A DNA stretch of 64,000 nt from Methylocystis iwaonis (lineage in GTDB: Bacteria; Pseudomonadota; Alphaproteobacteria; Rhizobiales; Beijerinckiaceae). A model generated the notes under the pieces. The model worked only from the letters and a program-made list of their open reading frames with translations, had not been told where the DNA came from and did not search any database. How positions within the stretch are numbered: the stretch's first letter is position 1; every line of letters begins with the position of its first letter. The position numbers were made by a program, and so were the translations under genes. The DNA is taken from positions 124,001 through 188,000 of the forward strand of contig NZ_AP027144.1 of the NCBI RefSeq assembly GCF_027925385.1. Direction: 5' to 3'. This document shows, piece after piece, positions 1-64,000 of the stretch.

Positions 1-1
1 C

Positions 2-739
2 GCCGTTTCTTGGGGAGTATGTAGTGCAGAGCTCGGCCTCCTATGCGGCAAGAACGGTGAAATTTATCGGTTGTCGCTACGCAGCGCAGAATATTGCTAC
101 AAAGAGGGGGAACTGAGTTTCGTATTGACCGACACGGCGGACGGTCTCGAACTCGCGACTCTGACCTTTGTGCTCGGCAACGGAGACGAGGGAGCGCCCT
201 CCGTTTTGATCGGGGGACTGCAAGGACCATCGTCGCATTGCGGCCCTGACGCCAAGGCGCGGATCGTGAAAGCGACGCGGGCTCTCTGGGGGTTGCGTCC
301 CAAAATGGCGGTCTTTCTGGCGGCGGCGGCCTTCGCCCGAGCCTTGGGCGCCCGGCAGATCCACGCGGTATCTAATGACACGCATTCGATCAACGCCGAC
401 GCCTGGTGGCAGCGCCGGCGAATGCGCGCCGATTACGACGCTTTTTGGCTCGAACGCGGCGGATTACGCGCACGTGAGGGCTTCGTCTTACCCGTAATAT
501 CGGCGACGAAATCGCAGAACAAGCGACGTGAAGAGCAGCGGGCGCATATCGACGAGTTGGTGGGTCGACTTTTCACGGAAGAGCCGTGCCTGGGTATCGA
601 CATTCGTGACAACTCGTCGATACCGGCAAACGGAAACTTACGGGTTATCAATCAAACATTTCCACAGACCCATTTCTTGGCGGGATATTCAGGGGCGTCT
701 CCAGCAGCCGGAAATTCGGCCATATATCGACGCGGGTGA
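2..739 (+). CDS. VirK/YbjX (DUF535) family protein, 5' partial
   Basis: The reading frame is open from the second base of the window, so the gene begins outside it; the first in-window start (TTG at 71) would cut the domain. The visible 245 residues carry the DUF535 hallmark GGLQGP followed by a long helical region and a basic stretch (ATKSQNKRREEQRAHIDEL) typical of the family C-terminus. Members include Shigella VirK and E. coli YbjX; their biochemistry is unknown and they are linked to virulence or envelope stress. The tail after LGIDIRDNSS does not resemble the usual family ending. The next gene is a two-component regulator on the same strand 83 bp downstream, but co-transcription is unproven. 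Confidence 0.7.
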   Translation, partial: AVSWGVCSAELGLLCGKNGEIYRLSLRSAEYCYKEGELSFVLTDTADGLELATLTFVLGNGDEGAPSVLIGGLQGPSSHCGPDAKARIVKATRALWGLRPKMAVFLAAAAFARALGARQIHAVSNDTHSINADAWWQRRRMRADYDAFWLERGGLRAREGFVLPVISATKSQNKRREEQRAHIDELVGRLFTEEPCLGIDIRDNSSIPANGNLRVINQTFPQTHFLAGYSGASPAAGNSAIYRRG

Positions 740-822
740 CCAAAGTCGTTCCGCGAAACGACATTGTCCGATGTGCGGGGGAACGATATGAGGCCAGCCA
801 GCAAAACGCCGAGAGCTCGACA

Positions 823-1509
823 ATGAACGAACTCGTTCTCATCGCCGATGACGAGCCGGAAATCACCGCGATTCTGGAAGCCTATCTAGCGCGGGAAGGA
901 CTGCGAACGGTGAGCGCGGCGGATGGGCGGATCGCTCTCGATCAACATGCGATTCTGAAGCCGGACATCGTCTTGCTGGATGTGAACATGCCGAATGTCG
1001 ACGGCTGGGAGACGCTGGCCGAGCTGCGACGCCGCGGCGACACGCCCGTCATCATGATCACCGCGCTCGACGAGGACATCGAGCGTCTTCAGGGATTGCG
1101 TCTCGGCGCCGACGATTATGTGGTGAAACCGTTCAATCCAGCGGAAATCGTCGCGCGCGTGAAAGCGGTTCTACGGCGAACCAATGCTCGCGCCGGCAAC
1201 CCCGTCTTGCGGATCGGCAAGCTCGAGATCGATCTCGAAAGCTTTCTCGCCAAGGTGCGAGACGGCGATGCGACGGCGCCGCTGCCCCTGACGCTGACAG
1301 AATTCCGGCTCCTCGCCCATATGGCGCAGTCGCCTTCGCGGGCGTTCAGCCGCAGCGAGTTGGTCGACGCCTGCCTACCTGGCGGCGACGCGCTCGAGCG
1401 GACCGTCGACAGTCATATGAGCAATCTGCGCCGCAAGCTCGACGAGGCCGGCGCGACCGGCCTGATGAACGTCGTGCGCGGCATCGGCTATCGGCTGACG
1501 GCGCCATGA
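823..1509 (+). CDS. OmpR/AdeR-type response regulator
   Basis: A 228-residue DNA-binding response regulator. The receiver domain (about 1-118) has the acidic pair DDE, phospho-acceptor Asp in IVLLDVNMP, the T in MITAL and K in VVKPF. The C-terminal winged helix (about 130-228) ends in RTVDSHMSNLRRKL and VRGIGYRL, a pattern very close to AdeR/BaeR regulators of efflux pumps. I chose ATG 823 because the receiver core begins there; an in-frame extension to 736 adds 29 residues with no domain character. The stop overlaps the next start (ATGA), so translation is coupled to the kinase gene. It presumably controls the ABC exporter downstream, although AdeR itself controls an RND pump. Confidence 0.9.
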   Translation: MNELVLIADDEPEITAILEAYLAREGLRTVSAADGRIALDQHAILKPDIVLLDVNMPNVDGWETLAELRRRGDTPVIMITALDEDIERLQGLRLGADDYVVKPFNPAEIVARVKAVLRRTNARAGNPVLRIGKLEIDLESFLAKVRDGDATAPLPLTLTEFRLLAHMAQSPSRAFSRSELVDACLPGGDALERTVDSHMSNLRRKLDEAGATGLMNVVRGIGYRLTAP

Positions 1510-2603
1510 CCCGCCATCGTTTGAGCCGACAGATCACGCTGTCGATGAGCGCGGTCGTCGCCGTCGCCGTCATGATCGTTTTCGTCGGCTCCTTCACCTT
1601 CTACGGCATCTATCTGACCTACTACCCGCCGCCGCCGGGGCCGCCGCCGCTTCTTCCCGAGGCGCCCGACTTCGTCTTGATCGCAGTCCTGCTGCTCTTC
1701 ACTCTCGTCATCGCAATCTTCGCGGCGCTTCGCTTGACGAAGCGGATTCTCGTGCCTCTCAATTCGCTCGCCGAAGGCGCGCGCAGGATCGCCGCCGGCG
1801 ATCTCACGGCGCGGGCCTCGCCCGGCGACAGATCGCTCGGCGAAACGGCTCGACTGGTGGACGACTTCAATGCGATGGCGCAACGCCTCGAGGATAGCGT
1901 CGCGGCGATGGCCTCCTGGAACGCCGCGATCGCGCATGAGCTCAGGACGCCATTGACGATCCTACGGGGCCGGCTGCACGGCCTCACCGACGGCGTGTTC
2001 GAGCCGAGCGACGAATTGTTCCGCAATCTCCTGTCGCAAGCGGAAGGCCTCTCCCGCCTCGTCGACGATTTGCGGATCGTCACTTTGTCGGAGAGCCACC
2101 GGCTGGAGATGCGTTTCGAGCCGACCGATCTCGAGCAGGAGATTCGGCAGGCCGTCGACGCTATGCGGCCCGGCCTCGTCGAGGCCGGCTTCACGATCGA
2201 GCTTGATGTCCGCCGCGTCATTCTGACCTGCGACGGGGTTCGTTTGCGGCAGGCGCTGCTCGCCCTTCTCGAGAACGCAAAACGCTATGCGGCGCCGGGA
2301 CTCTTGCGCGTTTGGACGAAAGCGGAGGAGGACGAACTCGCGATCGCAGTCGAGGATCGAGGGCCGGGCCTCAGTCCCGACTTCGCGCCCTATGCGTTCG
2401 ATACATTCAGCCGGGCGGAAGCCTCGCGCTCGCGGCGCCACGGCGGCGCCGGCCTCGGGCTCTCAGTGGTGCGCGCCATAGCGGAGGCGCATCGTGGCCG
2501 CGCGCAATACAGAACATCCACGGCCGGCGGAGCGATCTTCGAGCTCGTTCTGCCGCTCCCCCGTGCGCACGATCGTATCGGCGGCGACGAGCCCGCCGAA
2601 TGA
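1506..2603 (+). CDS. AdeS/BaeS-type sensor histidine kinase
   Basis: A 365-residue membrane kinase. Two transmembrane helices (about 12-34 and 56-78) enclose a very short proline-rich periplasmic loop (YYPPPPGPPPLLPEAPDF), so it probably senses an intramembrane or envelope cue rather than binding a periplasmic ligand. A HAMP domain follows (about 78-130), then HisKA with the phospho-His in AIAHELRTPLT, and an HATPase domain with the N-box LLENAKRYA and G-boxes VEDRGPGLS and GAGLGLSVV. The start ATG overlaps the regulator's stop, and its own stop TGA overlaps a potential ABC transporter start, giving a tightly coupled three-gene operon. Confidence 0.9.
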   Translation: MTRHRLSRQITLSMSAVVAVAVMIVFVGSFTFYGIYLTYYPPPPGPPPLLPEAPDFVLIAVLLLFTLVIAIFAALRLTKRILVPLNSLAEGARRIAAGDLTARASPGDRSLGETARLVDDFNAMAQRLEDSVAAMASWNAAIAHELRTPLTILRGRLHGLTDGVFEPSDELFRNLLSQAEGLSRLVDDLRIVTLSESHRLEMRFEPTDLEQEIRQAVDAMRPGLVEAGFTIELDVRRVILTCDGVRLRQALLALLENAKRYAAPGLLRVWTKAEEDELAIAVEDRGPGLSPDFAPYAFDTFSRAEASRSRRHGGAGLGLSVVRAIAEAHRGRAQYRTSTAGGAIFELVLPLPRAHDRIGGDEPAE

Positions 2604-4456
2604 CGGCGCGCCACGATGCTAATCGAACAAACACGGACGATCGAATGACCGCCTCAGCTGCAATGGACCGGCCCGAGAACAATTACGAGAAAGTCGCCGC
2701 AACGCATGTGTCTCTGCGCCGCGTTCTCGAACTATTCAGGCCTTACCGCGCCAAGATCGCCATTGTCGTTCTGTTGATGCTCCTCGGCGCGGGCGCGGGC
2801 ATGTCGTCGCCATTTCTCCTGCGCGCGATCATCGACGAGGCTCTGCCCAGTTCCGATCTGCGCCAGCTCGTCGCGCTGGTCGTCGGCCTGCTGCTCATCG
2901 TTGTCCTATCGACCTGCCTCAACACGGCTCAGGTGATTCTGTCCGTCCAGATCGGGCAAGCGATCATGCATGATCTGCGGGTGAGGGTCTATTCGCACCT
3001 TCAATCCTTGTCTCTCGGCTTCTTCACGGCGACGCGGGCGGGGGAGATTCAGTCGCGCATCGCCAGCGATATTTCCGGGCTGCAATCGCTCGTGACCACC
3101 AGCGCCAACGAGCTGGCGCGGTCTTCGGCCACAGTGGTCATGACCGCCGCGGCGATCCTGCTGCTCGAATGGCGATTGGCTCTCTTCGTCTTGCTGATCG
3201 TTCCCGGAACGGTCGCGATCAGCAATCGCGTCGCGCGAATGCGCGAAAAGCTTCTTTTCGAGCGGCAGGAGCGCATCGCCGACATGTCGTCGGCCATCCA
3301 GGAAACGCTTTCGATTTCCGGGGTGATCCTCGCCAGAACGATGAACCGCGGCGAGCATCTGTCGCACCGCTTCTCGAGACTTTCTGGAGAGGTGGCGAAG
3401 CTCGAAGCCCGCGCGCATACGGCGGGCGAAGGGCAATGGGCGCTCATCAACCTCGCGCTCTCGGCGCTTCCGGCGCTGACGCTGCTCATCGGCGGACTGC
3501 TGATACAGGCCGACACGCCAATCAGCATCGGCACGCTCGTCGCCATGATCGCACTGCAGGAGCAGTTGCTGTGGCCGCTCGAGCAGCTTCTGGAAATCGG
3601 GCGGGAGATGCGAACGACTCGCGCGCTCTTTACGCGAATCTTCGCTTATCTCGACAGGCCGGTCGAGATCACACAACAGGCAAACACGGTCACTCTCGAC
3701 CGCGCGAATATGCGCGGCGCGGTCAGGGTGGAAAATGTCTCCTTTTTCTATCCTGGCGCCACGACTCCGGCTCTGCGCGACATCTCCATCGACATTCCGG
3801 CCGGCAGCCATGTAGCCATCGTCGGCGCGACCGGTTCCAGTAAGACCACGCTCGGCTATCTCCTCGCCCGACTCTATGATGTGGACACGGGCGTCATCTC
3901 CTTCGACGGCGTCGATATTCGCGCGCTTCGCTTCGAGACGCTCGCCGACATGCTGGGCGTGGTGACGCAGGAGCCTTATCTGCTCAATGCGACCGTCGCC
4001 GAGAATCTGCGCTTCGGCTGTCCGGAGGCGTCCGACGATCAGCTCGCAAGGGCCGCGCGCATCGCCCAGATCCATGAGACGATCATGGCCTTGCCCGAGC
4101 GCTATGACACGCTTGTCGGGGAGAGAGGCTACCGCTTTTCCGGCGGCGAAAAGCAAAGGCTGGCGCTCGCGCGCGTCATTCTCCGCGATCCGCCGATCCT
4201 GCTGCTCGACGAAGCGACCAGCGCCCTCGACGCCAAGACGGAACACGCGATGGCGTCCGCGCTGGCCGCGCTGTCGCAGGGGCGCACGACCATCACGATC
4301 GCCCACCGCCTCTCGACGGTGCGGCAGGCCGATCAAATCATCGTCCTGCAAAAGGGCCGGATCGTCGAGCGCGGCACGCATGACGAGCTCGTTTCGCGGG
4401 GACGAGCTTATTTCGAACTCGTGATGCGATCGCATCTCGATCGACAAGAGGTATGA
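2600..4456 (+). CDS. ABC exporter, fused membrane and ATPase domains, variant Walker A
   Basis: A half-size ABC exporter of 618 residues. The N-terminal membrane domain (about 50-345) has several hydrophobic helices. The nucleotide-binding domain (about 375-610) has Q-loop VVTQEPY, signature FSGGEKQRLALAR, Walker B ILLLDEATSALD and H-loop IAHRLST. The Walker A reads GATGSSKTT: the usual Gly before the catalytic Lys is Ser (codon AGT). ATG 2600 overlaps the kinase stop (ATGA); ATG 2645 (MTASAAMDRP) is an alternative start and neither has a strong ribosome site. It works as a homodimer or pairs with another half-transporter. The substrate is unknown; a role in drug or envelope export regulated by the preceding kinase-regulator pair is inferred from the operon. 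Confidence 0.88.
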   Translation: MTARHDANRTNTDDRMTASAAMDRPENNYEKVAATHVSLRRVLELFRPYRAKIAIVVLLMLLGAGAGMSSPFLLRAIIDEALPSSDLRQLVALVVGLLLIVVLSTCLNTAQVILSVQIGQAIMHDLRVRVYSHLQSLSLGFFTATRAGEIQSRIASDISGLQSLVTTSANELARSSATVVMTAAAILLLEWRLALFVLLIVPGTVAISNRVARMREKLLFERQERIADMSSAIQETLSISGVILARTMNRGEHLSHRFSRLSGEVAKLEARAHTAGEGQWALINLALSALPALTLLIGGLLIQADTPISIGTLVAMIALQEQLLWPLEQLLEIGREMRTTRALFTRIFAYLDRPVEITQQANTVTLDRANMRGAVRVENVSFFYPGATTPALRDISIDIPAGSHVAIVGATGSSKTTLGYLLARLYDVDTGVISFDGVDIRALRFETLADMLGVVTQEPYLLNATVAENLRFGCPEASDDQLARAARIAQIHETIMALPERYDTLVGERGYRFSGGEKQRLALARVILRDPPILLLDEATSALDAKTEHAMASALAALSQGRTTITIAHRLSTVRQADQIIVLQKGRIVERGTHDELVSRGRAYFELVMRSHLDRQEV

Positions 4457-5319
<863 letters not shown>

Positions 5320-5805
5320 ATGGCGAAGAAAAAGGACTCGATCGACATAGGCATCGCGGAAGACCAACGCGCACGTATCGCGGACGGCCTGTCGCGTCTG
5401 TTGGCGGATTCCTATTCCCTCTACCTGATGACGCACAATTTCCATTGGAACGTGACAGGACCGATGTTCAACACGCTGCATCTCATGTTCATGCAACAGT
5501 ACACGGAGCAGTGGGCGGCTCTCGATTTGATTGCGGAGCGCATCCGTTCCCTCGGATTCCACGCCCCCGGCACCTACAAGGAACTCTCGAAGCTCGCCTC
5601 AATACAGGAAGTTGAGGGAACTCCGAAGGCTATGGATATGGTTCGTCATCTCGTGAGCGCGCAGGAAGCGACTGCGCGCACGGCCCGCGGGCTGTTCCCG
5701 TTAGTGGAAGAGGCGAGCGACGAGCCAACATCCGATCTCCTGACGCAGCGCCTGATGGTTCACGAAAAAACCGCGTGGATGTTGCGCAGTCTACTGGATG
5801 AATAA
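5320..5805 (+). CDS. dps: Dps family ferritin-like DNA-protection protein
   Basis: A 161-residue Dps. The ferroxidase signature is clear: [10 protein letters not shown] (first His ligand), then [13 protein letters not shown] and the Asp/Glu ligands of [12 protein letters not shown]. Dps dodecamers oxidise Fe2+ with H2O2, store iron and bind DNA, protecting cells in stress and stationary phase. ATG 5320 has a good ribosome site (GTGGAGG, 8 bases upstream) and the basic start MAKKK; the in-frame extension to 5263 has no family match. Transcription looks independent. A broken Dps fragment of different sequence lies at 63204-63395, so the replicon has carried at least two dps-type genes. Confidence 0.93.
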
Positions 5806-5855
5806 GGGTCGCTAGTTGTGAACCCGTAACGTCGATGACTCAATGCTTCCGACTT

Positions 5856-6972
5856 TGACCTGCCCCCGAACTTTCATCCAGCAGCAATTAGAGTCCCTGC
5901 ATTTGATACGCCCGAGGGCGCAGATGTAGCAACAGGCGATCGGCGGAGCTGGTCGGGGTTGCGCAGCCGATCGCCTGTTGCGGTGAGATTGGCCGCATAG
6001 TCCGCTGGCGTCGCGTAGCCGAGCGAAGAATGCGGGCGTCGATGATTATAGTCGCTTACCCATTCGCCGATCTTCGCCCGCGCGTGGTCGAGGCCGAAAA
6101 ACAGCGTCTCATTCAGAAGCTCATCGCGCATGCGCCCGTTGAAGCTCTCGCAAAAGCCGTTCTGCATCGGTTTGCCCGGCGCGATGTAATGCCATTCGAT
6201 CCTGCTTTCGCTTGCCCAGGAGAGAATGGCGTTTGAGGTGAACTCCGTCCTGTGATCGGAAACGATCATGCCCGGCTTGCCGCGCCGCCGGATCAGCGCC
6301 GACAGCTCACGGGCGACGCGCTTGCCGGAGATCGACGTGTCGGGGATCGCCGCCAGACATTCCCGCGTCACGTCGTCGACGATATTGAGGATGCGGAAAC
6401 GCCGGCCGTAGGCGAACTGGTCATGCACGAAGTCCAGAGACCCAGCGCGCATTCGGCTTCGCCTCTGCGAGGATCGTCGCCCGCGTTCCGACAGCGCGGC
6501 GGCGGGCGCGGCGCTTGCGCACCGTGAGCCCTTCCCCACGATAGAGCCGGTAGATGCGGTTCTTGCCCGAGCGCTCGCCTTCCTGACGCAGCAGGACGAA
6601 CAGCCGCCGGTAGCCGAAGCGGCGGCGCGCGTTGGCGAGTTCCCGAAGCTTTTCGCGCAATGTCGCATCGGCTTGACGCTTCGCGACATAACGAACCGTC
6701 GTGCGGTCGACGGCGACGATGCAGCAGGCCCGACGCTCCGACAGGCCCATCACGGCCCGCAGGTGCGCGACGGTTTCGCGCTTGACGGCGGGCCCTACCA
6801 TTTTTTTCCCAGAAGCTCCCGGAGCGCTGCCGCCTCGAGCATCTGATCCGCCAGGAGCTTCTTCAGCTTTGCGTTCTCCTCCTCCAGCGCCTTCAGCCGC
6901 TTCGCTTCCGAAACGTCCATGCCCCCGAATTTGGCTTTCCAATTGTAGAGCGTCGCTTCCGAAACCCCGTAA
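5856..6972 (-). mobile_element. IS3-family (IS407-like) insertion sequence, truncated
   Basis: The end with TGACCTGCCCCCGAAC at 5856 lies just beyond the transposase stop and matches IS407-type termini. The other end is lost: the orfA coding sequence stops abruptly at about 6972, where an unrelated-orientation IS3 end begins. The element therefore lacks its 5' terminus and the first part of orfA, and also carries a frameshift in orfB; it should be inactive. Confidence 0.75.
5874..6972 (-). pseudogene. IS3-family transposase orfAB, truncated and frameshifted
   Basis: The remnant of orfA reads GVSEATLYNWKAKFGGMDVSE and continues to LRELLGKKW. At 6801-6807 a run of seven A (minus strand) is the classic programmed -1 slippage site joining orfA to orfB. 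OrfB has the DDE core: [15 protein letters not shown] (usually VSDNGTEF) and the Glu in [16 protein letters not shown]. One extra base near 6441 splits orfB between PNARW and SLDFVHD. With the missing N-terminus and this frameshift the protein cannot be made intact. Confidence 0.8.
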
Positions 6973-7015
6973 CCTGCTCCCGACTTTCATACAGCGGCGA
7001 GTTGAGTCCTTTGGG
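6973..7015 (+). repeat. Second IS3-type end in direct orientation
   Basis: These 43 bases (starting ACCTGCTCCCGACTTTCAT) resemble the end of the IS3 element at 5858-5900 in the same orientation, with about 80% identity by eye. They abut the truncated orfA. The simplest reading is the left end of another related IS3 copy, the rest of which has been deleted. Confidence 0.5.
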
Positions 7016-7184
7016 TTGTTGAAGCGCATGGGAATGGAACCGCGCCGTAAAAACGCCGATGCTCAATATTTCGGCGAAGTGCTTTATATATGTAATTGAA
7101 ATACATAACGCGTAGACTTCAGATGCGCCGGCCGCCGGTCGAGATCTTCCGTTCCCGGATCGGCGACGATAAGGGGTGAACACA

Positions 7185-9446
7185 ATGGGCCGAACAGCCG
7201 GCATTTCGATCGAAGGCCCCCGCATACGCGATCGACGTGTGACGCCTGTGCTCCTTTTGCCGAGAGAGGGACGGTTTGGCGCGATTGGTATTTCCGCCAT
7301 CGGCGTGAGTCTCGCGACGCTTTCGATCTCGGCGGTTCGTGCGCAGGTCGCACCGACCGAGCTCCCGACCCTCGATGTCGCCGCGGAAGGTGCACCGACC
7401 AACACCCCGACGGATGTCGCCGCGGGAGACGCGCCGACCAACACCGCGACCGTCGAGGGCGGTTATCGAGTCAAAAACGCCTATGTCGGGCCATTCGGCG
7501 AGAGGGCCCTGGTCGACACGCCGTTCTCGATCAACGTCGTGCCGCTCGATCTCATGAAGAACCAGCAATTGCTCAGTCTGCGCGAAGCCTTTCGACTCAT
7601 TCCCTCGGTGCAGGGCGAAAATATCCGTCCGCAGACGCGCGGCATGCAGGCGGGAGTGGTGCAGAACACGCGCATCGACGGGCTGAATATTGCAGCGACG
7701 ACCGATTATCCCCTCGAGCAATTCGAGCGCATCGAAGTGCTGAACGGTTTGTCGAGCGCGATCTATGGCCCGTTCAATCCGGCAGGCACCTTCAACTACG
7801 TCCTCAAGCGGCCGACGGAAGCGCCGTTGCGCGAAGTAACTTTATCCTATCTGTCGCGAAGCGCCTGGTTCGGTCACGCCGATCTCGGCGGCTTTCTCGA
7901 CCCCGAACGCCGTTTCGGCTACAGGCTGAATCTGCTCCAGCAAAATGGCGAGACCTATGTCGACGGCAGCCAGTCGAAGCGCCAACTGGCGAGTCTCGCC
8001 TTCGACATTCATGCGACGCCAAACACCGTGCTCGAAACCAATGCGAGCTTCTACAATTTCGTGACCAAAAATCTGCCGGGCACATTCACGCTCGGTCGCA
8101 AAGCCACGATATTTCCTGCGGCGCCCGATCCTACTCGGCAGGGCTATGGACAGACCTTCGGGGGCGACGACAATCAGACGGCGATCTTCAGCGGCAGGCT
8201 GCGTCATGATTTCGATCAGGACTGGCGTCTGACATTGGGCCTCTTGCGTCAATCTAACGATCGCGCCTCGACTGTTCCGACCAATACGCTGACCGACAAT
8301 TTCGGGAACTATACGACGACGGCCGCGACGACCACATTCTCCTTGGACACGGTGCTCAGCAATCAGGCCGCCCTAAACGGGCGTTTCTTCACTGGCCCTG
8401 TCTCTCATGATGTCGTCTTCGCCAATAATGGCTTCCTCTGGGACCGCTATAGTCCCTATGTGCTCGGCCCCGTCACGCTCGGCAGCGCCAATCTCGCCAA
8501 TCCGGCCCTGTTTGCAGCCCGTTCCTTTCCCGATTTCAAGAGTCGCTTTCTTTCGGTCGAGACCTTGCAGCAATCGTTCACCGTCGGCGACGTCATCGGC
8601 TTCGGCGAACATTGGGGCGCGCAATTCGCGCTATCACAGAGTTGGATCAATGCGCGGAACCTGAACAGCGCCGGCGTGACGACCAGCGCCTTTAACACGA
8701 GCGGCGTGAGTCCGACGGCGAGCCTATTATTCAAGCCGCTGCGCAATCAAACCGCTTATCTGACCTATTCGGAAAACCTGCAGCAAGGCGACACGGCGCC
8801 AAATGGCGTCGCCAACGCCGGGGCCGTTCTCGCCCCCTTCCGCGCCAAACAATGGGAGCTCGGCTATAAGATCGATCTCGAGCGCATCGATCTGCGAGCG
8901 GCTCTGTTCCAGATCGAGCGGCCCTTTGCCTATACAGTCAACAATGTCTATGGCGTCAATGGTAAGCAGATCAATCGCGGCGTCGAGTTGACGGCGTCAG
9001 GAAAGGCGACCGACGACCTCACCGTCTTCGCCGGTCTCTCCCTGCTCGACCCGAAACTCTATGACACCGGCTCGGCGCTAACAAGCAACAAGCAGATCCT
9101 CGGCCTGTCCCACATAGTATTCAATATTCTGATGGATTATAGGATCCCGTTCGGGCCCGGACTCGCAGCCAACGCTAATATCAATTTCGCCAGCAACCGG
9201 CCCGGCAATTACGCGAACACGACCTTCGTCGACGGCTACACCGTCGCCGATCTCGGTCTACGTTACAGCACGCGTCTGATGGACCGCGAGGTGACGTGGC
9301 GCCTAAATGTCTACAATATTACGAACGCGCATTATTGGGCCAATGTCGCCCCGACTGGCCAGAATGGTTACAACAGCACGGATTTCGGCACCGGTACGCT
9401 CGGCGCGCCACGCACGTTGCGTTTTTCCATGCAGATGGAGTTCTGA
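7185..9446 (+). CDS. TonB-dependent outer-membrane receptor
   Basis: A 753-residue receptor: an unusually long signal region (about 1-50, ending SAVRAQ), a plug domain (about 85-215, with FERIEVLNGLSSAIYGPFNPAG) and a 22-strand barrel ending in RTLRFSMQMEF with the terminal Phe typical of outer-membrane barrels. ATG 7185 follows AAGGGG with proper spacing; GTG 7176 lies within that site. The next gene, two bases downstream, encodes a ModA-like binding protein, so the pair probably takes up an oxyanion or metal complex. The fold is of the siderophore-receptor class; the true substrate cannot be read from sequence. There is no N-terminal signalling (STN) domain and no adjacent sigma factor, unlike the receptor at 23.4 kb. 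Confidence 0.9.
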   Translation: MGRTAGISIEGPRIRDRRVTPVLLLPREGRFGAIGISAIGVSLATLSISAVRAQVAPTELPTLDVAAEGAPTNTPTDVAAGDAPTNTATVEGGYRVKNAYVGPFGERALVDTPFSINVVPLDLMKNQQLLSLREAFRLIPSVQGENIRPQTRGMQAGVVQNTRIDGLNIAATTDYPLEQFERIEVLNGLSSAIYGPFNPAGTFNYVLKRPTEAPLREVTLSYLSRSAWFGHADLGGFLDPERRFGYRLNLLQQNGETYVDGSQSKRQLASLAFDIHATPNTVLETNASFYNFVTKNLPGTFTLGRKATIFPAAPDPTRQGYGQTFGGDDNQTAIFSGRLRHDFDQDWRLTLGLLRQSNDRASTVPTNTLTDNFGNYTTTAATTTFSLDTVLSNQAALNGRFFTGPVSHDVVFANNGFLWDRYSPYVLGPVTLGSANLANPALFAARSFPDFKSRFLSVETLQQSFTVGDVIGFGEHWGAQFALSQSWINARNLNSAGVTTSAFNTSGVSPTASLLFKPLRNQTAYLTYSENLQQGDTAPNGVANAGAVLAPFRAKQWELGYKIDLERIDLRAALFQIERPFAYTVNNVYGVNGKQINRGVELTASGKATDDLTVFAGLSLLDPKLYDTGSALTSNKQILGLSHIVFNILMDYRIPFGPGLAANANINFASNRPGNYANTTFVDGYTVADLGLRYSTRLMDREVTWRLNVYNITNAHYWANVAPTGQNGYNSTDFGTGTLGAPRTLRFSMQMEF

Positions 9447-9448
9447 TC

Positions 9449-10321
9449 ATGCGGATCTCACGAGTCCGGCACATCGTCGCGATGTCACTCCTTCTTTCGC
9501 CACTCCCGCCATGCGCCGCGGAGGAGGTTCCTGGCGACCCCTCGCTTCACATTCATGCCGCAGGCAGCCTCGGCGGCGCCCTGCGCGCCATCGCCGCGCA
9601 GTACCAACTGGAGACGGGCGAGAAAATCACCATGGTTTTCGGCCCTTCAGGCCTGCTGCGCGAGGGCATAGAAAAGGGGAATGAGGCCCATCTCTTCCTC
9701 TCCGCGGACCGACAGCATCCCGAGAGGCTCGCCGCTGAAGGAAAGGCGGCGGCGCCGGTTATTTTCGTCCGCAACACACTCTGCGCCACGGCGCGCGCCG
9801 ACCACACGCTGACTACGGACGGGCTTCTCGATTATATGCTCGATCCGGCAACAAAGATCGGCACATCGACTCCCAAAGCTGATCCCGGGGGTGATTACGC
9901 GATGGCTCTGTTCGCCAAGGCCGAGACCGTGCATAAGGGCGCAGAGCAAATCTTGCGAGAGAAGGCGCGAGCGCTCGTGGGCGGAGCCCTGCCGAAGCCA
10001 TCGGATATGCAGCCAAAGGCGGGAGGCGAACAAGGCGCCCCGGCGCCGACAAAACAATTTCTGCTCAACGGAACGGTCGATCTCTTCATCGGCTATTGCA
10101 GCCGGCGGGAGACGCGTCGCGATCCAGATCTCATCAGCGTGCCGGCGCCGAAAGCGCTTGCCGTACGCGCCGATTACGCCTTGGCGTTGCTGCGCGACAA
10201 ATCGCCAGAACGGCAGGCAGCGGCGGCTCGTTTTGCTCTGTATCTGATGACGCCGCGCGCGCAGGCGATCTTCGCCGACTACAATTTCACTCCAATCGTC
10301 GCGCCGTCGCACCTCGACTAA
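9449..10321 (+). CDS. ModA-like periplasmic substrate-binding protein
   Basis: A 290-residue exported protein with signal peptide (MRISRVRHIVAMSLLLSPLPPCAAEE) and the ModA/SBP_bac_11 start LHIHAAGSLGGALRAIAAQY, which in ModA binds molybdate or tungstate. Additional ModA-type features are GPSGLLREGIEKG and a C-terminal FALYLMTPRAQAIFADYNF. An insertion rich in Pro/Gly and charged residues (about 175-205) sits mid-domain. The gene starts two bases after the TonB-receptor stop, so the two are co-transcribed. No permease or ATPase gene follows, so it either feeds a transporter encoded elsewhere or hands substrate on from the receptor. Similar receptor-SBP pairs occur in other proteobacteria. Confidence 0.85.
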   Translation: MRISRVRHIVAMSLLLSPLPPCAAEEVPGDPSLHIHAAGSLGGALRAIAAQYQLETGEKITMVFGPSGLLREGIEKGNEAHLFLSADRQHPERLAAEGKAAAPVIFVRNTLCATARADHTLTTDGLLDYMLDPATKIGTSTPKADPGGDYAMALFAKAETVHKGAEQILREKARALVGGALPKPSDMQPKAGGEQGAPAPTKQFLLNGTVDLFIGYCSRRETRRDPDLISVPAPKALAVRADYALALLRDKSPERQAAAARFALYLMTPRAQAIFADYNFTPIVAPSHLD

Positions 10322-10739
10322 GGCGTGATCCACGCTTCCGAAATGGGCGCGCGGATCTCCAACAATAAAATGGGTGTCGGGGCGCGTCATCGAGCGGAAT
10401 TCGCCAACCCCCGAAGCCCAAAAATGTTGCCCCACGAAATTGCGGCGACGTTCCGCATAAACTCGCGCCAAATGGATCGCGCTCTTACCCTTGATGTAAC
10501 CCACGACCTGAAAAACCGCGTATTTCGGCGGGATCGCGATCATCATGTTCACTGATCGGGTGAAACGGACCGATCGATAACGCGCAGCCCATGATCTCAT
10601 GGCTATTCGCGGAGACAGTTTGAATTATATCGTTTGAGTCTTTTAAGCCGAACAATTGGACATATTTGCATTTCCTAAGATGGAAACGGCGATCGAAATT
10701 GACCATGGAATCGACCATCGATAGTGAGTTACCTGGGCC
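10322..10739. other. Intergenic region, nothing recognised
   Basis: About 420 bases between the binding-protein gene and the IS5 remnant. Short open frames exist on both strands but none has a ribosome site together with recognisable protein character. I see no convincing terminator or promoter. Confidence 0.4.
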
Positions 10740-11490
10740 GTAGACTCATAAGCGATGGAGCCACAACCGCATTGAGGCGAGTTGGACCATAGCAAGGAAG
10801 TTCTCGGCCAATTTGTCGTATCGGGTCGCGACCCTACGGAAGTGCTTCAATTTGGAGAAGAAGCGCTCGATCAGATTTCGCTCGCGGTAAAGCCAGGTGC
10901 TGAAATATGGTTTCGACCGTCGGTTGGCCTTGGGCGGGATATAGGCGAAGGCTCCTTTTTCGCGGAGGGAGGCCCGGATGCGATCGGCATCATATGCCTT
11001 ATCGGCCAGCACGTTCCGGCGGCAACATGATCGAGCTCGCCAGCAGCTTGGCCGTCATGGTTTTGCTGGCGGTCAGGCTCAGGCGGATCGGGAGGCCTTG
11101 CCCGTAGACGACCGCATGGATTTTGGTCGTGTGCCCGCCTCGGGAGCGACCGACACAAAGATCTCGATCCCCCTTTTTGCCGTCGCGGCCTGCTGGTGAG
11201 CGCGAACAGAAGTGCTGTCGATCATGTGGATGTCGCCATCGTGCGGGGCGGGGATGGCATCCATCATTCGATCCCGCACGCCTGCTTTCCGCCATCGCAC
11301 AAAGCGGTTGTAGCAGGTTGTGCGCGGTCCCTAGCGTTCCGGCAGGTCGCGCCACGGCGCACCGGATCGCAGAAGATGCCATTCAGCACGCGACGGTCAT
11401 CAACGCGCGGCACGTCTCGCGGTTTGTTAGGCAACAGCGGTTCGATCACGTGTCATTCGAAGTCTGTTAGGTCCTATCGGCTCATTCCGC
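10740..11490 (-). mobile_element. IS5-family insertion sequence, decayed
   Basis: The boundaries are set by the extent of transposase homology; I could not identify clean terminal inverted repeats. The coding content is broken in several frames (see the pseudogene). The element lies between the receptor-SBP operon and the organosulfur island. Confidence 0.65.
10746..11485 (-). pseudogene. IS5-family transposase, multiply broken
   Basis: Conserved IS5 blocks appear in order but in different frames: VIEPLLPNKPRDVPRVDDRRVLNGIF, then IHMIDSTSVRAHQQAAT (first catalytic Asp), then MLADKAYDADRIR (second Asp), then ERNLIERFFSKLKHFRRVATRYDK (catalytic Glu). The N-terminus reads MSR-stop-DLTDFE-stop, where the second stop replaces the usual Trp of DFEW. 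At least two nonsense mutations and several frameshifts make this clearly dead. Confidence 0.85.
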
Positions 11491-11574
11491 GGCTGAGTCA
11501 GAGTTTCGGGCGAAGGGAAGACGTCCTCTGCCGTCCTGATTGTTAAACCCCTCAGCCCCATCTAAGCTTACCAT

Positions 11575-11874
11575 ATGAGTACCTCTGACGCCGAATTGCT
11601 GATCACCAAAATTGTGGCGAGAGTCGAATCAGCCATCGAACTGGCACGCCATCGCCTCGAGACCGAGACGGTGGATTGGCGGAGCAATTGCTACCGGAAT
11701 CTCGCAACCATCCTGGAAACACACAAAACATCGTTGCAGCAAGGGCAGCTCAGTACTCCCGGCGCTGGGGTAGGCTGGGGGGCTGGCAAAGCCATTTCCG
11801 AATGGGGACTGGATGATGCCGAGATCAGCGCGGCCGTTGAGGCGGCAGAAGGACTCTATCGCGAGGGCCGTTGA
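11575..11874 (+). CDS. Hypothetical small protein
   Basis: A 99-residue acidic, helical protein (MSTSDAELLITKIVARVESA...) with no family I recognise. The centre has a glycine-rich turn (GAGVGWGAGKAISEWG). The ATG at 11575 lacks an obvious Shine-Dalgarno sequence, and the gene sits alone between an IS5 relic and the convergent msuE gene. The codon pattern looks coding, but function and even expression are uncertain. Confidence 0.45.
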   Translation: MSTSDAELLITKIVARVESAIELARHRLETETVDWRSNCYRNLATILETHKTSLQQGQLSTPGAGVGWGAGKAISEWGLDDAEISAAVEAAEGLYREGR

Positions 11875-12059
11875 CATTCCCGCATGCGCCTGCCGATTAC
11901 TTTAATGAGTTCACGGCCTAGATCCTTCGCCCCCTTTATATTTGTTTATTAGGCCCCTCTCCCCATTTCTGACGCTCGGCGCCGGCCAGCCCGGCGCAAC
12001 CCTCGATTAGGACATCCTATGGAGCGGGCACCATTGCTTTTACCCGGCGGACATAGGGT

Positions 12060-12596
12060 CTAGCGCGGTAGAAGATGCCCTATGCTGCGCTCTACCGCCA
12101 AAGCAATGCGCGCCTCGAGTCCCTCGTTGCTGACCTCGTAATTTGTGAAATCGCCGTCATTTGCAAAAACGCCGATCGGCAGTGTCAAGGACTGGAAGAA
12201 GCTGAACAGCGGTCGAAGCTGATGATCAATGACCAACGCATGGCGATCGCTGCCCCCGCAAGCCGAGAGCAAGACGGGCTTACCGATCAAGGCTTCGTGG
12301 TCTATGAGATCGAAGAGATGCTTGAAAAGCCCAGTGTAGGATCCCCGATAGACCGGCGTCGAAACCACGAGCGCGTCTGCCGACTCAATTCTACGGATTG
12401 CTTCGGCGATGAGCGGGGGCGCGCCTTTCGGAGAGAGGACGCCGCCTAGTTCGGGGGCCAGATCGGCGATCTCTACGGAATGGATGTCGAAAGGTCCGTG
12501 ACTGGCGAGCTTTCTCGCAATGGTGGCGGCGAGGGCAGCCGAGCGTGAAGGCCGACTCAAGCCGCCCGAGACTGTGACAAGTTTCACTATGCTCAT
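12060..12596 (-). CDS. msuE: NAD(P)H-dependent FMN reductase, MsuE/SsuE type
   Basis: A 178-residue flavodoxin-fold reductase. The phosphate-binding loop VSGGLSRPSRSA, the STPVYRGSYTGLFKHLFDL block and the SACGGSDRHALVIDHQLRPLF region match the MsuE/SsuE/SfnF family. These enzymes reduce FMN with NAD(P)H and hand FMNH2 to two-component monooxygenases such as SsuD, MsuC and SfnG, all encoded within 7 kb. It is the last gene of the minus-strand operon, 24 bases after ribBA. The island has only this one reductase, so it probably serves all three monooxygenases. Confidence 0.9.
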   Translation of the reverse strand: MSIVKLVTVSGGLSRPSRSAALAATIARKLASHGPFDIHSVEIADLAPELGGVLSPKGAPPLIAEAIRRIESADALVVSTPVYRGSYTGLFKHLFDLIDHEALIGKPVLLSACGGSDRHALVIDHQLRPLFSFFQSLTLPIGVFANDGDFTNYEVSNEGLEARIALAVERSIGHLLPR

Positions 12597-12620
12597 CTCT
12601 ATCCTTGGTCTGTTTCAGTT

Positions 12621-13856
12621 TCAGGCGTTTTGGAGTTGAGCCAAGGCGGAAGAGGCGACTCGAGTGAGGTCGAGTTGATGACGCATCCGTCGGCTCTTGG
12701 TTTCCAAATAGCGGATGTTTTCATGCGTTGCCGCCGCATGGAGAGACACAACCTCCTTGACTGCGACGCCCAGCGACGTCAGCGCTTCTGTCTTGGCGGG
12801 ATTGTTGGTCATCAGGCGGACGCTGGTCACGCCAAGGAGACTCAGGATTCCCGCCGCGGCGGCATAGCTTCTGCCGTCGACCGGCAAACCGAGCATCAAA
12901 TTCGCATCGACTGTGTCCGCTCCTTGATCCTGTAGCTCGTACGCGCGTAATTTTTGCGTCAGTCCAATCCCCCGCCCCTCGTGGCCTCGGAGATATATCA
13001 AGACTCCTCTGCCCTCCTGCGCGATACGCTCCAACGCGAGATTAAGCTGGGATCCGCAATCGCATCGCAGGGAGCCAAGAAGGTCGCCCGTCAGGCACTC
13101 TGAATGCATTCTGACCAACGTACCGTCCCCTTCGACTGGCCCCATGACAATCGAAAGGTGTTCTGCCCCGTCCGCAGCTCTGAAAATATGGGCGGTAAAA
13201 TCGCCATGACGCGTCGGCAAACGTGAAACGGATATGCGCTTGGGCAGCTCATTTTGCTTTTGCCGATAGGCGATGAGATCACCAACTGTGATTATTGGAA
13301 GTTCATGACGTTTCGCGAATTCGATTAGCTCCGGCCGCCGCGCCATTTCGCCGTCGTCGCGAACGATTTCACAGAGTGCGCCAACGGGCGCGAATCCGGC
13401 GAGGGAGGCGAGTTCGCTGGCCGCCTCAGTATGCCCAGGGCGACCGAGGATACCATCAGGGTGTCGCCGCAGAGGAAAGACATGGCCTGGACGCAGGAAA
13501 CTGTCAGCCCCTCTCGCCGAGGAGCCAAGCGCGCGCACGGTGGCGCTCCTTTCGCTCGCGGAGATGCCGGTGGTAGAGCCCTGAAGATCGACCGAGACTG
13601 TAAAGGCGGTGCCATACGCGTCGTCGCTCCGAGGAACCATCAATGGAAGCTCCAAGCGGTCCGCCCATTCATTCGGCATGGCGACGCAGACGACGCCACT
13701 CGAATGACGAACGAGAAACGCCATTGCTTCCGCCGTCATTTTCTCCGCGGGGAGAATGAGGTCGCCCTCGTTCTCCCGGCTCTCGTCGTCAACGACGACG
13801 ACAAATCGCCCGAGCCGTTGCGCCTCGATCGCCTGCTCAATTGTCGAAAAACTCAT
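12621..13856 (-). CDS. ribBA: Bifunctional riboflavin synthesis enzyme RibBA
   Basis: A 411-residue fusion. The N-terminal DHBP synthase (RibB, about 1-200) has DDESRENEGDLI, TGISASERSATV, FPLRRHPDG and GHTEAASELA. The C-terminal GTP cyclohydrolase II (RibA, about 210-400) has the zinc-ligand cysteines in CLTGDLLGSLRCDCG, the RGHEGRGIGL loop and RLMTNNPAK. It makes both precursors of riboflavin, from ribulose-5-phosphate and GTP. ATG 13856 follows GGACGAAGG; the extension to 13901 is rejected. It is placed between the monooxygenase genes and msuE, 10 bases after the acyl-CoA-dehydrogenase-like gene, so it is probably induced with them to meet FMN demand rather than being the housekeeping copy. 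Confidence 0.95.
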   Translation of the reverse strand: MSFSTIEQAIEAQRLGRFVVVVDDESRENEGDLILPAEKMTAEAMAFLVRHSSGVVCVAMPNEWADRLELPLMVPRSDDAYGTAFTVSVDLQGSTTGISASERSATVRALGSSARGADSFLRPGHVFPLRRHPDGILGRPGHTEAASELASLAGFAPVGALCEIVRDDGEMARRPELIEFAKRHELPIITVGDLIAYRQKQNELPKRISVSRLPTRHGDFTAHIFRAADGAEHLSIVMGPVEGDGTLVRMHSECLTGDLLGSLRCDCGSQLNLALERIAQEGRGVLIYLRGHEGRGIGLTQKLRAYELQDQGADTVDANLMLGLPVDGRSYAAAAGILSLLGVTSVRLMTNNPAKTEALTSLGVAVKEVVSLHAAATHENIRYLETKSRRMRHQLDLTRVASSALAQLQNA

Positions 13857-13866
13857 GCCTTCGTCC

Positions 13867-15036
13867 TTAGGAATAAAAGGAAGGCGTTGGATAGACGCCA
13901 TTCAGCGCCCAATCGCCGATTTCTTTGAGTTTGTGATCGAGCGGATCATGCAGCGTATGCGTTCGCGCATTTCGCCAGAAACGGTCCAGCCGAAGGCGCG
14001 CCGTCGTCGCTCTAGCCCCCATCACATCGAACACACGGCTACCGACCTCGAGCGCTGCACGCGACCCAACGACTTTCGCGCTGGCGATCTCAATCGCCAA
14101 GGCGCCCCGCTCATCGGCCGAGATGGCGTCGCGCCTCGACCATGCATGTTGAAAGGCGGCTACTGCGTTGCTAGCAAGAGCTTCCGCAGCTTTAACCTGC
14201 GCCGTGAGTTCACCGAGCGTATGTAGGTTGAATGGATCCGAGCCGATGCGAGCGGCGCCGTCCGCGGGCAGGCCAAGGATATATGCAATTGCTTCACTGA
14301 GCGCGCCACGCGCGAGTCCCGTGTAGATGTTGACGAGAATGAGCTGGGCTAGACAGGGCCGCAAGGCGCCAAAGGGTGAACCGAGCGGCCCGGGCGAAAG
14401 GAGGAGCTCGTCCGAAGTCACGCTGACATTCGAGAAGGAAACCGAGCCGCTATCGGTCTGCCGTTGTCCCATATTGTCCCAATCATGATGAACGGTAACT
14501 CCCGCTCGCCGCGTCGGGAAGGCGGCGACTTTGAGTTTGCCATCTACATCATGCGCGGAAACGATGAGCATGTCAGAATCAGTTGCGCCCGAGCAGAAGC
14601 TCTTTTCGCCGTCGAGTCGAAATCCGTCTGCGTCAGCCCACAACTTGAGGCGCGCATCCTTCGGATTGAGCGCGTTGCCCCAAAACCAATTCTCGCGCGC
14701 GCTGCACGCCATCAGATTGCGGGACTGTTCGGCAGAGCCGAAAAATTGTAGCGTCGCGATCATGAGATGATGAAACGCAAAGAGATGCGCGAGCGAACTA
14801 TCAACCGCGGCGATCTTTCTGACGATCTCGAAAATGTTGATCCAGTCGGCCCCAGCCCCCCCGAGTTCCTTCGGAATCGACAGTTGCAGCAACCCGCTCT
14901 CACGAATGAAATCGCGTTCGCGCTTCGCCGTCCCGCCTTCACGATCGCGCTCGGCGGCCGTCTTCGCTAAAGCGAAGAGAAGCTTGTCGAGAACCGCTGC
15001 TTCGTCGCGAGCGTCGCGGCTTGAAGATCTCGTCAT
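13867..15036 (-). CDS. msuC: FMNH2-dependent monooxygenase of acyl-CoA dehydrogenase fold (MsuC/SfnB/DszC type)
   Basis: A 389-residue protein of acyl-CoA dehydrogenase fold. KSFCSGATDSDML, DWDNMGQRQTDSGSVSF, GARATTARLRLDRFWRN and ARTHTLHDPLDHK are characteristic of the DszC/MsuC/SfnB branch, which uses FMNH2 and O2 rather than dehydrogenating acyl-CoA. MsuC of Pseudomonas oxidises methanesulfinate to methanesulfonate. ATG 15036 has a good site (GGAGAAAAGAG); the longer frame to 15270 overlaps the upstream ssuD gene and is rejected. It begins 13 bases after ssuD, so the two steps are coupled in the operon. The exact substrate cannot be separated from other sulfinates or sulfur heterocycles by sequence alone. 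Confidence 0.8.
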   Translation of the reverse strand: MTRSSSRDARDEAAVLDKLLFALAKTAAERDREGGTAKRERDFIRESGLLQLSIPKELGGAGADWINIFEIVRKIAAVDSSLAHLFAFHHLMIATLQFFGSAEQSRNLMACSARENWFWGNALNPKDARLKLWADADGFRLDGEKSFCSGATDSDMLIVSAHDVDGKLKVAAFPTRRAGVTVHHDWDNMGQRQTDSGSVSFSNVSVTSDELLLSPGPLGSPFGALRPCLAQLILVNIYTGLARGALSEAIAYILGLPADGAARIGSDPFNLHTLGELTAQVKAAEALASNAVAAFQHAWSRRDAISADERGALAIEIASAKVVGSRAALEVGSRVFDVMGARATTARLRLDRFWRNARTHTLHDPLDHKLKEIGDWALNGVYPTPSFYS

Positions 15037-15049
15037 CTCTTTTCTCCGC

Positions 15050-16231
15050 TTATACGGCCGATGGCGCCGCGGCGGACGAGGTCTTCGCGGTCGCGGCGAT
15101 GCTTCCGAACGGGCCGGTAATTTTGCGACCCGGCAGAACCCCACGGGGACCAATCCCAAACCTCGGGAAAAGTAATTCGGCAAAGCGATAGGCTTCTTCC
15201 AAATGAGGATAGCCCGACAGCACAAAGCTATCGACGCCGAGCGCTTGATATTCGCGCAGCCGGGCCTCAATTTGATCGGGATTTCCGACGAGGGCCGTCC
15301 CGGCGCCGCCGCGCTTCAGGCCTACGCCGGCCCAGAGGTTTGGACTGACCTCGAGATCCTCCCGCGCGCGGCCTGCGCCTTTCCGCAATTGCAACATGCG
15401 TTGCTGGCCCACGGAGTCCATGCGTTCGAAGGTCGAGAGCGCGTCTTTAACCGCCGCGTCATCAAGCCGGCTGATCAACTGCTCTGCGGCATGCCAGGCT
15501 TCTTCTTCCGTTTCCCTTACAATCACATGCAGGCGAACCCCGAAGCGCAAGGTGCGCCCATATTGCGCGGCGCGCGCCTTGACGTCGGCAATTTTTTCAG
15601 CAACCGCGGCCGGCGGCTCGCCCCATGTGAGATAAGCGTCCACCGATCGGGCGGCGAGATCATGCGCCGGCGCCGACGAACCCCCGAAGTAAAGCGGCGG
15701 CCTTGGCTGCTGTACCGGCGGGAATAGAAGCTTACCTCCTTCAATCGAGAAGAACTCGCCCTGAAAGTTCACGCTACCTTCCACGTGGCTCGCGCGTAAA
15801 ATTTCATCCCAAGCGTCGACGAATTCAGCGGAGAGGGCGTAGCGTTGCGCATGATCCAAAAACAGACCGTCTCCTGCGAGTTCCTCCGGATCGCCGCCAG
15901 CCACGAGATTGATTAGCAGCCGACCCTGCGAAAGACGATCTAGCGTCGCCGTCATACGCGCGGCGAGCGCTGCTTGCATGAGGCCAGGTCGCAGCGCGAC
16001 AAGGAACCGAAGGTTTCGAGTCGAGCTGATGAGGCTAGAGGCTACAATCCATGGATCTTCACATGAGCGACCACTCGGGATCAAAACGCCATAGTAGCCC
16101 AGATTATCCGCAGCGATTGCGATTTGCTGATTATATTCAAAGTTCGCCGTACGGGCGCCTTCCTCCGCGCCGAGATACCGAGAGTCGCCATGCGTCGGAA
16201 TGTACCACAATATTTCCATGATGCGTTCCAT
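15050..16231 (-). CDS. ssuD: FMNH2-dependent alkanesulfonate monooxygenase (SsuD/MsuD)
   Basis: A 393-residue bacterial-luciferase-family enzyme that splits alkanesulfonates into aldehyde and sulfite using FMNH2 and O2. Diagnostic blocks are [16 protein letters not shown] at the N-terminus, [31 protein letters not shown] and [20 protein letters not shown] at the C-terminus. ATG 16231 or 16219 are both possible; neither has a strong ribosome site, and the longer start at 16276 lies only about 15 bases from the predicted promoter -12 element. It is the first gene downstream of a sigma-54 promoter and a palindromic site (16291-16369). With SfnG and an MsuC-type enzyme present, methanesulfonate (MsuD activity) is the likely substrate. 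Confidence 0.93.
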
Positions 16232-16290
16232 GATCGAGGGGAAGGCCTGCAGCCGCCGCGATTGTTGCCTGAGCATTCCAGGCTATTGGC

Positions 16291-16305
16291 GCAAGACTTG
16301 GGCCA
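16291..16305 (-). promoter_or_regulatory. Predicted sigma-54 promoter of the ssuD operon
   Basis: Read on the minus strand: TGGCCCAAGTCTTGC, matching the -24/-12 consensus TGGCACG-N4-TTGC with the invariant GG and GC exactly 10 bases apart. It lies about 60 bases upstream of the ssuD start and just downstream of the palindromes at 16317-16369. The cognate activator gene is in the window (20902-22890). Confidence 0.75.
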
Positions 16306-16316
16306 GCATCGAAACC

Positions 16317-16369
16317 TTGCAATTGCGGGAGGAATCAATATGCGCTGCTGCAAATGCAGCAGCGCATAT
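16317..16369 (-). promoter_or_regulatory. Palindromic activator site upstream of ssuD
   Basis: Two palindromes. The large one (16338-16369) has perfect 15-base arms, ATATGCGCTGCTGCA and its complement, around AA. Its core GCTGCTGCAAATGCAGCAGC (16344-16363) is identical to that at 17405-17424. A smaller one, TTGCAATTGC (16317-16326), also recurs at 17442. The spacing between centres is about 32 bases here and 33 at the other copy. This is a likely upstream activating sequence for the sigma-54 regulator. As an alternative, the large palindrome could form a hairpin after the amidohydrolase gene. Confidence 0.65.
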
Positions 16370-16400
16370 CGGGCCTCTGCGGCGCCTGCAACAGTAGCGC

Positions 16401-17276
16401 CTATGCGATATCGAGGCCCAAGACTCTGACCGCGTTGCGCCATGCAACCTTCTCCGCAATTTCATCTGGCAGACGAAGCCCCGCGAACTCCGTGATGCTC
16501 TGCCCGATCGGTCGGAACGGGTAAGACGAACCGAACAGAAGCTGGTCGCTCAGAAATCCCTTTGCAGCCTCGGCATAACGCTTGCCGCCCGGCGCAAAGA
16601 GATACATGTCGGGGGAAACGAAAACATTTTCATGCCGGAACGCCACGCCAAGCATGGCATCGATCTGCGGATAGAAGGCATGACAGCAGATGAGCGAGAG
16701 ATTGGGAAAAGCCCTCGCGACCCGGTCGACAGCAAGCGGGTCATTGTGCCGCAAATCGGGTGTGGTCGGACCTGACATCAAAAACACCGGCGCATTCTCC
16801 TTTTCGCAAGCCGCATAGATCGGAAAGAGCGTTTCGTCGTCATGAGCGATCGGCCGACCGTAAAAACCGGGATCCACATTGATGCCGATCAACTGCAGGG
16901 AATCCAAGCAACGGTGAACCTCTCGAACCGCCTCGTCGCCTGGAAGCGCCTGAGGATCAACCGAACCAACGCCGAGAAGACGCCCCGCGGAGCGTTGAGA
17001 TAATCCCGAAAGCGCATCGTTCGAAATTCGCACCTGCGGCGTGCTTCGGCCGACCATGATCGCGACGTCGATCGACGCCTGCTCGATCTCTTTTATGAAC
17101 GACGGCAAATCAGGCGACCGCGTGAAGTGGTCTATATCCCTCGAGCCCAAGCGCCGATTGACCCAGCGAACTGTCTCAAATTCCGGGGAAGACGGATCCG
17201 CCCCGAAGAATGGATGAAGAAAAGAGGGCCGCGCGCGCATGTCCACGACATGCCGCGTCAATTTTTGTGAAGTCAT
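16401..17276 (-). CDS. Amidohydrolase-2 family protein with altered metal site
   Basis: A 291-residue TIM-barrel protein of the amidohydrolase-2 group (QLIGINVDPGFYGRPI, LICCHAFYPQIDAMLGVAF, QLLFGSSYPFRPI). The metal-binding HxH normally near the N-terminus reads DMRARP, and the usual Asp of GSDYPF is Ser, so two metal-ligand positions appear lost; it may act without metal or on an unusual substrate. ATG 17276 has AGAGGCGA upstream. It is transcribed from its own predicted sigma-54 promoter (17339-17354) and lies directly upstream of ssuD. Similar proteins are found beside sulfonate genes in other proteobacteria, but no reaction is assigned to them that I know of. Confidence 0.75.
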   Translation of the reverse strand: MTSQKLTRHVVDMRARPSFLHPFFGADPSSPEFETVRWVNRRLGSRDIDHFTRSPDLPSFIKEIEQASIDVAIMVGRSTPQVRISNDALSGLSQRSAGRLLGVGSVDPQALPGDEAVREVHRCLDSLQLIGINVDPGFYGRPIAHDDETLFPIYAACEKENAPVFLMSGPTTPDLRHNDPLAVDRVARAFPNLSLICCHAFYPQIDAMLGVAFRHENVFVSPDMYLFAPGGKRYAEAAKGFLSDQLLFGSSYPFRPIGQSITEFAGLRLPDEIAEKVAWRNAVRVLGLDIA

Positions 17277-17338
17277 TTCGCCTCTTGATCTTTCCCGTTG
17301 ATTTTAGCGCGACGCGCGCTCTGCGGGCCGACCAACTC

Positions 17339-17354
17339 AGCAAGCATGGCGCCG
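17339..17354 (-). promoter_or_regulatory. Predicted sigma-54 promoter of the amidohydrolase gene
   Basis: Minus strand CGGCGCCATGCTTGCT: GG and GC are 10 bases apart and the -12 TTGCT is perfect, while the -24 element matches less well (GGCGC for GGCAC). It would give a leader of about 50 bases before ATG 17276. The 17404-17425 palindrome centre lies about 62 bases upstream. Confidence 0.6.
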
Positions 17355-17403
17355 CGCGAACGACGCCGCAATTTTCGGGTCGCAACAGACTTCTCCGAAG
17401 CGC

Positions 17404-17453
17404 TGCTGCTGCAAATGCAGCAGCATAACCGGCGCCCGTTGTTGCAATTGCAA
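17404..17453. promoter_or_regulatory. Palindromic activator site between divergent operons
   Basis: TGCTGCTGCA and its complement flank AA (17404-17425), sharing a 20-base identical core with the site upstream of ssuD. A perfect 12-base palindrome TTGCAATTGCAA follows at 17442-17453. Both lie between the leftward promoter (17339-17354) and the rightward one (17509-17524) and could serve both. Confidence 0.65.
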
Positions 17454-17508
17454 ATTACGCCGCTCGAAGGTCGGGGTCATCCCATTGATTTTACGCAGTC
17501 ATAAGCTT

Positions 17509-17524
17509 TGGCACGCCGCCTGCT
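17509..17524 (+). promoter_or_regulatory. Predicted sigma-54 promoter of the sfnG operon
   Basis: TGGCACGCCGCCTGCT is nearly a perfect -24/-12 element: TGGCACG, four bases, then CTGCT, with the key GG and GC 10 bases apart. It predicts a start near 17535 and a leader of about 85 bases before sfnG. Confidence 0.85.
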
Positions 17525-17618
17525 GTTACCGACTGACACACAGGCCGCTCCTCCTCAAGCGCGTAGCGCATGAAGCCGCGGTACGGATTCCATGCGGCTC
17601 TCACGAAAGGAGACGGTT

Positions 17619-18734
17619 ATGACTGGCGCGTCCTCGCCTTCATCGCAGCAGGATACACAACCCATTAAATTCGCCTATTGGGTTCCCAATGTTTCCGGCG
17701 GTCTCGTGATCAGCAAGATCGAACAGCGGACAAGTTGGGATATCGACTACAACCGAAAGCTTGCTCAGATCGCGGAAGCCTCCGGCTTCGAATATGCTCT
17801 AACGCAAATTCGCTTCACTGCGGGATATGGAGCAGAGTATCAACACGAATCTGTAAGTTTCTCCCATGCTCTGCTTGCCGCGACGGAAAAACTCAACGTC
17901 ATCGCCGCAATTTTGCCGGGTCCTTGGCATCCCGCGGTGATCGCGAAGCAAGTGGCGTCGATCAGCCAATTTACCGGTGGTCGGCTTGCGGTGAATATAG
18001 TTTCAGGATGGTTTCGCGGTGAGTTTCAGGCGATCGGCGAACCTTGGCTAGATCATGACGAGCGTTATCGCCGTTCAGAGGAATTCATCCGAGTCCTTCG
18101 TGGCGTCTGGTCCGAGGATAATTTCACCTTCGCGGGGGACTTTTATCGCTTCCGCAATTACACATTGAAACCCAAACCTTCATCCCCGCCGGAAGTCTTC
18201 CAGGGCGGCAGCTCCCGCGCCGCCCGCGACATGGCGTCGCGTGTGTCCGATTGGTATTTCACCAACGGCAACACGGTCGAGGGCGTCAAGAAGCAGGTCG
18301 ACGACATCCGCGCCAAGGCGGCTCAGAGCGGCCATCATGTAAAGATCGGCGTCAACGCTTTCGCAATCGTAAGGGCGACGAAGGAAGAGGCGAACGAGGT
18401 CCTCGACGAGATCTTGTCTGGCGCTGATCCTGAGGCCGTGCGCGCGTTCCAACACGAAGTGCAGAACGCCGGCAATGCTTCCCCCGAGCGCGAGGGCAAC
18501 TGGGCGAAATCGTCATTCGAAGATCTGGTGCAATACAACGACGGCTTCAGGACAAATCTCATCGGCGCGCCTGACGAAGTGGCGCAACGCATAGTCGAAC
18601 TGAAATCCGTCGGCGTCGATCTCGTTCTCCTTGGCTTCCTGCACTTCCAAGAGGAAGTCGAGTTTTTTGGCAAGCACGTGATCCCCTTGGTGCGTGCCTT
18701 GGAAGCAAAAGAAGCGGCGCGGACCGCCGCCTGA
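17619..18734 (+). CDS. sfnG: Dimethylsulfone (DMSO2) monooxygenase SfnG
   Basis: A 371-residue flavin-dependent monooxygenase of the luciferase fold. The start KFAYWVPNVSGGLVISKIEQRT, FEYALTQIRFTAGYGAEYQHES, EVFQGGSSRAARDMASRVSDWYFTNGNTVEG and SFEDLVQYNDGF match SfnG of Pseudomonas closely throughout, so the assignment is strong. SfnG uses FMNH2 and O2 to convert dimethylsulfone to methanesulfinate and formaldehyde. ATG 17619 follows an excellent AAAGGAG site. It is the first gene of the rightward operon under a predicted sigma-54 promoter. In a methylotroph the released formaldehyde could also serve as carbon or energy source. Confidence 0.95.
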   Translation: MTGASSPSSQQDTQPIKFAYWVPNVSGGLVISKIEQRTSWDIDYNRKLAQIAEASGFEYALTQIRFTAGYGAEYQHESVSFSHALLAATEKLNVIAAILPGPWHPAVIAKQVASISQFTGGRLAVNIVSGWFRGEFQAIGEPWLDHDERYRRSEEFIRVLRGVWSEDNFTFAGDFYRFRNYTLKPKPSSPPEVFQGGSSRAARDMASRVSDWYFTNGNTVEGVKKQVDDIRAKAAQSGHHVKIGVNAFAIVRATKEEANEVLDEILSGADPEAVRAFQHEVQNAGNASPEREGNWAKSSFEDLVQYNDGFRTNLIGAPDEVAQRIVELKSVGVDLVLLGFLHFQEEVEFFGKHVIPLVRALEAKEAARTAA

Positions 18735-18787
18735 ACCCGGCAAGCATGCCGGGCAAAGCGCATATCTCCCTAGGAAGGCGTGAAAAC

Positions 18788-19969
18788 ATGTCGGACAATA
18801 AAAAAGAGGCTTTCGCGAAACTCGACGACGTCATCGAGAAGGTCGTGGCAGCCAATGCGGAACGCAACGATGAGCAATCCATCTTTCCTAGGGAAAACCT
18901 GGATGCGCTCGCGGTCGCAGGTTGGACGCGTGTCTTGATCCCCGAGGAATATGACGGACTGGGCTTCGATCACCTGGCCTTTTCCGAGGCGGCATACCGT
19001 ATCGGACAAAAGGACGCCTCGACCGGGCTCGTCTATGTCATGCATGTCGGCGCCGCTCAGACGCTCAATCTCTATGGCACGCATGATCAGAAGTTGCGCT
19101 GGTTGAAACCGCAAAATGGCAAGCATTTGCTCGGCACCTATTCGACGAGCGAACGCGCCTCAGGTGGCCATTGGTGGTATAATTTTTCGGAAGCATCCCG
19201 CGATGGCAGTGACTATATCGTCAACGCGGAAAAGTCCTTCACCACCTCCGCGGGCAAGGCGGATTACTACATCACGCAAACGCGCACGCCTGGCGCACGT
19301 GACCAATCCGACATCTCTTTCTTCATCGTGGATAGCGCGACGCCTGGAATCACGCCTGGTCCGTGGAACGCGTTGGGCGTGCGTGGCAATCACTCTGGCC
19401 CCATTCGATATGACGGCGTGAAAGTGCCGCAACGGGATCGGCTTGGCGCGGAAAACCAGGGAAAAGACATTATCTACAACGGCGTTTCGCCGGTCTATCT
19501 GATCGGACTCGGCGCTGTTTGGGAGGGCGTCGCCCGCGGCGCCTATGATACGGCGGTCGCGCACATCAAGAACTCGATCCATAGGGACACCAACAAGCGT
19601 CTCGCGGATTATCAGGCGGTCAGACAAGAACTCGCAAAAGCGAAAGTCCAGATCGAGTCGCTTGGCCCCTGGCGCCGCGAGCTCGCCGCGCGGCTCGACG
19701 CGCTGTGGCGCGCCAACGCTCCACAAGCCGAGCTGTTGATAGCTCTGACGGAATTCAAAGTCCACGCTTCGGAAATCGCGAATCTTTCCGCTGGCGCGGC
19801 CCTCACTGTCACTGGAGGATATGGGTACAAGAAGGGCGCCTTGGAGCGCTATTTCCGCGACGCCCGGGCCGGCATCGGAATGGGACCCTCCAACATCATC
19901 GCGCGGGACTGGATCGGCAAGGCATCCGTGGGGCTGCCCTTGGAGTTGTTCTACGAAAACGGTGAATAA
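18788..19969 (+). CDS. Acyl-CoA dehydrogenase-fold monooxygenase, SfnB-like
   Basis: A 393-residue flavoprotein with the three-part acyl-CoA dehydrogenase layout: N-terminal helices, a central beta domain (TYSTSERASGGHWWYNFSEA, KSFTTSAGKADYYITQTR) and a C-terminal helical domain (LSAGAALTVTGGYGYKKGALERYFRDARAGIGMGPSN). It belongs to the SfnB/DszC-neighbour group found with sulfur-acquisition genes, but differs clearly from the paralogue at 13867-15036. ATG 18788 has AGGAAGG upstream. It lies 53 bases after sfnG and probably acts on a related organosulfur intermediate or accepts FMNH2; the substrate is unknown. Confidence 0.75.
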   Translation: MSDNKKEAFAKLDDVIEKVVAANAERNDEQSIFPRENLDALAVAGWTRVLIPEEYDGLGFDHLAFSEAAYRIGQKDASTGLVYVMHVGAAQTLNLYGTHDQKLRWLKPQNGKHLLGTYSTSERASGGHWWYNFSEASRDGSDYIVNAEKSFTTSAGKADYYITQTRTPGARDQSDISFFIVDSATPGITPGPWNALGVRGNHSGPIRYDGVKVPQRDRLGAENQGKDIIYNGVSPVYLIGLGAVWEGVARGAYDTAVAHIKNSIHRDTNKRLADYQAVRQELAKAKVQIESLGPWRRELAARLDALWRANAPQAELLIALTEFKVHASEIANLSAGAALTVTGGYGYKKGALERYFRDARAGIGMGPSNIIARDWIGKASVGLPLELFYENGE

Positions 19970-20048
19970 GGCTTCCCCAACATCCACAATTTTACATCAA
20001 GGAATGGAGGCGGATTCCTTCATTCCATGACCTCCAAGGAAAGAGTCC

Positions 20049-20882
20049 ATGAAAGAACTCGCGTTCTTATCGTTCGCGGTATACGCTCTCGCATCCAACG
20101 TTGCGTCGGGAGCGGATCTGCCGAGCAAGAAGCTTGCGCCCCCGCTACCTGCCGTCGCCGTCGATGATTATCAACCGTTCCAAATTCGCTTGCGTGCGAC
20201 GGCGCTCATCCCCGACGGCTCCTTTACGATTTTCGATCGTTACGGAATTGTGCCCAGCGGCACAGGCATCGTGTCGGGCGTGCCTGGCGGAAAGATTTTT
20301 GGGGCCGGCGTGGATGTATCGAACTCGGTTATTCCGGAGATCGATCTCAGCTATTATTTCAATAAGAATTTCGCCGTCGAAACCATCGCGGGATATACGC
20401 GGCATAAGCTGACGGCGACAGGTCCGCTCGCCAATATCCCCGTTGGCTCGACAAACCTGCTCCCGGTGTCCTTACTCGCGCAATATCACTTCACTAATCT
20501 CGGCGCGTTTCAACCCTATATCGGCGTCGGCGTCACTTGGGCCGTGCCTTACGCTTATGGGCCCGGAAACGGCTGGACCCCGCTCGTCACCGCGCTTGGC
20601 TTCACCGGATTCAATTCTGTGCGAGATTTGCAAATCGGCCAATCCGTCGGTGTGGCCGGTCAAATTGGGTTCGATTATATGATCACGCCAAATATTGGCA
20701 TAAACGTCGATCTTAAACGCATCATGGCTCAGCCCACAGCCTACGCGACGATTTACAACACTGCGCTTAATCAGAATATTTATGTCCGGGTGCAATCCAA
20801 TCTTGACCCATGGCTCGCGAGCGTCGGCGCGACCTTCCGTTTCGGGGGCGCCTCTCCGGCGCCCGTGCTGGCAAAATATTAA
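20049..20882 (+). CDS. ompW: OmpW-family outer-membrane channel
   Basis: A 277-residue protein with signal peptide (to about residue 21, ASNVASGAD) and the OmpW pattern: IRLRATALIPDGS, YYFNKNFAVETIAGYTRH, LPVSLLAQYHF and a terminal ATFRFGG strand pair. OmpW forms an eight-stranded barrel with a hydrophobic lateral exit used by small apolar solutes. A ribosome site AAGGAAAGAG precedes ATG 20049. It is the last gene of the sfnG operon, 79 bases after the dehydrogenase-like gene, so it may admit sulfones or sulfides. Unlike typical OmpW it has a longer central region (about 110-200). Confidence 0.85.
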   Translation: MKELAFLSFAVYALASNVASGADLPSKKLAPPLPAVAVDDYQPFQIRLRATALIPDGSFTIFDRYGIVPSGTGIVSGVPGGKIFGAGVDVSNSVIPEIDLSYYFNKNFAVETIAGYTRHKLTATGPLANIPVGSTNLLPVSLLAQYHFTNLGAFQPYIGVGVTWAVPYAYGPGNGWTPLVTALGFTGFNSVRDLQIGQSVGVAGQIGFDYMITPNIGINVDLKRIMAQPTAYATIYNTALNQNIYVRVQSNLDPWLASVGATFRFGGASPAPVLAKY

Positions 20883-20890
20883 GGAGGCGT

Positions 20891-20913
20891 CGCGGCTCGC
20901 TCTACGAGCCGCG
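20891..20913. terminator. Hairpin between convergent ompW and regulator genes
   Basis: CGCGGCTCG and CGAGCCGCG form a perfect nine-base stem with a five-base loop CTCTA. It sits just after the ompW stop and overlaps the last codons of the convergent regulator gene. No T-tract follows, so it may act as a Rho-assisted or RNA-stabilising hairpin. Confidence 0.5.
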
Positions 20914-22890
20914 CCACACCGCATCGGCAATAGCGGCTCGGGCGGGCAATTGGCCCGAGCTGAGGTAAGCGTCAGCGATTGCTTGCTGCTCCTCGATGAT
21001 CTCATCGTCGAGAGGCTGCGGTCGGAACTCTAGCCGATTCAAATGACGCTCTGCGGCAGAGTGGTCGAGGTTCAAGCAACGGGCAATCGCCCTGAGATCG
21101 TTTGGCTGGCGGTCCGCTCGGCTCGCGCCCAGGGCACGAATCTCCGTGAAGATCGCTTCGATAATTTGTGGATGCCCGACGGCGAATAAGCGGCGCGCAA
21201 CATAGAATTGTCGATTTACGACATGTTCTGAGCCATCGAGGAGAATTCGCGCGGCGTCATTGTCCCGCGCCACACTCAGGAGGGGCTCCCAAATCCCCCA
21301 GGCGTGGATAGCGCCGCCTTTGAGGTCGTCGAGCAAATCGAGACTGGGAGGGATGTATATTGGTTCAATATCCGCGCGCGAAAGCCCCCTCCTCTTCAGG
21401 GCCGTCATCAGGAAATAATCCGCATTCGACCAGCGGCTGAACGCGACTTTTTTTCCTCTCAAATCGTCGACGGTGCGGATGTTTCGATCTGCGACGACAA
21501 TCGCGACGTCGCTGGGCGCCGGTGGCTCGAATCCTACGTAGAAGAATGACACCCCCATAGCGACGGCGAACACGGTTGCTGCTTCGCCGGTAACGCCAAA
21601 ATCAATCTCACCGCGGCCTATTGCATCGAGTATGTCGGGCCCGGAATTGAACTCCCGCCATTCAGCGTGAAAGCCCAAGGACGCCAATCTGGCGTCGAGA
21701 GAGCCTAATGCTTTCAGGGCCGCGAGAGTGCCGAATTTCTGATAGCCCAGCCGGGTGACATTTACGTCTCTATCTCGGAATGAGCCCGTTTTCCCGGTCG
21801 GCGCACGGAATTTCTTGCGTGGTGCTATCATGCCCATATGAGCAAGATGCGTGCGCAATGCGTTGCGTGTCAGTCCGAGCTTTTCAGCGGCGTGCACTTG
21901 ATTTCCGCCCTCGCGTTGGAGTGCGGTTGAGACAAGCGACCGAGTAACGAGCTCGAAAAGATTTGTTTCACCCCGAGAAATGGCCCCCTCGAAGAGTTGG
22001 CGAAGTTGTTCTTCGAAATCTATCGATGGTTCGAATTGAGCAGCCGCCGACTCGACGATCGGCACGTGCTGAACGAGCGAGCCATTCGTTAGTAGAAGTG
22101 CGTTGTGTAGAACGTTCTCAAGTTCGCGAATATTCCCAGGCCAACTATAATTCATCAGCTTTCGTAGCGCGTCAGGGGTCAGCTCGACATCACGTCGACC
22201 AAGCTTCTCTCCGTAAAGCTTTAGAAAGTATTCAGCTAGCGGCTTGACGTCCCCTTTTCGCGCGCGTAATGGCGGCAAATGAATCGTCGCGACATTCAAC
22301 CGGTAGAATAGGTCGTTGCGAAAGGTCTTCGCTTGCACGGCCGCATCAAGATTGACGTTGGTCGCAGCGATGAGCCGAACATCAATTGGACGCGGGCGAC
22401 GTGAACCGACACGAACGATTTCTCGCTCTTGCAAGACGCGCAACAACTTCACTTGCATGGGCGGCGGGAGGTCTCCGATCTCGTCAAGAAGCAGCGTGCC
22501 TCCGTTGGCGGCCTCGAACCAACCCATCTCTGTCTTCAAGGCGCCCGTGAACGCTCCTTTCTCATGCCCGAATAGTTCGGCTTCGATGAGCGTTTCACTG
22601 AACCCCCCGCAATTCACGGCAAGGAATGGTCCGTTTTTACGCTTGCTGTGGGCATGAATGTAACGTGCGACCAGCTCCTTTCCGGTCCCAGTCTCTCCGA
22701 TGACCAAAACGGTGGCGTCACTTGGCGCGACTCGGAGGATGTCATCCTTCATCTGCAGCGACAATGGATCTTCGAACACAATCGCAGTGGCGCGACTTGT
22801 GGCGCCGCGTGGCACGCCGGAGACGGTCTCCACGCCCGCCCGGCTCTTGTCCTGAACCACAACAGAGAGGGACGAGGGGTCGCAAGCCAT
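20902..22890 (-). CDS. Sigma-54 activator fused to an SsuA-like ligand-binding domain
   Basis: A 662-residue one-component regulator. After a short N-terminus the AAA+ sigma-54 domain (about 37-275) has Walker A GETGTGKE, the GAFTGA loop that contacts sigma-54 (112-117), and Walker [13 protein letters not shown] Fis-type helix-turn-helix follows (about 345-372, [20 protein letters not shown]). The C-terminal half (about 393-620) is an SsuA/NMT1-like periplasmic binding-protein fold without a signal peptide: [66 protein letters not shown]. It thus probably senses an aliphatic sulfonate or sulfone in the cytoplasm. ATG 22890 has GGAG upstream. It converges on the sfnG operon and likely acts at the palindromes at 16338 and 17404. 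Confidence 0.9.
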
Positions 22891-23355
22891 TTTTCACGCT
22901 CCGAATTGTTTATAATTCCTATAAACTAACTTTGCATCTATTTCAAACGGTTCTGTCGCAAATTTCCCATTCGGCAGGGCGCGAGGCACCAGTGCTCTCG
23001 AGGCCTACGCCGCAACAGCGTAGAATTGCCTCGTTCGGCTCATGTCCATGAGCTCGACGCAGGCGAGCGTCGTCGCGGCTGAGCGGCAGATCGGACGATG
23101 GGCGCGGCCTCTCAAGCGCAAGATCAAACACGCAGCCGTTGCGGCGCTGCCCCTCTCTTTCCTTCCGGCGCTTCTGGCGGGCCGTGGCGCAGCCGAATAC
23201 GAATCGACGCCGATTTCGAGGCTACGCGGCCCGGACGCCGCTAGCGGCGCCCGACATTAGCGCCGAGCTTCGGGGTGCAGATGTCTTTCGTCCGTGCGCC
23301 CAAGGCACTTCGTTCGGTTCGTTACCACACCCCGCACGCGGCTTCGCACGCGCGC
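22891..23355. other. Intergenic region, no recognised gene
   Basis: The region contains the promoter of the sigma-54 activator (AT-rich stretch 22905-22950) and the 3' flank of the TonB receptor. A 72-codon open frame on the plus strand (23042-23260) lacks a ribosome site and protein-like features, so it is not called. The sulfur-island palindrome is absent here, so there is no visible autoregulation through that site. Confidence 0.45.
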
Positions 23356-25908
23356 TCACAATTCGCCGCGCAGCGTCACCATGAAGTTCCGTGGATCGCC
23401 CGGCGTGTTGTAAGTGTTGGCGCCGCCGACGCGCATGTAATATTTCTGGTCGGTTATGTTGTTGAGATTGAACTGCAGCGTCAGATGGTCGTTGATCTTG
23501 TACGACGTCATCGCATTGATGACGGCATAGGCCGGCCCATGGCGGGCCTCGTTCAATGTATTGATCGCGCCGGACAGCCCGCTCTCCGCGACGACGCCTG
23601 CGCCGATCGTCAGCCCTTTCCACTCCCCCTCGAAATCATATTTGCCCCAGATCTTGAACATATGGGTCGGATACCACGAACTGATCGGACGCCCTGGACT
23701 GTTTTTGTCTACGAGGAGCTTCGTGCGCAGATAGGTATAGCCTCCGACGACGTCGAGCCCTGGCAACGGACTTTGGATGATTGGCAGTTCGATATCCGCA
23801 AGAGGCTTCCCGGAGAATTCTACTTCGACGCCAGTGGATTCTGCCTTGCCGGCTTGGAGATAGTAGCCCGGGTTGGCGGGATCCGCGTAAGGACGATTTC
23901 GGTCGTTGATCTCGAACCACGCGGCCGAGGCGTTGAGCTTCTTGTTCAGGAACTCGCCTTTGACGCCGGCTTCGAACTGTCCGCCGACCTCCGGATCGAG
24001 TGTCGCTCCGTCAGCTTTCTGTTTCGTCTGCGGAATAAAAATATCCGAGTAGCTGCCATAGATATTGATTTCATCAGTCACCCGGAAAATGCCGGCGAGA
24101 TAGGGAGAGAAGCGGTGGTTGGACTTCGCGCCATATGACCAATTTGTAGGCGCACTCGGAAAAACGTTGCGGTTCTTGGCAAAGAAATTCGTCAATCGAC
24201 CGCCGAAGACGAAAGTCAATGGCTCGATCGGCGTCAAGCGGAGTTGGCTATAGGCTCCGTGCTGCAAAGTTTGATTCTGACCGCCCGCCGTAAAGGGGTT
24301 GAGATTCGGACCGATTGCATTCGGCCAAAAGACGGGGATGTTGTTCACATAGACGCGCGGGGCACCCTTATATTCATAAGTGAACCGGTCGTAGTTATAG
24401 CCGATGGTCAATGTGTTCTTGATCATCGCCCAAGGCAGCGTGCCGGACAGATAGGAGTCGAGACCCGTACGATGATAATAATACATGTAATGGCGGCGCG
24501 CATATTGCGCCGTCCAATTGGAAGGATTGACACCGCTGCTTGGATAGGCGTCCGCGAATTCGTCGTTTATGTCGCGTCGATTGAAATTCACCTTCGCCAC
24601 CCAGTCGTCACCGAACCGATGTTCTAGACGGACATTCTTGTCCTCCGTGTCCCATTTGACTTGGGTCCAATCTGGATAGGGATTCCAGGACCTGGGCACA
24701 TTGAGGAAATAGGGGCTCGTCCCGCCGAAATAAGAAAGCGAAGCGACCGGTTGCCCGCTGTAGGCGGGGTCACTGGTGCGCTGGCGTGTGTAGGCGACGT
24801 TCAGCAGCGTATTGGGCGTGATGTCATATTCGAGCGAGCCATAGCCCAGCCATTTGTCTTCAGGCTGCGACGGCGTGAAGAAGAAGTGCTTGTCCTGGTG
24901 GAGCACCAGCGCGCGATAGCGAAGGGTCCGCTCTTCGTTTATCGGGCCTGTCACATCGATTACGCCACGATAATTATCCCACGAACCGGCGCTGAATTCC
25001 GATCTGAGCTTGAATTCGTCCTGCGGCCGTTTTCTCACAATATTGACGACTCCCCCTGGATTTCCTGATCCAGAGAGCAGGCCCGACGGACCTTTCAACA
25101 CTTCGATGCGATCGTAGACAGCGAGATCCAGCTGCTGATAGCCGGCAAGACCATCGTAGGTCGGGACGCCGTCATAAGCGACGTCGAGCGTGTAGCCCCG
25201 TGAGGCCGGCCATCCTTGCGTAGCGTCGTTAGCAATCGTCGAGACACCGGGCACCCAGAACATCGCATCCTGCACGGTGGTGAGCTGCATGTCAGTCATC
25301 TGTCCCCTCGTCATCACCGAGACAGACTGCGGTATCTCCTTTCTGGGCAGCGGCACCTTGCCGGCGACCGTCACGAGCGGCGTCGTGTAGGTCCGCGTTC
25401 CTTCGGTGATAGCGCCGCGGTCGGCGCTATAGGCCTTCTTGTCGTCCGGGCTCGTCGCATCGACGTCGGTCCGCTTCGTCGCGCCCACGTCGATCGGCGG
25501 CAGCGCCTGGAATCCCGCGTCACTGCGCGCGCCCCTATCGTTCTGGGCGAGAATGATCGACACCGCCTTTTCGTCCGGCCCCCCGAAGCGATAGGACAGA
25601 CCGGTTCCCTCGAGCAGCCTATCGAGCCCTTCGCGCATCGAGAAAGCTCCAGAAAGCCCCGTCGTGCGTAGCATCCGCGTCACGCGCGCATCGTAGAGCA
25701 GATGCAGCCCGTTCTTCACGGCGAAGGCGTTCAAAGCCGTCGCCACCGATCCTGCGGGAATGTCGTAGACCATTACGACGCCGCTACGCTCTTGCGGCGA
25801 GAGGGACGCCTCCGCAGGTGTTCCTCCCAACGCGAAGGCGCCGAAGGTCATTGCCGCAATTGTCGAACCCAACGCCGCACCCTCGTAACACAGACCTTTT
25901 TTCGTCAT
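23356..25908 (-). CDS. TonB-dependent transducer (FpvA/FecA class) with STN domain
   Basis: An 850-residue outer-membrane receptor. A signal peptide (about 1-35) is followed by an STN signalling domain (about 45-115: YDIPAGSVATALNAFAVKNGLHLLYDARV), a plug (about 170-300, with RIEVLKGPSGLLSGSGNPGGVVNIVRKRP) and a barrel ending NFMVTLRGEL. The STN domain passes substrate binding to the FecR protein at 26037-26981, which frees the sigma factor at 27073-27573; both lie just upstream in the same orientation. Ferric siderophore uptake is the commonest role, but in methanotrophs such FecI-FecR-receptor sets (MbnIRT type) also import copper-methanobactin. No mbn biosynthesis gene is visible here, so the ligand stays open. 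Confidence 0.93.
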   Translation of the reverse strand: MTKKGLCYEGAALGSTIAAMTFGAFALGGTPAEASLSPQERSGVVMVYDIPAGSVATALNAFAVKNGLHLLYDARVTRMLRTTGLSGAFSMREGLDRLLEGTGLSYRFGGPDEKAVSIILAQNDRGARSDAGFQALPPIDVGATKRTDVDATSPDDKKAYSADRGAITEGTRTYTTPLVTVAGKVPLPRKEIPQSVSVMTRGQMTDMQLTTVQDAMFWVPGVSTIANDATQGWPASRGYTLDVAYDGVPTYDGLAGYQQLDLAVYDRIEVLKGPSGLLSGSGNPGGVVNIVRKRPQDEFKLRSEFSAGSWDNYRGVIDVTGPINEERTLRYRALVLHQDKHFFFTPSQPEDKWLGYGSLEYDITPNTLLNVAYTRQRTSDPAYSGQPVASLSYFGGTSPYFLNVPRSWNPYPDWTQVKWDTEDKNVRLEHRFGDDWVAKVNFNRRDINDEFADAYPSSGVNPSNWTAQYARRHYMYYYHRTGLDSYLSGTLPWAMIKNTLTIGYNYDRFTYEYKGAPRVYVNNIPVFWPNAIGPNLNPFTAGGQNQTLQHGAYSQLRLTPIEPLTFVFGGRLTNFFAKNRNVFPSAPTNWSYGAKSNHRFSPYLAGIFRVTDEINIYGSYSDIFIPQTKQKADGATLDPEVGGQFEAGVKGEFLNKKLNASAAWFEINDRNRPYADPANPGYYLQAGKAESTGVEVEFSGKPLADIELPIIQSPLPGLDVVGGYTYLRTKLLVDKNSPGRPISSWYPTHMFKIWGKYDFEGEWKGLTIGAGVVAESGLSGAINTLNEARHGPAYAVINAMTSYKINDHLTLQFNLNNITDQKYYMRVGGANTYNTPGDPRNFMVTLRGEL

Positions 25909-26036
25909 CGCCGCTTTCCACCGAATGTGCCCCGGCCGTCTCCGCCCGTGACCAACTCGACGCTCTCATGACGATTTCGGAATGTGGGTTGACAAAAAAG
26001 ATTTCGGGAAATGCGGGCGGCTCTTGGTCCGGTGCG

Positions 26037-26981
26037 TCACTCGGTTAGAAAAATCAGGTAATTCGTGAGATGGATCGCGCGCAGGCCGAGGAAAAATTCG
26101 ATCTCGCGCAGCGTCGTGAGCGGCTCGGCGGTCGAGAAGACGCCGCTCACCCGTCGCGCGCAGGTCGAGGCGCGCAGGCAAAACACATATCCATAGCGAT
26201 AGCGGCCGAGGATCGTGAGCGCCTCGCCGAGCGAACGGTCCTCGACGACAAGCGCGCCGCGCCGCCAGGCTGCGACATTCTCGGCGGCGACGCTCACGGG
26301 CGCCCGCGCCGGCGTATCCGCCTCGTATGAGGTCTCCTGTCTCGTCTCGACGATCAGCCGCTCGCCGCCGCTCGCGACCGCCACCGCATGTTCGCTCACA
26401 GCGACACGCGCGCCGTTTTTCTGGAGCGCGACGTCGAAGGCAGTGCCGAGCGCCGTGACCGTGCCGCCCGCCGCCTCCACGACAAAGGGACGCGAGGCGA
26501 TGGGCGCGACCTCGAACCAGGCCTCTCCCGAGAGCAGCGTCACGCGCCGCAATCCCGCCTCGAAGCGCACGGCGATCGCCGAATGGGAGTCGAGCTCGAC
26601 ACGCGAGCCATCAGTGAGCGTCACCGTCCTGCGTTCCCCGACGCCGGTCGAATAATCAGCCGGATGACGGTTCGCGAATTCGGCGAGCCAACCGAAAAAA
26701 GCGAGAGAGGCGGCGAGCGCAACGCCGGCCGCCGCACGCCAGGTCCGTCGCACGCCGTGTACCTGCCGATAGCGGGCGCGCCGCAGCCCCTGCGCCTTCG
26801 AGAACATTTCAGTAATGTCCGTATAGGCCTGAGCATGGGCGGGATCGGCTGCGAGCCAGGCCTCAAAGGCAATACGGCGCTCGCCGTCGATTTCGCCGGC
26901 CTTTTCCTGCAACCACCATTCGATCGCCGCGTCATGGCCGTCGTCACGGTCGGAGGCGTCATCGTCCATTCTCTTCATCAT
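26037..26981 (-). CDS. fecR: FecR-type anti-sigma regulator
   Basis: A 314-residue inner-membrane protein. The cytoplasmic N-terminal domain (EWWLQEKAGEIDGERRIAFEAWLAADPAHAQAYTDI) binds the sigma factor. One transmembrane helix (about 95-112, AAGVALAASLAFFGWLA) is followed by the periplasmic FecR domain (YSTGVGERRTVTLTDGSRVELDSHSAIAV, VTLLSGEAWFEVA) that contacts the STN domain of the receptor. Start 26981 is chosen for its GGGGGA ribosome site; the frame could extend to 27020. It lies 128 bases before the receptor gene and after the sigma-factor gene, the usual order for cell-surface signalling. Confidence 0.92.
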   Translation of the reverse strand: MMKRMDDDASDRDDGHDAAIEWWLQEKAGEIDGERRIAFEAWLAADPAHAQAYTDITEMFSKAQGLRRARYRQVHGVRRTWRAAAGVALAASLAFFGWLAEFANRHPADYSTGVGERRTVTLTDGSRVELDSHSAIAVRFEAGLRRVTLLSGEAWFEVAPIASRPFVVEAAGGTVTALGTAFDVALQKNGARVAVSEHAVAVASGGERLIVETRQETSYEADTPARAPVSVAAENVAAWRRGALVVEDRSLGEALTILGRYRYGYVFCLRASTCARRVSGVFSTAEPLTTLREIEFFLGLRAIHLTNYLIFLTE

Positions 26982-27072
26982 GCCGACGTCGTCCCCCGCT
27001 CTCGGACAACCTCCACCCATCGCCCAATACGACGCGCGGATGCGAAAAAAGGAAGGTCGAACCGTAAATCTG

Positions 27073-27573
27073 TCATCTGATCGCCGCCCAGCAACGCTGC
27101 ATGGCTATCCTCATATGTTGGCGCACCATGCGCTCTGTGACGCCGAGCCGCCTCGCGACATCCGGGAACGGCATATCCTCGAAGGCGCAGAGCTCGAAGA
27201 CCTCGCGGCAGCGTGGCGGCAGCGCCTCGATCGCCGCGGCGAGACGTTGCGCCCGCCGGTCACGATCGGCGATCTCGTCCTGGGGCGCGTCCCAGCTCGG
27301 CGGATCGCCGAGGATTCGGTCGAAGCTCAGATATTTCGCTTCTGTCCTACGGCGACGCCCGAAGTCGCGCGTCAGATTTGACGCGATCCTCTGGAGAAAG
27401 GCCGGCGGATCGGCGACGTCATCGAACCGGTCGTGGCGCAGCGCGCGCACGAAAGTCTCCTGCAACAAGTCGTGAGCGGCCTCGGAGCCGACGCGACGCG
27501 CCAGATAAGCCGTTAGCGCGTGTCTGTTACGCACGAACAGCTCGTGAATGAGATGGGATTTCTTTTCCGACAT
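27073..27573 (-). CDS. fecI: FecI-type ECF sigma factor
   Basis: A 166-residue ECF sigma factor. Region 2 (ELFVRNRHALTAYLARRVGSEAAHDLLQETFVRAL, then FLQRIASNLTRDFGRRRRTE) and region 4 (AAIEALPPRCREVFELCAFEDMPFPDVARRLGVTERMVRQHMRIAMQRC) are complete. It directs transcription of the TonB receptor when released by FecR. The gene is 91 bases upstream of fecR, same strand. The FecI family's own promoter is often iron-regulated by Fur or RirA; I could not identify such a box with confidence. Confidence 0.93.
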   Translation of the reverse strand: MSEKKSHLIHELFVRNRHALTAYLARRVGSEAAHDLLQETFVRALRHDRFDDVADPPAFLQRIASNLTRDFGRRRRTEAKYLSFDRILGDPPSWDAPQDEIADRDRRAQRLAAAIEALPPRCREVFELCAFEDMPFPDVARRLGVTERMVRQHMRIAMQRCWAAIR

Positions 27574-27657
27574 ACGCCGCCGCCTGCAGCGGTCGTCGAC
27601 ATCTGCTCGAGGCGGATATCGAGACCAGCGAAGAGATCAATAGAGTCGAGAGCTCGA

Positions 27658-28071
27658 TCAGGCGGCCGGCGGCGGCGCACGGGACGAAAAGACGCGCGAC
27701 CCGCCGGTCCCCTCCGGCGGCGGCAGGCGGTTGCGGGAGAAAACCGGCTCGCCGGAGGCGCCCGGATAGAGGAAGGCGATCACATAATGAAAAAACGCAA
27801 TCGGATCGGCGTCGGCCGTGTCTTGGTGCGGGCAGATCCGGCACAAGACGCAATGGCCATGGCCGTCAGCATGGTTCCGCGGCTCGCGATCGCCGGAAGG
27901 CGCGCTGCAATCCTGTCCCGCCGCCGCGACGGCGACATCCGCCGAGCCGATGCGCAAAGCATGCGCCTCCGCCACAACGGCAAGGAAGAGCTGGAGGAGC
28001 AGCAGCCAAGCCGCGGCGCCCGCGGCGAGCGCGCTCCTCAGCCGGCCGTGATGCGCCCAAAACGAAGCCAT
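27658..28071 (-). CDS. DUF2946-like exported His/Cys-rich protein
   Basis: A 137-residue protein with an N-terminal hydrophobic segment (about 17-34, AWLLLLQLFLAVVAEAHA) acting as signal or anchor. A metal-binding-looking cluster NHADGHGHCVLCRICPHQ follows (about 68-85), then a Pro-rich tail. The HCVLC pattern is typical of DUF2946 proteins, often found near metal-uptake genes, especially copper. It lies upstream of the fecI-fecR-receptor set in the same orientation, separated by 84 bases. Start 28071 is preferred over TTG 28107, although no strong ribosome site is seen. Role unknown; a periplasmic metal-binding partner of the receptor system is a reasonable inference. Confidence 0.65.
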   Translation of the reverse strand: MASFWAHHGRLRSALAAGAAAWLLLLQLFLAVVAEAHALRIGSADVAVAAAGQDCSAPSGDREPRNHADGHGHCVLCRICPHQDTADADPIAFFHYVIAFLYPGASGEPVFSRNRLPPPEGTGGSRVFSSRAPPPAA

Positions 28072-28426
28072 GCCGCCAGTGGAAACAGGCGCGACCTCGG
28101 CCGTCAAGGGGGCATCGCAGAATCTGCGGGTCGGTCGCGAGATTTTTCGACTTACCCTAGCGGCGCTTCATGAAGCGCTCGCAAGAGGAGCCCGAATATG
28201 ACCCCTGAACGTCGTGGCGAGCACCGCTAGCAAGATGATTTCAAAGGGCTGCATTCCAAAGCACCATTCAGGCGATAACGTGGTATCTGCCCTATCCATC
28301 GAGCTGCCGTGATCTCGAAAAGATAAGTCAAAAGGCAGCGTCTAAGCCTGGGGTTTGCGCTCCGATAATCCACCGTCGAAGCTGGCGTCGGAGTGACAAC
28401 ACCCTCAAAGAGCGGGAGGTGCTTTC
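28072..28426. other. Intergenic region, nothing recognised
   Basis: About 355 bases between the DUF2946-like gene and scpB. No open frame with credible start and composition, no tRNA and no clear terminator were found. Confidence 0.4.
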
Positions 28427-29140
28427 TCAAGCCTCGATGTCGGGTTCGTAAAGCTCATTTTCCGCTGGCTCGTCGTCCGCTTCTGCCCCGATGTCCACCC
28501 CCAGCATGTCATCGAGCGCCGCATCGACGTCTTCATCCGGCTCGGAGCGCGTGAGCCCGCCCGCCTCCAGCGCTTCGAGATCGGGCAGATCGCGCAGGCT
28601 ATCGAGCGCGAAGATTTCAAGGAAGCGCTTGGTCGTCACCCAGGCGATCGGCGCGCCTGGCGCCGGGGCGCGCGGGCCGGCGTCGATGACCCCGCAGCTC
28701 TTCAGCCGGCCGATGACGTCGCGGCTGATCTCGCGCCCGGCAAAGCGGGAAAGGTCGGCCCTTGTGACCGGCTGCAGATAGGCGATGGCCGAGAGCGCGA
28801 TCATCTCGAGCCTGGTGAATTCCGGCGCCCCGACATGCTTGGCGCCGTCGAGCGCGCGCAGCGCCGCGGCGTGGCGCGGCCGCGTGCGGAATTGCCAGCC
28901 CCCCGCGACGCGAACGATCTCATAGGGCCGCGGGCGGAGCTCGGCGTCGATGTCGGCGAGAAGATCGTCGAGCCGGCAAGCGGCGCCGACGAGCTGCGCG
29001 AGCGTCTCGCGCGGGACGGGCGTCGGGGAGGCGAAGATCGCCGCCTCGACGCGCCCCATCCACTCCCGCCAGCGCAATGCCTCGGGAAGCTCGGCGAGCT
29101 CGCGATCGAATGCGGCGGGCGAGCTGCTGCGGCGGCTCAT
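28427..29140 (-). CDS. scpB: ScpB-like segregation and condensation protein
   Basis: A 237-residue protein with two winged-helix domains (about 25-105 and 110-185). The family core reads RLDDLLADIDAELRPRPYEIVRVAGGWQFRTRP, TRLEMIALSAIAYLQPVTRADLSRFAGREIS and DVIGRLKSCGVIDAGPRAPAPGAPIAWVTTKRFLEIF. The C-terminus is very acidic (about 200-237). ScpB normally joins SMC and ScpA in the condensin complex, but no smc or scpA gene is in the window. Plasmid-borne ScpB homologues are common in Rhizobiales beside DUF1403 and integrase genes, as here. It may assist plasmid segregation or be recruited by the chromosomal SMC. Start 29140 is an ATG with a weak ribosome site. Confidence 0.85.
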   Translation of the reverse strand: MSRRSSSPAAFDRELAELPEALRWREWMGRVEAAIFASPTPVPRETLAQLVGAACRLDDLLADIDAELRPRPYEIVRVAGGWQFRTRPRHAAALRALDGAKHVGAPEFTRLEMIALSAIAYLQPVTRADLSRFAGREISRDVIGRLKSCGVIDAGPRAPAPGAPIAWVTTKRFLEIFALDSLRDLPDLEALEAGGLTRSEPDEDVDAALDDMLGVDIGAEADDEPAENELYEPDIEA

Positions 29141-29219
29141 GCGTGCTTGCTCGGAAGGAAAGCGGGCAGACGGACTCTTTGTGGATTCTGGCCCGCGCGC
29201 GTCCGTCGTGGTTTGCTCA

Positions 29220-30249
29220 TCACAGTCCGTAGATCCTAAAAGTTTCGCGCCCGGTCAGCTCGCGCGCGCCGCCGAGGTCAACGAGCCGGTCGAACAGCCG
29301 CCGGGCGGCGCGATCGGACATGCCGGTGGCCCGGGCCGCGGCGGCGGGCGTGACGCCGTCGTCGGCCAGCAGCAGCGCGACGACGCGGCCGGCGCGCTTG
29401 GCGCGCAGCTTCGGCAGGAGGGCGAGCAAGGCTGAGGCGCGGCGCGCGAGGTCGACGGCGGCCAAATGCGCGTCCGCGGCGGCGCGCGCATAGGCGCGCA
29501 GCGCCGCGCTCGGCCATCCTGCATCGCCGGGACGCAGGCGGCGCCCCGTCGCATCGCGCATCTCACCGACCCGCGGGGCGAGCAAGGCGAGCGGTCGGTC
29601 CCAGCCGAGTCGTTTTGCCAGCACGAGATCGGCCGCCCAGAGCGCCAGGAGCTCGACGGTCTCGGCGCGCGCGCCGTCCGCGCCCGCCCAGCGCGCGATC
29701 GCCTGCGCCGCGGCGAGCGCTTGCCCCAGCGGGTCGCCAGTGGTGGCGGCATGGGCGCCAATGATCTCGGCATAGCCGGCCGTGTCGCCGGTGAGGCCGA
29801 GCAGCTCCCCGGCGAATTGGATATCGCCGGCGTCGCCTTTGAACCGCGGCGTTCCGAACAAGCGAAACAGCGCGTGCAGGCGCCCGGCGGGGCTAAGCGC
29901 CGCCCCAGGGGCGGCGAGCAACAGCGCGTCGCGCAGCGCGGCGTCATCCTCGCGCAGACGCGCCGCCTGCGCGCAATGCGCCGCTGCGGCGCGCGCCTGG
30001 CGGGCGCGCAAGACGCCGAGGAACGGCGGCGCTTCCCCCTTGCCCGCTCGTGACGACGGCGTGGAGCGCCGCGAGGCTGGCGCCGGCGAGGACGGCGGCC
30101 GCGACGTCGGACAGGCTGTCGAGCGCGGGGAGGGGGGCGCGCGCCCATTTCGGAAAGCCGTTTGCCGGCAAAGCGTCGCGGCCCGCCTCATCTGCGGCGG
30201 CGGCGGTTTTTTTGCGGAGACGGTGAGCGAATGGCGCAAGGGCGGTCAT
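29220..30249 (-). pseudogene. DUF1403 family gene with single-base frameshift
   Basis: The N-terminal part (MTALAPFAHRLRKK, then WARAPLPALDSLSDVAAAVLAGASLAALHAVVTSGQ) is in one frame from ATG 30249, and the rest (APPFLGVLRARQARAAAAHC, to the C-terminal HTH-like TGMSDRAARRLFDRLVDLGGARELT) in another. The shift falls at a run of five C on the plus strand (30035-30039); removing one base restores a continuous protein of about 342 residues. It could be a real mutation or a homopolymer read error. DUF1403 proteins have no known function and co-occur with ScpB and integrases on alphaproteobacterial plasmids. Confidence 0.75.
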
Positions 30250-30349
30250 GGGAGCGGCGCGGCGAATCGACGCTCACGAGACTAGCCAACTGCGGCGCTT
30301 CTGCAAGCAATTTCGAACAAAAACCGCCGCGCTTGTCGTCTGCTATCTA

Positions 30350-30376
30350 TGTCCGATAATGTGCGCTTATCGGACA
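30350..30376. other. Candidate recombination core site of the adjacent integrase
   Basis: Perfect 10-base inverted arms TGTCCGATAA and TTATCGGACA surround a 7-base spacer TGTGCGC. This arm-spacer-arm layout is that of tyrosine-recombinase core sites such as dif or lox. It lies 128 bases upstream of an integrase gene and next to the replication region, as expected for a multimer-resolution site. An operator for the integrase gene is the alternative. Confidence 0.5.
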
Positions 30377-30504
30377 CAAATCGAGAGGCGCGGATTTCTG
30401 GGCGGTAAGCCCGCTTTTCGACCTTCCAAAGCCCGCCGAGGCGTCGGATTTTTCCGCCCGAAACCACGCCCAGCGCCCCAAAAGGGCGCTAAAACGAGGA
30501 CGAG

Positions 30505-31596
30505 ATGGCCAAGAACGACGACACTCCAGACGCCGACGACCCCAGCGGCGCGCCGCTCACCGAGCAGGCCCCCTCGCCCCATCTCGCCGCGCTCTCGGAA
30601 AAAGCCCGCGACTACGCCCGCGCCGCGCGCTCGGAAAACACCCAGCGCGCCTATGACGCCGACTGGCGACACTTCGCCTCCTGGCTGCGCCGCCAGGGGC
30701 TCGATCCCCTGCCCCCGGACCCGCAAACCGTCGGGCTCTATCTCGCCGCCTGCATGGAAGCGGCCCCAGGCCGCAATCCGTTGAGCGTCTCCTCGCTCGA
30801 GCGCCGGCTCTCGGGCGTCTGCTGGCGCTATCGCCAGCTTGGGCTCCCCCTCGACGCCTCGGATCGCCATATTGCAACGGTGCTCGCCGGCATTCGCCGG
30901 ACCCACGGCCGCCCGCCGGTCCAGAAAGAAGCGATCTTCGCCGAGGAGCTGCTCGCCATGCTGGCGACGCTCCCCAACGATCTGCGCGGCCTACGCGACA
31001 AGGCCATTCTCGCCATTGGCTTCGCCGGCGGCCTGCGCCGTTCGGAAATCGTCGGACTCGATTGCGGCGCCGGCCAAAGCGAGGACGGGACCGGCTGGAT
31101 CGAAATTTTCCGCCCCGCGAACGGCGGCGAGGCGGGCGCTCCAGAAGCCTCCGGCGAAGGCGGCCTGCTGCTCACGATCAATGGCAAGACCGGCTGGCGC
31201 GAGGTCGAGATCGGCCGCGGCTCCTCGCCCCTCACCTGCCCGGTCGCCATGCTGGAGACCTGGCTACGGCTCGGGCGGATCAGTCACGGGCCGGTGTTTC
31301 GCCCCGTCGCGCGCAAGAATGGCGGCGTCGCGCCGGAGCGCCTGACCGACAAACATGTCGCGCGCCTCGTGCAAAAAACCGCGCTTGCCGCCGGCCTGCG
31401 CGGCGACCTCCCAGAAGGCGAGCGCCGCCTGGCCTTCTCCGGCCATTCCTTGCGCGCCGGCCTCGCCTCCTCGGCGAGGATCGAGGAAGCGCATGTGCAA
31501 AAACACCTCGGCCACGCTTCGCCGGAGATGACCCGGCGCTACCAACGTAAGCGCGATCGCTTCAGGGTCAATCTCACCAAAGCCGCGGGGTTGTGA
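30505..31596 (+). CDS. Tyrosine site-specific recombinase
   Basis: A 363-residue phage-integrase-family protein. The N-terminal SAM-like DNA-binding domain (about 30-140: NTQRAYDADWRHFASWLRRQG) precedes the catalytic domain. The active-site set is visible: Arg in FAGGLRRSEIVGL, HxxR in SGHSLRAGLAS, His in LGHAS and the Tyr nucleophile in MTRRYQRK. ATG 30505 follows GAGGACGAG. It lies between the DUF1403 locus and repC, the usual place for a plasmid multimer resolvase. The palindrome at 30350-30376 is its likely site. It could instead drive integration of a mobile segment, but no att duplication is seen. Confidence 0.9.
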   Translation: MAKNDDTPDADDPSGAPLTEQAPSPHLAALSEKARDYARAARSENTQRAYDADWRHFASWLRRQGLDPLPPDPQTVGLYLAACMEAAPGRNPLSVSSLERRLSGVCWRYRQLGLPLDASDRHIATVLAGIRRTHGRPPVQKEAIFAEELLAMLATLPNDLRGLRDKAILAIGFAGGLRRSEIVGLDCGAGQSEDGTGWIEIFRPANGGEAGAPEASGEGGLLLTINGKTGWREVEIGRGSSPLTCPVAMLETWLRLGRISHGPVFRPVARKNGGVAPERLTDKHVARLVQKTALAAGLRGDLPEGERRLAFSGHSLRAGLASSARIEEAHVQKHLGHASPEMTRRYQRKRDRFRVNLTKAAGL

Positions 31597-31825
31597 ACGA
31601 CGCGGACCAATCAGCTCGTCGAATGTTTCCCGATGGCGGCCGGCACAGCCGCGCACGGGATGCTCGACCCGCTCGGATCCGCCGAAAGCCTTCTAACCGG
31701 CCTTGGACAGGCCCCTACCGGCCGCCGGGACAGCCGCAACTTAGCCGGGTCGGCCGGCCTATCTTGGCCGTCAGCCGCGGCGACGTCCTTGCCGAGCGGC
31801 GCTCCTTGGCGCAAATCATCCACCA

Positions 31826-33187
31826 TCACCCCGCCCTTCTCCGCTCGCGCGCCTTGCCGCGCAGCAGCGCCATCAGCACTGGCCCGAGCGAAAACTCCCC
31901 TGCCCGCGCCTTGGCGGTCAGAACGCGCAAATAGCCGCCGGCCGATTTGATTTCATCGCCGCGCTGCAGGATCGCCGCAACGACAATCGAGGCGTCATGT
32001 TCGCCCAACGCCTTCAGCGCCTGCGACCAGGCGTCTGGCGAGACGCCGAGCGCCGAGCGGACGGTCGCCGCGGTCGAAACCAAGTCGCGCCAACATGAAA
32101 TCTCGCCGCCCTTGGCGTAATCCAAGATATCCGGACAGGCTTGCAGCACCATCCCCAGCGGATAGGTTTTCGGCGCCGTGGTCGAAGAAGCGGCTTTTGG
32201 ATTTGAGCTCGAGGTTTCGGGAACGCCGGTCGGGCCGGTGTCCCTTTCCCCGGGTCTTGTCCCCAACGGTTCAGCCCTGCCTTCTTGGAGGCTAGGTTCA
32301 AGGTCAGAAATGTTTGTGATTTGATTCTGTATGTGGCGCTCAGTTTGAGACTCATTGGCGCTCTTTTGTTGGCCATTCACGTGAATTTCCAGCGCCTTCT
32401 GGATTTCCGCCGCAAACGCAGAAAGATCCCCCGCCAAAATGACAAGATTGGCGCGCGAGAGATTGCGCGCGTAACGGCTAGACAGCGTCACATAACGTTT
32501 GTGGAGCCCAGCCCAATCCCGGATTTGGACGCCGTCCCAATCGATCCCGGGGACGGCGACCCCCTCCTCCATCCCCGTTTCGATCATTTTGACAATGTCG
32601 CGCCGGACGATCGTGATCTTCTCGCGCAGCAACGCGATGGCGCGGTTCTCGGCGCGCACCTCTTCGGCGAGATTTTCAATCTCTTGCGCGCGCGCGACAA
32701 GCGGCGTCAGATCGAAGCCATAGGCCTCGTCGATTTCGCCGCCCTCTCCACGCCGCGCGAAGCGTTTGCCGTTGGGCGAGTCGCGCCGGATGATCAGGCC
32801 AGCCTCGACCAACGACGCCAGATGTCGGCGCAAAGTCGCCGGCGCCATCCCATGGGCGCGGATCGACAGTTCTTTGTTGGAGGGGAACACCACAAGGCCG
32901 GGGGGCGGCCCATCGTCGCCCTTCCCTTCGGCCTTTGAGTTGCTCTCAGGGAGAGTCAGCGCCGTCTCCTGATGGAAACTCAAGAGCGCATGCAGCACCG
33001 ATAGCGCGCGGTCGGTGACGCCGAGCGCTGCTTTGGCTTCGGTGAGGGCGCGAAACAGCCGCCATTTATGGACGACGGTCTCGGATGCCTCGGCCTTCGC
33101 TCGGAAATCGCGCGTGACCGTCTGCGCCTGCACCATGGCAAGCGACAGCGATCGCCGCCCGAAGGGCGTCGTTGGATATGTGCGCAT
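31826..33187 (-). CDS. repC: RepC, replication initiator of the repABC replicon
   Basis: A 453-residue initiator with the RepC N-terminal winged-helix region (AMVQAQTVTRDFRAKAEASETVVHKWRLFRALTEAKAALG, VFPSNKELSIRAHGMAPATLRRHLASLVEAGLI) and a variable C-terminal part (ACPDILDYAKGGEISCWRDLV, GGYLRVLTAKARAGEFSLGPVLMALL). RepC binds an origin located inside its own gene in studied plasmids, so oriV probably lies within these coordinates. ATG 33187 has AAAGGA upstream. Expression should be limited by the antisense RNA in the repB-repC interval. The gene order repA-repB-repC and spacing are standard. Confidence 0.93.
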   Translation of the reverse strand: MRTYPTTPFGRRSLSLAMVQAQTVTRDFRAKAEASETVVHKWRLFRALTEAKAALGVTDRALSVLHALLSFHQETALTLPESNSKAEGKGDDGPPPGLVVFPSNKELSIRAHGMAPATLRRHLASLVEAGLIIRRDSPNGKRFARRGEGGEIDEAYGFDLTPLVARAQEIENLAEEVRAENRAIALLREKITIVRRDIVKMIETGMEEGVAVPGIDWDGVQIRDWAGLHKRYVTLSSRYARNLSRANLVILAGDLSAFAAEIQKALEIHVNGQQKSANESQTERHIQNQITNISDLEPSLQEGRAEPLGTRPGERDTGPTGVPETSSSNPKAASSTTAPKTYPLGMVLQACPDILDYAKGGEISCWRDLVSTAATVRSALGVSPDAWSQALKALGEHDASIVVAAILQRGDEIKSAGGYLRVLTAKARAGEFSLGPVLMALLRGKARERRRAG

Positions 33188-33277
33188 GATCCTTTGCCTC
33201 GTTCAGGCAAAAGAAATCCGCTCGCCGAAACGGCGCCGACCCTTGACAGAAATTTGCGGAAGTGATTCTCTTTAGCT

Positions 33278-33332
33278 GCTACACTTACAGAGAGGCTTCC
33301 GGGCGGGAACGTTTCGGGGGCCTTTTTCTTTT
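33278..33332 (+). ncRNA. Antisense ctRNA of the repABC operon (predicted)
   Basis: The repB-repC interval (33188-33434) holds a plus-strand unit opposite to repABC. A perfect -35 box TTGACA at 33243-33248 with a weak -10 region near 33266-33275 predicts a start near 33278. A strong intrinsic terminator ends the RNA near 33332, giving about 55 nt. This position, strand and size match known ctRNAs that pair with the repC leader and reduce RepC synthesis, setting copy number and incompatibility. The exact start is an estimate. Confidence 0.7.
33293..33332 (+). terminator. Intrinsic terminator of the predicted ctRNA
   Basis: AGGCTTCCG (33293-33301) pairs over all nine positions (two G-U) with CGGGGGCCT (33315-33323), followed by TTTTTCTTTT. 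It is a typical Rho-independent terminator and forms the main stem of the predicted antisense RNA. Confidence 0.8.
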
Positions 33333-33434
33333 GCGAAAACACCTCGCTTGGTTGATAAGAGAACTAATTACCCTCGACCGGGTAGACGCTTACGAGAAAC
33401 CGGTCACGCATCGGGTAAGACAGGGATCCTGTTT

Positions 33435-34454
33435 TCACTCGGCCCCATGTCTCTCCTGATATTCGCGGTAGATATTCGGCAGTTCGTTGAGCAGGAACTC
33501 TCCGAAGTCGGGGGCGGCTTTTTCATCGACAACGAAGGTCGTGCGGCCGGGTGAACGGTGGTACGTCGCGATTCGCCGCCCTTCCTGATCGCTCCAGATT
33601 TTTTTCTCTGCGATGACTCGAGGTTTTGCATCGAGCGCCGCCAATAAGGATACGAATCGCGCGTCACTATCAGCCGCCATAAAAGCTTGATCGTCGGCGA
33701 GTTTTATTAGGAGCGGCCTTATGTCTTGTAAGGCAAGCTTCTCAGCCAACAATGCCCAGCGAGGGCGCCCGGTCCTCGGGGCGGGACCAATCAAACGGAC
33801 AACTTCGGAAGGGATCGCGCGGCCTATCGAAATCAGCCGGGAAAGTTGCGTTTTTTCCACGCTGAGAGCAGCCATTATGACTTCACGCTCGAACCCACGA
33901 TCTTCGATTGTCACAGCGAACATCGCGCGTTCAATATAACTAAGTTCCAGGCGCGCCGAGTTCTCCTGTCCCTGCGCAACGACAAGTTCAGAGTCAGAGA
34001 GTTCTCGCACAACAGCGCGCACTGGCTTGCCGATTTCGGCCGCCGCTCGCACGCGCCGATGGCCGTAGGCTACTTGATATCGGCCTGCCTTCTCGGAGTG
34101 GGGTCGGACCAAGATCGGAACTTGCTGGCCGTGTTCGCGAATCGATGCGACCAAAGCTGCATGCTCATCAGACGGCATTCCCAGCCTGTCTGTTATGAAA
34201 GATGACTCAATAAGTGCGGGATCTATCTCTACTACCGTGTCGCCGGCAGCTATAAGCGCTCGGGCTTCCTCGGCAGCATGGGCTAGCTTCCCTAGGGAGC
34301 GGCCCATCGCGCCGACGGCACCTGACCGAACCAATTGCTTCGGGGAGTCATCGATGCTTGTGACGCTCGGTTCAGGGGAGCTCGCGGAGTTGCCATCTGG
34401 CAACCGCCGTTCCTTGGTCATCAACAGAGTGCGAAGAGTGTCTTTGCGGCTCAC
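33435..34454 (-). CDS. repB: RepB, ParB-family plasmid partition protein
   Basis: A 339-residue ParB-like protein. The N-terminal tail (MSRKDTLRTLL) interacts with RepA. The ParB/Srx-like box (about 90-160) contains VPILVRPHSEKAGRYQVAYGHRRVRAAAEIG and a central HTH follows (about 175-225: LSYIERAMFAVTIEDRGFEREVIMAALSVEKTQLSRLI). It binds the parS palindromes at 35781 and probably 34389, and moves the plasmid with RepA. The start is GTG 34454, whose last bases overlap the repA stop (GTGA), giving tight translational coupling. Confidence 0.93.
   Translation of the reverse strand: MSRKDTLRTLLMTKERRLPDGNSASSPEPSVTSIDDSPKQLVRSGAVGAMGRSLGKLAHAAEEARALIAAGDTVVEIDPALIESSFITDRLGMPSDEHAALVASIREHGQQVPILVRPHSEKAGRYQVAYGHRRVRAAAEIGKPVRAVVRELSDSELVVAQGQENSARLELSYIERAMFAVTIEDRGFEREVIMAALSVEKTQLSRLISIGRAIPSEVVRLIGPAPRTGRPRWALLAEKLALQDIRPLLIKLADDQAFMAADSDARFVSLLAALDAKPRVIAEKKIWSDQEGRRIATYHRSPGRTTFVVDEKAAPDFGEFLLNELPNIYREYQERHGAE
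34389..34404. promoter_or_regulatory. parS-like site inside repB
   Basis: GTTGCCATCTGGCAAC matches the repABC parS consensus GTTN4GCN4AAC except for one central base (TC for GC), and has the same flanks GTTGCCA/TGGCAAC as the perfect site at 35781. It lies in the repB 5' coding region. It could be a second, weaker RepB-binding site. Confidence 0.6.
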
Positions 34455-35635
34455 GGCTCACGCCTCCACGCTCGTTGCATCAAATTTTCGATTTCCGTAT
34501 TGACCGCATCCAGCGATTCCAGGGCCCGGTCGTACGTAGCCCGTGTAAAGTTCTCGCGTCCGACTTCGTAAAGCGTCTGTTTAGAAAGGCCGGCATCCGA
34601 AATCGCGGTGGATTTCAGCATTGTGTTGGTGAGGACTCGCTCGCGAAACAGCGAACGCATAAATCCCACCATTTGTGTTTGCGGACCATCGGACGGCTCG
34701 AAGCGCGTCACGACATAGCGGATAAAGTCGTAGTCTAGGTCAGCACCGGCCTCCTGGACGACTGATAGCAAGTCGGACGCCATCAATAGAAACTGGCACA
34801 TCGACATCACGTCCAACATTTGGGGATGAACCGTGATGAGGATCGATGAGGCGGCACACAATGCCCCCAACGTCAAAAATCCCAACTGAGGAGGACAGTC
34901 TAAAACCATCACGTCATAGCGATCTTCGACCTCCCCCAAAGCGGTCGCGATCCGGCCAAAAAACGTTTCACTTTCACCTTCAACGAGCGCTTTGGGCGTA
35001 TCGTGCTCAAACTCCATGAGTTCGAGATTCGCAGGGACAAGATCGAGCCCTGAAAAATACGTCGACCGCACCACCTGGGCGAGAGGTCTTCTTTCTCGAT
35101 CGTAGCGGATTGCGCCGTATAAGGTCTCATTGGGTCCGATGTCGAATTCAGGCTGATAGCCGTGCAAGGCGGTGAGCGACGCCTGCGGATCGAGATCGAC
35201 CGCGAGCACTCGGTAACCCTTCAATGCAAGGAATTGCGCAAGATGCGCCGCAGTTGTGGTCTTCCCCGAGCCGCCTTTGAAATTAACGACCGAAAGTACT
35301 TGGCACCCCTCACCATTGGCCCTCCGGGGGAGATATCGTTTTCCCTTCCCGCCCTCTTCCAAGAGCTTTCGCAATTCGTTGATTTGCTCGAGAGTATAAG
35401 AGCGCCGTCCGCCCGGGCCGATATCTGGCTGCGGCCCCTTGCCGCCCAAAGATAGTTGGCGCAGATAGCCGTCTGCGACACCTATCAGTTTCGCAGCTTC
35501 GCCCGACGAAAAGCTTCTGAGTGCCTTTTTCGACTCTGGCGGAAACAACGTTTTGCGTAACTCATTAAGCTCTTGCGACAATGCGCTGCCGTCCCCCGCA
35601 ATGACCGAGGTCATTTTTGGCTTGGTAGCTTCCAT
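34451..35635 (-). CDS. repA: RepA, ParA-family partition ATPase
   Basis: A 394-residue Walker-type ATPase. An N-terminal HTH-like segment (about 40-85: FSSGEAAKLIGVADGYLRQLSLGG, GGRRSYTLEQINELRKLLEE) serves autoregulation. The deviant Walker A KGGSGKTTT is at about 125-133, followed by DLDPQASL and Walker B-like VLDCPPQLG. RepA with RepB and parS segregates the plasmid and represses the operon. ATG 35635 (MEATKPK) is chosen as the first start consistent with family length; the ribosome site GGAG lies somewhat far upstream. The gene opens the repABC operon and its stop overlaps the repB start. Confidence 0.93.
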   Translation of the reverse strand: MEATKPKMTSVIAGDGSALSQELNELRKTLFPPESKKALRSFSSGEAAKLIGVADGYLRQLSLGGKGPQPDIGPGGRRSYTLEQINELRKLLEEGGKGKRYLPRRANGEGCQVLSVVNFKGGSGKTTTAAHLAQFLALKGYRVLAVDLDPQASLTALHGYQPEFDIGPNETLYGAIRYDRERRPLAQVVRSTYFSGLDLVPANLELMEFEHDTPKALVEGESETFFGRIATALGEVEDRYDVMVLDCPPQLGFLTLGALCAASSILITVHPQMLDVMSMCQFLLMASDLLSVVQEAGADLDYDFIRYVVTRFEPSDGPQTQMVGFMRSLFRERVLTNTMLKSTAISDAGLSKQTLYEVGRENFTRATYDRALESLDAVNTEIENLMQRAWRREP

Positions 35636-35780
35636 GGTCGATCGTTTCTCCGCTTTGGCAACATATCTACGCCGAAATAGCAAATCGCGCGTGTGGTGCG
35701 TAACTATGACAACCTGATTCTTTGATTCTTGCAACATTTAAAGGGTTAATAGATCCTTACCGTCTTACCCCGCCTCTTGA

Positions 35781-35796
35781 GTTGCCAGCTGGCAAC
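35781..35796. promoter_or_regulatory. parS centromere site upstream of repA
   Basis: GTTGCCAGCTGGCAAC is a perfect 16-base palindrome fitting the repABC parS consensus GTTN4GCN4AAC in every fixed position. It lies 146 bases upstream of the repA start, in the control region of the operon, where RepB would load. Confidence 0.85.
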
Positions 35797-35892
35797 AAAA
35801 TTGATACGCGGGTCGATCAGGACACAGGCGCGGCTCGCGAAGAAGGCGCGGCCAAACCTAAGAGCCTATCATCGTCCTTCGGCCCGGGGGGC

Positions 35893-36832
35893 TCATACGC
35901 CACCCTTCGCAAACCTCCACGCCGGAACCCACATCTTCCGCGCCTTGTCGGTGAGGTTCTCGACGATCCCCGATCCGAGAAAGACGATAACCCCGATGGG
36001 AAGCGCTTCGAGCATCGCGTCGTTGCGCTTGAATGGCGCCGCGCTCTTGTGGAGTCCATTCCAGTTTGGAGGCGACCTGCGGAGCTTTGCGGTTGTCCGC
36101 CCAGCGAGCGGCGATCCGCTCCGCGCCCCTCGGGTCGGCTTCTTGAAGGAGGATGTCCGTGTGCTACGCACGCACCTTGTCGAGCGCATCCCAGATCCGA
36201 CGAGATCGTTGCAATCTGCTCCCGCCGGCGAAAACAATGCGAAGACCGGGGGGCAGTAGCACCTGCATGTCTGCAAGCTTTCTGGCGTTCAGGAAATCTC
36301 GGCTGTCGGCCGCCGACAGGGCGCGGTGATTGGCTTGCGACCCTGAGCGCGGGCACCGGGAGGAGCCAATCGCGGTCGCGTAGAGCTCCGCGAGATGGTC
36401 GCGGAAGAATTCGAAGGCGTTGCGACGCTCGACCAGCGTCAGCCCTTGCGCGATTAATCGCTCCAGTTCGACCGATCCGGATTTCCGAGCCGTCTTGTTC
36501 GGCCTGCGAGGCCGTTGCGCGGTTTCATTGTCGTCGAGTTCGCGTTCAATGCGCTCGGCCTTGCGATGGAAGAGATTGACGAAGGATCACAGGAAGTGGG
36601 TAGATCGGCCTCGAGGCGGGGTGTCGAGAAGGAGGCCGGACAGAGCGTCGACGGCGGATTCGAGCGCAAGAGACGCGGCATCCGAAGAGGGCAGGGGACG
36701 CGGATCAGGCTGGTCGTCCAGGGGGCGGTAGCCATGCAAAGCCAGTTCATCGAGAAGGTGCGACCAAGGCGATTGGACTTCGTGATCCGAAGCGAGCGTC
36801 CCGAAGGGCAGGGAGGCGACTTCTTCGTCCAT
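35893..36832 (-). pseudogene. DUF2493 domain protein, broken
   Basis: From ATG 36832 (MDEEVASLPFGTLASDHE) the protein runs to LLLDTPPRGRSTHFL and then meets TGA near 36585. The same frame continues with SFVNLFHRKAERIERELDDNE, SVELERLIAQGLTLVERRNAFEFFRDHLAELYA and into the DUF2493 nucleotide-binding-like domain. The final part (NDAMLEALPIGVIVFLGSGIVENLTDKARKMWVPAWRF) is in another frame, so at least one frameshift also exists near 36130-36240. Such proteins are common on Rhizobiales plasmids and unstudied in function. The nonsense codon probably replaces a Trp. Confidence 0.75.
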
Positions 36833-36934
36833 GGCGTGGCTCTTTCGCTTGAGGCCGCGCCGATCCGCGCCCTGACAGCGATTCGGAGCCACGGGCGGAT
36901 CGCGCCGCACCCGAAGGGTCGAAGCAAAGCGAAG

Positions 36935-37019
36935 AACGCTCCCCGCCGACTTCTCTGGGTCGCGAGGAATGCCCGAAGCGCTAGCGTAGGGCAGGGGAAA
37001 GAAGTCGGCGGGGAGCGTT
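36935..37019. repeat. 20-base inverted repeat with nested hairpin
   Basis: AACGCTCCCCGCCGACTTCT (36935-36954) is perfectly complementary to 37000-37019, with 45 bases between. Inside, TGCCC/GGGCA and a CGCTAGCG palindrome form a second hairpin. There is no gene here (36833-37211), so this may be a plasmid DNA-processing or binding site, or an end pair of a small element. Confidence 0.7.
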
Positions 37020-37211
37020 GCGGTAAGCGAGCCGTTTGTGGCGACATCGCTGCTCTCTCAGGCCGGCGCGCGGCCCTCTCGAAGAAGTCATGCCGAGACG
37101 TTGGGTAGAGCACATCCGCCAGCGAGCCATCGCGCGGTCAGGGTAGGTTGAAGCGTTCGCGCCCAGAGAACAACTGCTTCGCGCTGAGCGCCCACTTGGC
37201 TCAAGGCTCGA

Positions 37212-38390
37212 TCATCCCCGCAGCGGAGCCGTCCCTTCGCCCAGAATGTCGAGATAAGCGCGGTAGCTGAAAACGCGTCCACGCCGACGGCCGGTTATCT
37301 CATCGACGACGCCAAGACGCTCGAGATCGGCCAGCGCGGCATTGACGGTAGGCGCGGTCAACCCCGTGCGCATGACGAGGTCGTTTGCGGTGGCGAATGG
37401 ATGCTGCTGGAGGAGATCGTGAATTCGCAGCGCGGAACCCGCCCGGTCGCTCTCCATCGCAATGCGCTCCCGATCCTTCGCGAAGAGATCGGCGATGCGC
37501 ACGGCCGCTTCGAAAGCTTGGTTCGCCGTCTGAGCGACGCCGTCGAGAAAGAATTCGAGCCACGCCTCCCAGGCCCCATTCTCGCGGACCTCCTGCAAGA
37601 GCCGGTAATAGTCCGCGCGATGCGTCTTCAGATAAAGGCTGAGATAGAGGAGCGGGTTGCGCAACACGCCATTGGCGCAAAGAAAGAGCGTCACCAAGAG
37701 ACGCCCCACGCGACCGTTGCCGTCGAGGAACGGATGAATGGTCTCGAATTGGACGTGAAGCAGGCCGGCTTTGATCAGCGGCGGCAGCTGCGATTGGGTT
37801 TCATGGATGAAACGCTCGAAAGCGTCCAGGCAGGCGTCGAGTTCGCTCACAGGCGGCGGAACGAAGAGCGCATTGCCCGGCCGGGTGCCCCCGATCCAAT
37901 TTTGGGAGCGACGAAATTCGCCGGGATCTTTCTTCTCCCCGCGACCGCTTTGCAGAAGACGAGCATGGAGCTCACGGATCAATCGAAGCGACAGCGGAAA
38001 TTCCTTGAGTCGCTCCAAACCGTACATCATCGCGTCGACGTAATTCGAGACTTCTCGAATGTCGTCGATCAGCTGACCGGACTGAGCCTCCGTCTCGAAA
38101 CGCAGGAGGTCGGCGAGGGTCGACTGCGTGCCCTCGATTTGCGACGAAAGCACCGCCTCCTTACGGACATACATATAGAGAAAGAGCTCCTGCCGCGGCA
38201 GCAAGACCGCGGCGCCGTCGAGCCGGCCGAGCGCGCGCTCCGCGGCGCTCAATCGACCGAGCAAGGGGAGGAGGTCGATTTCCGGGTTTGGCGGCAACGG
38301 AGGGGGAACGAAGGCGCGTACTATTTCGCCGCCGACGGGCGTCTCCACGTGGCGGCCGAGGCGGGTGATTTCAGGGGCTTGAGCGCTCAT
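37212..38390 (-). CDS. Fic family AMP-transferase with C-terminal winged helix
   Basis: A 392-residue Fic protein. The active-site loop HPFLDGNGRVGR (about 215-226) is complete with catalytic His and the anion-binding GNG. An inhibitory motif SSQIEG (about 81-86, pattern S-x3-E-G) lies N-terminal to the core, making this a class II self-inhibited Fic. The N-terminal Fic_N segment (FVPPPLPPNPEIDLLPLLGRLSAAERALGRLDG) and the C-terminal winged helix (about 325-385: NDLVMRTGLTAPTVNAALADLERLGVV) are typical. Such proteins modify target proteins with AMP and may bind their own promoter, where an AT-rich inverted repeat lies (38414-38445). No separate antitoxin gene is seen. Confidence 0.92.
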   Translation of the reverse strand: MSAQAPEITRLGRHVETPVGGEIVRAFVPPPLPPNPEIDLLPLLGRLSAAERALGRLDGAAVLLPRQELFLYMYVRKEAVLSSQIEGTQSTLADLLRFETEAQSGQLIDDIREVSNYVDAMMYGLERLKEFPLSLRLIRELHARLLQSGRGEKKDPGEFRRSQNWIGGTRPGNALFVPPPVSELDACLDAFERFIHETQSQLPPLIKAGLLHVQFETIHPFLDGNGRVGRLLVTLFLCANGVLRNPLLYLSLYLKTHRADYYRLLQEVRENGAWEAWLEFFLDGVAQTANQAFEAAVRIADLFAKDRERIAMESDRAGSALRIHDLLQQHPFATANDLVMRTGLTAPTVNAALADLERLGVVDEITGRRRGRVFSYRAYLDILGEGTAPLRG

Positions 38391-38413
38391 AGTTGGAACA
38401 TGCCCGAGTCGCG

Positions 38414-38445
38414 TTATTTAAGCAAATACCATTTCGATTAAATAA
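38414..38445. promoter_or_regulatory. AT-rich inverted repeat upstream of the fic gene
   Basis: TTATTTAA and TTAAATAA, eight-base perfect inverted arms, are separated by 16 bases in the otherwise GC-rich leader, 24 bases upstream of the fic start. It is a candidate operator or promoter element for the Fic winged-helix domain. Confidence 0.4.
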
Positions 38446-38519
38446 AGAGCCGCCATATTTAACGCTCCTTACTTTGGCGCCTCGCCGCTCAGTTTCTCCA
38501 GCCTTCGCCGAGGTTGTCC

Positions 38520-38694
38520 GGCTCTGGTGCAAAATTCCATGAAAGAGACGAAGTGGTGTTTGGTCGTTCCATTTAATCAGGCGGCAAGCACGGCGGTCCA
38601 AATTTCCGGCACCGTCTTGCCTGCTACTCGGAGCTTACCCAACGCGAACTGACATTTACGAGTCCGATGCATGAGCTCGACGCCTGCGATTGTG
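38520..38694 (-). mobile_element. IS6-family end remnant
   Basis: It begins with the terminal repeat GGCTCTGGTGCAAA also seen at 46181 and aligns with the 3' end of that element's transposase (ATIAGVELMH-like codons, GATGCATGAG block). It stops at a short GATTGT tandem repeat (three units, about 38688-38709). Only about 175 bases of the element remain, so it is dead. Confidence 0.75.
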
Positions 38695-38866
38695 ATTGTG
38701 ATTGTGATTGACGCATTACGAAATCTCTCACGAGCGCTGGGTCGAACTTAAGCAAAAAGCTCTTCACGTCATCTCTGTTGACGCTGGTTAAAAGCGCCTT
38801 CTGATGAAAGGGCCTCTGAAAATATCTCTTACGCGCTCCATTTTAAGGGAAGGCGCGGAGAGTACG

Positions 38867-39100
38867 ATGGCAAATGAAGTGACGCTGAGTCTAAGTCAGA
38901 CGGATGCGGCTGAGCTTTTACGGGTTTTGCAGCTGCTGGCGGAAAGACTTTCCGATATTCGACAACCACTCTGCGAGACGGAGCCAGCCGACGAAATGGA
39001 ACGCGAGGAGGCCGGCTTTTTCAAGGTCGAAAGCGCAGTCGTAGAGCGCACGATGGTGGTGTTAAAGGATATCTTGAAAAAGAGAGGCGTTGAGAGTTAG
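38867..39100 (+). CDS. Hypothetical small acidic protein
   Basis: A 77-residue protein (MANEVTLSLSQTDAAELLRVLQLLAERLSDIRQPLC...) predicted mostly helical. ATG 38867 has a clear GGAGAG ribosome site 8 bases upstream. No family is recognised. It stands alone between the IS6 remnant and a gene-poor stretch. Confidence 0.6.
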   Translation: MANEVTLSLSQTDAAELLRVLQLLAERLSDIRQPLCETEPADEMEREEAGFFKVESAVVERTMVVLKDILKKRGVES

Positions 39101-39580
39101 CCCAAGGCGGCGGGCCTGGTTGCCAAGAACGAATTCAAAGTTCCCAGCTGTGAGGCCCTTGGGTAAAAGCCAGTGATGTCGGAGTTACGCTAGGCCCATC
39201 GCCTTTGCGTATCAGACGAGGATGAAATGGCGCTTGGATCGCGCCGAGAAGCGGCTAGCGCCAGAGCCACGGAACTCTCCGGGCCCGACCTGCCACTGTT
39301 TCCCTTAATCGGCTTCAAAGGCCTTTAGGGAAACCCCGCTCAGGGGGCGCATTGCAAAAACGGCACGCTCAAAGACGCGGGCCGTTTAGCGTTCATGACA
39401 ACCCGGGTAATTTAGCGGTCCCCCGAGTAGAAACCATAGAGCGCGCGCGCGTCCGGAAGGGACTCCGCGCGAGACAGGCTTTCCCGTTACCTCTGGCATC
39501 TGTCTCGCGCCGCTGCAGGCATATGCGTCAACAGCGCACAAACACAAGGGTGCCGAGCAGGCACGGGAACGGCTTCGTTC
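39101..39580. other. Intergenic region, nothing recognised
   Basis: About 480 bases between the small acidic protein gene and the TPP enzyme stop. An open frame at 39352-39639 is basic, lacks a ribosome site and runs into the TPP gene on the other strand, so it is not called. No mobile-element ends were seen. Confidence 0.4.
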
Positions 39581-41368
39581 TCATTCTCTCTCGCTCGGCA
39601 GAATGCTCGCGAAGACCTGTCGCGCCGCGCCGACGATGAGCGCGCCCTCCTTGGGGTCACCCTTAAAGAGCGTGGTCGCGAAATTGCGCGCCTGCTCGAA
39701 AGAGATATGCGCGGGCAGCGGCGGTACCTCGGGGTCCGTCTTCACTTCGAGCACAACGGGCCGATCCGAGGCCAGCGCTTCCTCCCAGGCGCTCGCAACA
39801 CGCGAAGGATCGTCGACGAAAATGCCCTTCAAACCGATCAGCTCGGCGAAGCGGTGATAGGGAACGTCCGGAATGCTCTGCGTCGCCTCGTATTTAGGAT
39901 TTCCCTCCATGATGCGCTGCTCCCAGGTAACTTGATTAAGGTCTTCATTGTTGAAGACGCAACAGACCCATTTCGGGCTCTCCCAGTCGCGCCAATATTT
40001 CGAAACCGTGATCAGTTCGGCCATATTATTCATCTGCATGGCGCCGTCGCCCACGAGCGCGATCACCGGCCGTCCGGGATGGGCGAATTTCGCGGCGATG
40101 GCGTAAGGCACGGCGGCGCCCATGGAGGCGAGGCCGCCTGAAAGCGAGCACATCATTTCGCCCCTAATCCTGAGATCGCGCGCATACCAGTTGGCGCAGG
40201 AGCCGGAGTCGCAGGTAATGATCGCGTCCTCCGGCAGGCGGGGCGAAAGCTCCCACGCAACCTTCTGCGGATTGACCGGATTGGCCGGAGCCAACGCGCG
40301 GTCTTCGAGCAACTCCCACCAGTCGCTGACTTTGCGCTCGATCCAGTCGCGCCAGCTCGCATCGGTCTTTTCGTCGAGGCGAAGCAGCAGTTCGCGCAAT
40401 GTGACGGCGGCGTCTCCTTGAAGATTTACCTCCATGGGATAGCGCATGCTGAGCATGGATGCGTCTATGTCAATCTGAACGCCACGCGCCTGTCCGTCCA
40501 GCGGGAGGAACTCCGAATAAGGGAAGCCCGAACCGATCATTAAAAGCGTGTCGCACGCCATCATCATGTCATAGCTCGGCTTGGTGCCGAGAAGCCCGAT
40601 GGAGCCCGTGACCCATGGCAGCGTGTCAGGCGCCGCCGCCTTGCCTAGAAGGGCCTTGGCGACGCCTGCTTTCAGCTTCTCCGCGACGGCGATGACTTCT
40701 TCTCTGGCGCCAAGAGCGCCGGCGCCGATCAGAATCGCCACCTTTCGCCCGGCGTTCAGCACGTCAGCGGCACGACGGATATCCTGAGAACAGGGAACCA
40801 CCAGCGGACGCGAATAGCCCACACCCGTTTGCACGGCGCCATGTTTGCGGGGGGGCTCGTCATATTCGAGATCCTGCAAATCGCCCGGCAGGACGATGAC
40901 GGAAACGGCGTTTTGCGCCTTTGCTATCCGGACCGCGCGGTCGGTGAGCATCCGCACTTGCGAGGGCGTCTCCGCCTCTTGCACAAAGGCCGCGACATCG
41001 GAGAACATGCGATCGAGATTGAGTTCCTGCTGATAATGCGCTCCTCTCGATGCACGCGGTGCCTGGCCTGTGATGGCGAGGACCGGCATGTGATCGCATT
41101 TGGCGTCGTAGAGTCCAGTGATGAGGTGAGAGGCGCCTGGGCCGCCGGTCGAGAGGCATACGCCGATCTCGCCCGTGAATTTCGCGTGGGCTGAAGCCAT
41201 GAAGGCGGCCATTTCTTCATGACGCACCTGAACGAATTCAATCTTCTCCGTCGCTCGCTGCAAGGCTCCGAGCACGCCATTGATGCCGTCGCCCGGATAT
41301 CCGAAGATGCGGCGGACGCCCCATTCATAGAGCCGGTGCACAAAGAAATCGCCGACGGTACTGCTCAT
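39581..41368 (-). CDS. Thiamine-diphosphate enzyme of the pyruvate oxidase / acetolactate synthase family
   Basis: A 595-residue ThDP enzyme with the three usual domains: pyrimidine-binding (about 1-165, catalytic Glu in VRHEEMAAFMA), central (about 190-320) and pyrophosphate-binding (about 370-540, GDGAMQMNN...VFNNEDLN motif). IFGYPGDGINGVLGAL and GGPGASHLITGLYDAK are typical of the PoxB-like group usually annotated as a thiamine pyrophosphate-requiring protein. It may decarboxylate pyruvate or a related 2-oxo acid; the exact reaction is not settled from sequence. ATG 41368 (MSSTVGDFF) is chosen as the true start over the 41443 extension. The gene stands alone in an IS-rich area. Confidence 0.85.
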   Translation of the reverse strand: MSSTVGDFFVHRLYEWGVRRIFGYPGDGINGVLGALQRATEKIEFVQVRHEEMAAFMASAHAKFTGEIGVCLSTGGPGASHLITGLYDAKCDHMPVLAITGQAPRASRGAHYQQELNLDRMFSDVAAFVQEAETPSQVRMLTDRAVRIAKAQNAVSVIVLPGDLQDLEYDEPPRKHGAVQTGVGYSRPLVVPCSQDIRRAADVLNAGRKVAILIGAGALGAREEVIAVAEKLKAGVAKALLGKAAAPDTLPWVTGSIGLLGTKPSYDMMMACDTLLMIGSGFPYSEFLPLDGQARGVQIDIDASMLSMRYPMEVNLQGDAAVTLRELLLRLDEKTDASWRDWIERKVSDWWELLEDRALAPANPVNPQKVAWELSPRLPEDAIITCDSGSCANWYARDLRIRGEMMCSLSGGLASMGAAVPYAIAAKFAHPGRPVIALVGDGAMQMNNMAELITVSKYWRDWESPKWVCCVFNNEDLNQVTWEQRIMEGNPKYEATQSIPDVPYHRFAELIGLKGIFVDDPSRVASAWEEALASDRPVVLEVKTDPEVPPLPAHISFEQARNFATTLFKGDPKEGALIVGAARQVFASILPSERE

Positions 41369-41911
41369 GGTGAAGCTCTCGACAGGCGGGGATAAGCGCG
41401 ACCACTTTACTGAAATAACAGGCGGGATAGCCCCTCGTTCCAACTGCGAAGGCCGTCAGTCATTGGCTTTGGCGCCCCGCCGCCCGCAAAGTTGCAAGCC
41501 TGTCCCGGACGATGCGGAACCATGAGGTCCGAATGTCAGCAGGCCAACAACGGAACGCAAAGAAAAAGACACGCTGCGACGCTCGCGATCTCCCACTCGA
41601 ACGACCTTGCAAACGCCCCATCGGCAAAGACTTGTGTTTTGCGCCTCATGGAGTTTAGCCAGCGCTGCCTCACGGGCGGCGACTGGTATCGAGCTCATTC
41701 ATCAAATTCGGAAACGTCAGTTCGTATTAGCTTCGAGTAGCAGGCAAGACTGGGTCCGAGATTTGGACCGGCTGCTTGCTGCCTGATTAAATTGAACCGC
41801 CCAGATACCACTTTGTGTCTATGCGTGGAATTTTACACCAGAGCTGTCGGGAGCCATCTTGGCTTGAGAATACGCGATGTCAGGCTAACTCCAACGTAGG
41901 TAATTCCGGGC
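41369..41911. other. Gene-free stretch with an IS6 terminal repeat
   Basis: No credible gene. At 41830-41849 the sequence reads, in reverse complement, GCTCTGGTGTAAAATTCC, matching the IS6 end at 38521 in 17 of 18 bases; it marks the end of a lost IS6 element. Immediately after it, a motif beginning GCTGTCGGGAGC resembles the sequence at 4976-5005. Confidence 0.5.
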
Positions 41912-42175
41912 GATACGGTCTCGAATGAGCGACTCAGCTCCTACGGCGCCGCCCGGCGCAAGGTCATGCCGAAAGTAGAGCATCGCCAACACAAGGGCCT
42001 CAACAATCGCGCGGAAACCTCGCATGTTCCCATCCGAAAACGCGAGCGGGCGATGCAAGGTTTTCGTTCACGGAGCGGACTCCAGAGATCCGTCGAAACC
42101 TTTTCCGCCGTTCGCAGTCACCGCCCCGCAGGGCTCCTTCCTTATGAAGAGGTAGGGGTGGCTGCAAGAAGTTGA
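41912..42175 (+). pseudogene. IS6-type transposase C-terminal fragment
   Basis: The frame reads ERLSSYGAARRKVMPKVEHRQHKGLNNRAE, TSHVPIRKRERAMQGFRS and LQRSVETFSAVRSH, the well-conserved C-terminal block of one IS6-family branch. It includes the final catalytic region but lacks the N-terminal two thirds. The ending diverges from the usual FVPPR tail, indicating mutation or a frameshift. It differs from both IS6 elements at 43.9 and 46.2 kb. Confidence 0.75.
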
Positions 42176-42255
42176 ACGACATCCGGATACGCGACGCGGG
42201 AGCAGACTAGTCTTCGAAGCGCTGCCGTCGCTAACTTTACCGCCAAACACCAGCT

Positions 42256-42581
42256 TTAGTCTTTTGATCCCCCGGAGCGCCACAGCACCCCGAATACGAA
42301 GCCGGCGCCCACCGCCACAAGAATTGTCATTAAGGGGTTCTCGCGCGCGGACGTTTCCACGGCTTGACGGATATTGCCGGCCACGTTTGTCGCCTGATCG
42401 ACTGCCTACCCGCCAATTTCTTTGGCCGATGTGACAGCCGCGTTAGCGGTCTGCATCGCGGCTTTCGTACCTTTGCCGATTTGCTCGGCTGCATCACCGG
42501 CACGCTCTGCTACAATTGAGCCCGCTTCGTTGATCGGATTCTCAGCACGTCGGACTCGTTCGTGCCTGTACTGGTTGCCAT
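42256..42581 (-). pseudogene. YqjD/DUF883-type membrane-anchored protein, broken
   Basis: From ATG 42581 the start MATSTGTNESDVL is in one frame; the rest, ENPINEAGSIVAERAGDAAEQIGKGTKAA, AVTSAKEIGG-stop-AVDQATNVAGNIRQAVETS and ARENPLMTILVAVGAGFVFGVLWRSGG, is in another with an internal TAG. The C-terminal transmembrane helix and helical repeats fit the YqjD/ElaB family of stationary-phase ribosome-binding proteins. The frameshift and stop make it a pseudogene. Confidence 0.75.
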
Positions 42582-42749
42582 TGGTTGGTTTCCCTTGACC
42601 CGGTTCCGTTCGATCGCCGCGGCGCGAGAACGTCGCGCCACCTGAATTTCACGCGAAGTATGCGGTTACATTATCCGGGCCTCTAACTGACGTAGCCCGG
42701 TGGCCGCACCCACGTGCAATTACAGCGCTGGGCCAAGCGGTCGTTTTTA

Positions 42750-43145
42750 TCAGCAGCGCCACACCCAGCCGGCGATGGAGTCCCACTGATAGCACGGCCC
42801 GCCGCCATACGGGGCGCCAGAGCCAAAGCCCCCAGCGCCGTAGCTAGGATAGCCGCTGCCGTAGCCCGAGGCGCCCGCGATCCCGGCGCCGAGAAGACCA
42901 GCTGCGGCGCCAGCGACGGCCGCCCCGGGGCTATATCCATAGCCTCGCTGATAATAGCCGCCGTAACCTGGATAATAACCGCGGCGATTGCCCCGATAGT
43001 ATGCTCTTTCGACCGGCGTGGTTATTCCCAGGCTCCCTGGGGGCGCCGCGGTCATGGGTCCAGCCAAAACTTCAGTTGGTAAGACAGCCAGCGCGGTCGC
43101 CCCGCACAAAGCGGCAGCCAGGGCAGATTTCACATTCTTCTGCAT
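42750..43145 (-). CDS. Secreted Gly/Tyr-rich hypothetical protein
   Basis: A 131-residue protein with signal peptide (MQKNVKSALAAALCGATALAVLPTEVLAG) and a Gly/Tyr-rich middle (RGYYPGYGGYYQRGYGYSPG, then an alanine/glycine glycine-zipper-like AAVAGAAAGLLGAGIAG). It ends CYQWDSIAGWVWRC with a Cys pair. ATG 43145 has a perfect GGAGG site. The short terminal motif is common in small exported proteins of Rhizobiales. Function unknown; glycine-zipper segments suggest envelope association. Confidence 0.75.
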   Translation of the reverse strand: MQKNVKSALAAALCGATALAVLPTEVLAGPMTAAPPGSLGITTPVERAYYRGNRRGYYPGYGGYYQRGYGYSPGAAVAGAAAGLLGAGIAGASGYGSGYPSYGAGGFGSGAPYGGGPCYQWDSIAGWVWRC

Positions 43146-43297
43146 TTTAAACCTCCGATTCAGAGAATCGTGCATTATCGTTGTCATGAGTGATCCGTTC
43201 GGGTTTCCTGATTAGCTGCTTCGAATTTCTCTAAAGGACGCCGTGCGCAAAGGATCAGTAAACGAGCGACGCATCGCCCGCCGACATTCCGTATGAG

Positions 43298-43513
43298 TTA
43301 ACGGTTCTTTTTGATCGCATCGGCAACCTTGTCGGCTCCAGCCTCAACGGCTGCCTTAGCCTCGCCAATCCCCTTCTGCACAGCGCCCTTCGCTTCTTGC
43401 GCCACACCTTCCGCTTCCAACTTGTCGGATCCGACGAGCTTGCCCGCCTCCTGCTTCACATTGCCAATCGCCTCATTGGCCACGCCCTTGGACTTCTCGG
43501 TCATACTGTTCAT
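43298..43513 (-). CDS. CsbD-family stress protein
   Basis: A 71-residue, highly charged helical protein (MTEKSKGVANEAIGNVKQEAGKLVGSDKLEAEGVAQEAKGAVQ...), a clear CsbD family member. The family is small, soluble and induced by general stress in many bacteria, with unknown mechanism. ATG 43513 has AGGAG at good spacing. It neighbours the exported Gly-rich gene and the broken YqjD gene, together suggesting a former stress-response cluster. Confidence 0.88.
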   Translation of the reverse strand: MNSMTEKSKGVANEAIGNVKQEAGKLVGSDKLEAEGVAQEAKGAVQKGIGEAKAAVEAGADKVADAIKKNR

Positions 43514-43654
43514 GTGAGCTCCTGAGTCGTATGCAAACGAGAGGGAAAGAACCACTCGCACGGTGACACTCAACGAGTTTCGAGTCCGGGATTTTCTTCG
43601 GAAGTGGAAGGCTCAAGCCTCGAAGTCGCCGACTTGCACGTCGCTGTCCCACCT

Positions 43655-43917
43655 TTAAGCATTTGAGAAGCAAATTGTTCCGTATCCGTTTTGCACGAAG
43701 CGCTCTATGCCTAGGAAGCCGAGCAGCAGCACGTTGGGGTCTTTGCCTTGCGCCTAGATTGAACCCAGCCTTCAACGCTCGTCGACGGACCTCTTCTTGA
43801 CCCCAGTCACTGAGGGCGATCAGAACGAGATTCGGGCCGTTAGGAAGCTTCCGGATTTCGCGCGCCAGCTCGTAACCGTTCATTCCTGGCAACCCGAGGT
43901 CCATGATGACTTTCTGG
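43655..43917 (-). pseudogene. Response-regulator receiver, cut by IS6 and frameshifted
   Basis: The receiver segment PQKVIMDLGLPGMNGYELAREIRKLPNGPNLVLIALSD...RRRALKAGFN begins immediately at the IS6 end (43917), so the first half of the domain including the acidic pair is gone. After GFN a frameshift separates the final KDPNVLLLGFLGIERF part, where the conserved Lys-Pro is also lost. No remainder of the 5' part is found on the far side of the IS, so a deletion accompanied the insertion. Confidence 0.75.
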
Positions 43918-44705
43918 GGCTTTGTCGCAAATTTTGTTTATGGAATGAGGATGACGTGGGCTCGCGCGGCCAAGGCGCAGAACTGCTGTGCTGGACGCAA
44001 TATTCCCCTGGCCCGCGACTGTCCCTTTCGGATCATATGCATGAGCTCAATCCCAGAAAGTGTCGCAGCAGCCGATCGAAATGATTTGAAACCCAACATC
44101 GGTCGCGTCACTCGCTTCACCGCTGGATGGTCCTGTTCGACAATATTATTGAGGTATTTGATGCGGCGGATTTCAATCGCCGTTTCATGCTCCGCACTGT
44201 AGCTTTCGATCGCCGCGGTGTTGGCGCCGCTCTTGTCGAACGTGATCTTCTCCGGCGCATCGTGCTGGCCGATCACCTTGCGCAAAAAGCGCAACGCGGC
44301 TTTGCAGTCCCTCTTGGCCGTCAACAAGAAATCGACTGTCGTGCCGGCCTGGTCCACCGCCCGATAGAGATATTTCCAGCAGCCTTTGACTTTCACATAG
44401 GTCTCATCGAGACACCAGCTCGACCCGACCCCACGCTTGCATGCTCGAAACTGTTTCTCCAGCATAGGCGCATATTTGACGGCCCAGCGGTTGAGCGTGG
44501 AATGGTCGACTTCGACGCCTCGCTCTTCCATCATTTCTCGAGTTGACGATAGCTCAGCGGATACGCCACATACCAACGGACGCCCCACAGGATCACCTCG
44601 CGTTCAAAATGGCTCCCCTTGAAATCGATCATCGCACTATTCCGCCTGCCCCACGCCCGGCGAGCATAGCCCATACCGACCTGCGAAAAAATTGCGACAA
44701 AGCTG
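43918..44705 (-). mobile_element. IS6-family insertion sequence, inactive copy
   Basis: Terminal repeats are GGCTTTGTCGCAAATTTT (43918) and, inverted, AGCTTTGTCGCAATTTTT (44705), about 788 bp apart. The transposase has a one-base deletion. The repeats differ from those of the IS6 element at 46181, so the two are not copies of each other. Confidence 0.8.
43938..44632 (-). pseudogene. IS6-family transposase with one-base deletion
   Basis: The N-terminal part (MIDFKGSHFEREVILWGVRWYVAYPLSYRQLE) and the rest (EMMEERGVEVDHSTLNRW, SSWCLDETYVKVKGCWKYLYRAVD, ITFDKSGANTAAIE, YLNNIVEQDHPAVKR) are in different frames. At 44526-44540 the minus strand reads CTCGAGAAATGATGG, where restoring one G before AAA rejoins the frame. 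The DDE residues themselves are kept. Confidence 0.85.
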
Positions 44706-44780
44706 ACCGAGCATATAGGCCTTGTCTCGCGAGCGCTTCGGCGGGTGGACCAAGTCCGTGATCGCGCACTATCATGGAAG

Positions 44781-46178
44781 ATGCTTTCCCGCCGCGAATT
44801 CACCGCCGCCGACGCCAACGCGATCGTCGTCGATCCCAAGCCGCTGTTCGAGATCTCGCCGTGGCTCTACATGCAATTCATGGAGCCACTTGGCGCTACT
44901 GATGGCTCGGTCGAAGCCTGTTGGGACTATGATGCCGATGACTGGCGCGAGGATTTCGTCGAAGCTATGCGCGATCTCGCTCCCGGCGCCATCCGCTTCG
45001 GGGGGCTCTTCAGCCGTTACTATAAGTGGCGCGAAGGGATCGGCCCGGCTACCAAGCGACCGCCAATGCGCAACTATGTCTGGGGCGGGTGGGAGAGGAA
45101 CCGCATCGGCACGGACGAGTTTGTCGATCTCTGCCGCCGCGTCAACGCGGAGCCGTTCTTCTGCGTGAACTTCCTCAGCGACGGGGAGAAGCGCTATGCC
45201 GCGCGCACCGGCGGCGCTAAAGAGGCGGCGGAGTGGGTGCGGTACTCGAAGCTGAAACTCTGGCAGATCGGCAACGAGACTTCGTACGGAACGGGGTGCT
45301 TCACCAGAGAGGAGGCGATCGCACACACAATCGAGTTCGCCAGGGCGATGCGGCAGGTCGATTCGTCGATCAAGCTCATCGGGTGGGGCGACCGGGGCCG
45401 TGACGGAAAGCTCTGGGCGACGGACATGGAGAAGCAGGCGGGCGAGCTCCTCGACTTCGCCGCCATCCACATGATGGGGCAGAGCCCGACGCGGCCGGAT
45501 ACGGTGCTCAAGGGGCTCCGCTATGAGCAGGACCCGGCGCGCGCGTGGGAAGAGCTCGTGGAGCTATCCGATGCGGTGGAGCGGCGCGTGGTCGAGATCG
45601 AGCAGGCGACGAAGAAGCCGATCGCGATCACAGAGGGGCACCTCAGCCTGAGCCCGCACAACACGAACCCGATCCTCTATGAGTGGCTCTCGGCGGCGTA
45701 CCACGCGCGGTCGATGAATATTTATCAGCGTCACGGCGAGCGCATCCGCATCGCCACCGCGGCCGACCTGCAAGGCAATCGCTGGACGACCACGGCGGTG
45801 ATGACGCCGACGCCGCGCGGCAGGAGCTATTTGATGCCAGCCGGGTCGATCGCGCGGCTGTTCCGCAAGCACAATGGCACGCACGGAGTGGCGGTGACGT
45901 CCGCGCCGGCGGGGCTGGACATCGCGGCGAGCCGCGCGGGCGACAAGCTGTTCCTGCATGTCGTTAACGTCCAATACAACCGGGCGGTGGAGGCGAGCTT
46001 CCCGGGAATGAAGAGCGGCCGCGTGATCGAGATCGCGCCGGAGAACCTCAGGAGCTATGTCAATCAGGATCAGCCGGACGTGTTCTGCCCGCGGGAGACG
46101 GAGTTGAAGGCGGCGTCCTGGCGATTCTCCGCAGGCTCGGTTTCAGCCGTCGAGTTGGAGCTATCGGCGGCGGGCTAA
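44781..46178 (+). CDS. GH51-type alpha-L-arabinofuranosidase
   Basis: A 465-residue intracellular glycosidase of family GH51. The N-terminal barrel has FEISPWLYMQFMEPLGATDGSVEACWDYD, the RFGGLFSRYYKWREGIGPATKRP block, the acid/base Glu in LWQIGNETSYG and the nucleophile Glu in AITEGHLSL. The C-terminal beta domain ends SAGSVSAVELELSA. Such enzymes release arabinose from plant oligosaccharides. ATG 44781 is preferred; 44745 is possible. The gene is complete but lies exactly between two IS6 elements, with the next IS beginning three bases after its stop, suggesting import by IS6-mediated transfer. No sugar transporter or catabolic genes are nearby. Confidence 0.85.
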   Translation: MLSRREFTAADANAIVVDPKPLFEISPWLYMQFMEPLGATDGSVEACWDYDADDWREDFVEAMRDLAPGAIRFGGLFSRYYKWREGIGPATKRPPMRNYVWGGWERNRIGTDEFVDLCRRVNAEPFFCVNFLSDGEKRYAARTGGAKEAAEWVRYSKLKLWQIGNETSYGTGCFTREEAIAHTIEFARAMRQVDSSIKLIGWGDRGRDGKLWATDMEKQAGELLDFAAIHMMGQSPTRPDTVLKGLRYEQDPARAWEELVELSDAVERRVVEIEQATKKPIAITEGHLSLSPHNTNPILYEWLSAAYHARSMNIYQRHGERIRIATAADLQGNRWTTTAVMTPTPRGRSYLMPAGSIARLFRKHNGTHGVAVTSAPAGLDIAASRAGDKLFLHVVNVQYNRAVEASFPGMKSGRVIEIAPENLRSYVNQDQPDVFCPRETELKAASWRFSAGSVSAVELELSAAG

Positions 46179-46946
46179 CGGGCTCTGGTGCAAATTGTGG
46201 AAACGGCCATGCGATGTAGGATGCGTCATAGCGTTGGGATCAGGCAGCGAGCACCGCGCTCCAGATTTCCGGCGAGGCTTTTCCCGCGGTTCCAATTTGA
46301 ATTGACCTTTCCTGATGCGATGCATGAGTTCGACGCCCGCGATGGTGATCGCGGCGTGTCTGAAGCGCTTGAACCCGAGCATCGGGCTCAAACGCAGCTT
46401 GACGGAGTGGTGATCCTGTTCAATGAGATTGTTCAGATATTTGGAAGATCGAATACGCATGCGCTGGCCGCCTTGACGCTGCGCCAGTAGTTCACGCGCC
46501 GCGCGATGCGACGCCTGATATGCGTCGAGCGTGATTTTCTGCGGCAAGCGTCCGTGCTTCGCGAAGGCGCGACGGAAAAACGCTTTGGCGGCGGCGACGG
46601 CTCGCTTGGCGCGCAGCAAAAAATCCACGGTCTTTCCCGCTTTGTCGACGGCGCGGTAGAGATAGGTCCAACGGCCCTTGATCTTGACGTAGGTCTCGTC
46701 GACGCGCCAGGAGCCGCCGGCCGGGCGCGCGAAGCGGTTCCAGCGCTTTTCGAACTCGGGGACATAGCGCTGAACCCAGCGCATGATGGTCGTATGAGCA
46801 AGCGACAAGCTACGTTCGGCCATCATTTCCATGAGATCTCGGAAACTGAGCTTGTATCGCAGATACCAGCGCACGCAGAGAATGATGATCTCGCGCTCGA
46901 AATGGCGGCCCTTGAAAAGCTCGTCGACGCTCAGCATCAAAATCAC
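46161..46946 (-). CDS. IS6-family transposase
   Basis: A 261-residue DDE transposase of the IS6 family: FKGRHFEREIIILCVRWYLRYKLSFRDLMEMMAERSLSLAHTTIMRW N-terminal HTH, first Asp in SWRVDETYVKIKGRW, second in ITLDAYQASHRAA, and Glu in YLNNLIEQDHHSVKLRLSPMLGFKRF. It appears functional. The coding frame reads through the left terminal repeat and ends 18 bases outside the element, within the last codons of the arabinofuranosidase gene on the other strand. Confidence 0.92.
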   Translation of the reverse strand: MILMLSVDELFKGRHFEREIIILCVRWYLRYKLSFRDLMEMMAERSLSLAHTTIMRWVQRYVPEFEKRWNRFARPAGGSWRVDETYVKIKGRWTYLYRAVDKAGKTVDFLLRAKRAVAAAKAFFRRAFAKHGRLPQKITLDAYQASHRAARELLAQRQGGQRMRIRSSKYLNNLIEQDHHSVKLRLSPMLGFKRFRHAAITIAGVELMHRIRKGQFKLEPREKPRRKSGARCSLPDPNAMTHPTSHGRFHNLHQSPLARRR

Positions 46947-47001
46947 CCGGCCCAGCTAACCCTGCCGACTATGCCCCGTTCACTCCCTTCGCACCAGAGC
47001 C
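46181..47001 (-). mobile_element. IS6-family insertion sequence, apparently intact
   Basis: Terminal repeats GGCTCTGGTGCAAATTGTGG (46181) and, inverted, GGCTCTGGTGCGAA (ending 47001) bound an 821-bp element with a full transposase. The eight flanking bases on the two sides (GGCTAACG and GGCGACAG) are not identical, so no target duplication is visible, which suggests recombination after insertion. The remnant at 38520 shares this terminal repeat. Confidence 0.88.
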
Positions 47002-47071
47002 GGCGACAGCGCGGATTTCTCAATTTAAATGTGCTACTAGATCCTGTTCACAGGGGCGCATAGGGAGACGC

Positions 47072-50000
47072 ATGTCTGATATAGTGACTGAACCTTTGCT
47101 GTTCGTCGGCATCGGCGCTTCCGCGGGTGGTCTCGATGCGCTCAAGACGCTCCTTCCCGCATTGCCAGGCGACAGCGGCATCGTTTTTGTTATCGTCGTT
47201 CATTTGAGCCCTGACCAGCCGAGCCTCATGGCGGAGGTCCTGACTCCCTTTTCTCCCATGCCGATCACTCAGGTAGCCGAGGAACTCGTCGTCGAGCCGA
47301 ACCATATCTACGTTATTCCGCCCGGAAAGGATCTCTCTTTCGTAGACGGTCGCCTTCGACCTTCGAAAATCGATCGGCGCAAGCAGGAGCGATCGGCGAT
47401 TGATCATTTTTTCGAAACGATGGCGAAGGTCCACAGCGACCGTTGCGTCGGCGTCATTCTCTCGGGAACCGGGGCGGACGGCAGTTACGGGGTGCGGATC
47501 ATCAAGGAATTCGGGGGGTTCACAATCGCACAGGAGCCGAGCGAATCGCAATTCGGTTCCATGCCCCAGAGCGCGATCGCAACCGGACTCGTGGATCTCG
47601 TTCTGCCGGTCGAAGAGATGCCGGCGCACATTATGCGTCTCGCGACAACGCGACCGCGAATCGAGCTTCCAGACAGTCCAGACGCGATAGAAAAACACAG
47701 TGATCGCCAATTCCTTCAGGAGATTCTCACCGAAGTTCGAGCGCGCACAAATATCGATTTCTCCCAGTACAAGCATTCGACCGTGGCCCGCAGGATACGA
47801 CGTCGAATGCAGCTCAATCAGAAAGAGCTTCTCGAAGACTATCTCCAATTCCTGCGCAGCGATCCATACGAAGCCAGCTTGCTCGCGGAGGAGTTTCTTA
47901 TCACCGTTACGCAATTTTTTCGTGACGCCGACGTTTTCGTCTATCTCCAGAAAGAGATCGTTCCCGAACTGTTCAAGGGGAAGACATCCGCCGACACTAT
48001 CCGCGTGTGGTCGGTCGGATGCGCAACGGGTGAGGAAGCCTACAGTCTCGCGATGCTGCTGCTCGAGCATGCAGGACTCGTCACCGATCCGCCCCGTATC
48101 GAGATTTTCGCGACAGATCTTCACGAGCCGTCGCTACGCCTTGCGCGTGATGGCTATTATCCCGAATCGATCGACGTGGAGATCCCTCCGGAGCGTCTGC
48201 GACGGTTCTTCGTCAAGGAAGACAGCGGCTATCGAATCCGGAAAGAAGTGCGGGAAGTCGTCGTCTTTGCGGTTCACAATCTGCTGCGTGATCCCCCTTT
48301 TTCGCGGCTACACCTTATCGTTTGCCGTAACCTCTTGATCTATCTTCAACGTAATTTGCAACACGACGTCATCGACCTTTTTCATTACGCGCTCAGGCCT
48401 GAAGGGTTACTTCTTCTCGGTCCGTCCGAATCCATGGATCGAGGCGGGCTTTTCCATCTGGAGAGCAAACAGCATTGTCTGTACCGCCGCCGTAATGTGC
48501 CGGCGCCGGAGCCGAAGCTACCAGTGTTTCCGCAGACGTTGCGACGCTACGGCTCCGTCGAGGCTGCAAACTCGCGAGTCGAAGGAGCCGGAAGCTACGG
48601 CGTGCTACACCAGAAAATTGTCGAGCGTTTTGCGCCGCCGAGCATCCTTGTCGATCAGGATTTTCGTCTTGTGCATGCGTCTGAACGCGCCGGCCGATAT
48701 TTGCGTATCCCCGGAGGCGAACTTTCGGGGAGCGTTTTCAGGCTCGCGCGCGAGGAATTATGCGTAGAATTGCGCGCGGCGTTACACGCCGCGGTCGAAC
48801 ACGGCGAAAGCCGTAGGACAGGGCCTATTCCGATCCAGATTGAAGGCAGGCCAAAACAAGTCGTTCTCTATGTTCAGCCCTCTACGGGCGCCGACCTCGG
48901 CAACCTGAATATGGTCATTTTCCTCGAGTCCGAAGCGTCCGAAGGAGTGCCAGCCGTCCCATTAAGTCAAGACGCAGCGGAGGCGCGCGCCGAACTCGAA
49001 GAAACCAAAGACCGTCTGCATACGGTCATTGAGCAATATGAGACCTCTCAAGAGGAAATGCGGGCGACCAACGAAGAGCTGCAATCCGTCAATGAGGAGC
49101 TACGCTCCACGATGGAGGAGTTGGAGACCAGCAAGGAAGAACTGCAGTCGATGAACGAGGAGCTGCAGACGGTCAATCAGGAGAACCGAGACAAAGTTGA
49201 AGCGCTGAGCCAGCTCACCAGCGATCTGCAGAACCTGATGGCGGCGACGGAGATCGCAACTCTCTTTCTAGACAAGGATTTGCGCATTATGCGCGCGACG
49301 CCGCGAGCGCAGGGGCTGCTCAATATTCGCACGAGCGACCAGGGGCGTCCGTTCGCGGAATTGCGCCATGGCTTTGGATACGACGTTCTCGACCAGGATG
49401 CGATGCGAGTCCTCGAAACGCTGACGCCCGTTGAGCGCGAGATCCAGAGTCGGGGGGGCGAATGGTATCTTAGCCGGGTCAATCCTTACCGATCCTCCTC
49501 CGACGAGGCGCAAGGAGTCGTCATCACTCTGGTGGACATCACTCAGCTCAAGAAAGTGGAGTTCGACGCGCGGAACAGCGAGGAAATCTTCCGGGTCCTC
49601 GTGGCTGCTTACGCCCAGACAGTCTGGACCGCCGACGCCGAGGGCAAGGTTGTCGAGGACTCGCCGAGCTGGCGAGCGTTCACCGGTCAATCTGCAATGG
49701 AAAGACGGGGAGAAGGGTGGCTCGACGCGGTGCACCCCGACGACCGGACGGCATTCCTCTCTGAATGGCGCCGCCGCATGAAGACGCACCAGCCACTTGA
49801 AGCCGAATTTCGCATGCGACAGAAAAGCGGCGATTGGCGCTGGACCCAGATACGCGCCGCACCTTTGAGTTCGGAGACCGGCGCCCTTCGCGGCTGGGTC
49901 TGCATGAACACGGATATCACGGAAAAGCGACTTGCGGAGAACTCCCGGCGTGAGGCGGAGATGTTGCGCGAGGCAGACAGGCGGAAAGACGAATTTCTGG

Positions 50001-51094
50001 CGATGCTTGGACACGAGCTGCGCAATCCGCTCACGCCGCTTCGCAACGCGTTGGCGATCATCGAAAGACGGCTGCCGCAAGACCCAGAGTTTCGGCGCCT
50101 GGAGGAGATCTGCGAACGTCAGTTGACGCATCTCGCGCGACTTGTGGACGACCTGTTGGACATCGCCAAGATCAGGTCGGGCGAGGGGATGAATCTCACA
50201 AAGGAGCGGGTCGATCTTGGCGAAGTCCTCAAGGCGGCGCTGTCCACGGTCAAATCTTCGATCGATCAGCGCGGCCAGGAACTTGCCATTGAACAAGATT
50301 CGCAGCCGCTCTTCGTCGATGGCGACGAAGTGCGGCTCGTTCAGATTCTTACGAACCTGCTCGACAACGCGAATAAATACACGCAGGAAAAGGGTCGAAT
50401 TTGGGTAGCCTTGCGGCGGGACGGCGGCGACGCGTTCTTGTCGGTGGCGGATAATGGGATCGGGATCGCGGCGGAGACTTTGCCTCAAGTCTTCAACTTC
50501 TTCATGCGAGCTGATCCTTCTTCTCAAAACCGGATCGGCGGCCTCGGCCTCGGCCTCTCATTGGTGCAGCGTCTCGTCGAACTGCACGGAGGCTCCGTCA
50601 TCGCGAGAAGCGAGGGGCCCGGTAAAGGAGCGGAGTTCATCGTACGACTGCCGCTCTCAAATTCGGGTGAAGAGAAGGTCGAGCCTCCGCGCGGAGGCTC
50701 GATTGCCGACAAGCCTGGCGTAGCTCGACGCATCCTTCTCGTTGAAGACAATTCCGACGTGGCAGAGACGTTGAAGTGCGTGCTGGAGCTTGATGGCCAT
50801 CAGGTCTTCCTGGCGCGTGACGGACAAAGCGCCTTGAAGACCGCGGCCGAGAAGCGTCCTGATATTGTCCTGCTCGATATCGGCCTGCCTGATATCACGG
50901 GATACGAAGTCGCAAGACATCTGCGCGCTGATCCCGCGACGGCGAATGCCACGCTGATGGCCATCACCGGACATGGTACGCCCTCGGACGTCACTCATGC
51001 AAAGGAAGCGGGAATCGATCACCATCTGGTGAAGCCGGTGGAGATATCGGCCCTCCTGGCGCTCATTAACGATGTTCAGCCAACCCGCCGATAG
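47072..51094 (+). CDS. CheB/CheR-PAS hybrid histidine kinase with receiver
   Basis: A 1340-residue hybrid. A CheB-type methylesterase domain (about 5-190) has GIGASAGGLDAL, the His of VVHLSPDQPSL and the Asp of SGTGADGSYG. A CheR-type methyltransferase domain (about 205-470) has WSVGCATGEEAYSLAML and CRNLLIYL. A coiled coil rich in Glu/Gln (about 630-715: NEELQSVNEELRSTMEELETSKEEL) and PAS domains lead to HisKA (His near 980 in MLGHELRNPL), HATPase (TNLLDNANKYTQ, DNGIGIA, GGLGLGLSL) and a C-terminal receiver (Asp near 1268, IVLLDIGLPD). ATG 47072 has GGGAG. It is soluble, so the stimulus is cytoplasmic; partner proteins are unknown. Confidence 0.92.
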   Translation: MSDIVTEPLLFVGIGASAGGLDALKTLLPALPGDSGIVFVIVVHLSPDQPSLMAEVLTPFSPMPITQVAEELVVEPNHIYVIPPGKDLSFVDGRLRPSKIDRRKQERSAIDHFFETMAKVHSDRCVGVILSGTGADGSYGVRIIKEFGGFTIAQEPSESQFGSMPQSAIATGLVDLVLPVEEMPAHIMRLATTRPRIELPDSPDAIEKHSDRQFLQEILTEVRARTNIDFSQYKHSTVARRIRRRMQLNQKELLEDYLQFLRSDPYEASLLAEEFLITVTQFFRDADVFVYLQKEIVPELFKGKTSADTIRVWSVGCATGEEAYSLAMLLLEHAGLVTDPPRIEIFATDLHEPSLRLARDGYYPESIDVEIPPERLRRFFVKEDSGYRIRKEVREVVVFAVHNLLRDPPFSRLHLIVCRNLLIYLQRNLQHDVIDLFHYALRPEGLLLLGPSESMDRGGLFHLESKQHCLYRRRNVPAPEPKLPVFPQTLRRYGSVEAANSRVEGAGSYGVLHQKIVERFAPPSILVDQDFRLVHASERAGRYLRIPGGELSGSVFRLAREELCVELRAALHAAVEHGESRRTGPIPIQIEGRPKQVVLYVQPSTGADLGNLNMVIFLESEASEGVPAVPLSQDAAEARAELEETKDRLHTVIEQYETSQEEMRATNEELQSVNEELRSTMEELETSKEELQSMNEELQTVNQENRDKVEALSQLTSDLQNLMAATEIATLFLDKDLRIMRATPRAQGLLNIRTSDQGRPFAELRHGFGYDVLDQDAMRVLETLTPVEREIQSRGGEWYLSRVNPYRSSSDEAQGVVITLVDITQLKKVEFDARNSEEIFRVLVAAYAQTVWTADAEGKVVEDSPSWRAFTGQSAMERRGEGWLDAVHPDDRTAFLSEWRRRMKTHQPLEAEFRMRQKSGDWRWTQIRAAPLSSETGALRGWVCMNTDITEKRLAENSRREAEMLREADRRKDEFLAMLGHELRNPLTPLRNALAIIERRLPQDPEFRRLEEICERQLTHLARLVDDLLDIAKIRSGEGMNLTKERVDLGEVLKAALSTVKSSIDQRGQELAIEQDSQPLFVDGDEVRLVQILTNLLDNANKYTQEKGRIWVALRRDGGDAFLSVADNGIGIAAETLPQVFNFFMRADPSSQNRIGGLGLGLSLVQRLVELHGGSVIARSEGPGKGAEFIVRLPLSNSGEEKVEPPRGGSIADKPGVARRILLVEDNSDVAETLKCVLELDGHQVFLARDGQSALKTAAEKRPDIVLLDIGLPDITGYEVARHLRADPATANATLMAITGHGTPSDVTHAKEAGIDHHLVKPVEISALLALINDVQPTRR

Positions 51095-51316
51095 ATAAGA
51101 GCGTCGCGAGACTTTTTCGCTCGGTTAGCGCGGCGCTACCGTTAGCAGCCTGACGTCCGCGTAGCAGCCTTGCTAAGCACAGTCCCCAATAGAGAAGGAC
51201 CAGCCTTTCCATTATCGTGCACAAATCGATGGGCTGCATAGAATAAGCCCCGGGCAACTCCCCAACTTGGCGCCGCGGGATGCAGCGGTCTCTGTTCTCC
51301 ATGAAGGGACAAAACG

Positions 51317-51517
51317 ATGCCTACGAATCCAGCGTGGCGCTATTACGAAGGTGACGACGTCCTACAGCAGCTGATCAGGGACGGCGTGCCGATCACGGTC
51401 GAAAATTACATATCGGCGGTATGGCGGTCGGAGCTGCCTGAAAGCCTCACCCCTGAAAGCGCGGAGTTTCTCGCTGATTTGTCCAAATATGAGAAGAGTA
51501 TGCGCGAGCACGTTTAA
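51317..51517 (+). CDS. Hypothetical small protein
   Basis: A 66-residue protein (MPTNPAWRYYEGDDVLQQLIRDGVPITVENYISAVWRSELPES...) with a good ribosome site (GAAGGGA, 9 bases before ATG). It is acidic and mostly helical; no family is recognised with certainty. It stands alone downstream of the hybrid kinase on the same strand. Confidence 0.65.
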   Translation: MPTNPAWRYYEGDDVLQQLIRDGVPITVENYISAVWRSELPESLTPESAEFLADLSKYEKSMREHV

Positions 51518-51593
51518 ATCCGACGGGCGCGGGCAAGCGACCCCTTCCGCCCAATCGGGAATGGAGACGGGCGCAAAGACGCCCGCCTGAAGT

Positions 51594-52751
51594 TCAGCTG
51601 AAACTCGACCAGGAAGAGGCAGCCTCCTGCTTGCGATCGGTCGTCGCCGGCTTCCTCCCCTGGCTCCCCACACGATCGACCGCTGACACGACCTGGTCTG
51701 GCGCGGTATGGTGCGCCATGTGGCCGGCGCCAGGGATCACGATAAGTTCGCTTTGCGGCACCTCATCGTGGAAGCGCTTCGACTGGCGATCGATATCGAC
51801 CATCTTGTCGCCATCTCCCACCAGGATGATGATCGGGAGCTTCAGCTCGCCATAGCGCGCTTCCAGCTTCATCGCCGAGGCCACCATCAGAACGCTGTCC
51901 TCCGCTTCCGCGCCAATTTGGACCGGGCGCGCAGCGAAGGAATTGGGGAAACCCTTCTCAAATCGCTGCGTAACCGGCGCTGGCGAAAAGAGCCACCTCA
52001 AAACGCCCGGCAGGAAAAGCCGCGTGAGCGGCGGCGTGATCGTGTAGCGCATGATGTCGCCAAGTCCGGGGATAGCCGCAAAGGACATGAAGAACACATC
52101 CGCTCGCGCCGTCGGATAGTAATAGCCCGCGATCAGCACCAGCCCTTCGACCAGCGCCGGATATTGGAGCGCGAGGTCCAGGGCGATGAGCGACGCGAAA
52201 GAATGGGCGACGACCGTCACATGTTCGACTGCGAGCTGCGAAAACGCCTTCTGCAACAACTCCGCATAGGCGCTCGGCGTCCAAACACGATGGGGTCTCT
52301 CGCTGTACCCAAAGCCTGGCCTGTCGAAGACGATGACCCTGTAGCGCTCCGCAAGCTTGTCGACGATGCCGCTCAGCAGGAAATCCTCCGCCAGCGTGAG
52401 ATTGCCGTGTACGAGAGTCACGACATCGCCCTTGCCCTTGTCGATGTAGTGCAGGCGCATGCCGTCGACGTTGATAAACTGACCAATTGGCGGATGCTCC
52501 ATTTCGTCCTGGCGCGTTTTGCGGATATTGTAATAGGCGAGCGCGCCCATCGCAGCCGCGACACCAAGCGCGGCCGAACCGAGGACAGAAGGACGACTCC
52601 AACTCGGCCGGGCTCCTCCAGTAAGCGCGGACCCGGCGCGCGCTACCGCGTTCTTGACAGGCCCACGTCGATCGAACCACTCCGAAACACCGGCCCCGAC
52701 TGCGGACGCTGAGTCGGTCACGTCTTTTTGAATCGATTTCATTAAGCCCAT
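51594..52751 (-). CDS. Alpha/beta hydrolase with N-terminal membrane anchor
   Basis: A 385-residue hydrolase. The N-terminal part (about 1-70) has a hydrophobic segment LGSAALGVAAAMGALAYY acting as a membrane anchor. The fold shows VTLVHGNLTLAEDF (oxyanion-hole region), VIVFDRPGFGYSE, nucleophile Ser in VVAHSFASLIAL (usual GxSxG varied), acid Asp in ILVGDGDKMVD and His in PGAGHMAHH. ATG 52751 has an AGGAG site; the longer frame to 52931 is rejected. It resembles haloalkane- or epoxide-hydrolase-like esterases; substrate unknown. Confidence 0.85.
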   Translation of the reverse strand: MGLMKSIQKDVTDSASAVGAGVSEWFDRRGPVKNAVARAGSALTGGARPSWSRPSVLGSAALGVAAAMGALAYYNIRKTRQDEMEHPPIGQFINVDGMRLHYIDKGKGDVVTLVHGNLTLAEDFLLSGIVDKLAERYRVIVFDRPGFGYSERPHRVWTPSAYAELLQKAFSQLAVEHVTVVAHSFASLIALDLALQYPALVEGLVLIAGYYYPTARADVFFMSFAAIPGLGDIMRYTITPPLTRLFLPGVLRWLFSPAPVTQRFEKGFPNSFAARPVQIGAEAEDSVLMVASAMKLEARYGELKLPIIILVGDGDKMVDIDRQSKRFHDEVPQSELIVIPGAGHMAHHTAPDQVVSAVDRVGSQGRKPATTDRKQEAASSWSSFS

Positions 52752-52993
52752 GATTTTCTCCTCTGCTCGAATGCGCTTAACGCGCCCGGCCCGACGTAGT
52801 TTCAAACTACCGTTGTGAAATGGGCGCCGCGCGTCATTAGGCTCGATGACGATGTTCGACGAACTCGTGCTCGGAGTTTGCTGATCGTGCTCGCGTTCCA
52901 TAGACCGTGAAGGGAGCCGCGCGGCTGTCAAGCATAAGAACGGGTCAGCTATACGCGAAGCGGAACAATCGGTATCAAGCGAGAGGAGCGCGC

Positions 52994-53419
52994 ATGAGCC
53001 GGCATTGGTGGACTTGGCTTGGGTACACTGTGATTTTCCTGTTGATATGTACAGGGCATGTCGCGTGGTTCCTCGCTACTTATGAACCTGAGATCGGGTC
53101 GCGTTTTGGTGCAGCCGTGACATGCTTGGGAGTCATTGTGACCGCACGGCCATTCTTTCGGACGGGCCTCCAGGAAACCGTCGATCGCCAGTTGCCAACT
53201 GGCTTGCTCGACGCCGTCAGCCCTTCGCCTCAGGCTCCCTCGTCGGGTTACTCTTCACGTCAATTTTTGCAGCGGAAGCGAGCGGAACACAAACTTGTGC
53301 GCCGGGGCGTTGTGCATGACGTTATTGCCGAGAGGGTCGTCGGCGTCGCCGTCATCCTACTTGGGACACTGACGCACGGTTATGGTGACTTGGCGCTGAA
53401 GTGGATGGTCGAAAGGTAG
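52994..53419 (+). CDS. Hypothetical membrane protein
   Basis: A 141-residue protein with N-terminal transmembrane helices (about 5-27, WWTWLGYTVIFLLICTGHVAWFL, and about 32-50) and a third hydrophobic segment near the C-terminus (about 112-130, VVGVAVILLGTLTHGYG). The middle is basic and polar. ATG 52994 has GAGAGGAG at good distance. No family recognised. Confidence 0.6.
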   Translation: MSRHWWTWLGYTVIFLLICTGHVAWFLATYEPEIGSRFGAAVTCLGVIVTARPFFRTGLQETVDRQLPTGLLDAVSPSPQAPSSGYSSRQFLQRKRAEHKLVRRGVVHDVIAERVVGVAVILLGTLTHGYGDLALKWMVER

Positions 53420-53531
53420 GCCAGCTCTGATCTTCATGCCCGCTCCCATCCTTCGTAATCGCCTATAGAAGCGTATAGTCGTGCTTTGCGCCACCGAGCG
53501 GCGTTTGGCGTATGGACGAGAACCTCGGCAT

Positions 53532-53873
53532 TTAATGGCCCTTGTCAAAGGGGCAAAGTTTCTCAAGCATATTAGGTCCGGAGTGTAGCAACGTAAATGT
53601 ATTTATGCCCGCCTCTCCGGGAGAGGCTTTGGCCAAGTCGACGAGTATATCAGGTATTTTTTTGATAGCATCCTGTTGAATCTCTCGCAGCCCCTCATCT
53701 TTCGAGGGCCAAGGCTCCATTCCAGTTGGCAAACGCCACCCCGGGTGCGGGTCGTAGACGATCGCGCTCACAGCTGCCACAAGGATTTGTTGCACTTGCT
53801 CGGGCACCCTGACGCCGCTTTGCTTCTGCCACTCCCTAATTTCTTTTCGTATTTGTTCTGTGATGTCAGACAT
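53532..53873 (-). CDS. Hypothetical protein
   Basis: A 113-residue protein (MSDITEQIRKEIREWQKQSGVRVPEQVQQILVAAVSAIVYDPHPGW...), amphipathic helical N-terminus followed by a Trp/Pro-rich segment (PTGMEPWPSKDEG). ATG 53873 is chosen because coding character begins there; the ribosome site is weak. No family recognised. Confidence 0.5.
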   Translation of the reverse strand: MSDITEQIRKEIREWQKQSGVRVPEQVQQILVAAVSAIVYDPHPGWRLPTGMEPWPSKDEGLREIQQDAIKKIPDILVDLAKASPGEAGINTFTLLHSGPNMLEKLCPFDKGH

Positions 53874-54403
53874 GCCTGCACCCAAGCATTGGCGGTTGGC
53901 CTCATTATCGCGGCGGTGTCGTCTAAAGCAGAGATTGGTCGCTTGAATTTCCGTAGGATAGATATAGGTTTCAACCTTGCTCGCGCCAAGTGCGGGGAGG
54001 GCGCATCCCTCGAACGCTGAAGTGGTCCGCAGCGAAGTCCGCGCTGCCTTCTTTGGCTGTAATCGGGAATGCAATTTGACGGCTCCGCGAGAGGACGAGT
54101 CTTCACGCGTCTCCTAATCGCCGAATGCTGCGGTTCTTTTGACGAGTGCTGCGCGGACATCGACTGGTCGAACGCTCGTTTCAGCAGATCCGCAGTGGGC
54201 GCTGGTAAGACGTTTCGGAAAGTGCCCCACAGATGCCGCGGTGGCCTGGCTCTCTCCTCATCTGCCGGGGGCGAGGGCGGTTCTCTTCGGCAATGCTTTC
54301 TTTAGGAACGGCGCTAATCGAGAGCACTTTGCGCAGCCCCGAACGCGGTCGTCCTGAATCTCATGAATTTCAACGGCGATCTCAGATTCGCCGATCCGGA
54401 AGT
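53874..54403. other. Intergenic region, nothing recognised
   Basis: About 530 bases with only short overlapping frames of poor coding character on both strands. No mobile-element end, tRNA or clear regulatory site was found. Confidence 0.4.
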
Positions 54404-54616
54404 TCATAATCCTAGGCGTAGCCGAACGGATTCGGCCAACTCCTCGGCAAAGCGAAGCGTAGATCGCAGGGCAGCTACTTCATTCCGCTCCGCACTTCCT
54501 TCATCCTGCACCGCGATCGGAAATTCCATCCTACCCCCGCTAGCCTGCGCCCGAACGCTAAAAAGCAATCTTCCGTTTGGATGCTGCTCGATATTCGCTA
54601 TTTGGATATCGGCCAT
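54404..54616 (-). CDS. Hypothetical small protein
   Basis: A 70-residue protein (MADIQIANIEQHPNGRLLFSVRAQASGGRMEFPIAVQDEG...AEELAESVRLRLGL). ATG 54616 follows AGAGGTG at the right spacing. A short beta-rich N-terminal half is followed by an Ala/Leu/Arg helix. No family recognised; it is preferred over the opposite-strand open frame 54363-54698, which lacks a ribosome site. Confidence 0.55.
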   Translation of the reverse strand: MADIQIANIEQHPNGRLLFSVRAQASGGRMEFPIAVQDEGSAERNEVAALRSTLRFAEELAESVRLRLGL

Positions 54617-54890
54617 GGGTCACCTCTTAGGGATATTTGTCGGCGTGCGCACGCTCGCCTTAATGAGACACTACCAGCCGGGCCCTTTCAGCGTCTAGAC
54701 GTGTTTGTGCCGAAAGCCCTTATGGCCGGCCTTGAGGTAAAACGGATTGCGCCTCAATATGTAGCACCTTGACGCATATGAACAAATGCCCGTCGACTCA
54801 CGGGGCTTCTGTGAGGGATTTATTCGCGCGTCGGCGGGGATCGCCGGCGTCTCCAGGCCAGGCTGCGGCGTATCCAGAAATGGGGCTCTA

Positions 54891-57668
54891 ATGACTCTCA
54901 CCAGTTTCGCCGTCGTGCCGATCCACGCGGGCTTGATCGTGCCTCGATTCCTCTATTACTTTGTTGGCGTATATTTCGTAGCCTTCGTTGCCTTGTGGGT
55001 GACTCATCGACTCCTTCTCTGGAAGAAATCCAGCGCAACATCCAAGGTCCAGCCTGAGGAAGCTGCTTGGTGGCTGAAGCCACTTGCGAACCACGAGGCC
55101 GAATTGGCTACCGACGCGGCTGGCTTGACGAGCGCAGAGGCGCGTTCGCGTCTCGCCGAGTTTGGCTCCAACCTATTTCGCGACCGTCAACAACAGTCAC
55201 TGCTTCTGCAATTTCTCTCTCGCTTCAAGAACCCTCTCGTCGTTCTTTTGCTCGTGGCCAGCGCGATTTCAGCGCTGACCGGCGAAGTCGCCAACTTTCT
55301 AATCATCTCGGCGATGGTGCTGTTCAGCGTGACGCTAGATTTCGTTCAGGAGCACCGCGCCGGTAAAGCAGCAGAAAGCTTGCGTCAGTCCGTATCGCTG
55401 CGGGCCACGGTGATACGCGACGGCAAACCATTGGATACGCTGGTGACCGATGTGGTTCCAGGCGACCTCGCCGTGCTCTCCGCCGGCGATATGATCCCGG
55501 CGGATGGCTTGGTCCTGGAAGCGCGCGATTTATACGTCAAGCAGGCGCTGTTGACCGGGGAGCCCTATCCTGTCGAAAAGCGTTCCGGAATTCTATCGGG
55601 TGATGCGGTCGATCTGCAAGACGCCGCCAATGCTGTGTTCATGGGCACAAGCGTCATCAGTGGCAGCGGCAGAATGCGCGTGGTGAAGACAGGCGCCAAC
55701 ACGGCCATTGGGGCCATTGCGGACAGCATTAGTCGCCGGCCGCCGCCCACCGCCTTCGAGATCGGCACGCATCGTTTCGGCCTGCTCATCATGCGCCTCA
55801 CGATCTTGTTGGTGCTGTTTGTGCTGCTGGTTAATGCGCTACTGCACAAGCCTTGGCTTGAATCCTTTCTGTTTGCAGTCGCGCTTGCGGTGGGCTTGAC
55901 CCCGGAACTCCTGCCAATGGTGGTGTCCGTCACCTTGTCGCGGGGCGCGCTGCACATGGCGAGGAAGCGCGTCATCGTCAAACGCTTGGCCTCCATCCAA
56001 AATCTTGGGTCGATGGATGTCCTTTGCACGGACAAGACCGGCACCTTGACTGAGGCGAAGATAAAGCTCGAACAGCATGTGGATGGGGAAGGGAAGTCTA
56101 GCGACCGTGTTTTGGAACTTGCCTATCTCAACAGCTTTTTCGAGACCGGCCTGAAAAGCCCCCTCGACGACGCGATCCTCGACCACCACGACATCGACGT
56201 GAGCGCGTGGAAAAAGATCGACGAAGTTCCCTTCGACTTCGAGCGGCGCCGCATCTCTGTTTTAGTTGAGAAAGGCGACGACCGATTGCTGGTGGTCAAG
56301 GGCGCTTCCGAGGAGATAGTGGCTCTTTGTAATCGGTATGAAGAACAGGGGAATAAGACCCAGCCTCCACTCGATGCTACCGGAATTGGACGGATTCAGG
56401 GACTACGCATCGCCCTCGAAAAAGAAGGCTTTCGCCTCTTGGGCATCGCTTGGCGGCAGGTCCCGAAGGACCATCCTCATGCCGTTGTCGGCGACGAGGC
56501 GGAGTTGGTATTCGCGGGGTTCGCGGGATTTCTAGACCCGCCAAAGGAAAGCGCCGGCGCGGCGCTCTCGGCGCTGGCCCAAAGCGGCGTAACGGTGAAG
56601 ATCGTCACCGGCGATAGCGAATTGGTCACCCAACACGTCTGCACGACCTTGAACATCCCCGTTACGGGAGTTCTGACGGGGAAAGAGATCGGAGAGATGG
56701 ATGATTCCGCCTTGCGTGTCCGGGTCGGACAAGCCAATTTGTTTTGTCGGGTCAATCCATCGCAGAAAGATCGAGTAATCCTCGCGCTCAAAGCCCGCGG
56801 TCATGTCGTCGGGTATCTGGGCGACGGCATCAACGATGCTCCGTCCTTGCACTCGGCCGATGTAGGCCTGTCGGTGGATTCAGCCGTCGACGTCGCTAAA
56901 GAAGCAGCCGATATGATCCTGCTGGATCAGGATCTGCATGTCGTCCACGACGGCGTGTTGGAAGGTCGTCGCACCTTCGCAAATATCATGAAATATATAA
57001 TGATGGGCACCAGCTCCAACTTCGGCAATATGTTCAGCATGGCGGGCGCGGCGCTGTTTCTTCCCTTCTTGCCGATGCTGCCAACTCAGATCCTCCTCAA
57101 CAACATTCTCTACGATATTTCGGAGGTGCCGATCCCTCTTGACGAAGTAGATACAGAGGACGTACGCAGTCCGCAGGTCCTGGACATGAGCTTTATTCGC
57201 AACTTCATGCTCGTCATCGGACCGATCAGTTCCGTGTTCGACTTTCTAACTTTCTACGTTATGTTAGTCGTGATGAAGGCGAATGAAGCGTTGTTCCAGA
57301 CCGGCTGGTTCGTTGAATCGCTATCCACTCAGGTTTTGGTGATCTTCATCATTCGCACGCGCGGCAATCCTTTCAAAAGCCGTGCGCATCCCGTCCTCGT
57401 CGCGACATCCCTCACTATCGCTACGATGGGCGCGATACTTCCCTTTACTCCTTTGGGGCCCTATTTCGGGTTTGAGCCGCTCCCTGGTCGATTTTATTTC
57501 ATATTGTCCGCGATGGTGATTGTTTATCTGGTGATTGTCGAATTCGCCAAGAAAAGCTTTTATCGCTGGCTTGGTGGAACCGGTGGTTCGAAACGCGACG
57601 AGTTCCTCCGTAATTTAGCGCTCGCTTCCGGTGGGTTGTCGCGAGAAAAACTCCAAGAGAAGAGCTGA
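54891..57668 (+). CDS. mgtA: Magnesium-translocating P-type ATPase (MgtA type)
   Basis: A 925-residue P3B-type ATPase. It has the phosphorylation motif DKTGTLTE, TGES-like LLTGEPYPVEK, nucleotide-binding VVKGASEE, hinge LGDGINDAPSLHSADVGLSVDSAVDVAKEAADMILL, and the MgtA-type C-terminal membrane region with NMFSMAGAALFLPFLPMLPTQILLNNILYD. It imports Mg2+ with the gradient. An extra transmembrane segment precedes the normal N-terminus (about 18-44, FLYYFVGVYFVAFVALWVTHRLLLW). ATG 54891 is chosen; an in-frame start at 54786 would add 35 residues. The leader (54617-54890) could carry Mg2+-sensing control, but none was identified. Confidence 0.9.
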   Translation: MTLTSFAVVPIHAGLIVPRFLYYFVGVYFVAFVALWVTHRLLLWKKSSATSKVQPEEAAWWLKPLANHEAELATDAAGLTSAEARSRLAEFGSNLFRDRQQQSLLLQFLSRFKNPLVVLLLVASAISALTGEVANFLIISAMVLFSVTLDFVQEHRAGKAAESLRQSVSLRATVIRDGKPLDTLVTDVVPGDLAVLSAGDMIPADGLVLEARDLYVKQALLTGEPYPVEKRSGILSGDAVDLQDAANAVFMGTSVISGSGRMRVVKTGANTAIGAIADSISRRPPPTAFEIGTHRFGLLIMRLTILLVLFVLLVNALLHKPWLESFLFAVALAVGLTPELLPMVVSVTLSRGALHMARKRVIVKRLASIQNLGSMDVLCTDKTGTLTEAKIKLEQHVDGEGKSSDRVLELAYLNSFFETGLKSPLDDAILDHHDIDVSAWKKIDEVPFDFERRRISVLVEKGDDRLLVVKGASEEIVALCNRYEEQGNKTQPPLDATGIGRIQGLRIALEKEGFRLLGIAWRQVPKDHPHAVVGDEAELVFAGFAGFLDPPKESAGAALSALAQSGVTVKIVTGDSELVTQHVCTTLNIPVTGVLTGKEIGEMDDSALRVRVGQANLFCRVNPSQKDRVILALKARGHVVGYLGDGINDAPSLHSADVGLSVDSAVDVAKEAADMILLDQDLHVVHDGVLEGRRTFANIMKYIMMGTSSNFGNMFSMAGAALFLPFLPMLPTQILLNNILYDISEVPIPLDEVDTEDVRSPQVLDMSFIRNFMLVIGPISSVFDFLTFYVMLVVMKANEALFQTGWFVESLSTQVLVIFIIRTRGNPFKSRAHPVLVATSLTIATMGAILPFTPLGPYFGFEPLPGRFYFILSAMVIVYLVIVEFAKKSFYRWLGGTGGSKRDEFLRNLALASGGLSREKLQEKS

Positions 57669-57816
57669 AGCGAAACAGGGGAATATCCACAATGACTGTC
57701 GTGGGGCGTATAAGGATATGGATGCGGACCGAATGGAATACGCGCTGCTGCAACGGCCAGAGTATGGAATATGCCCCTGAGATAAGCTGGGTATTCTTTT
57801 TCGGAGGATGTATCGA

Positions 57817-58341
57817 ATGTCGCGAGGAGCTTTCCTGACCATCATTGCGGCTATGATCACTGGGGCGATCGGATTTGGAATAGGCGTCTATGCGGTGCCG
57901 CTCGAAGAGATCGTCCAATTTCGTGCTCTGGTTAACGCCGGAATTGCCGCGATCTTTACTACTAATCACCCAGCTAATGACGATACCACTGTCGAACATC
58001 CAACAGCGCCATCGAAGGCTTCGACAGAATTCGACTCACCCGAGCGAGATCGGAGTGCTGCTAGTTCAAGTTGTGATCCACACAACACGAACTGCGTCGG
58101 CGGGTCTCCCACCAAGGGACCTATGCCAGACGAGGTTCCTAGCCGCGATGAAGCTACGCAAAATAGACCAACAAATGAAAGTGGCGGTGCCCTGCAAGCT
58201 CCGACTCCGACAAATGAGCCTGCGAGGGTCCCGTCTTCGTCGCCAAACTCAGGGAGCGAGAAGGCGCACGTAGAACCGGGCGCTCATTTAAAACCGCGCG
58301 CGAAAAAGGCCGGAGTGAAAAATTCTACACCGCGCCTCTGA
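57817..58341 (+). CDS. Hypothetical membrane-anchored Ser/Pro-rich protein
   Basis: A 174-residue protein with one N-terminal transmembrane helix (about 4-27, GAFLTIIAAMITGAIGFGIGVYAV), then a long low-complexity tail rich in Ser, Pro, Thr and Asn (about 55-174), ending strongly basic (LKPRAKKAGVKN). ATG 57817 lies 9 bases after GGAGG; ATG 57808 directly abuts it. The tail carries two Cys (SSCDPHNTNC). Function unknown; the composition suggests an unfolded periplasmic or cytoplasmic extension. Confidence 0.6.
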   Translation: MSRGAFLTIIAAMITGAIGFGIGVYAVPLEEIVQFRALVNAGIAAIFTTNHPANDDTTVEHPTAPSKASTEFDSPERDRSAASSSCDPHNTNCVGGSPTKGPMPDEVPSRDEATQNRPTNESGGALQAPTPTNEPARVPSSSPNSGSEKAHVEPGAHLKPRAKKAGVKNSTPRL

Positions 58342-58484
58342 GAAGTGAGGGAAGGTCGTGAGCCTCAAGAAGCGGGCATGCTCCGCGCGCATTGAGATAG
58401 CGTCAAAATTAATCGTCGCCTATAAGTGCTACGGGGTCGTGGAGGCCATTGCTCGACGCGCAATTATGGACATGTCGCCCGCCA

Positions 58485-61400
58485 TCAGCCTTTCGAAGTA
58501 GCCGCAAGCGCTAAGCGGGTCAGCTCCGGAAGAGATTTAGCGCCCATCTTCTTCATGATCGAAGCGCGATGGTTCTCGACGGTGCGTTGGCTAATGCCAA
58601 GATCGGCCGCGATATTCTTGCTAGGGTGCCCAGCGAGGACCAAATCGAGGATCTGGCGCTGTCGCTCGGTCAGACCAGCCACGTGAGCGGCGGCATTCTC
58701 TTGCCATTCCGCCAACTTGTTCGCATCCCGCGCGTGTTCGAGCGCGCGCTTGACGCAGGCGAGCAGGTCGTCGCGGCTGATCGGCTTCTCGACGAAATCG
58801 AACGCTCCTGCCTTCATGGCCTCGACAGCCATCGTTACGTCGGCGGCGCCAGTGAGCATGATGGTCGGCGGATGCGCGCCGCGCTCCTGCAGCCGTCTCA
58901 GCAAGTCGAGTCCGTTCATCCCAGGAAGATAGGCGTCGAGCAGGAGACAGCCCTCTCGGCCCGGGTGATAGGTTTCGAGAAACTCCTCGCAGGCGTCGAA
59001 TTCTTTGACGACCCGGCCATCGTCTTCGAGCACTTCCCGCAGCGTCTCGCGGACTCGCTTGTCGTCATCGACGACGGCGATGACGCCCAGCTCCCGGCCC
59101 TTGGTATCTTCGCCTGTGTTTGGAACAGGCGTGGGTGGCGACGCTGCGAAACCGGACTGCGCGAGAAGCCGTTCGGCGACCCGCATCAACTGGGCTGATT
59201 TTACGGGCTTGTTAAGCTGGACACAGTCTCCGATCGCGATCTTGTGCAAGGCGCTCGTCGATATGTCGCCGGTTAAAATAATGACCGGGATCTGGCGTTG
59301 AAGTCTTTTCCGAAGCGTCCCGGCGGCGTCGAGCCCGTCCATGCCGCTTGGAAGATTGTAGTCCGCGACAATGAGATCGGGGTGGAAGCCTTCGAGCAAA
59401 ACGAGATCGAGCGCCGCAATTCCATCGGGCGCCGTCATTGTGCGATAACCCTCGTCTTCAAGGAGAAGTTTGAGGAGGTCGCAAACCTCTGGATCATCCT
59501 CGATGACCAGAACCGCGCCTGTGTGCGGAGCGCCTTTGGCTACTTCGATAATCTTGTCGCGAACGCCCCCTCCTGGCAGCGGCGCGGACTCGTCTGTCGG
59601 GACTGTGACCTCAATGGCAAAGACCGAGCCCTTCCCAATTTTAGAGGCGACGCGGACCTGATGGCCGAGCAGACCTCCTAGGCGCTGCACGATGGAAAGA
59701 CCGAGCCCAAGTCCCCGTTTGCGTTCGCGCGCCGCGTTGTCGATCTGATGATACTCGTCGAAGACCGCCCGAAGTTCGCCATCGGGGATCCCGATTCCGG
59801 TGTCCCAAATCTCGATGCTCAGCATTCCCTTCCGCCGACGGCAACCGAGCAACACTTTGCCTTTTCGGGTGTACTTCAGGGCGTTAGACAACAGGTTGCG
59901 GATCATCTGCTCGAGCAGCGCCGGATCGGTGCATATCGAAAGCTTGCATGAGACCATCCGGAAGGAAAGTCCCTGCGCTTGCGCGTGAAAGACGAACTCT
60001 CCTTTCAGCCGCTCGAGAAGATCGCTGATCGGAAAGCAGACGATTTCCGGTCGGATCGTGCCTGCCTCGATTTGGTTAATGTCGAGCAGCGCGTTCAACA
60101 TGCCGGACATGGCGTTCAACGTTTCGTCGAAGCGCGCGACCAGCCTCTTTGCCTTCTCTCCCTTGACGGTCTTGGCCAACAGCCCCTGCAGCAGCACGAG
60201 CGATTGTAGCGGTTGACGGAGATCATGACTTGCAGCGGCGAGAAAGCGCGACTTTGCCATATTCGCCTGTTGCGCTTGACGTTTTGCTGCTTCCAGCGCT
60301 TGCAGCGCCTGACGTCTTTCGGTGACATCGGTAAAGGTGACCACAACGCCTTCGACACGATCATCCTGGGCGCGGTAAAGCATGATCCGGCGGCTATACC
60401 AGGAGCCGGTCTGAGCCTCTATTTCTCGTTCGATCGGCAAGTGGTCTTGCAGCACCGTTTGTGCGTCCGCTAGAAGCGCGTCATCCGCCGCCAGAGACCG
60501 GAGGTCCGCCAACGGCCGGCCAACGTCTGTGGGGATGACGCTGAACAGCAGTTTGGTGGTCGGTGTAAAGAAGCGGATATTGAGATTGGCGTCCAGAAAG
60601 AGCGTCGCCACATCAGTGCTGTAGAGAACGTTTTGCAGATCGTTGGATAATATGCGCTGTCGTTCCAATGTTTCTTGGAGCTGGGCGTTGAGGGCAGTCA
60701 ACTCTTCATTGAGAGATTGCAATTCCTCCTTGGAGGTCAGAAGCTCCTCGTTCGTGGATTGCAGTTCCTCATTGACGGACAACGCTTCTTGGTTGGCCGC
60801 TTTCTGCTCGTCGCTGGAAATCTCCAAATTGTGAATCGCGCCCTGAAGCTCGATTTTCGTGGCCTCGAGTTCTTGCTCAAGTTCAGCGATCCGTGAAAAT
60901 TCTCCGGAAGCCACTTGGTGGCCTTGCCCGGGAGCGGGCTCAGGCTGGTCGATGAAGCAAACCAGCAGCAGCTCTTCCCCTTCGCTCACAACCGGCTGTA
61001 CGTCGATGCTGAATGAATGCGTGTCACCATTTCGCTTCATCTTCCCGCCGGCGACGAAGATGCGTCTATTCTCCTGACCGGCCCGTTGAAGCGCGGCCCT
61101 GAGCTTGGTCCGCAAGCCCTCGCGCGCCATCGTGAGCAGGTTTTGAACGGGATGACCGGGCGCGACTTTCAGATAGCTGTCCGTCGGCCCGAGAAAATAG
61201 AGACAGTCATACTTGCGATTGATCAGCACAGCCGCCGGCGCGTAGGTCTCGATGACCAACCGTTGGCAAAGGTCGGCTAGGGCCGCTGGGCGCAACCCTT
61301 TCTGCTCCTGGTCCTGACGCCGGGGCGGCCCGCCTCCATAGGCGGCGCCTATCAAAGCGCTGAGGTCGCCCGGTCGGCTCCGACCGATGCGCCGATAGAT

Positions 61401-62852
61401 TCGGTCGGATTTGGAGATCGCCTCGAAGCGACCGTCGACGTTACCAATCGTCTCGGCGCCGCCTAGGAGAACGATGCCCCCGTCGCGCAATGCGAAATGG
61501 AGCAGCGCAATCACCTTCTCCTGCGCCTCTGGACGTAGATAGATTAGAAGATTGCGACATGAAATGAGATCGAGACGCGAAAAGGGAGGATCGGCGAGTA
61601 TATCCTGAACAGTGAAAACCACTGTCGAACGCAGCTCTGGCGTCACCCGGTAACAATGATCTTCGCTTGTGAAAAAGCGTGCAAGACGCCCTGCAGACAC
61701 ATCTTTTTCGATGGCTTCAGAGTAAAGACCTTCGCGCGCGCTGGCGACCGCGTCTGGGTCGACATCGGAAGCAAAAATCTGGAGCTTGAGGCTGCGGTTT
61801 TCTGCAACGATCTGCTCCAGGAACAGCATGGCGAGCGAATAGGTTTCTTCGCCCGTGCTACAGCCTGCGACCCATATGCGAATGTTTCGATCAGGCGCAT
61901 GGTTCCTGACAATATCCGGGATGATCTTCTCGGCCAGCAGCGCGAACGTCCGAGCGTCACGAAAGAAACTCGTTACGTGGATGAGCAAGTCCTTTGCCAG
62001 AAGATCAAGCTCCTTGGCGTCGCCTCGAAGCAGGTCAAGATATTGATTCATGTCGGCGGCCTTGCCGCCAATCATCCCCATCCGCCGCTCGATCCGGCGC
62101 TCTAGCGTGCCCGGCTTGTAAAGCGTGAAGTCGTGGGCGGTCTTTGTGCGCAATAGGTCGACGATCTGCCGAAGATAATCTTCTGGGCCAGCTCGGGAAT
62201 TTCCGGATTGCTCGTTTAAACCAGCCAGCCGCTGGTCATATGCGACGAGCGCCTCTCCAATCGTCGCTACAGGAAGCACCAAGTCAACCACGCCGGTCAT
62301 AATCGCGCTGCGCGGCATCCCGTCAAACGCCGCTTCCGCGGGATCTTGCACGATAACGTGGCCGCGATTTTCCTTGATCGCTTTCAACCCCAGGCTGCCA
62401 TCGGTTCCGGTTCCCGAGAGGATCACGCAGACAGCGCGCGGGCCGAAATTCCTGGCCAGCGTATGCAGCAAAAAGTCGAAGGGCAGACGCGCGCCATGAG
62501 GCGCAAGCGGTTGCGAGAGGCGCAGGACTCCCTCGTCGACAGCCAGATATGACCCCGGAGGGATCACATAAAAATGATTGGGATTAATCGGCATGCGGTC
62601 GTTTGCCTGCACGACGGTCATCGAGGTGTGTGCCGAAAGCAGCTCCACCATCATGCTTTCGTGCGTGGGATCGAGATGTTGGACCAGGATAAACGCCATG
62701 CGATCTGAGGCGGGGAGGTTGCCCAGAAGCTTCTTGCATGCGTCGAGGCCGCCCGCCGAAGCGCCGATCCCGACGACCAAAAAATCTCCGCTTTCGCGGG
62801 GGGAACTTGGAGCCGAAGGGATGTTCTTCTGCGGCTGTGTTCGAGTCGTCAT
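58485..62852 (-). CDS. CheB/CheR-histidine kinase hybrid with two receivers and LuxR-type HTH
   Basis: A 1455-residue all-in-one regulator. CheB (about 25-215: GIGASAGGLDACKKL, LVQHLDPTHES, SGTGTDGSLG), CheR (about 230-480: WVAGCSTGEETYSLAMLFL, CRNLLIYL), a PAS-like segment, coiled coil (NEELQSTNEELLTSKEELQSLNEEL, about 695-735), PAS, HisKA (His near 875 in AAASHDLRQPL) and HATPase (GLGLGLSIV) are followed by receiver 1 (Asp near 1164, LIVADYNLP), receiver 2 (Asp near 1306, LLLDAYLPGMNG) and a FixJ/LuxR helix-turn-helix (about 1390-1450: LTERQRQILDLVLAGHPSKNIAADLGISQRTVENHR). Receiver 2 plus HTH is a complete FixJ-type regulator fused in line, so it may bind DNA itself. Confidence 0.92.
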   Translation of the reverse strand: MTTRTQPQKNIPSAPSSPRESGDFLVVGIGASAGGLDACKKLLGNLPASDRMAFILVQHLDPTHESMMVELLSAHTSMTVVQANDRMPINPNHFYVIPPGSYLAVDEGVLRLSQPLAPHGARLPFDFLLHTLARNFGPRAVCVILSGTGTDGSLGLKAIKENRGHVIVQDPAEAAFDGMPRSAIMTGVVDLVLPVATIGEALVAYDQRLAGLNEQSGNSRAGPEDYLRQIVDLLRTKTAHDFTLYKPGTLERRIERRMGMIGGKAADMNQYLDLLRGDAKELDLLAKDLLIHVTSFFRDARTFALLAEKIIPDIVRNHAPDRNIRIWVAGCSTGEETYSLAMLFLEQIVAENRSLKLQIFASDVDPDAVASAREGLYSEAIEKDVSAGRLARFFTSEDHCYRVTPELRSTVVFTVQDILADPPFSRLDLISCRNLLIYLRPEAQEKVIALLHFALRDGGIVLLGGAETIGNVDGRFEAISKSDRIYRRIGRSRPGDLSALIGAAYGGGPPRRQDQEQKGLRPAALADLCQRLVIETYAPAAVLINRKYDCLYFLGPTDSYLKVAPGHPVQNLLTMAREGLRTKLRAALQRAGQENRRIFVAGGKMKRNGDTHSFSIDVQPVVSEGEELLLVCFIDQPEPAPGQGHQVASGEFSRIAELEQELEATKIELQGAIHNLEISSDEQKAANQEALSVNEELQSTNEELLTSKEELQSLNEELTALNAQLQETLERQRILSNDLQNVLYSTDVATLFLDANLNIRFFTPTTKLLFSVIPTDVGRPLADLRSLAADDALLADAQTVLQDHLPIEREIEAQTGSWYSRRIMLYRAQDDRVEGVVVTFTDVTERRQALQALEAAKRQAQQANMAKSRFLAAASHDLRQPLQSLVLLQGLLAKTVKGEKAKRLVARFDETLNAMSGMLNALLDINQIEAGTIRPEIVCFPISDLLERLKGEFVFHAQAQGLSFRMVSCKLSICTDPALLEQMIRNLLSNALKYTRKGKVLLGCRRRKGMLSIEIWDTGIGIPDGELRAVFDEYHQIDNAARERKRGLGLGLSIVQRLGGLLGHQVRVASKIGKGSVFAIEVTVPTDESAPLPGGGVRDKIIEVAKGAPHTGAVLVIEDDPEVCDLLKLLLEDEGYRTMTAPDGIAALDLVLLEGFHPDLIVADYNLPSGMDGLDAAGTLRKRLQRQIPVIILTGDISTSALHKIAIGDCVQLNKPVKSAQLMRVAERLLAQSGFAASPPTPVPNTGEDTKGRELGVIAVVDDDKRVRETLREVLEDDGRVVKEFDACEEFLETYHPGREGCLLLDAYLPGMNGLDLLRRLQERGAHPPTIMLTGAADVTMAVEAMKAGAFDFVEKPISRDDLLACVKRALEHARDANKLAEWQENAAAHVAGLTERQRQILDLVLAGHPSKNIAADLGISQRTVENHRASIMKKMGAKSLPELTRLALAATSKG

Positions 62853-63203
62853 GGTGTCCTGCGGGTGAATTTACGGGATTCCCTCTTCTGGTCTTGCCAC
62901 ACGACACAACTGTTTATGCTTATCATGCCGCATCTTTTGCGTCGACTTGCGACGCCTAGCGCGTCCATTGAAACAGGCTGGCGGGCGGTCGTCATTTGCT
63001 CCACGTGGTCTGGTTGCCATACCGGGCGATAGTCTGAGTAGTTTCCGTGCCTTCTCTTGGCACAAAGCATTTGGCTATCGTCGAGACACAAGACTGTGGG
63101 ATTTCGCTCGTGTCATCTGCGGCCACGACGCCGCCAAGTCGCAAATGGTCCCCAAGCCCTCGGAGCTTCACCTGTGCGCCAGGCCCATAACACATTAACC
63201 CAA
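62853..63203. other. Intergenic region, nothing recognised
   Basis: About 350 bases upstream of the hybrid kinase (minus strand) and of the Dps fragment. It should hold the hybrid gene's promoter; I cannot identify the elements with confidence. No credible gene. Confidence 0.4.
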
Positions 63204-63395
63204 AACATTCCGTCCCGGTCCGTTGAACTTCTCAACAAGCATCCGGCGGCAATGGATTTGCGCGCCAAGGTGAAGCAGCCTCATTGGAATGCGCCCGGAG
63301 CTGGTTTCATTGCGACCCACGAGCCAATCGACAGAGTCTCGGAAGAGGTAGAAGGGGTTTCCGATCTCATTGCCGAGCGCGCCGGCGTCATCGGA
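63204..63395 (+). pseudogene. Dps-family N-terminal fragment
   Basis: The frame reads RSVELLNKHPAAMDLRAKVKQPHWN and GFIATHEPIDRVSEEVEGVSDLIAERAGVIG, aligned with the ferroxidase half of Dps (HWN and the Asp/Glu ligands). The C-terminal half is missing; the frame runs on into Arg-rich noise up to the next gene. It belongs to a different Dps subgroup from the intact gene at 5320. Confidence 0.7.
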
Positions 63396-63451
63396 GCCGA
63401 ACGATCGAGGCGAAATCGGGGTGAACGAAGGCGGAACGGGAGGCGAGACCG

Positions 63452-63814
63452 ATGAAAGCACTCCGTATCCTCCTCGTCGAGGATGACCCAATGCTCGGCG
63501 ATCTGCTTGCCGAAACGCTCGAAATGATGGGCCACGAGGTCTGCGGCATTGAGAGCACCGAAGCGGACGCAGTGGCAGCCGCCTTTCGTTGCAAACCAGA
63601 ACTGATGATTATCGATGTAGGGCTGCGCGATGGAAGCGGCGCCTCCGCAGCGGAGCAAATATGCGACACCGGATTCATCCCCCACTTTTTTGTGAGCGGG
63701 GATATTTCAAGAATTAAAGCGTCCAGGCCTACCGCTGTGGCGGTTCAAAAGCCCTTTGGCGAAGCCGACCTCATATACGCCATTCAGCGTGCGCTCGAAG
63801 GCTTGGGAGCATGA
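63452..63814 (+). CDS. Single-domain response regulator
   Basis: A 120-residue receiver-only protein: acidic pair EDDP, phospho-acceptor Asp in LMIIDVGLRDG, Ser in FVSGD and Lys in VQKPF. No output domain, so it works as a phospho-relay or by protein contact. ATG 63452 follows GGGAGGCGAGACCG. It lies near the giant hybrid kinase and could be its partner, though this is inference. Confidence 0.88.
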   Translation: MKALRILLVEDDPMLGDLLAETLEMMGHEVCGIESTEADAVAAAFRCKPELMIIDVGLRDGSGASAAEQICDTGFIPHFFVSGDISRIKASRPTAVAVQKPFGEADLIYAIQRALEGLGA

Positions 63815-64000
63815 GCTAGGCAAACACGACACTTTCTCCAAACTTAAAACGTCCTGAGGCGGCCTAAGGTCACGACGCCGGTCAATGAGTATTTTCCGAA
63901 TCTTGTCGGCCTGCACATCGGGGATCGATCATGCGGACACAAAAGCCTGTCGCCGGGGTTCAATTCGGCCGCCAGGCGGCGCAACGTCACATTTGCCCGA

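Follow-up and report, generated by a model that had tools for sequence, protein, structure and literature searches.

The window, a 64 kb stretch of Methylocystis iwaonis DNA, encodes a protein in which an SfnR-like sigma-54 activator is joined to an SsuA-like solute-binding (SBP) domain located behind its DNA-binding part. We consider it probable that this cytoplasmic SsuA domain is a sensor and that the protein, acting from paired operators, switches on sfnG and the ssuD operon in response to an organosulfur ligand. The architecture, the fold, the conservation of the pocket, the layout of operators and promoters and the co-occurrence with sfnG were each established by computation, and from them we infer a sensor role for the SBP domain that is well supported.

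The domain composition of the protein was determined using Pfam, NCBIfam and PDB searches together with structure prediction. The earlier note, made from the sequence alone, had claimed a complete AAA+ sigma-54 activator with a Fis-type HTH, and both claims were borne out. Sigma54_activat was matched over residues 39–204 (E 2.4e-68, 229.5 bits against a cut-off of 20.2), identifying the domain of sigma-54 bacterial enhancer-binding proteins (bEBPs), with the GAFTGA loop located at 112–117, and was followed by AAA_lid_14 at 209–275 (1.2e-19), HTH_8 at 317–346 (1.1e-6) and NMT1 at 419–514 (2e-8). Ahead of the AAA+ domain, no sensor domain was found by the Pfam search or the full-length model, residues 1–38 being disordered and without a domain match. 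The same note had placed an SsuA/NMT1-like fold at residues 390–640; the fold was confirmed by the searches and the structure model, but the domain proved longer, spanning 375–660. The NCBIfam SsuA models aligned over this region (NF008588, 375–660, E 1e-49; TIGR01728, 380–660, E 1e-40) with scores under their curated cut-offs (169.3 of 299 bits and 139.8 of 163.5 bits respectively), and PDB sequence matches over 379–661 included the SsuA proteins of X. citri (3e4r, 1.5e-41) and E. coli (2x26, 1e-39). The predicted structure of residues 375–660 (pLDDT 92.7) likewise had SsuA proteins as its best PDB matches, which assigns it to the SsuA fold. Export of the domain is implausible because it lies behind an AAA+/HTH regulator. 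The full-length model had a mean pLDDT of 77.8, with residues 1–38 and the linker at 356–374 below 50, and at a pTM of 0.46 it predicts no contact between the SBP and AAA+ domains and is uninformative on domain packing.

Table 1. Features of the fusion gene, its gene cluster and the predicted regulatory sites, in positions of the window
Feature	Position	Strand	Evidence
Fusion activator CDS	20902..22890	-	662 aa, single frame, ATG start; AAA+ sigma-54 activator, Fis HTH, linker, SsuA-like domain
AAA+ sigma-54 interaction domain with lid, residues 39–275	22066..22776	-	PF00158 2.4e-68, PF25601 1.2e-19
GAFTGA loop, residues 112–117	22540..22557	-	located in sequence
Fis-type HTH (HTH_8), residues 317–346	21853..21942	-	PF02954 1.1e-6
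Flexible linker, residues 356–374	21769..21825	-	pLDDT <50, full-length model
SsuA-like solute-binding domain, residues 375–660	20911..21768	-	
OmpW-family outer membrane protein gene, converging on regulator	20049..20882	+	PF03922 4.1e-31
Acyl-CoA-dehydrogenase-like gene downstream of sfnG	18746..19969	+	Pfam acyl-CoA dehydrogenase domains
sfnG, dimethylsulfone monooxygenase	17592..18734	+	TIGR04021 605.7 bits, cut-off 382.95
Predicted sigma-54 promoter of sfnG, TGGCACGCCGCCTGCT	17509..17524	+	score 14/15; 69 bp from site 2
Operator site 2, pair A, 2 mismatches, 33 bp from site 1	17440..17455	+	matrix 16.0
Operator site 1, pair A, exact palindrome TGCTGCAAATGCAGCA	17407..17422	+	matrix 26.7
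Weaker candidate divergent sigma-54 promoter toward amidohydrolase, CGGCGCCATGCTTGCT	17339..17354	-	score 12.5; 68 bp from site 1
Amidohydrolase between the two operators	16401..17276	-	PF04909 9.7e-27
Operator site 2, pair B, 2 mismatches, 32 bp away, weak	16378..16393	-	matrix 5.4
Operator site 1, pair B, exact palindrome	16346..16361	-	matrix 26.7
Predicted sigma-54 promoter of ssuD operon, TGGCCCAAGTCTTGCG	16290..16305	-	score 13/15; 56 bp from site 1
ssuD, FMNH2-dependent alkanesulfonate monooxygenase	15050..16231	-	TIGR03565 571.5 bits, cut-off 518.2; start by homology, ORF opens 16276
SfnB/DszC-like flavin oxidoreductase	13867..15039	-	NF043015 2.9e-101, TIGR04022 2.1e-77, both under cut-off
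ribBA-like riboflavin gene, ssuD direction	12621..13901	-	NF006803 559 bits, cut-off 569; ribA and ribB domain models pass
msuE-like FMN reductase	12060..12596	-	ORF 178 aa; counterpart in M. iwaonis plasmid annotated msuE

The ligand pocket was compared with that of SsuA, in which the sulfonate is contacted by Gln36, Gly68 and Gly86 and Trp185 lies at the alkyl part (PMC3839906). Among 88 fusion rows of the residue alignment, which include near-copies and one locus entered twice (L095, the same as L016), the Gln was present in 86 (the other two being gaps) and both Gly and the Trp in all 88. The position of Ser141 was Asn in 88/88 fusion rows and in 26/44 free SsuA, so that the set Gln, Gly, Gly, Ser/Asn and Trp is complete in the fusion SBP domain. 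At the position of TauA Glu106, Glu was found in 34/44 free SsuA, and the fusion rows had Val in 84/88 and Glu in 4/88; this substitution suggests a less polar ligand tail or an altered closure. A purely structural or docking part, concerned with oligomerization or partner contact and keeping its pocket by descent, is an improbable reading of the domain: free activators without an SBP domain exist, and the signalling protein PII binds a comparable domain in NrtC (PMC13249358), but the sulfonate contacts, including the pocket tryptophan, are kept across the 88 rows more strictly than a scaffold needs. It is very improbable that the domain is a cytoplasmic SBP-fold enzyme which, resembling the sulfinate desulfinase DszB, has been joined to the regulator that controls it; a DszB-like enzyme was rejected on the fold score and on a cysteine that lacks conservation.

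To determine the spread of the fusion, residues 340–662 were searched against 5.8 billion proteins, the 7994 candidates sharing most words being scored. Of 24 matches, 23 also had the sigma-54 domain, with Methylocystis, Serratia and Pantoea as named sources. When 84,980 species genomes were scanned with a slice comprising the HTH, the linker and the start of the SBP domain, 162 relatives were confirmed, of which the best 80 were kept; as the scan rested on two short patterns from the SBP domain, it will have missed more distant members. The fusion is encoded by 78 of these best 80 loci, one of them (L034) ending at a contig edge. They comprise three from Methylocystaceae (59–96 % full-length identity) and 75 from Enterobacterales (43–47 %), in the genera Serratia, Pantoea, Erwinia, Rouxiella, Kluyvera, Klebsiella, Raoultella, Pluralibacter, Lonsdalea and others. 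The two non-fusions are a broken gene (L020) and a free SsuA (L093). A search with the activator half, in which the 8000 candidates sharing most words were scored, gave five further fusions among the 120 rows listed. Two proteins from contigs of about 1.1 kb, P0145 and P0146 (67 % identical), were left out; P0146 is a piece of a fusion, since it begins inside the HTH, and P0145 probably is likewise. Another protein of 500 aa, P0019, combines an FMN-reductase-like domain (PF03358) with an SsuA-like domain.

The motif G[AS]FTGA was present in 75/81 family ORFs. The other six, all from Kluyvera (L034, L041, L042, L045, L049 and L052), had GAFSGA in place of GAFTGA, and L094 had GSFTGA. In six pairs of genes, two of which share L091, dN/dS was 0.039–0.133 for the SBP half and 0.058–0.149 for the activator half, a seventh pair having saturated dS. 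Both halves of the protein are under purifying selection. An artefact, in which a read error or frameshift joined neighbouring genes, had been named in the earlier note as a possible refutation. A free ssuA does begin within 500 bp of the fusion gene, on its downstream side, in 15/81 loci (for example L022, 11151–12101), but it is distinct from the fusion gene, encodes a hydrophobic, signal-like N-terminus in the four cases inspected, and falls outside the clade formed by the fused domains. With the same fusion encoded by those 78 loci, a read error is ruled out as the source of the architecture, and we give the artefact a negligible probability.

The fusion gene was rare in the genus of the window, being found in 3/37 genomes and in 0/24 others of the order, and the regulator and sfnG were present in the same 3/61 genomes, including the window's own. 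Gene neighbourhoods were compared over 80 distinct fusion loci, counting the window and the genome G007 and leaving out L095, L020 and L093. Within reach of the fusion gene, ssuD was found at 77 loci, genes for an FAD-NAD(P) protein at 70 and for an NtaA/DmoA-family monooxygenase at 67, importer genes resembling MetNIQ at 35–43, a gene for a free SsuA at 26 and sfnG at 25. No ssuD was found near the remaining three, L014, L034 (cut by the contig) and L059. L014 carries an intact fusion gene at 9068–11056 (96 % identical), with neither sfnG nor ssuD across the 20 kb locus, and is thus an orphan regulator. Enterobacterial SfnG proteins encoded beside the fusion, in 21 loci, were 68–76 % identical to that of the window, indicating that the use of dimethyl sulfone recurs there. 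In this survey sfnG was absent within reach at most enterobacterial fusion loci, so the ligand may differ among groups, a sulfonate or other substrate being likelier at those loci.

In the window, sfnG and the ssuD operon lie beside the regulator, as had been read from the sequence beforehand, and both sfnG and ssuD scored above their NCBIfam cut-offs. A second copy of the cluster, about 92–95 % identical, lies at 8361–18000 of locus L009 in the same genome (contig C2:296000-315000). There the regulator is interrupted by an insertion element whose transposase ORF is of 270 aa, so it is the window that carries the intact regulator; a further copy of the element separates sfnG from the acyl-CoA-dehydrogenase-like gene in L009. 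A plasmid of M. iwaonis has a cluster 94.6 % identical, in which the fusion gene is annotated merely as a sigma 54-interacting regulator. A role as the transport SBP of a neighbouring importer was rejected, no importer gene being annotated in the matching M. iwaonis stretch. The best matches to the SsuA models in the genome were the two copies of the fusion domain (146.7 and 142.5 bits), followed by proteins at 116.5 and 108.9 bits, and in this profile search no free protein scored above the SsuA cut-off. This would fit a ligand that enters the cell without SsuABC, such as dimethyl sulfone. By eye, transposase-like ORFs were seen upstream of the cluster at 5874–7029. The region 23356–27573 contains a TonB-dependent receptor gene, identified by its domains, together with ORFs that look FecR-like and sigma-factor-like by eye, and seems to be a signalling unit of its own.

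Regulatory sites were predicted from the 73 loci, all enterobacterial, in which the fusion gene is divergent from and adjoins the SsuD gene. A sigma-54-type promoter (TGGCA[CT]...GC[TA]) facing ssuD was found in 73/73 of them with a score of 12.5–14 of 15; simple shuffles gave a mean of 10.6, and 67/73 loci were unmatched by any of 20 shuffles. Paired TGYTGCA-NN-TGCARCA palindromes were present upstream of this promoter in 73/73 loci, the nearer one starting 77–81 bp before it in every case. The two best sites per region were 32 bp apart in 60 loci and 31 bp apart in the other 13, and spacings of 31–33 bp occurred in 4.9 % of shuffles. Pairs with at most one and two mismatches were found in 58/73 loci vs 0/1460 shuffles.

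A matrix built from the enterobacterial sites alone was then scanned over the 64 kb window. The sites at 17407 and 16346 ranked first and equal (26.7), followed by that at 17440 (16.0), and ten shuffled windows peaked at 6.9–14.0. A lone operator-like site inside ssuD (15381–15396, matrix 14.9) was slightly above these shuffled maxima and has a counterpart at 17592 of L009. Among random stretches of the window, a promoter score of 14 was reached by 0/2000 and 12.5 by 1.6 %. In the five Methylocystaceae copies compared, two of which (the window and L009) belong to the same genome, the operator lies 67–69 bp from the sfnG promoter in 5/5 and 56–57 bp from the ssuD promoter in 4/5; the operator pairs are spaced by 30–33 bp, with a second site that frequently matches poorly. 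The operator–promoter distances of 56, 68 and 79 bp are spaced by roughly one turn of the helix. A sigma-54 promoter through which the regulator would control its own gene was not supported, the best score toward the regulator being 10.5 in the window, and the 73 loci averaging 11.1 vs 10.6 in shuffles.

The 4.48 Mb genome contains four exact operators, two per cluster copy, and no match to a backward control. With one mismatch allowed, the pattern gave 8 sites and the control 7, so only the exact operators are informative. Across 61 genomes, the exact operator was present in 7/61 (2/3 with the fusion and 5/58 without) and the backward control equally often (7/61); a single exact site therefore proves nothing, and four in one pair of clusters is a different matter. 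The exact operator was not found in G007, though the fusion is present. The G007 locus (L094) has an operator-like site at 11477 before an acyl-CoA-dehydrogenase-like gene, with a promoter-like score of 12.5 at 56 bp, and another near the locus edge (92–124), with a promoter-like score of 14 at 68 bp. These extra sites suggest that the regulon of G007 may be larger. No promoter was found for the L094 site pair 4932/4964, the pairing of which is a guess.

Taken together, a mechanism can be proposed in which the fusion protein would bind the paired operators, 56–81 bp from the sigma-54 promoters, and, assembled as an AAA+ ring, would remodel sigma-54 polymerase at the promoter. The rpoN product of the genome scored 415 bits against a cut-off of 277.35. 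The fusion protein is predicted to act on sfnG and on the operon ssuD–sfnB/dszC-like–ribBA–msuE, whose products would together release the sulfur of dimethyl sulfone and methanesulfonate and provide the reduced flavin. Carried on its linker behind the HTH, the SsuA domain would hinder the AAA+ ring or its assembly until a small organosulfur ligand, presumably a sulfone, sulfonate or sulfinate, closes the domain and frees the ring, so that the genes would be on when the substrate is present. A precedent is provided by CmpC, in which an SBP-like C-terminal domain blocks nucleotide-binding domains (ATPases) until nitrate binds (PMC13249358), and regulatory domains of the NrtC/CmpC type were among the fold matches of the fusion SBP domain.

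The sign of control could also be the reverse, with the SsuA domain sensing sulfur sufficiency, so that sulfate, sulfite or another end product shuts the activator off and the genes are on in starvation. Acinetobacter genes of the DMS pathway are strongly induced on DMS vs sulfate, which their authors read as sulfate starvation (PMC13352529), and an SO3 group is held in the pockets of the SsuA-type family (PMC3839906, PMC6906117). Against sulfate as the signal, X. citri SsuA binds alkanesulfonates and not sulfate (PMC3839906), and its contact residues are kept in the fusion. We regard this alternative as unlikely and prefer induction by an organosulfur ligand.

The activator half of the fusion (AAA+ and HTH) was compared with SfnR and other free activators. 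The activator half was 56–57 % identical to two Pseudomonas proteins named SfnR, and, among the matches listed, other free activators were closer, at up to 62 %. Many of the close relatives listed are without an SBP domain, so the domain is not needed for activation as such. As the earlier note had stated, SfnR has no sensory domain: the two Pseudomonas proteins are of 366 aa without an SBP domain. The fusion does not fit a definition of the SfnR family as ending after the HTH with no effector domain, having its SBP at 375–660. SfnR is reported to be controlled through its level by CysB.

A thinned SBP tree of 31 fusions (19 enterobacterial) and 44 free SsuA, taken from about a third of the 87 listed together with named ones and some from the loci, was split into fusions and free SsuA by one branch with support 100/99.9. 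The activator tree contained the same 31 fusions and 43 listed free activators, drawn by similarity to the window protein rather than to enterobacterial members. Here the fusions were interspersed with free activators, with five label changes of which at least three are forced by well-supported branches, and SfnR lay within a clade of free activators. The two topologies are compatible with a single fusion that was lost several times, and equally with an SBP module that moved from one activator to another. We tentatively suggest, as a possibility with less than even prospects, that one old SsuA–activator fusion founded the ligand-sensing sulfur regulators and that the sensor-less SfnR arose by repeated domain loss, or else that the domain was passed between activators. 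If an old fusion with repeated sensor loss were true, the control of classical SfnR by expression level alone would be a derived state.

The sfnG loci of SfnR-type genomes resemble those of the fusion in having a sigma-54-type promoter and, in two of three, a related palindrome. The promoter was present in 3/3 loci from genomes encoding close relatives of SfnR (80–83 % to the query SfnR), and the palindrome TGTTGCCTGGGCAACA, with two mismatches, lies 103 bp before it in 2/3, these two being close kin. The exact operator occurred at six sites in four SfnR-type genomes, and none of the six (0/6) had a match to a query gene within its 3 kb locus, so none was found near sfn genes. Two loci from genomes with SfnR relatives (L116 and L120) have an exact TGCTGCAAATGCAGCA at about position 1501, between sigma-54-like sites scoring 14.5 and 14 and about 9 kb from a third, free SfnR-like activator.

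The fusion family is spread through common Enterobacterales, and databases tend to name its members by one half; among the source names of the fusion proteins most give one half or the other, and one JGI name gives both. No NCBIfam model for the whole fusion was among the 25 of 37 matches listed, and no description of the fusion was found in the open-access literature as far as the titles and abstract openings listed go. With a putative sensor domain that lends itself to purification and with operators and promoters predicted to the base, the signal behind sulfone and sulfonate regulons becomes testable, the predicted core regulon in the genome of the window being two promoters. The fusion would also offer a ligand-responsive sigma-54 switch for organosulfur compounds.

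NorR, DmpR/XylR, PrpR and NtrC are bEBPs with N-terminal sensors. As a class, bEBPs are signal-controlled AAA+ activators of sigma-54 in which the sensors are N-terminal (PMC7175178), and the sensor modules described include CheY-like, PAS, GAF, PRD and V4R domains (PMC12316311). In these proteins the sensor precedes the AAA+ domain, whereas the fusion has 38 disordered residues before it and the putative sensor after the DNA-binding domain. The LysR-type regulators CysB and Cbl also combine an HTH with an SBP-fold effector domain in the control of sulfur, but differ from the fusion in having no AAA+ domain and acting at sigma-70 promoters. The C-terminal domain of NrtC and CmpC, which are cyanobacterial ABC ATPases, is 14–17 % identical and controls a transporter rather than transcription. 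The sulfonate-binding proteins SsuA and TauA are similar to the fusion domain in fold, full length and sulfonate-contact residues but are periplasmic, whereas the fusion domain sits behind an intracellular regulator. SfnR of Pseudomonas putida, the sigma-54 activator of sfnG, ends after its HTH at 366 aa, to which plan the fusion adds a 286-residue SsuA domain. Compared with these systems, the fusion represents a sigma-54 activator with a putative sensor of a new type in a new position, behind the DNA-binding domain.
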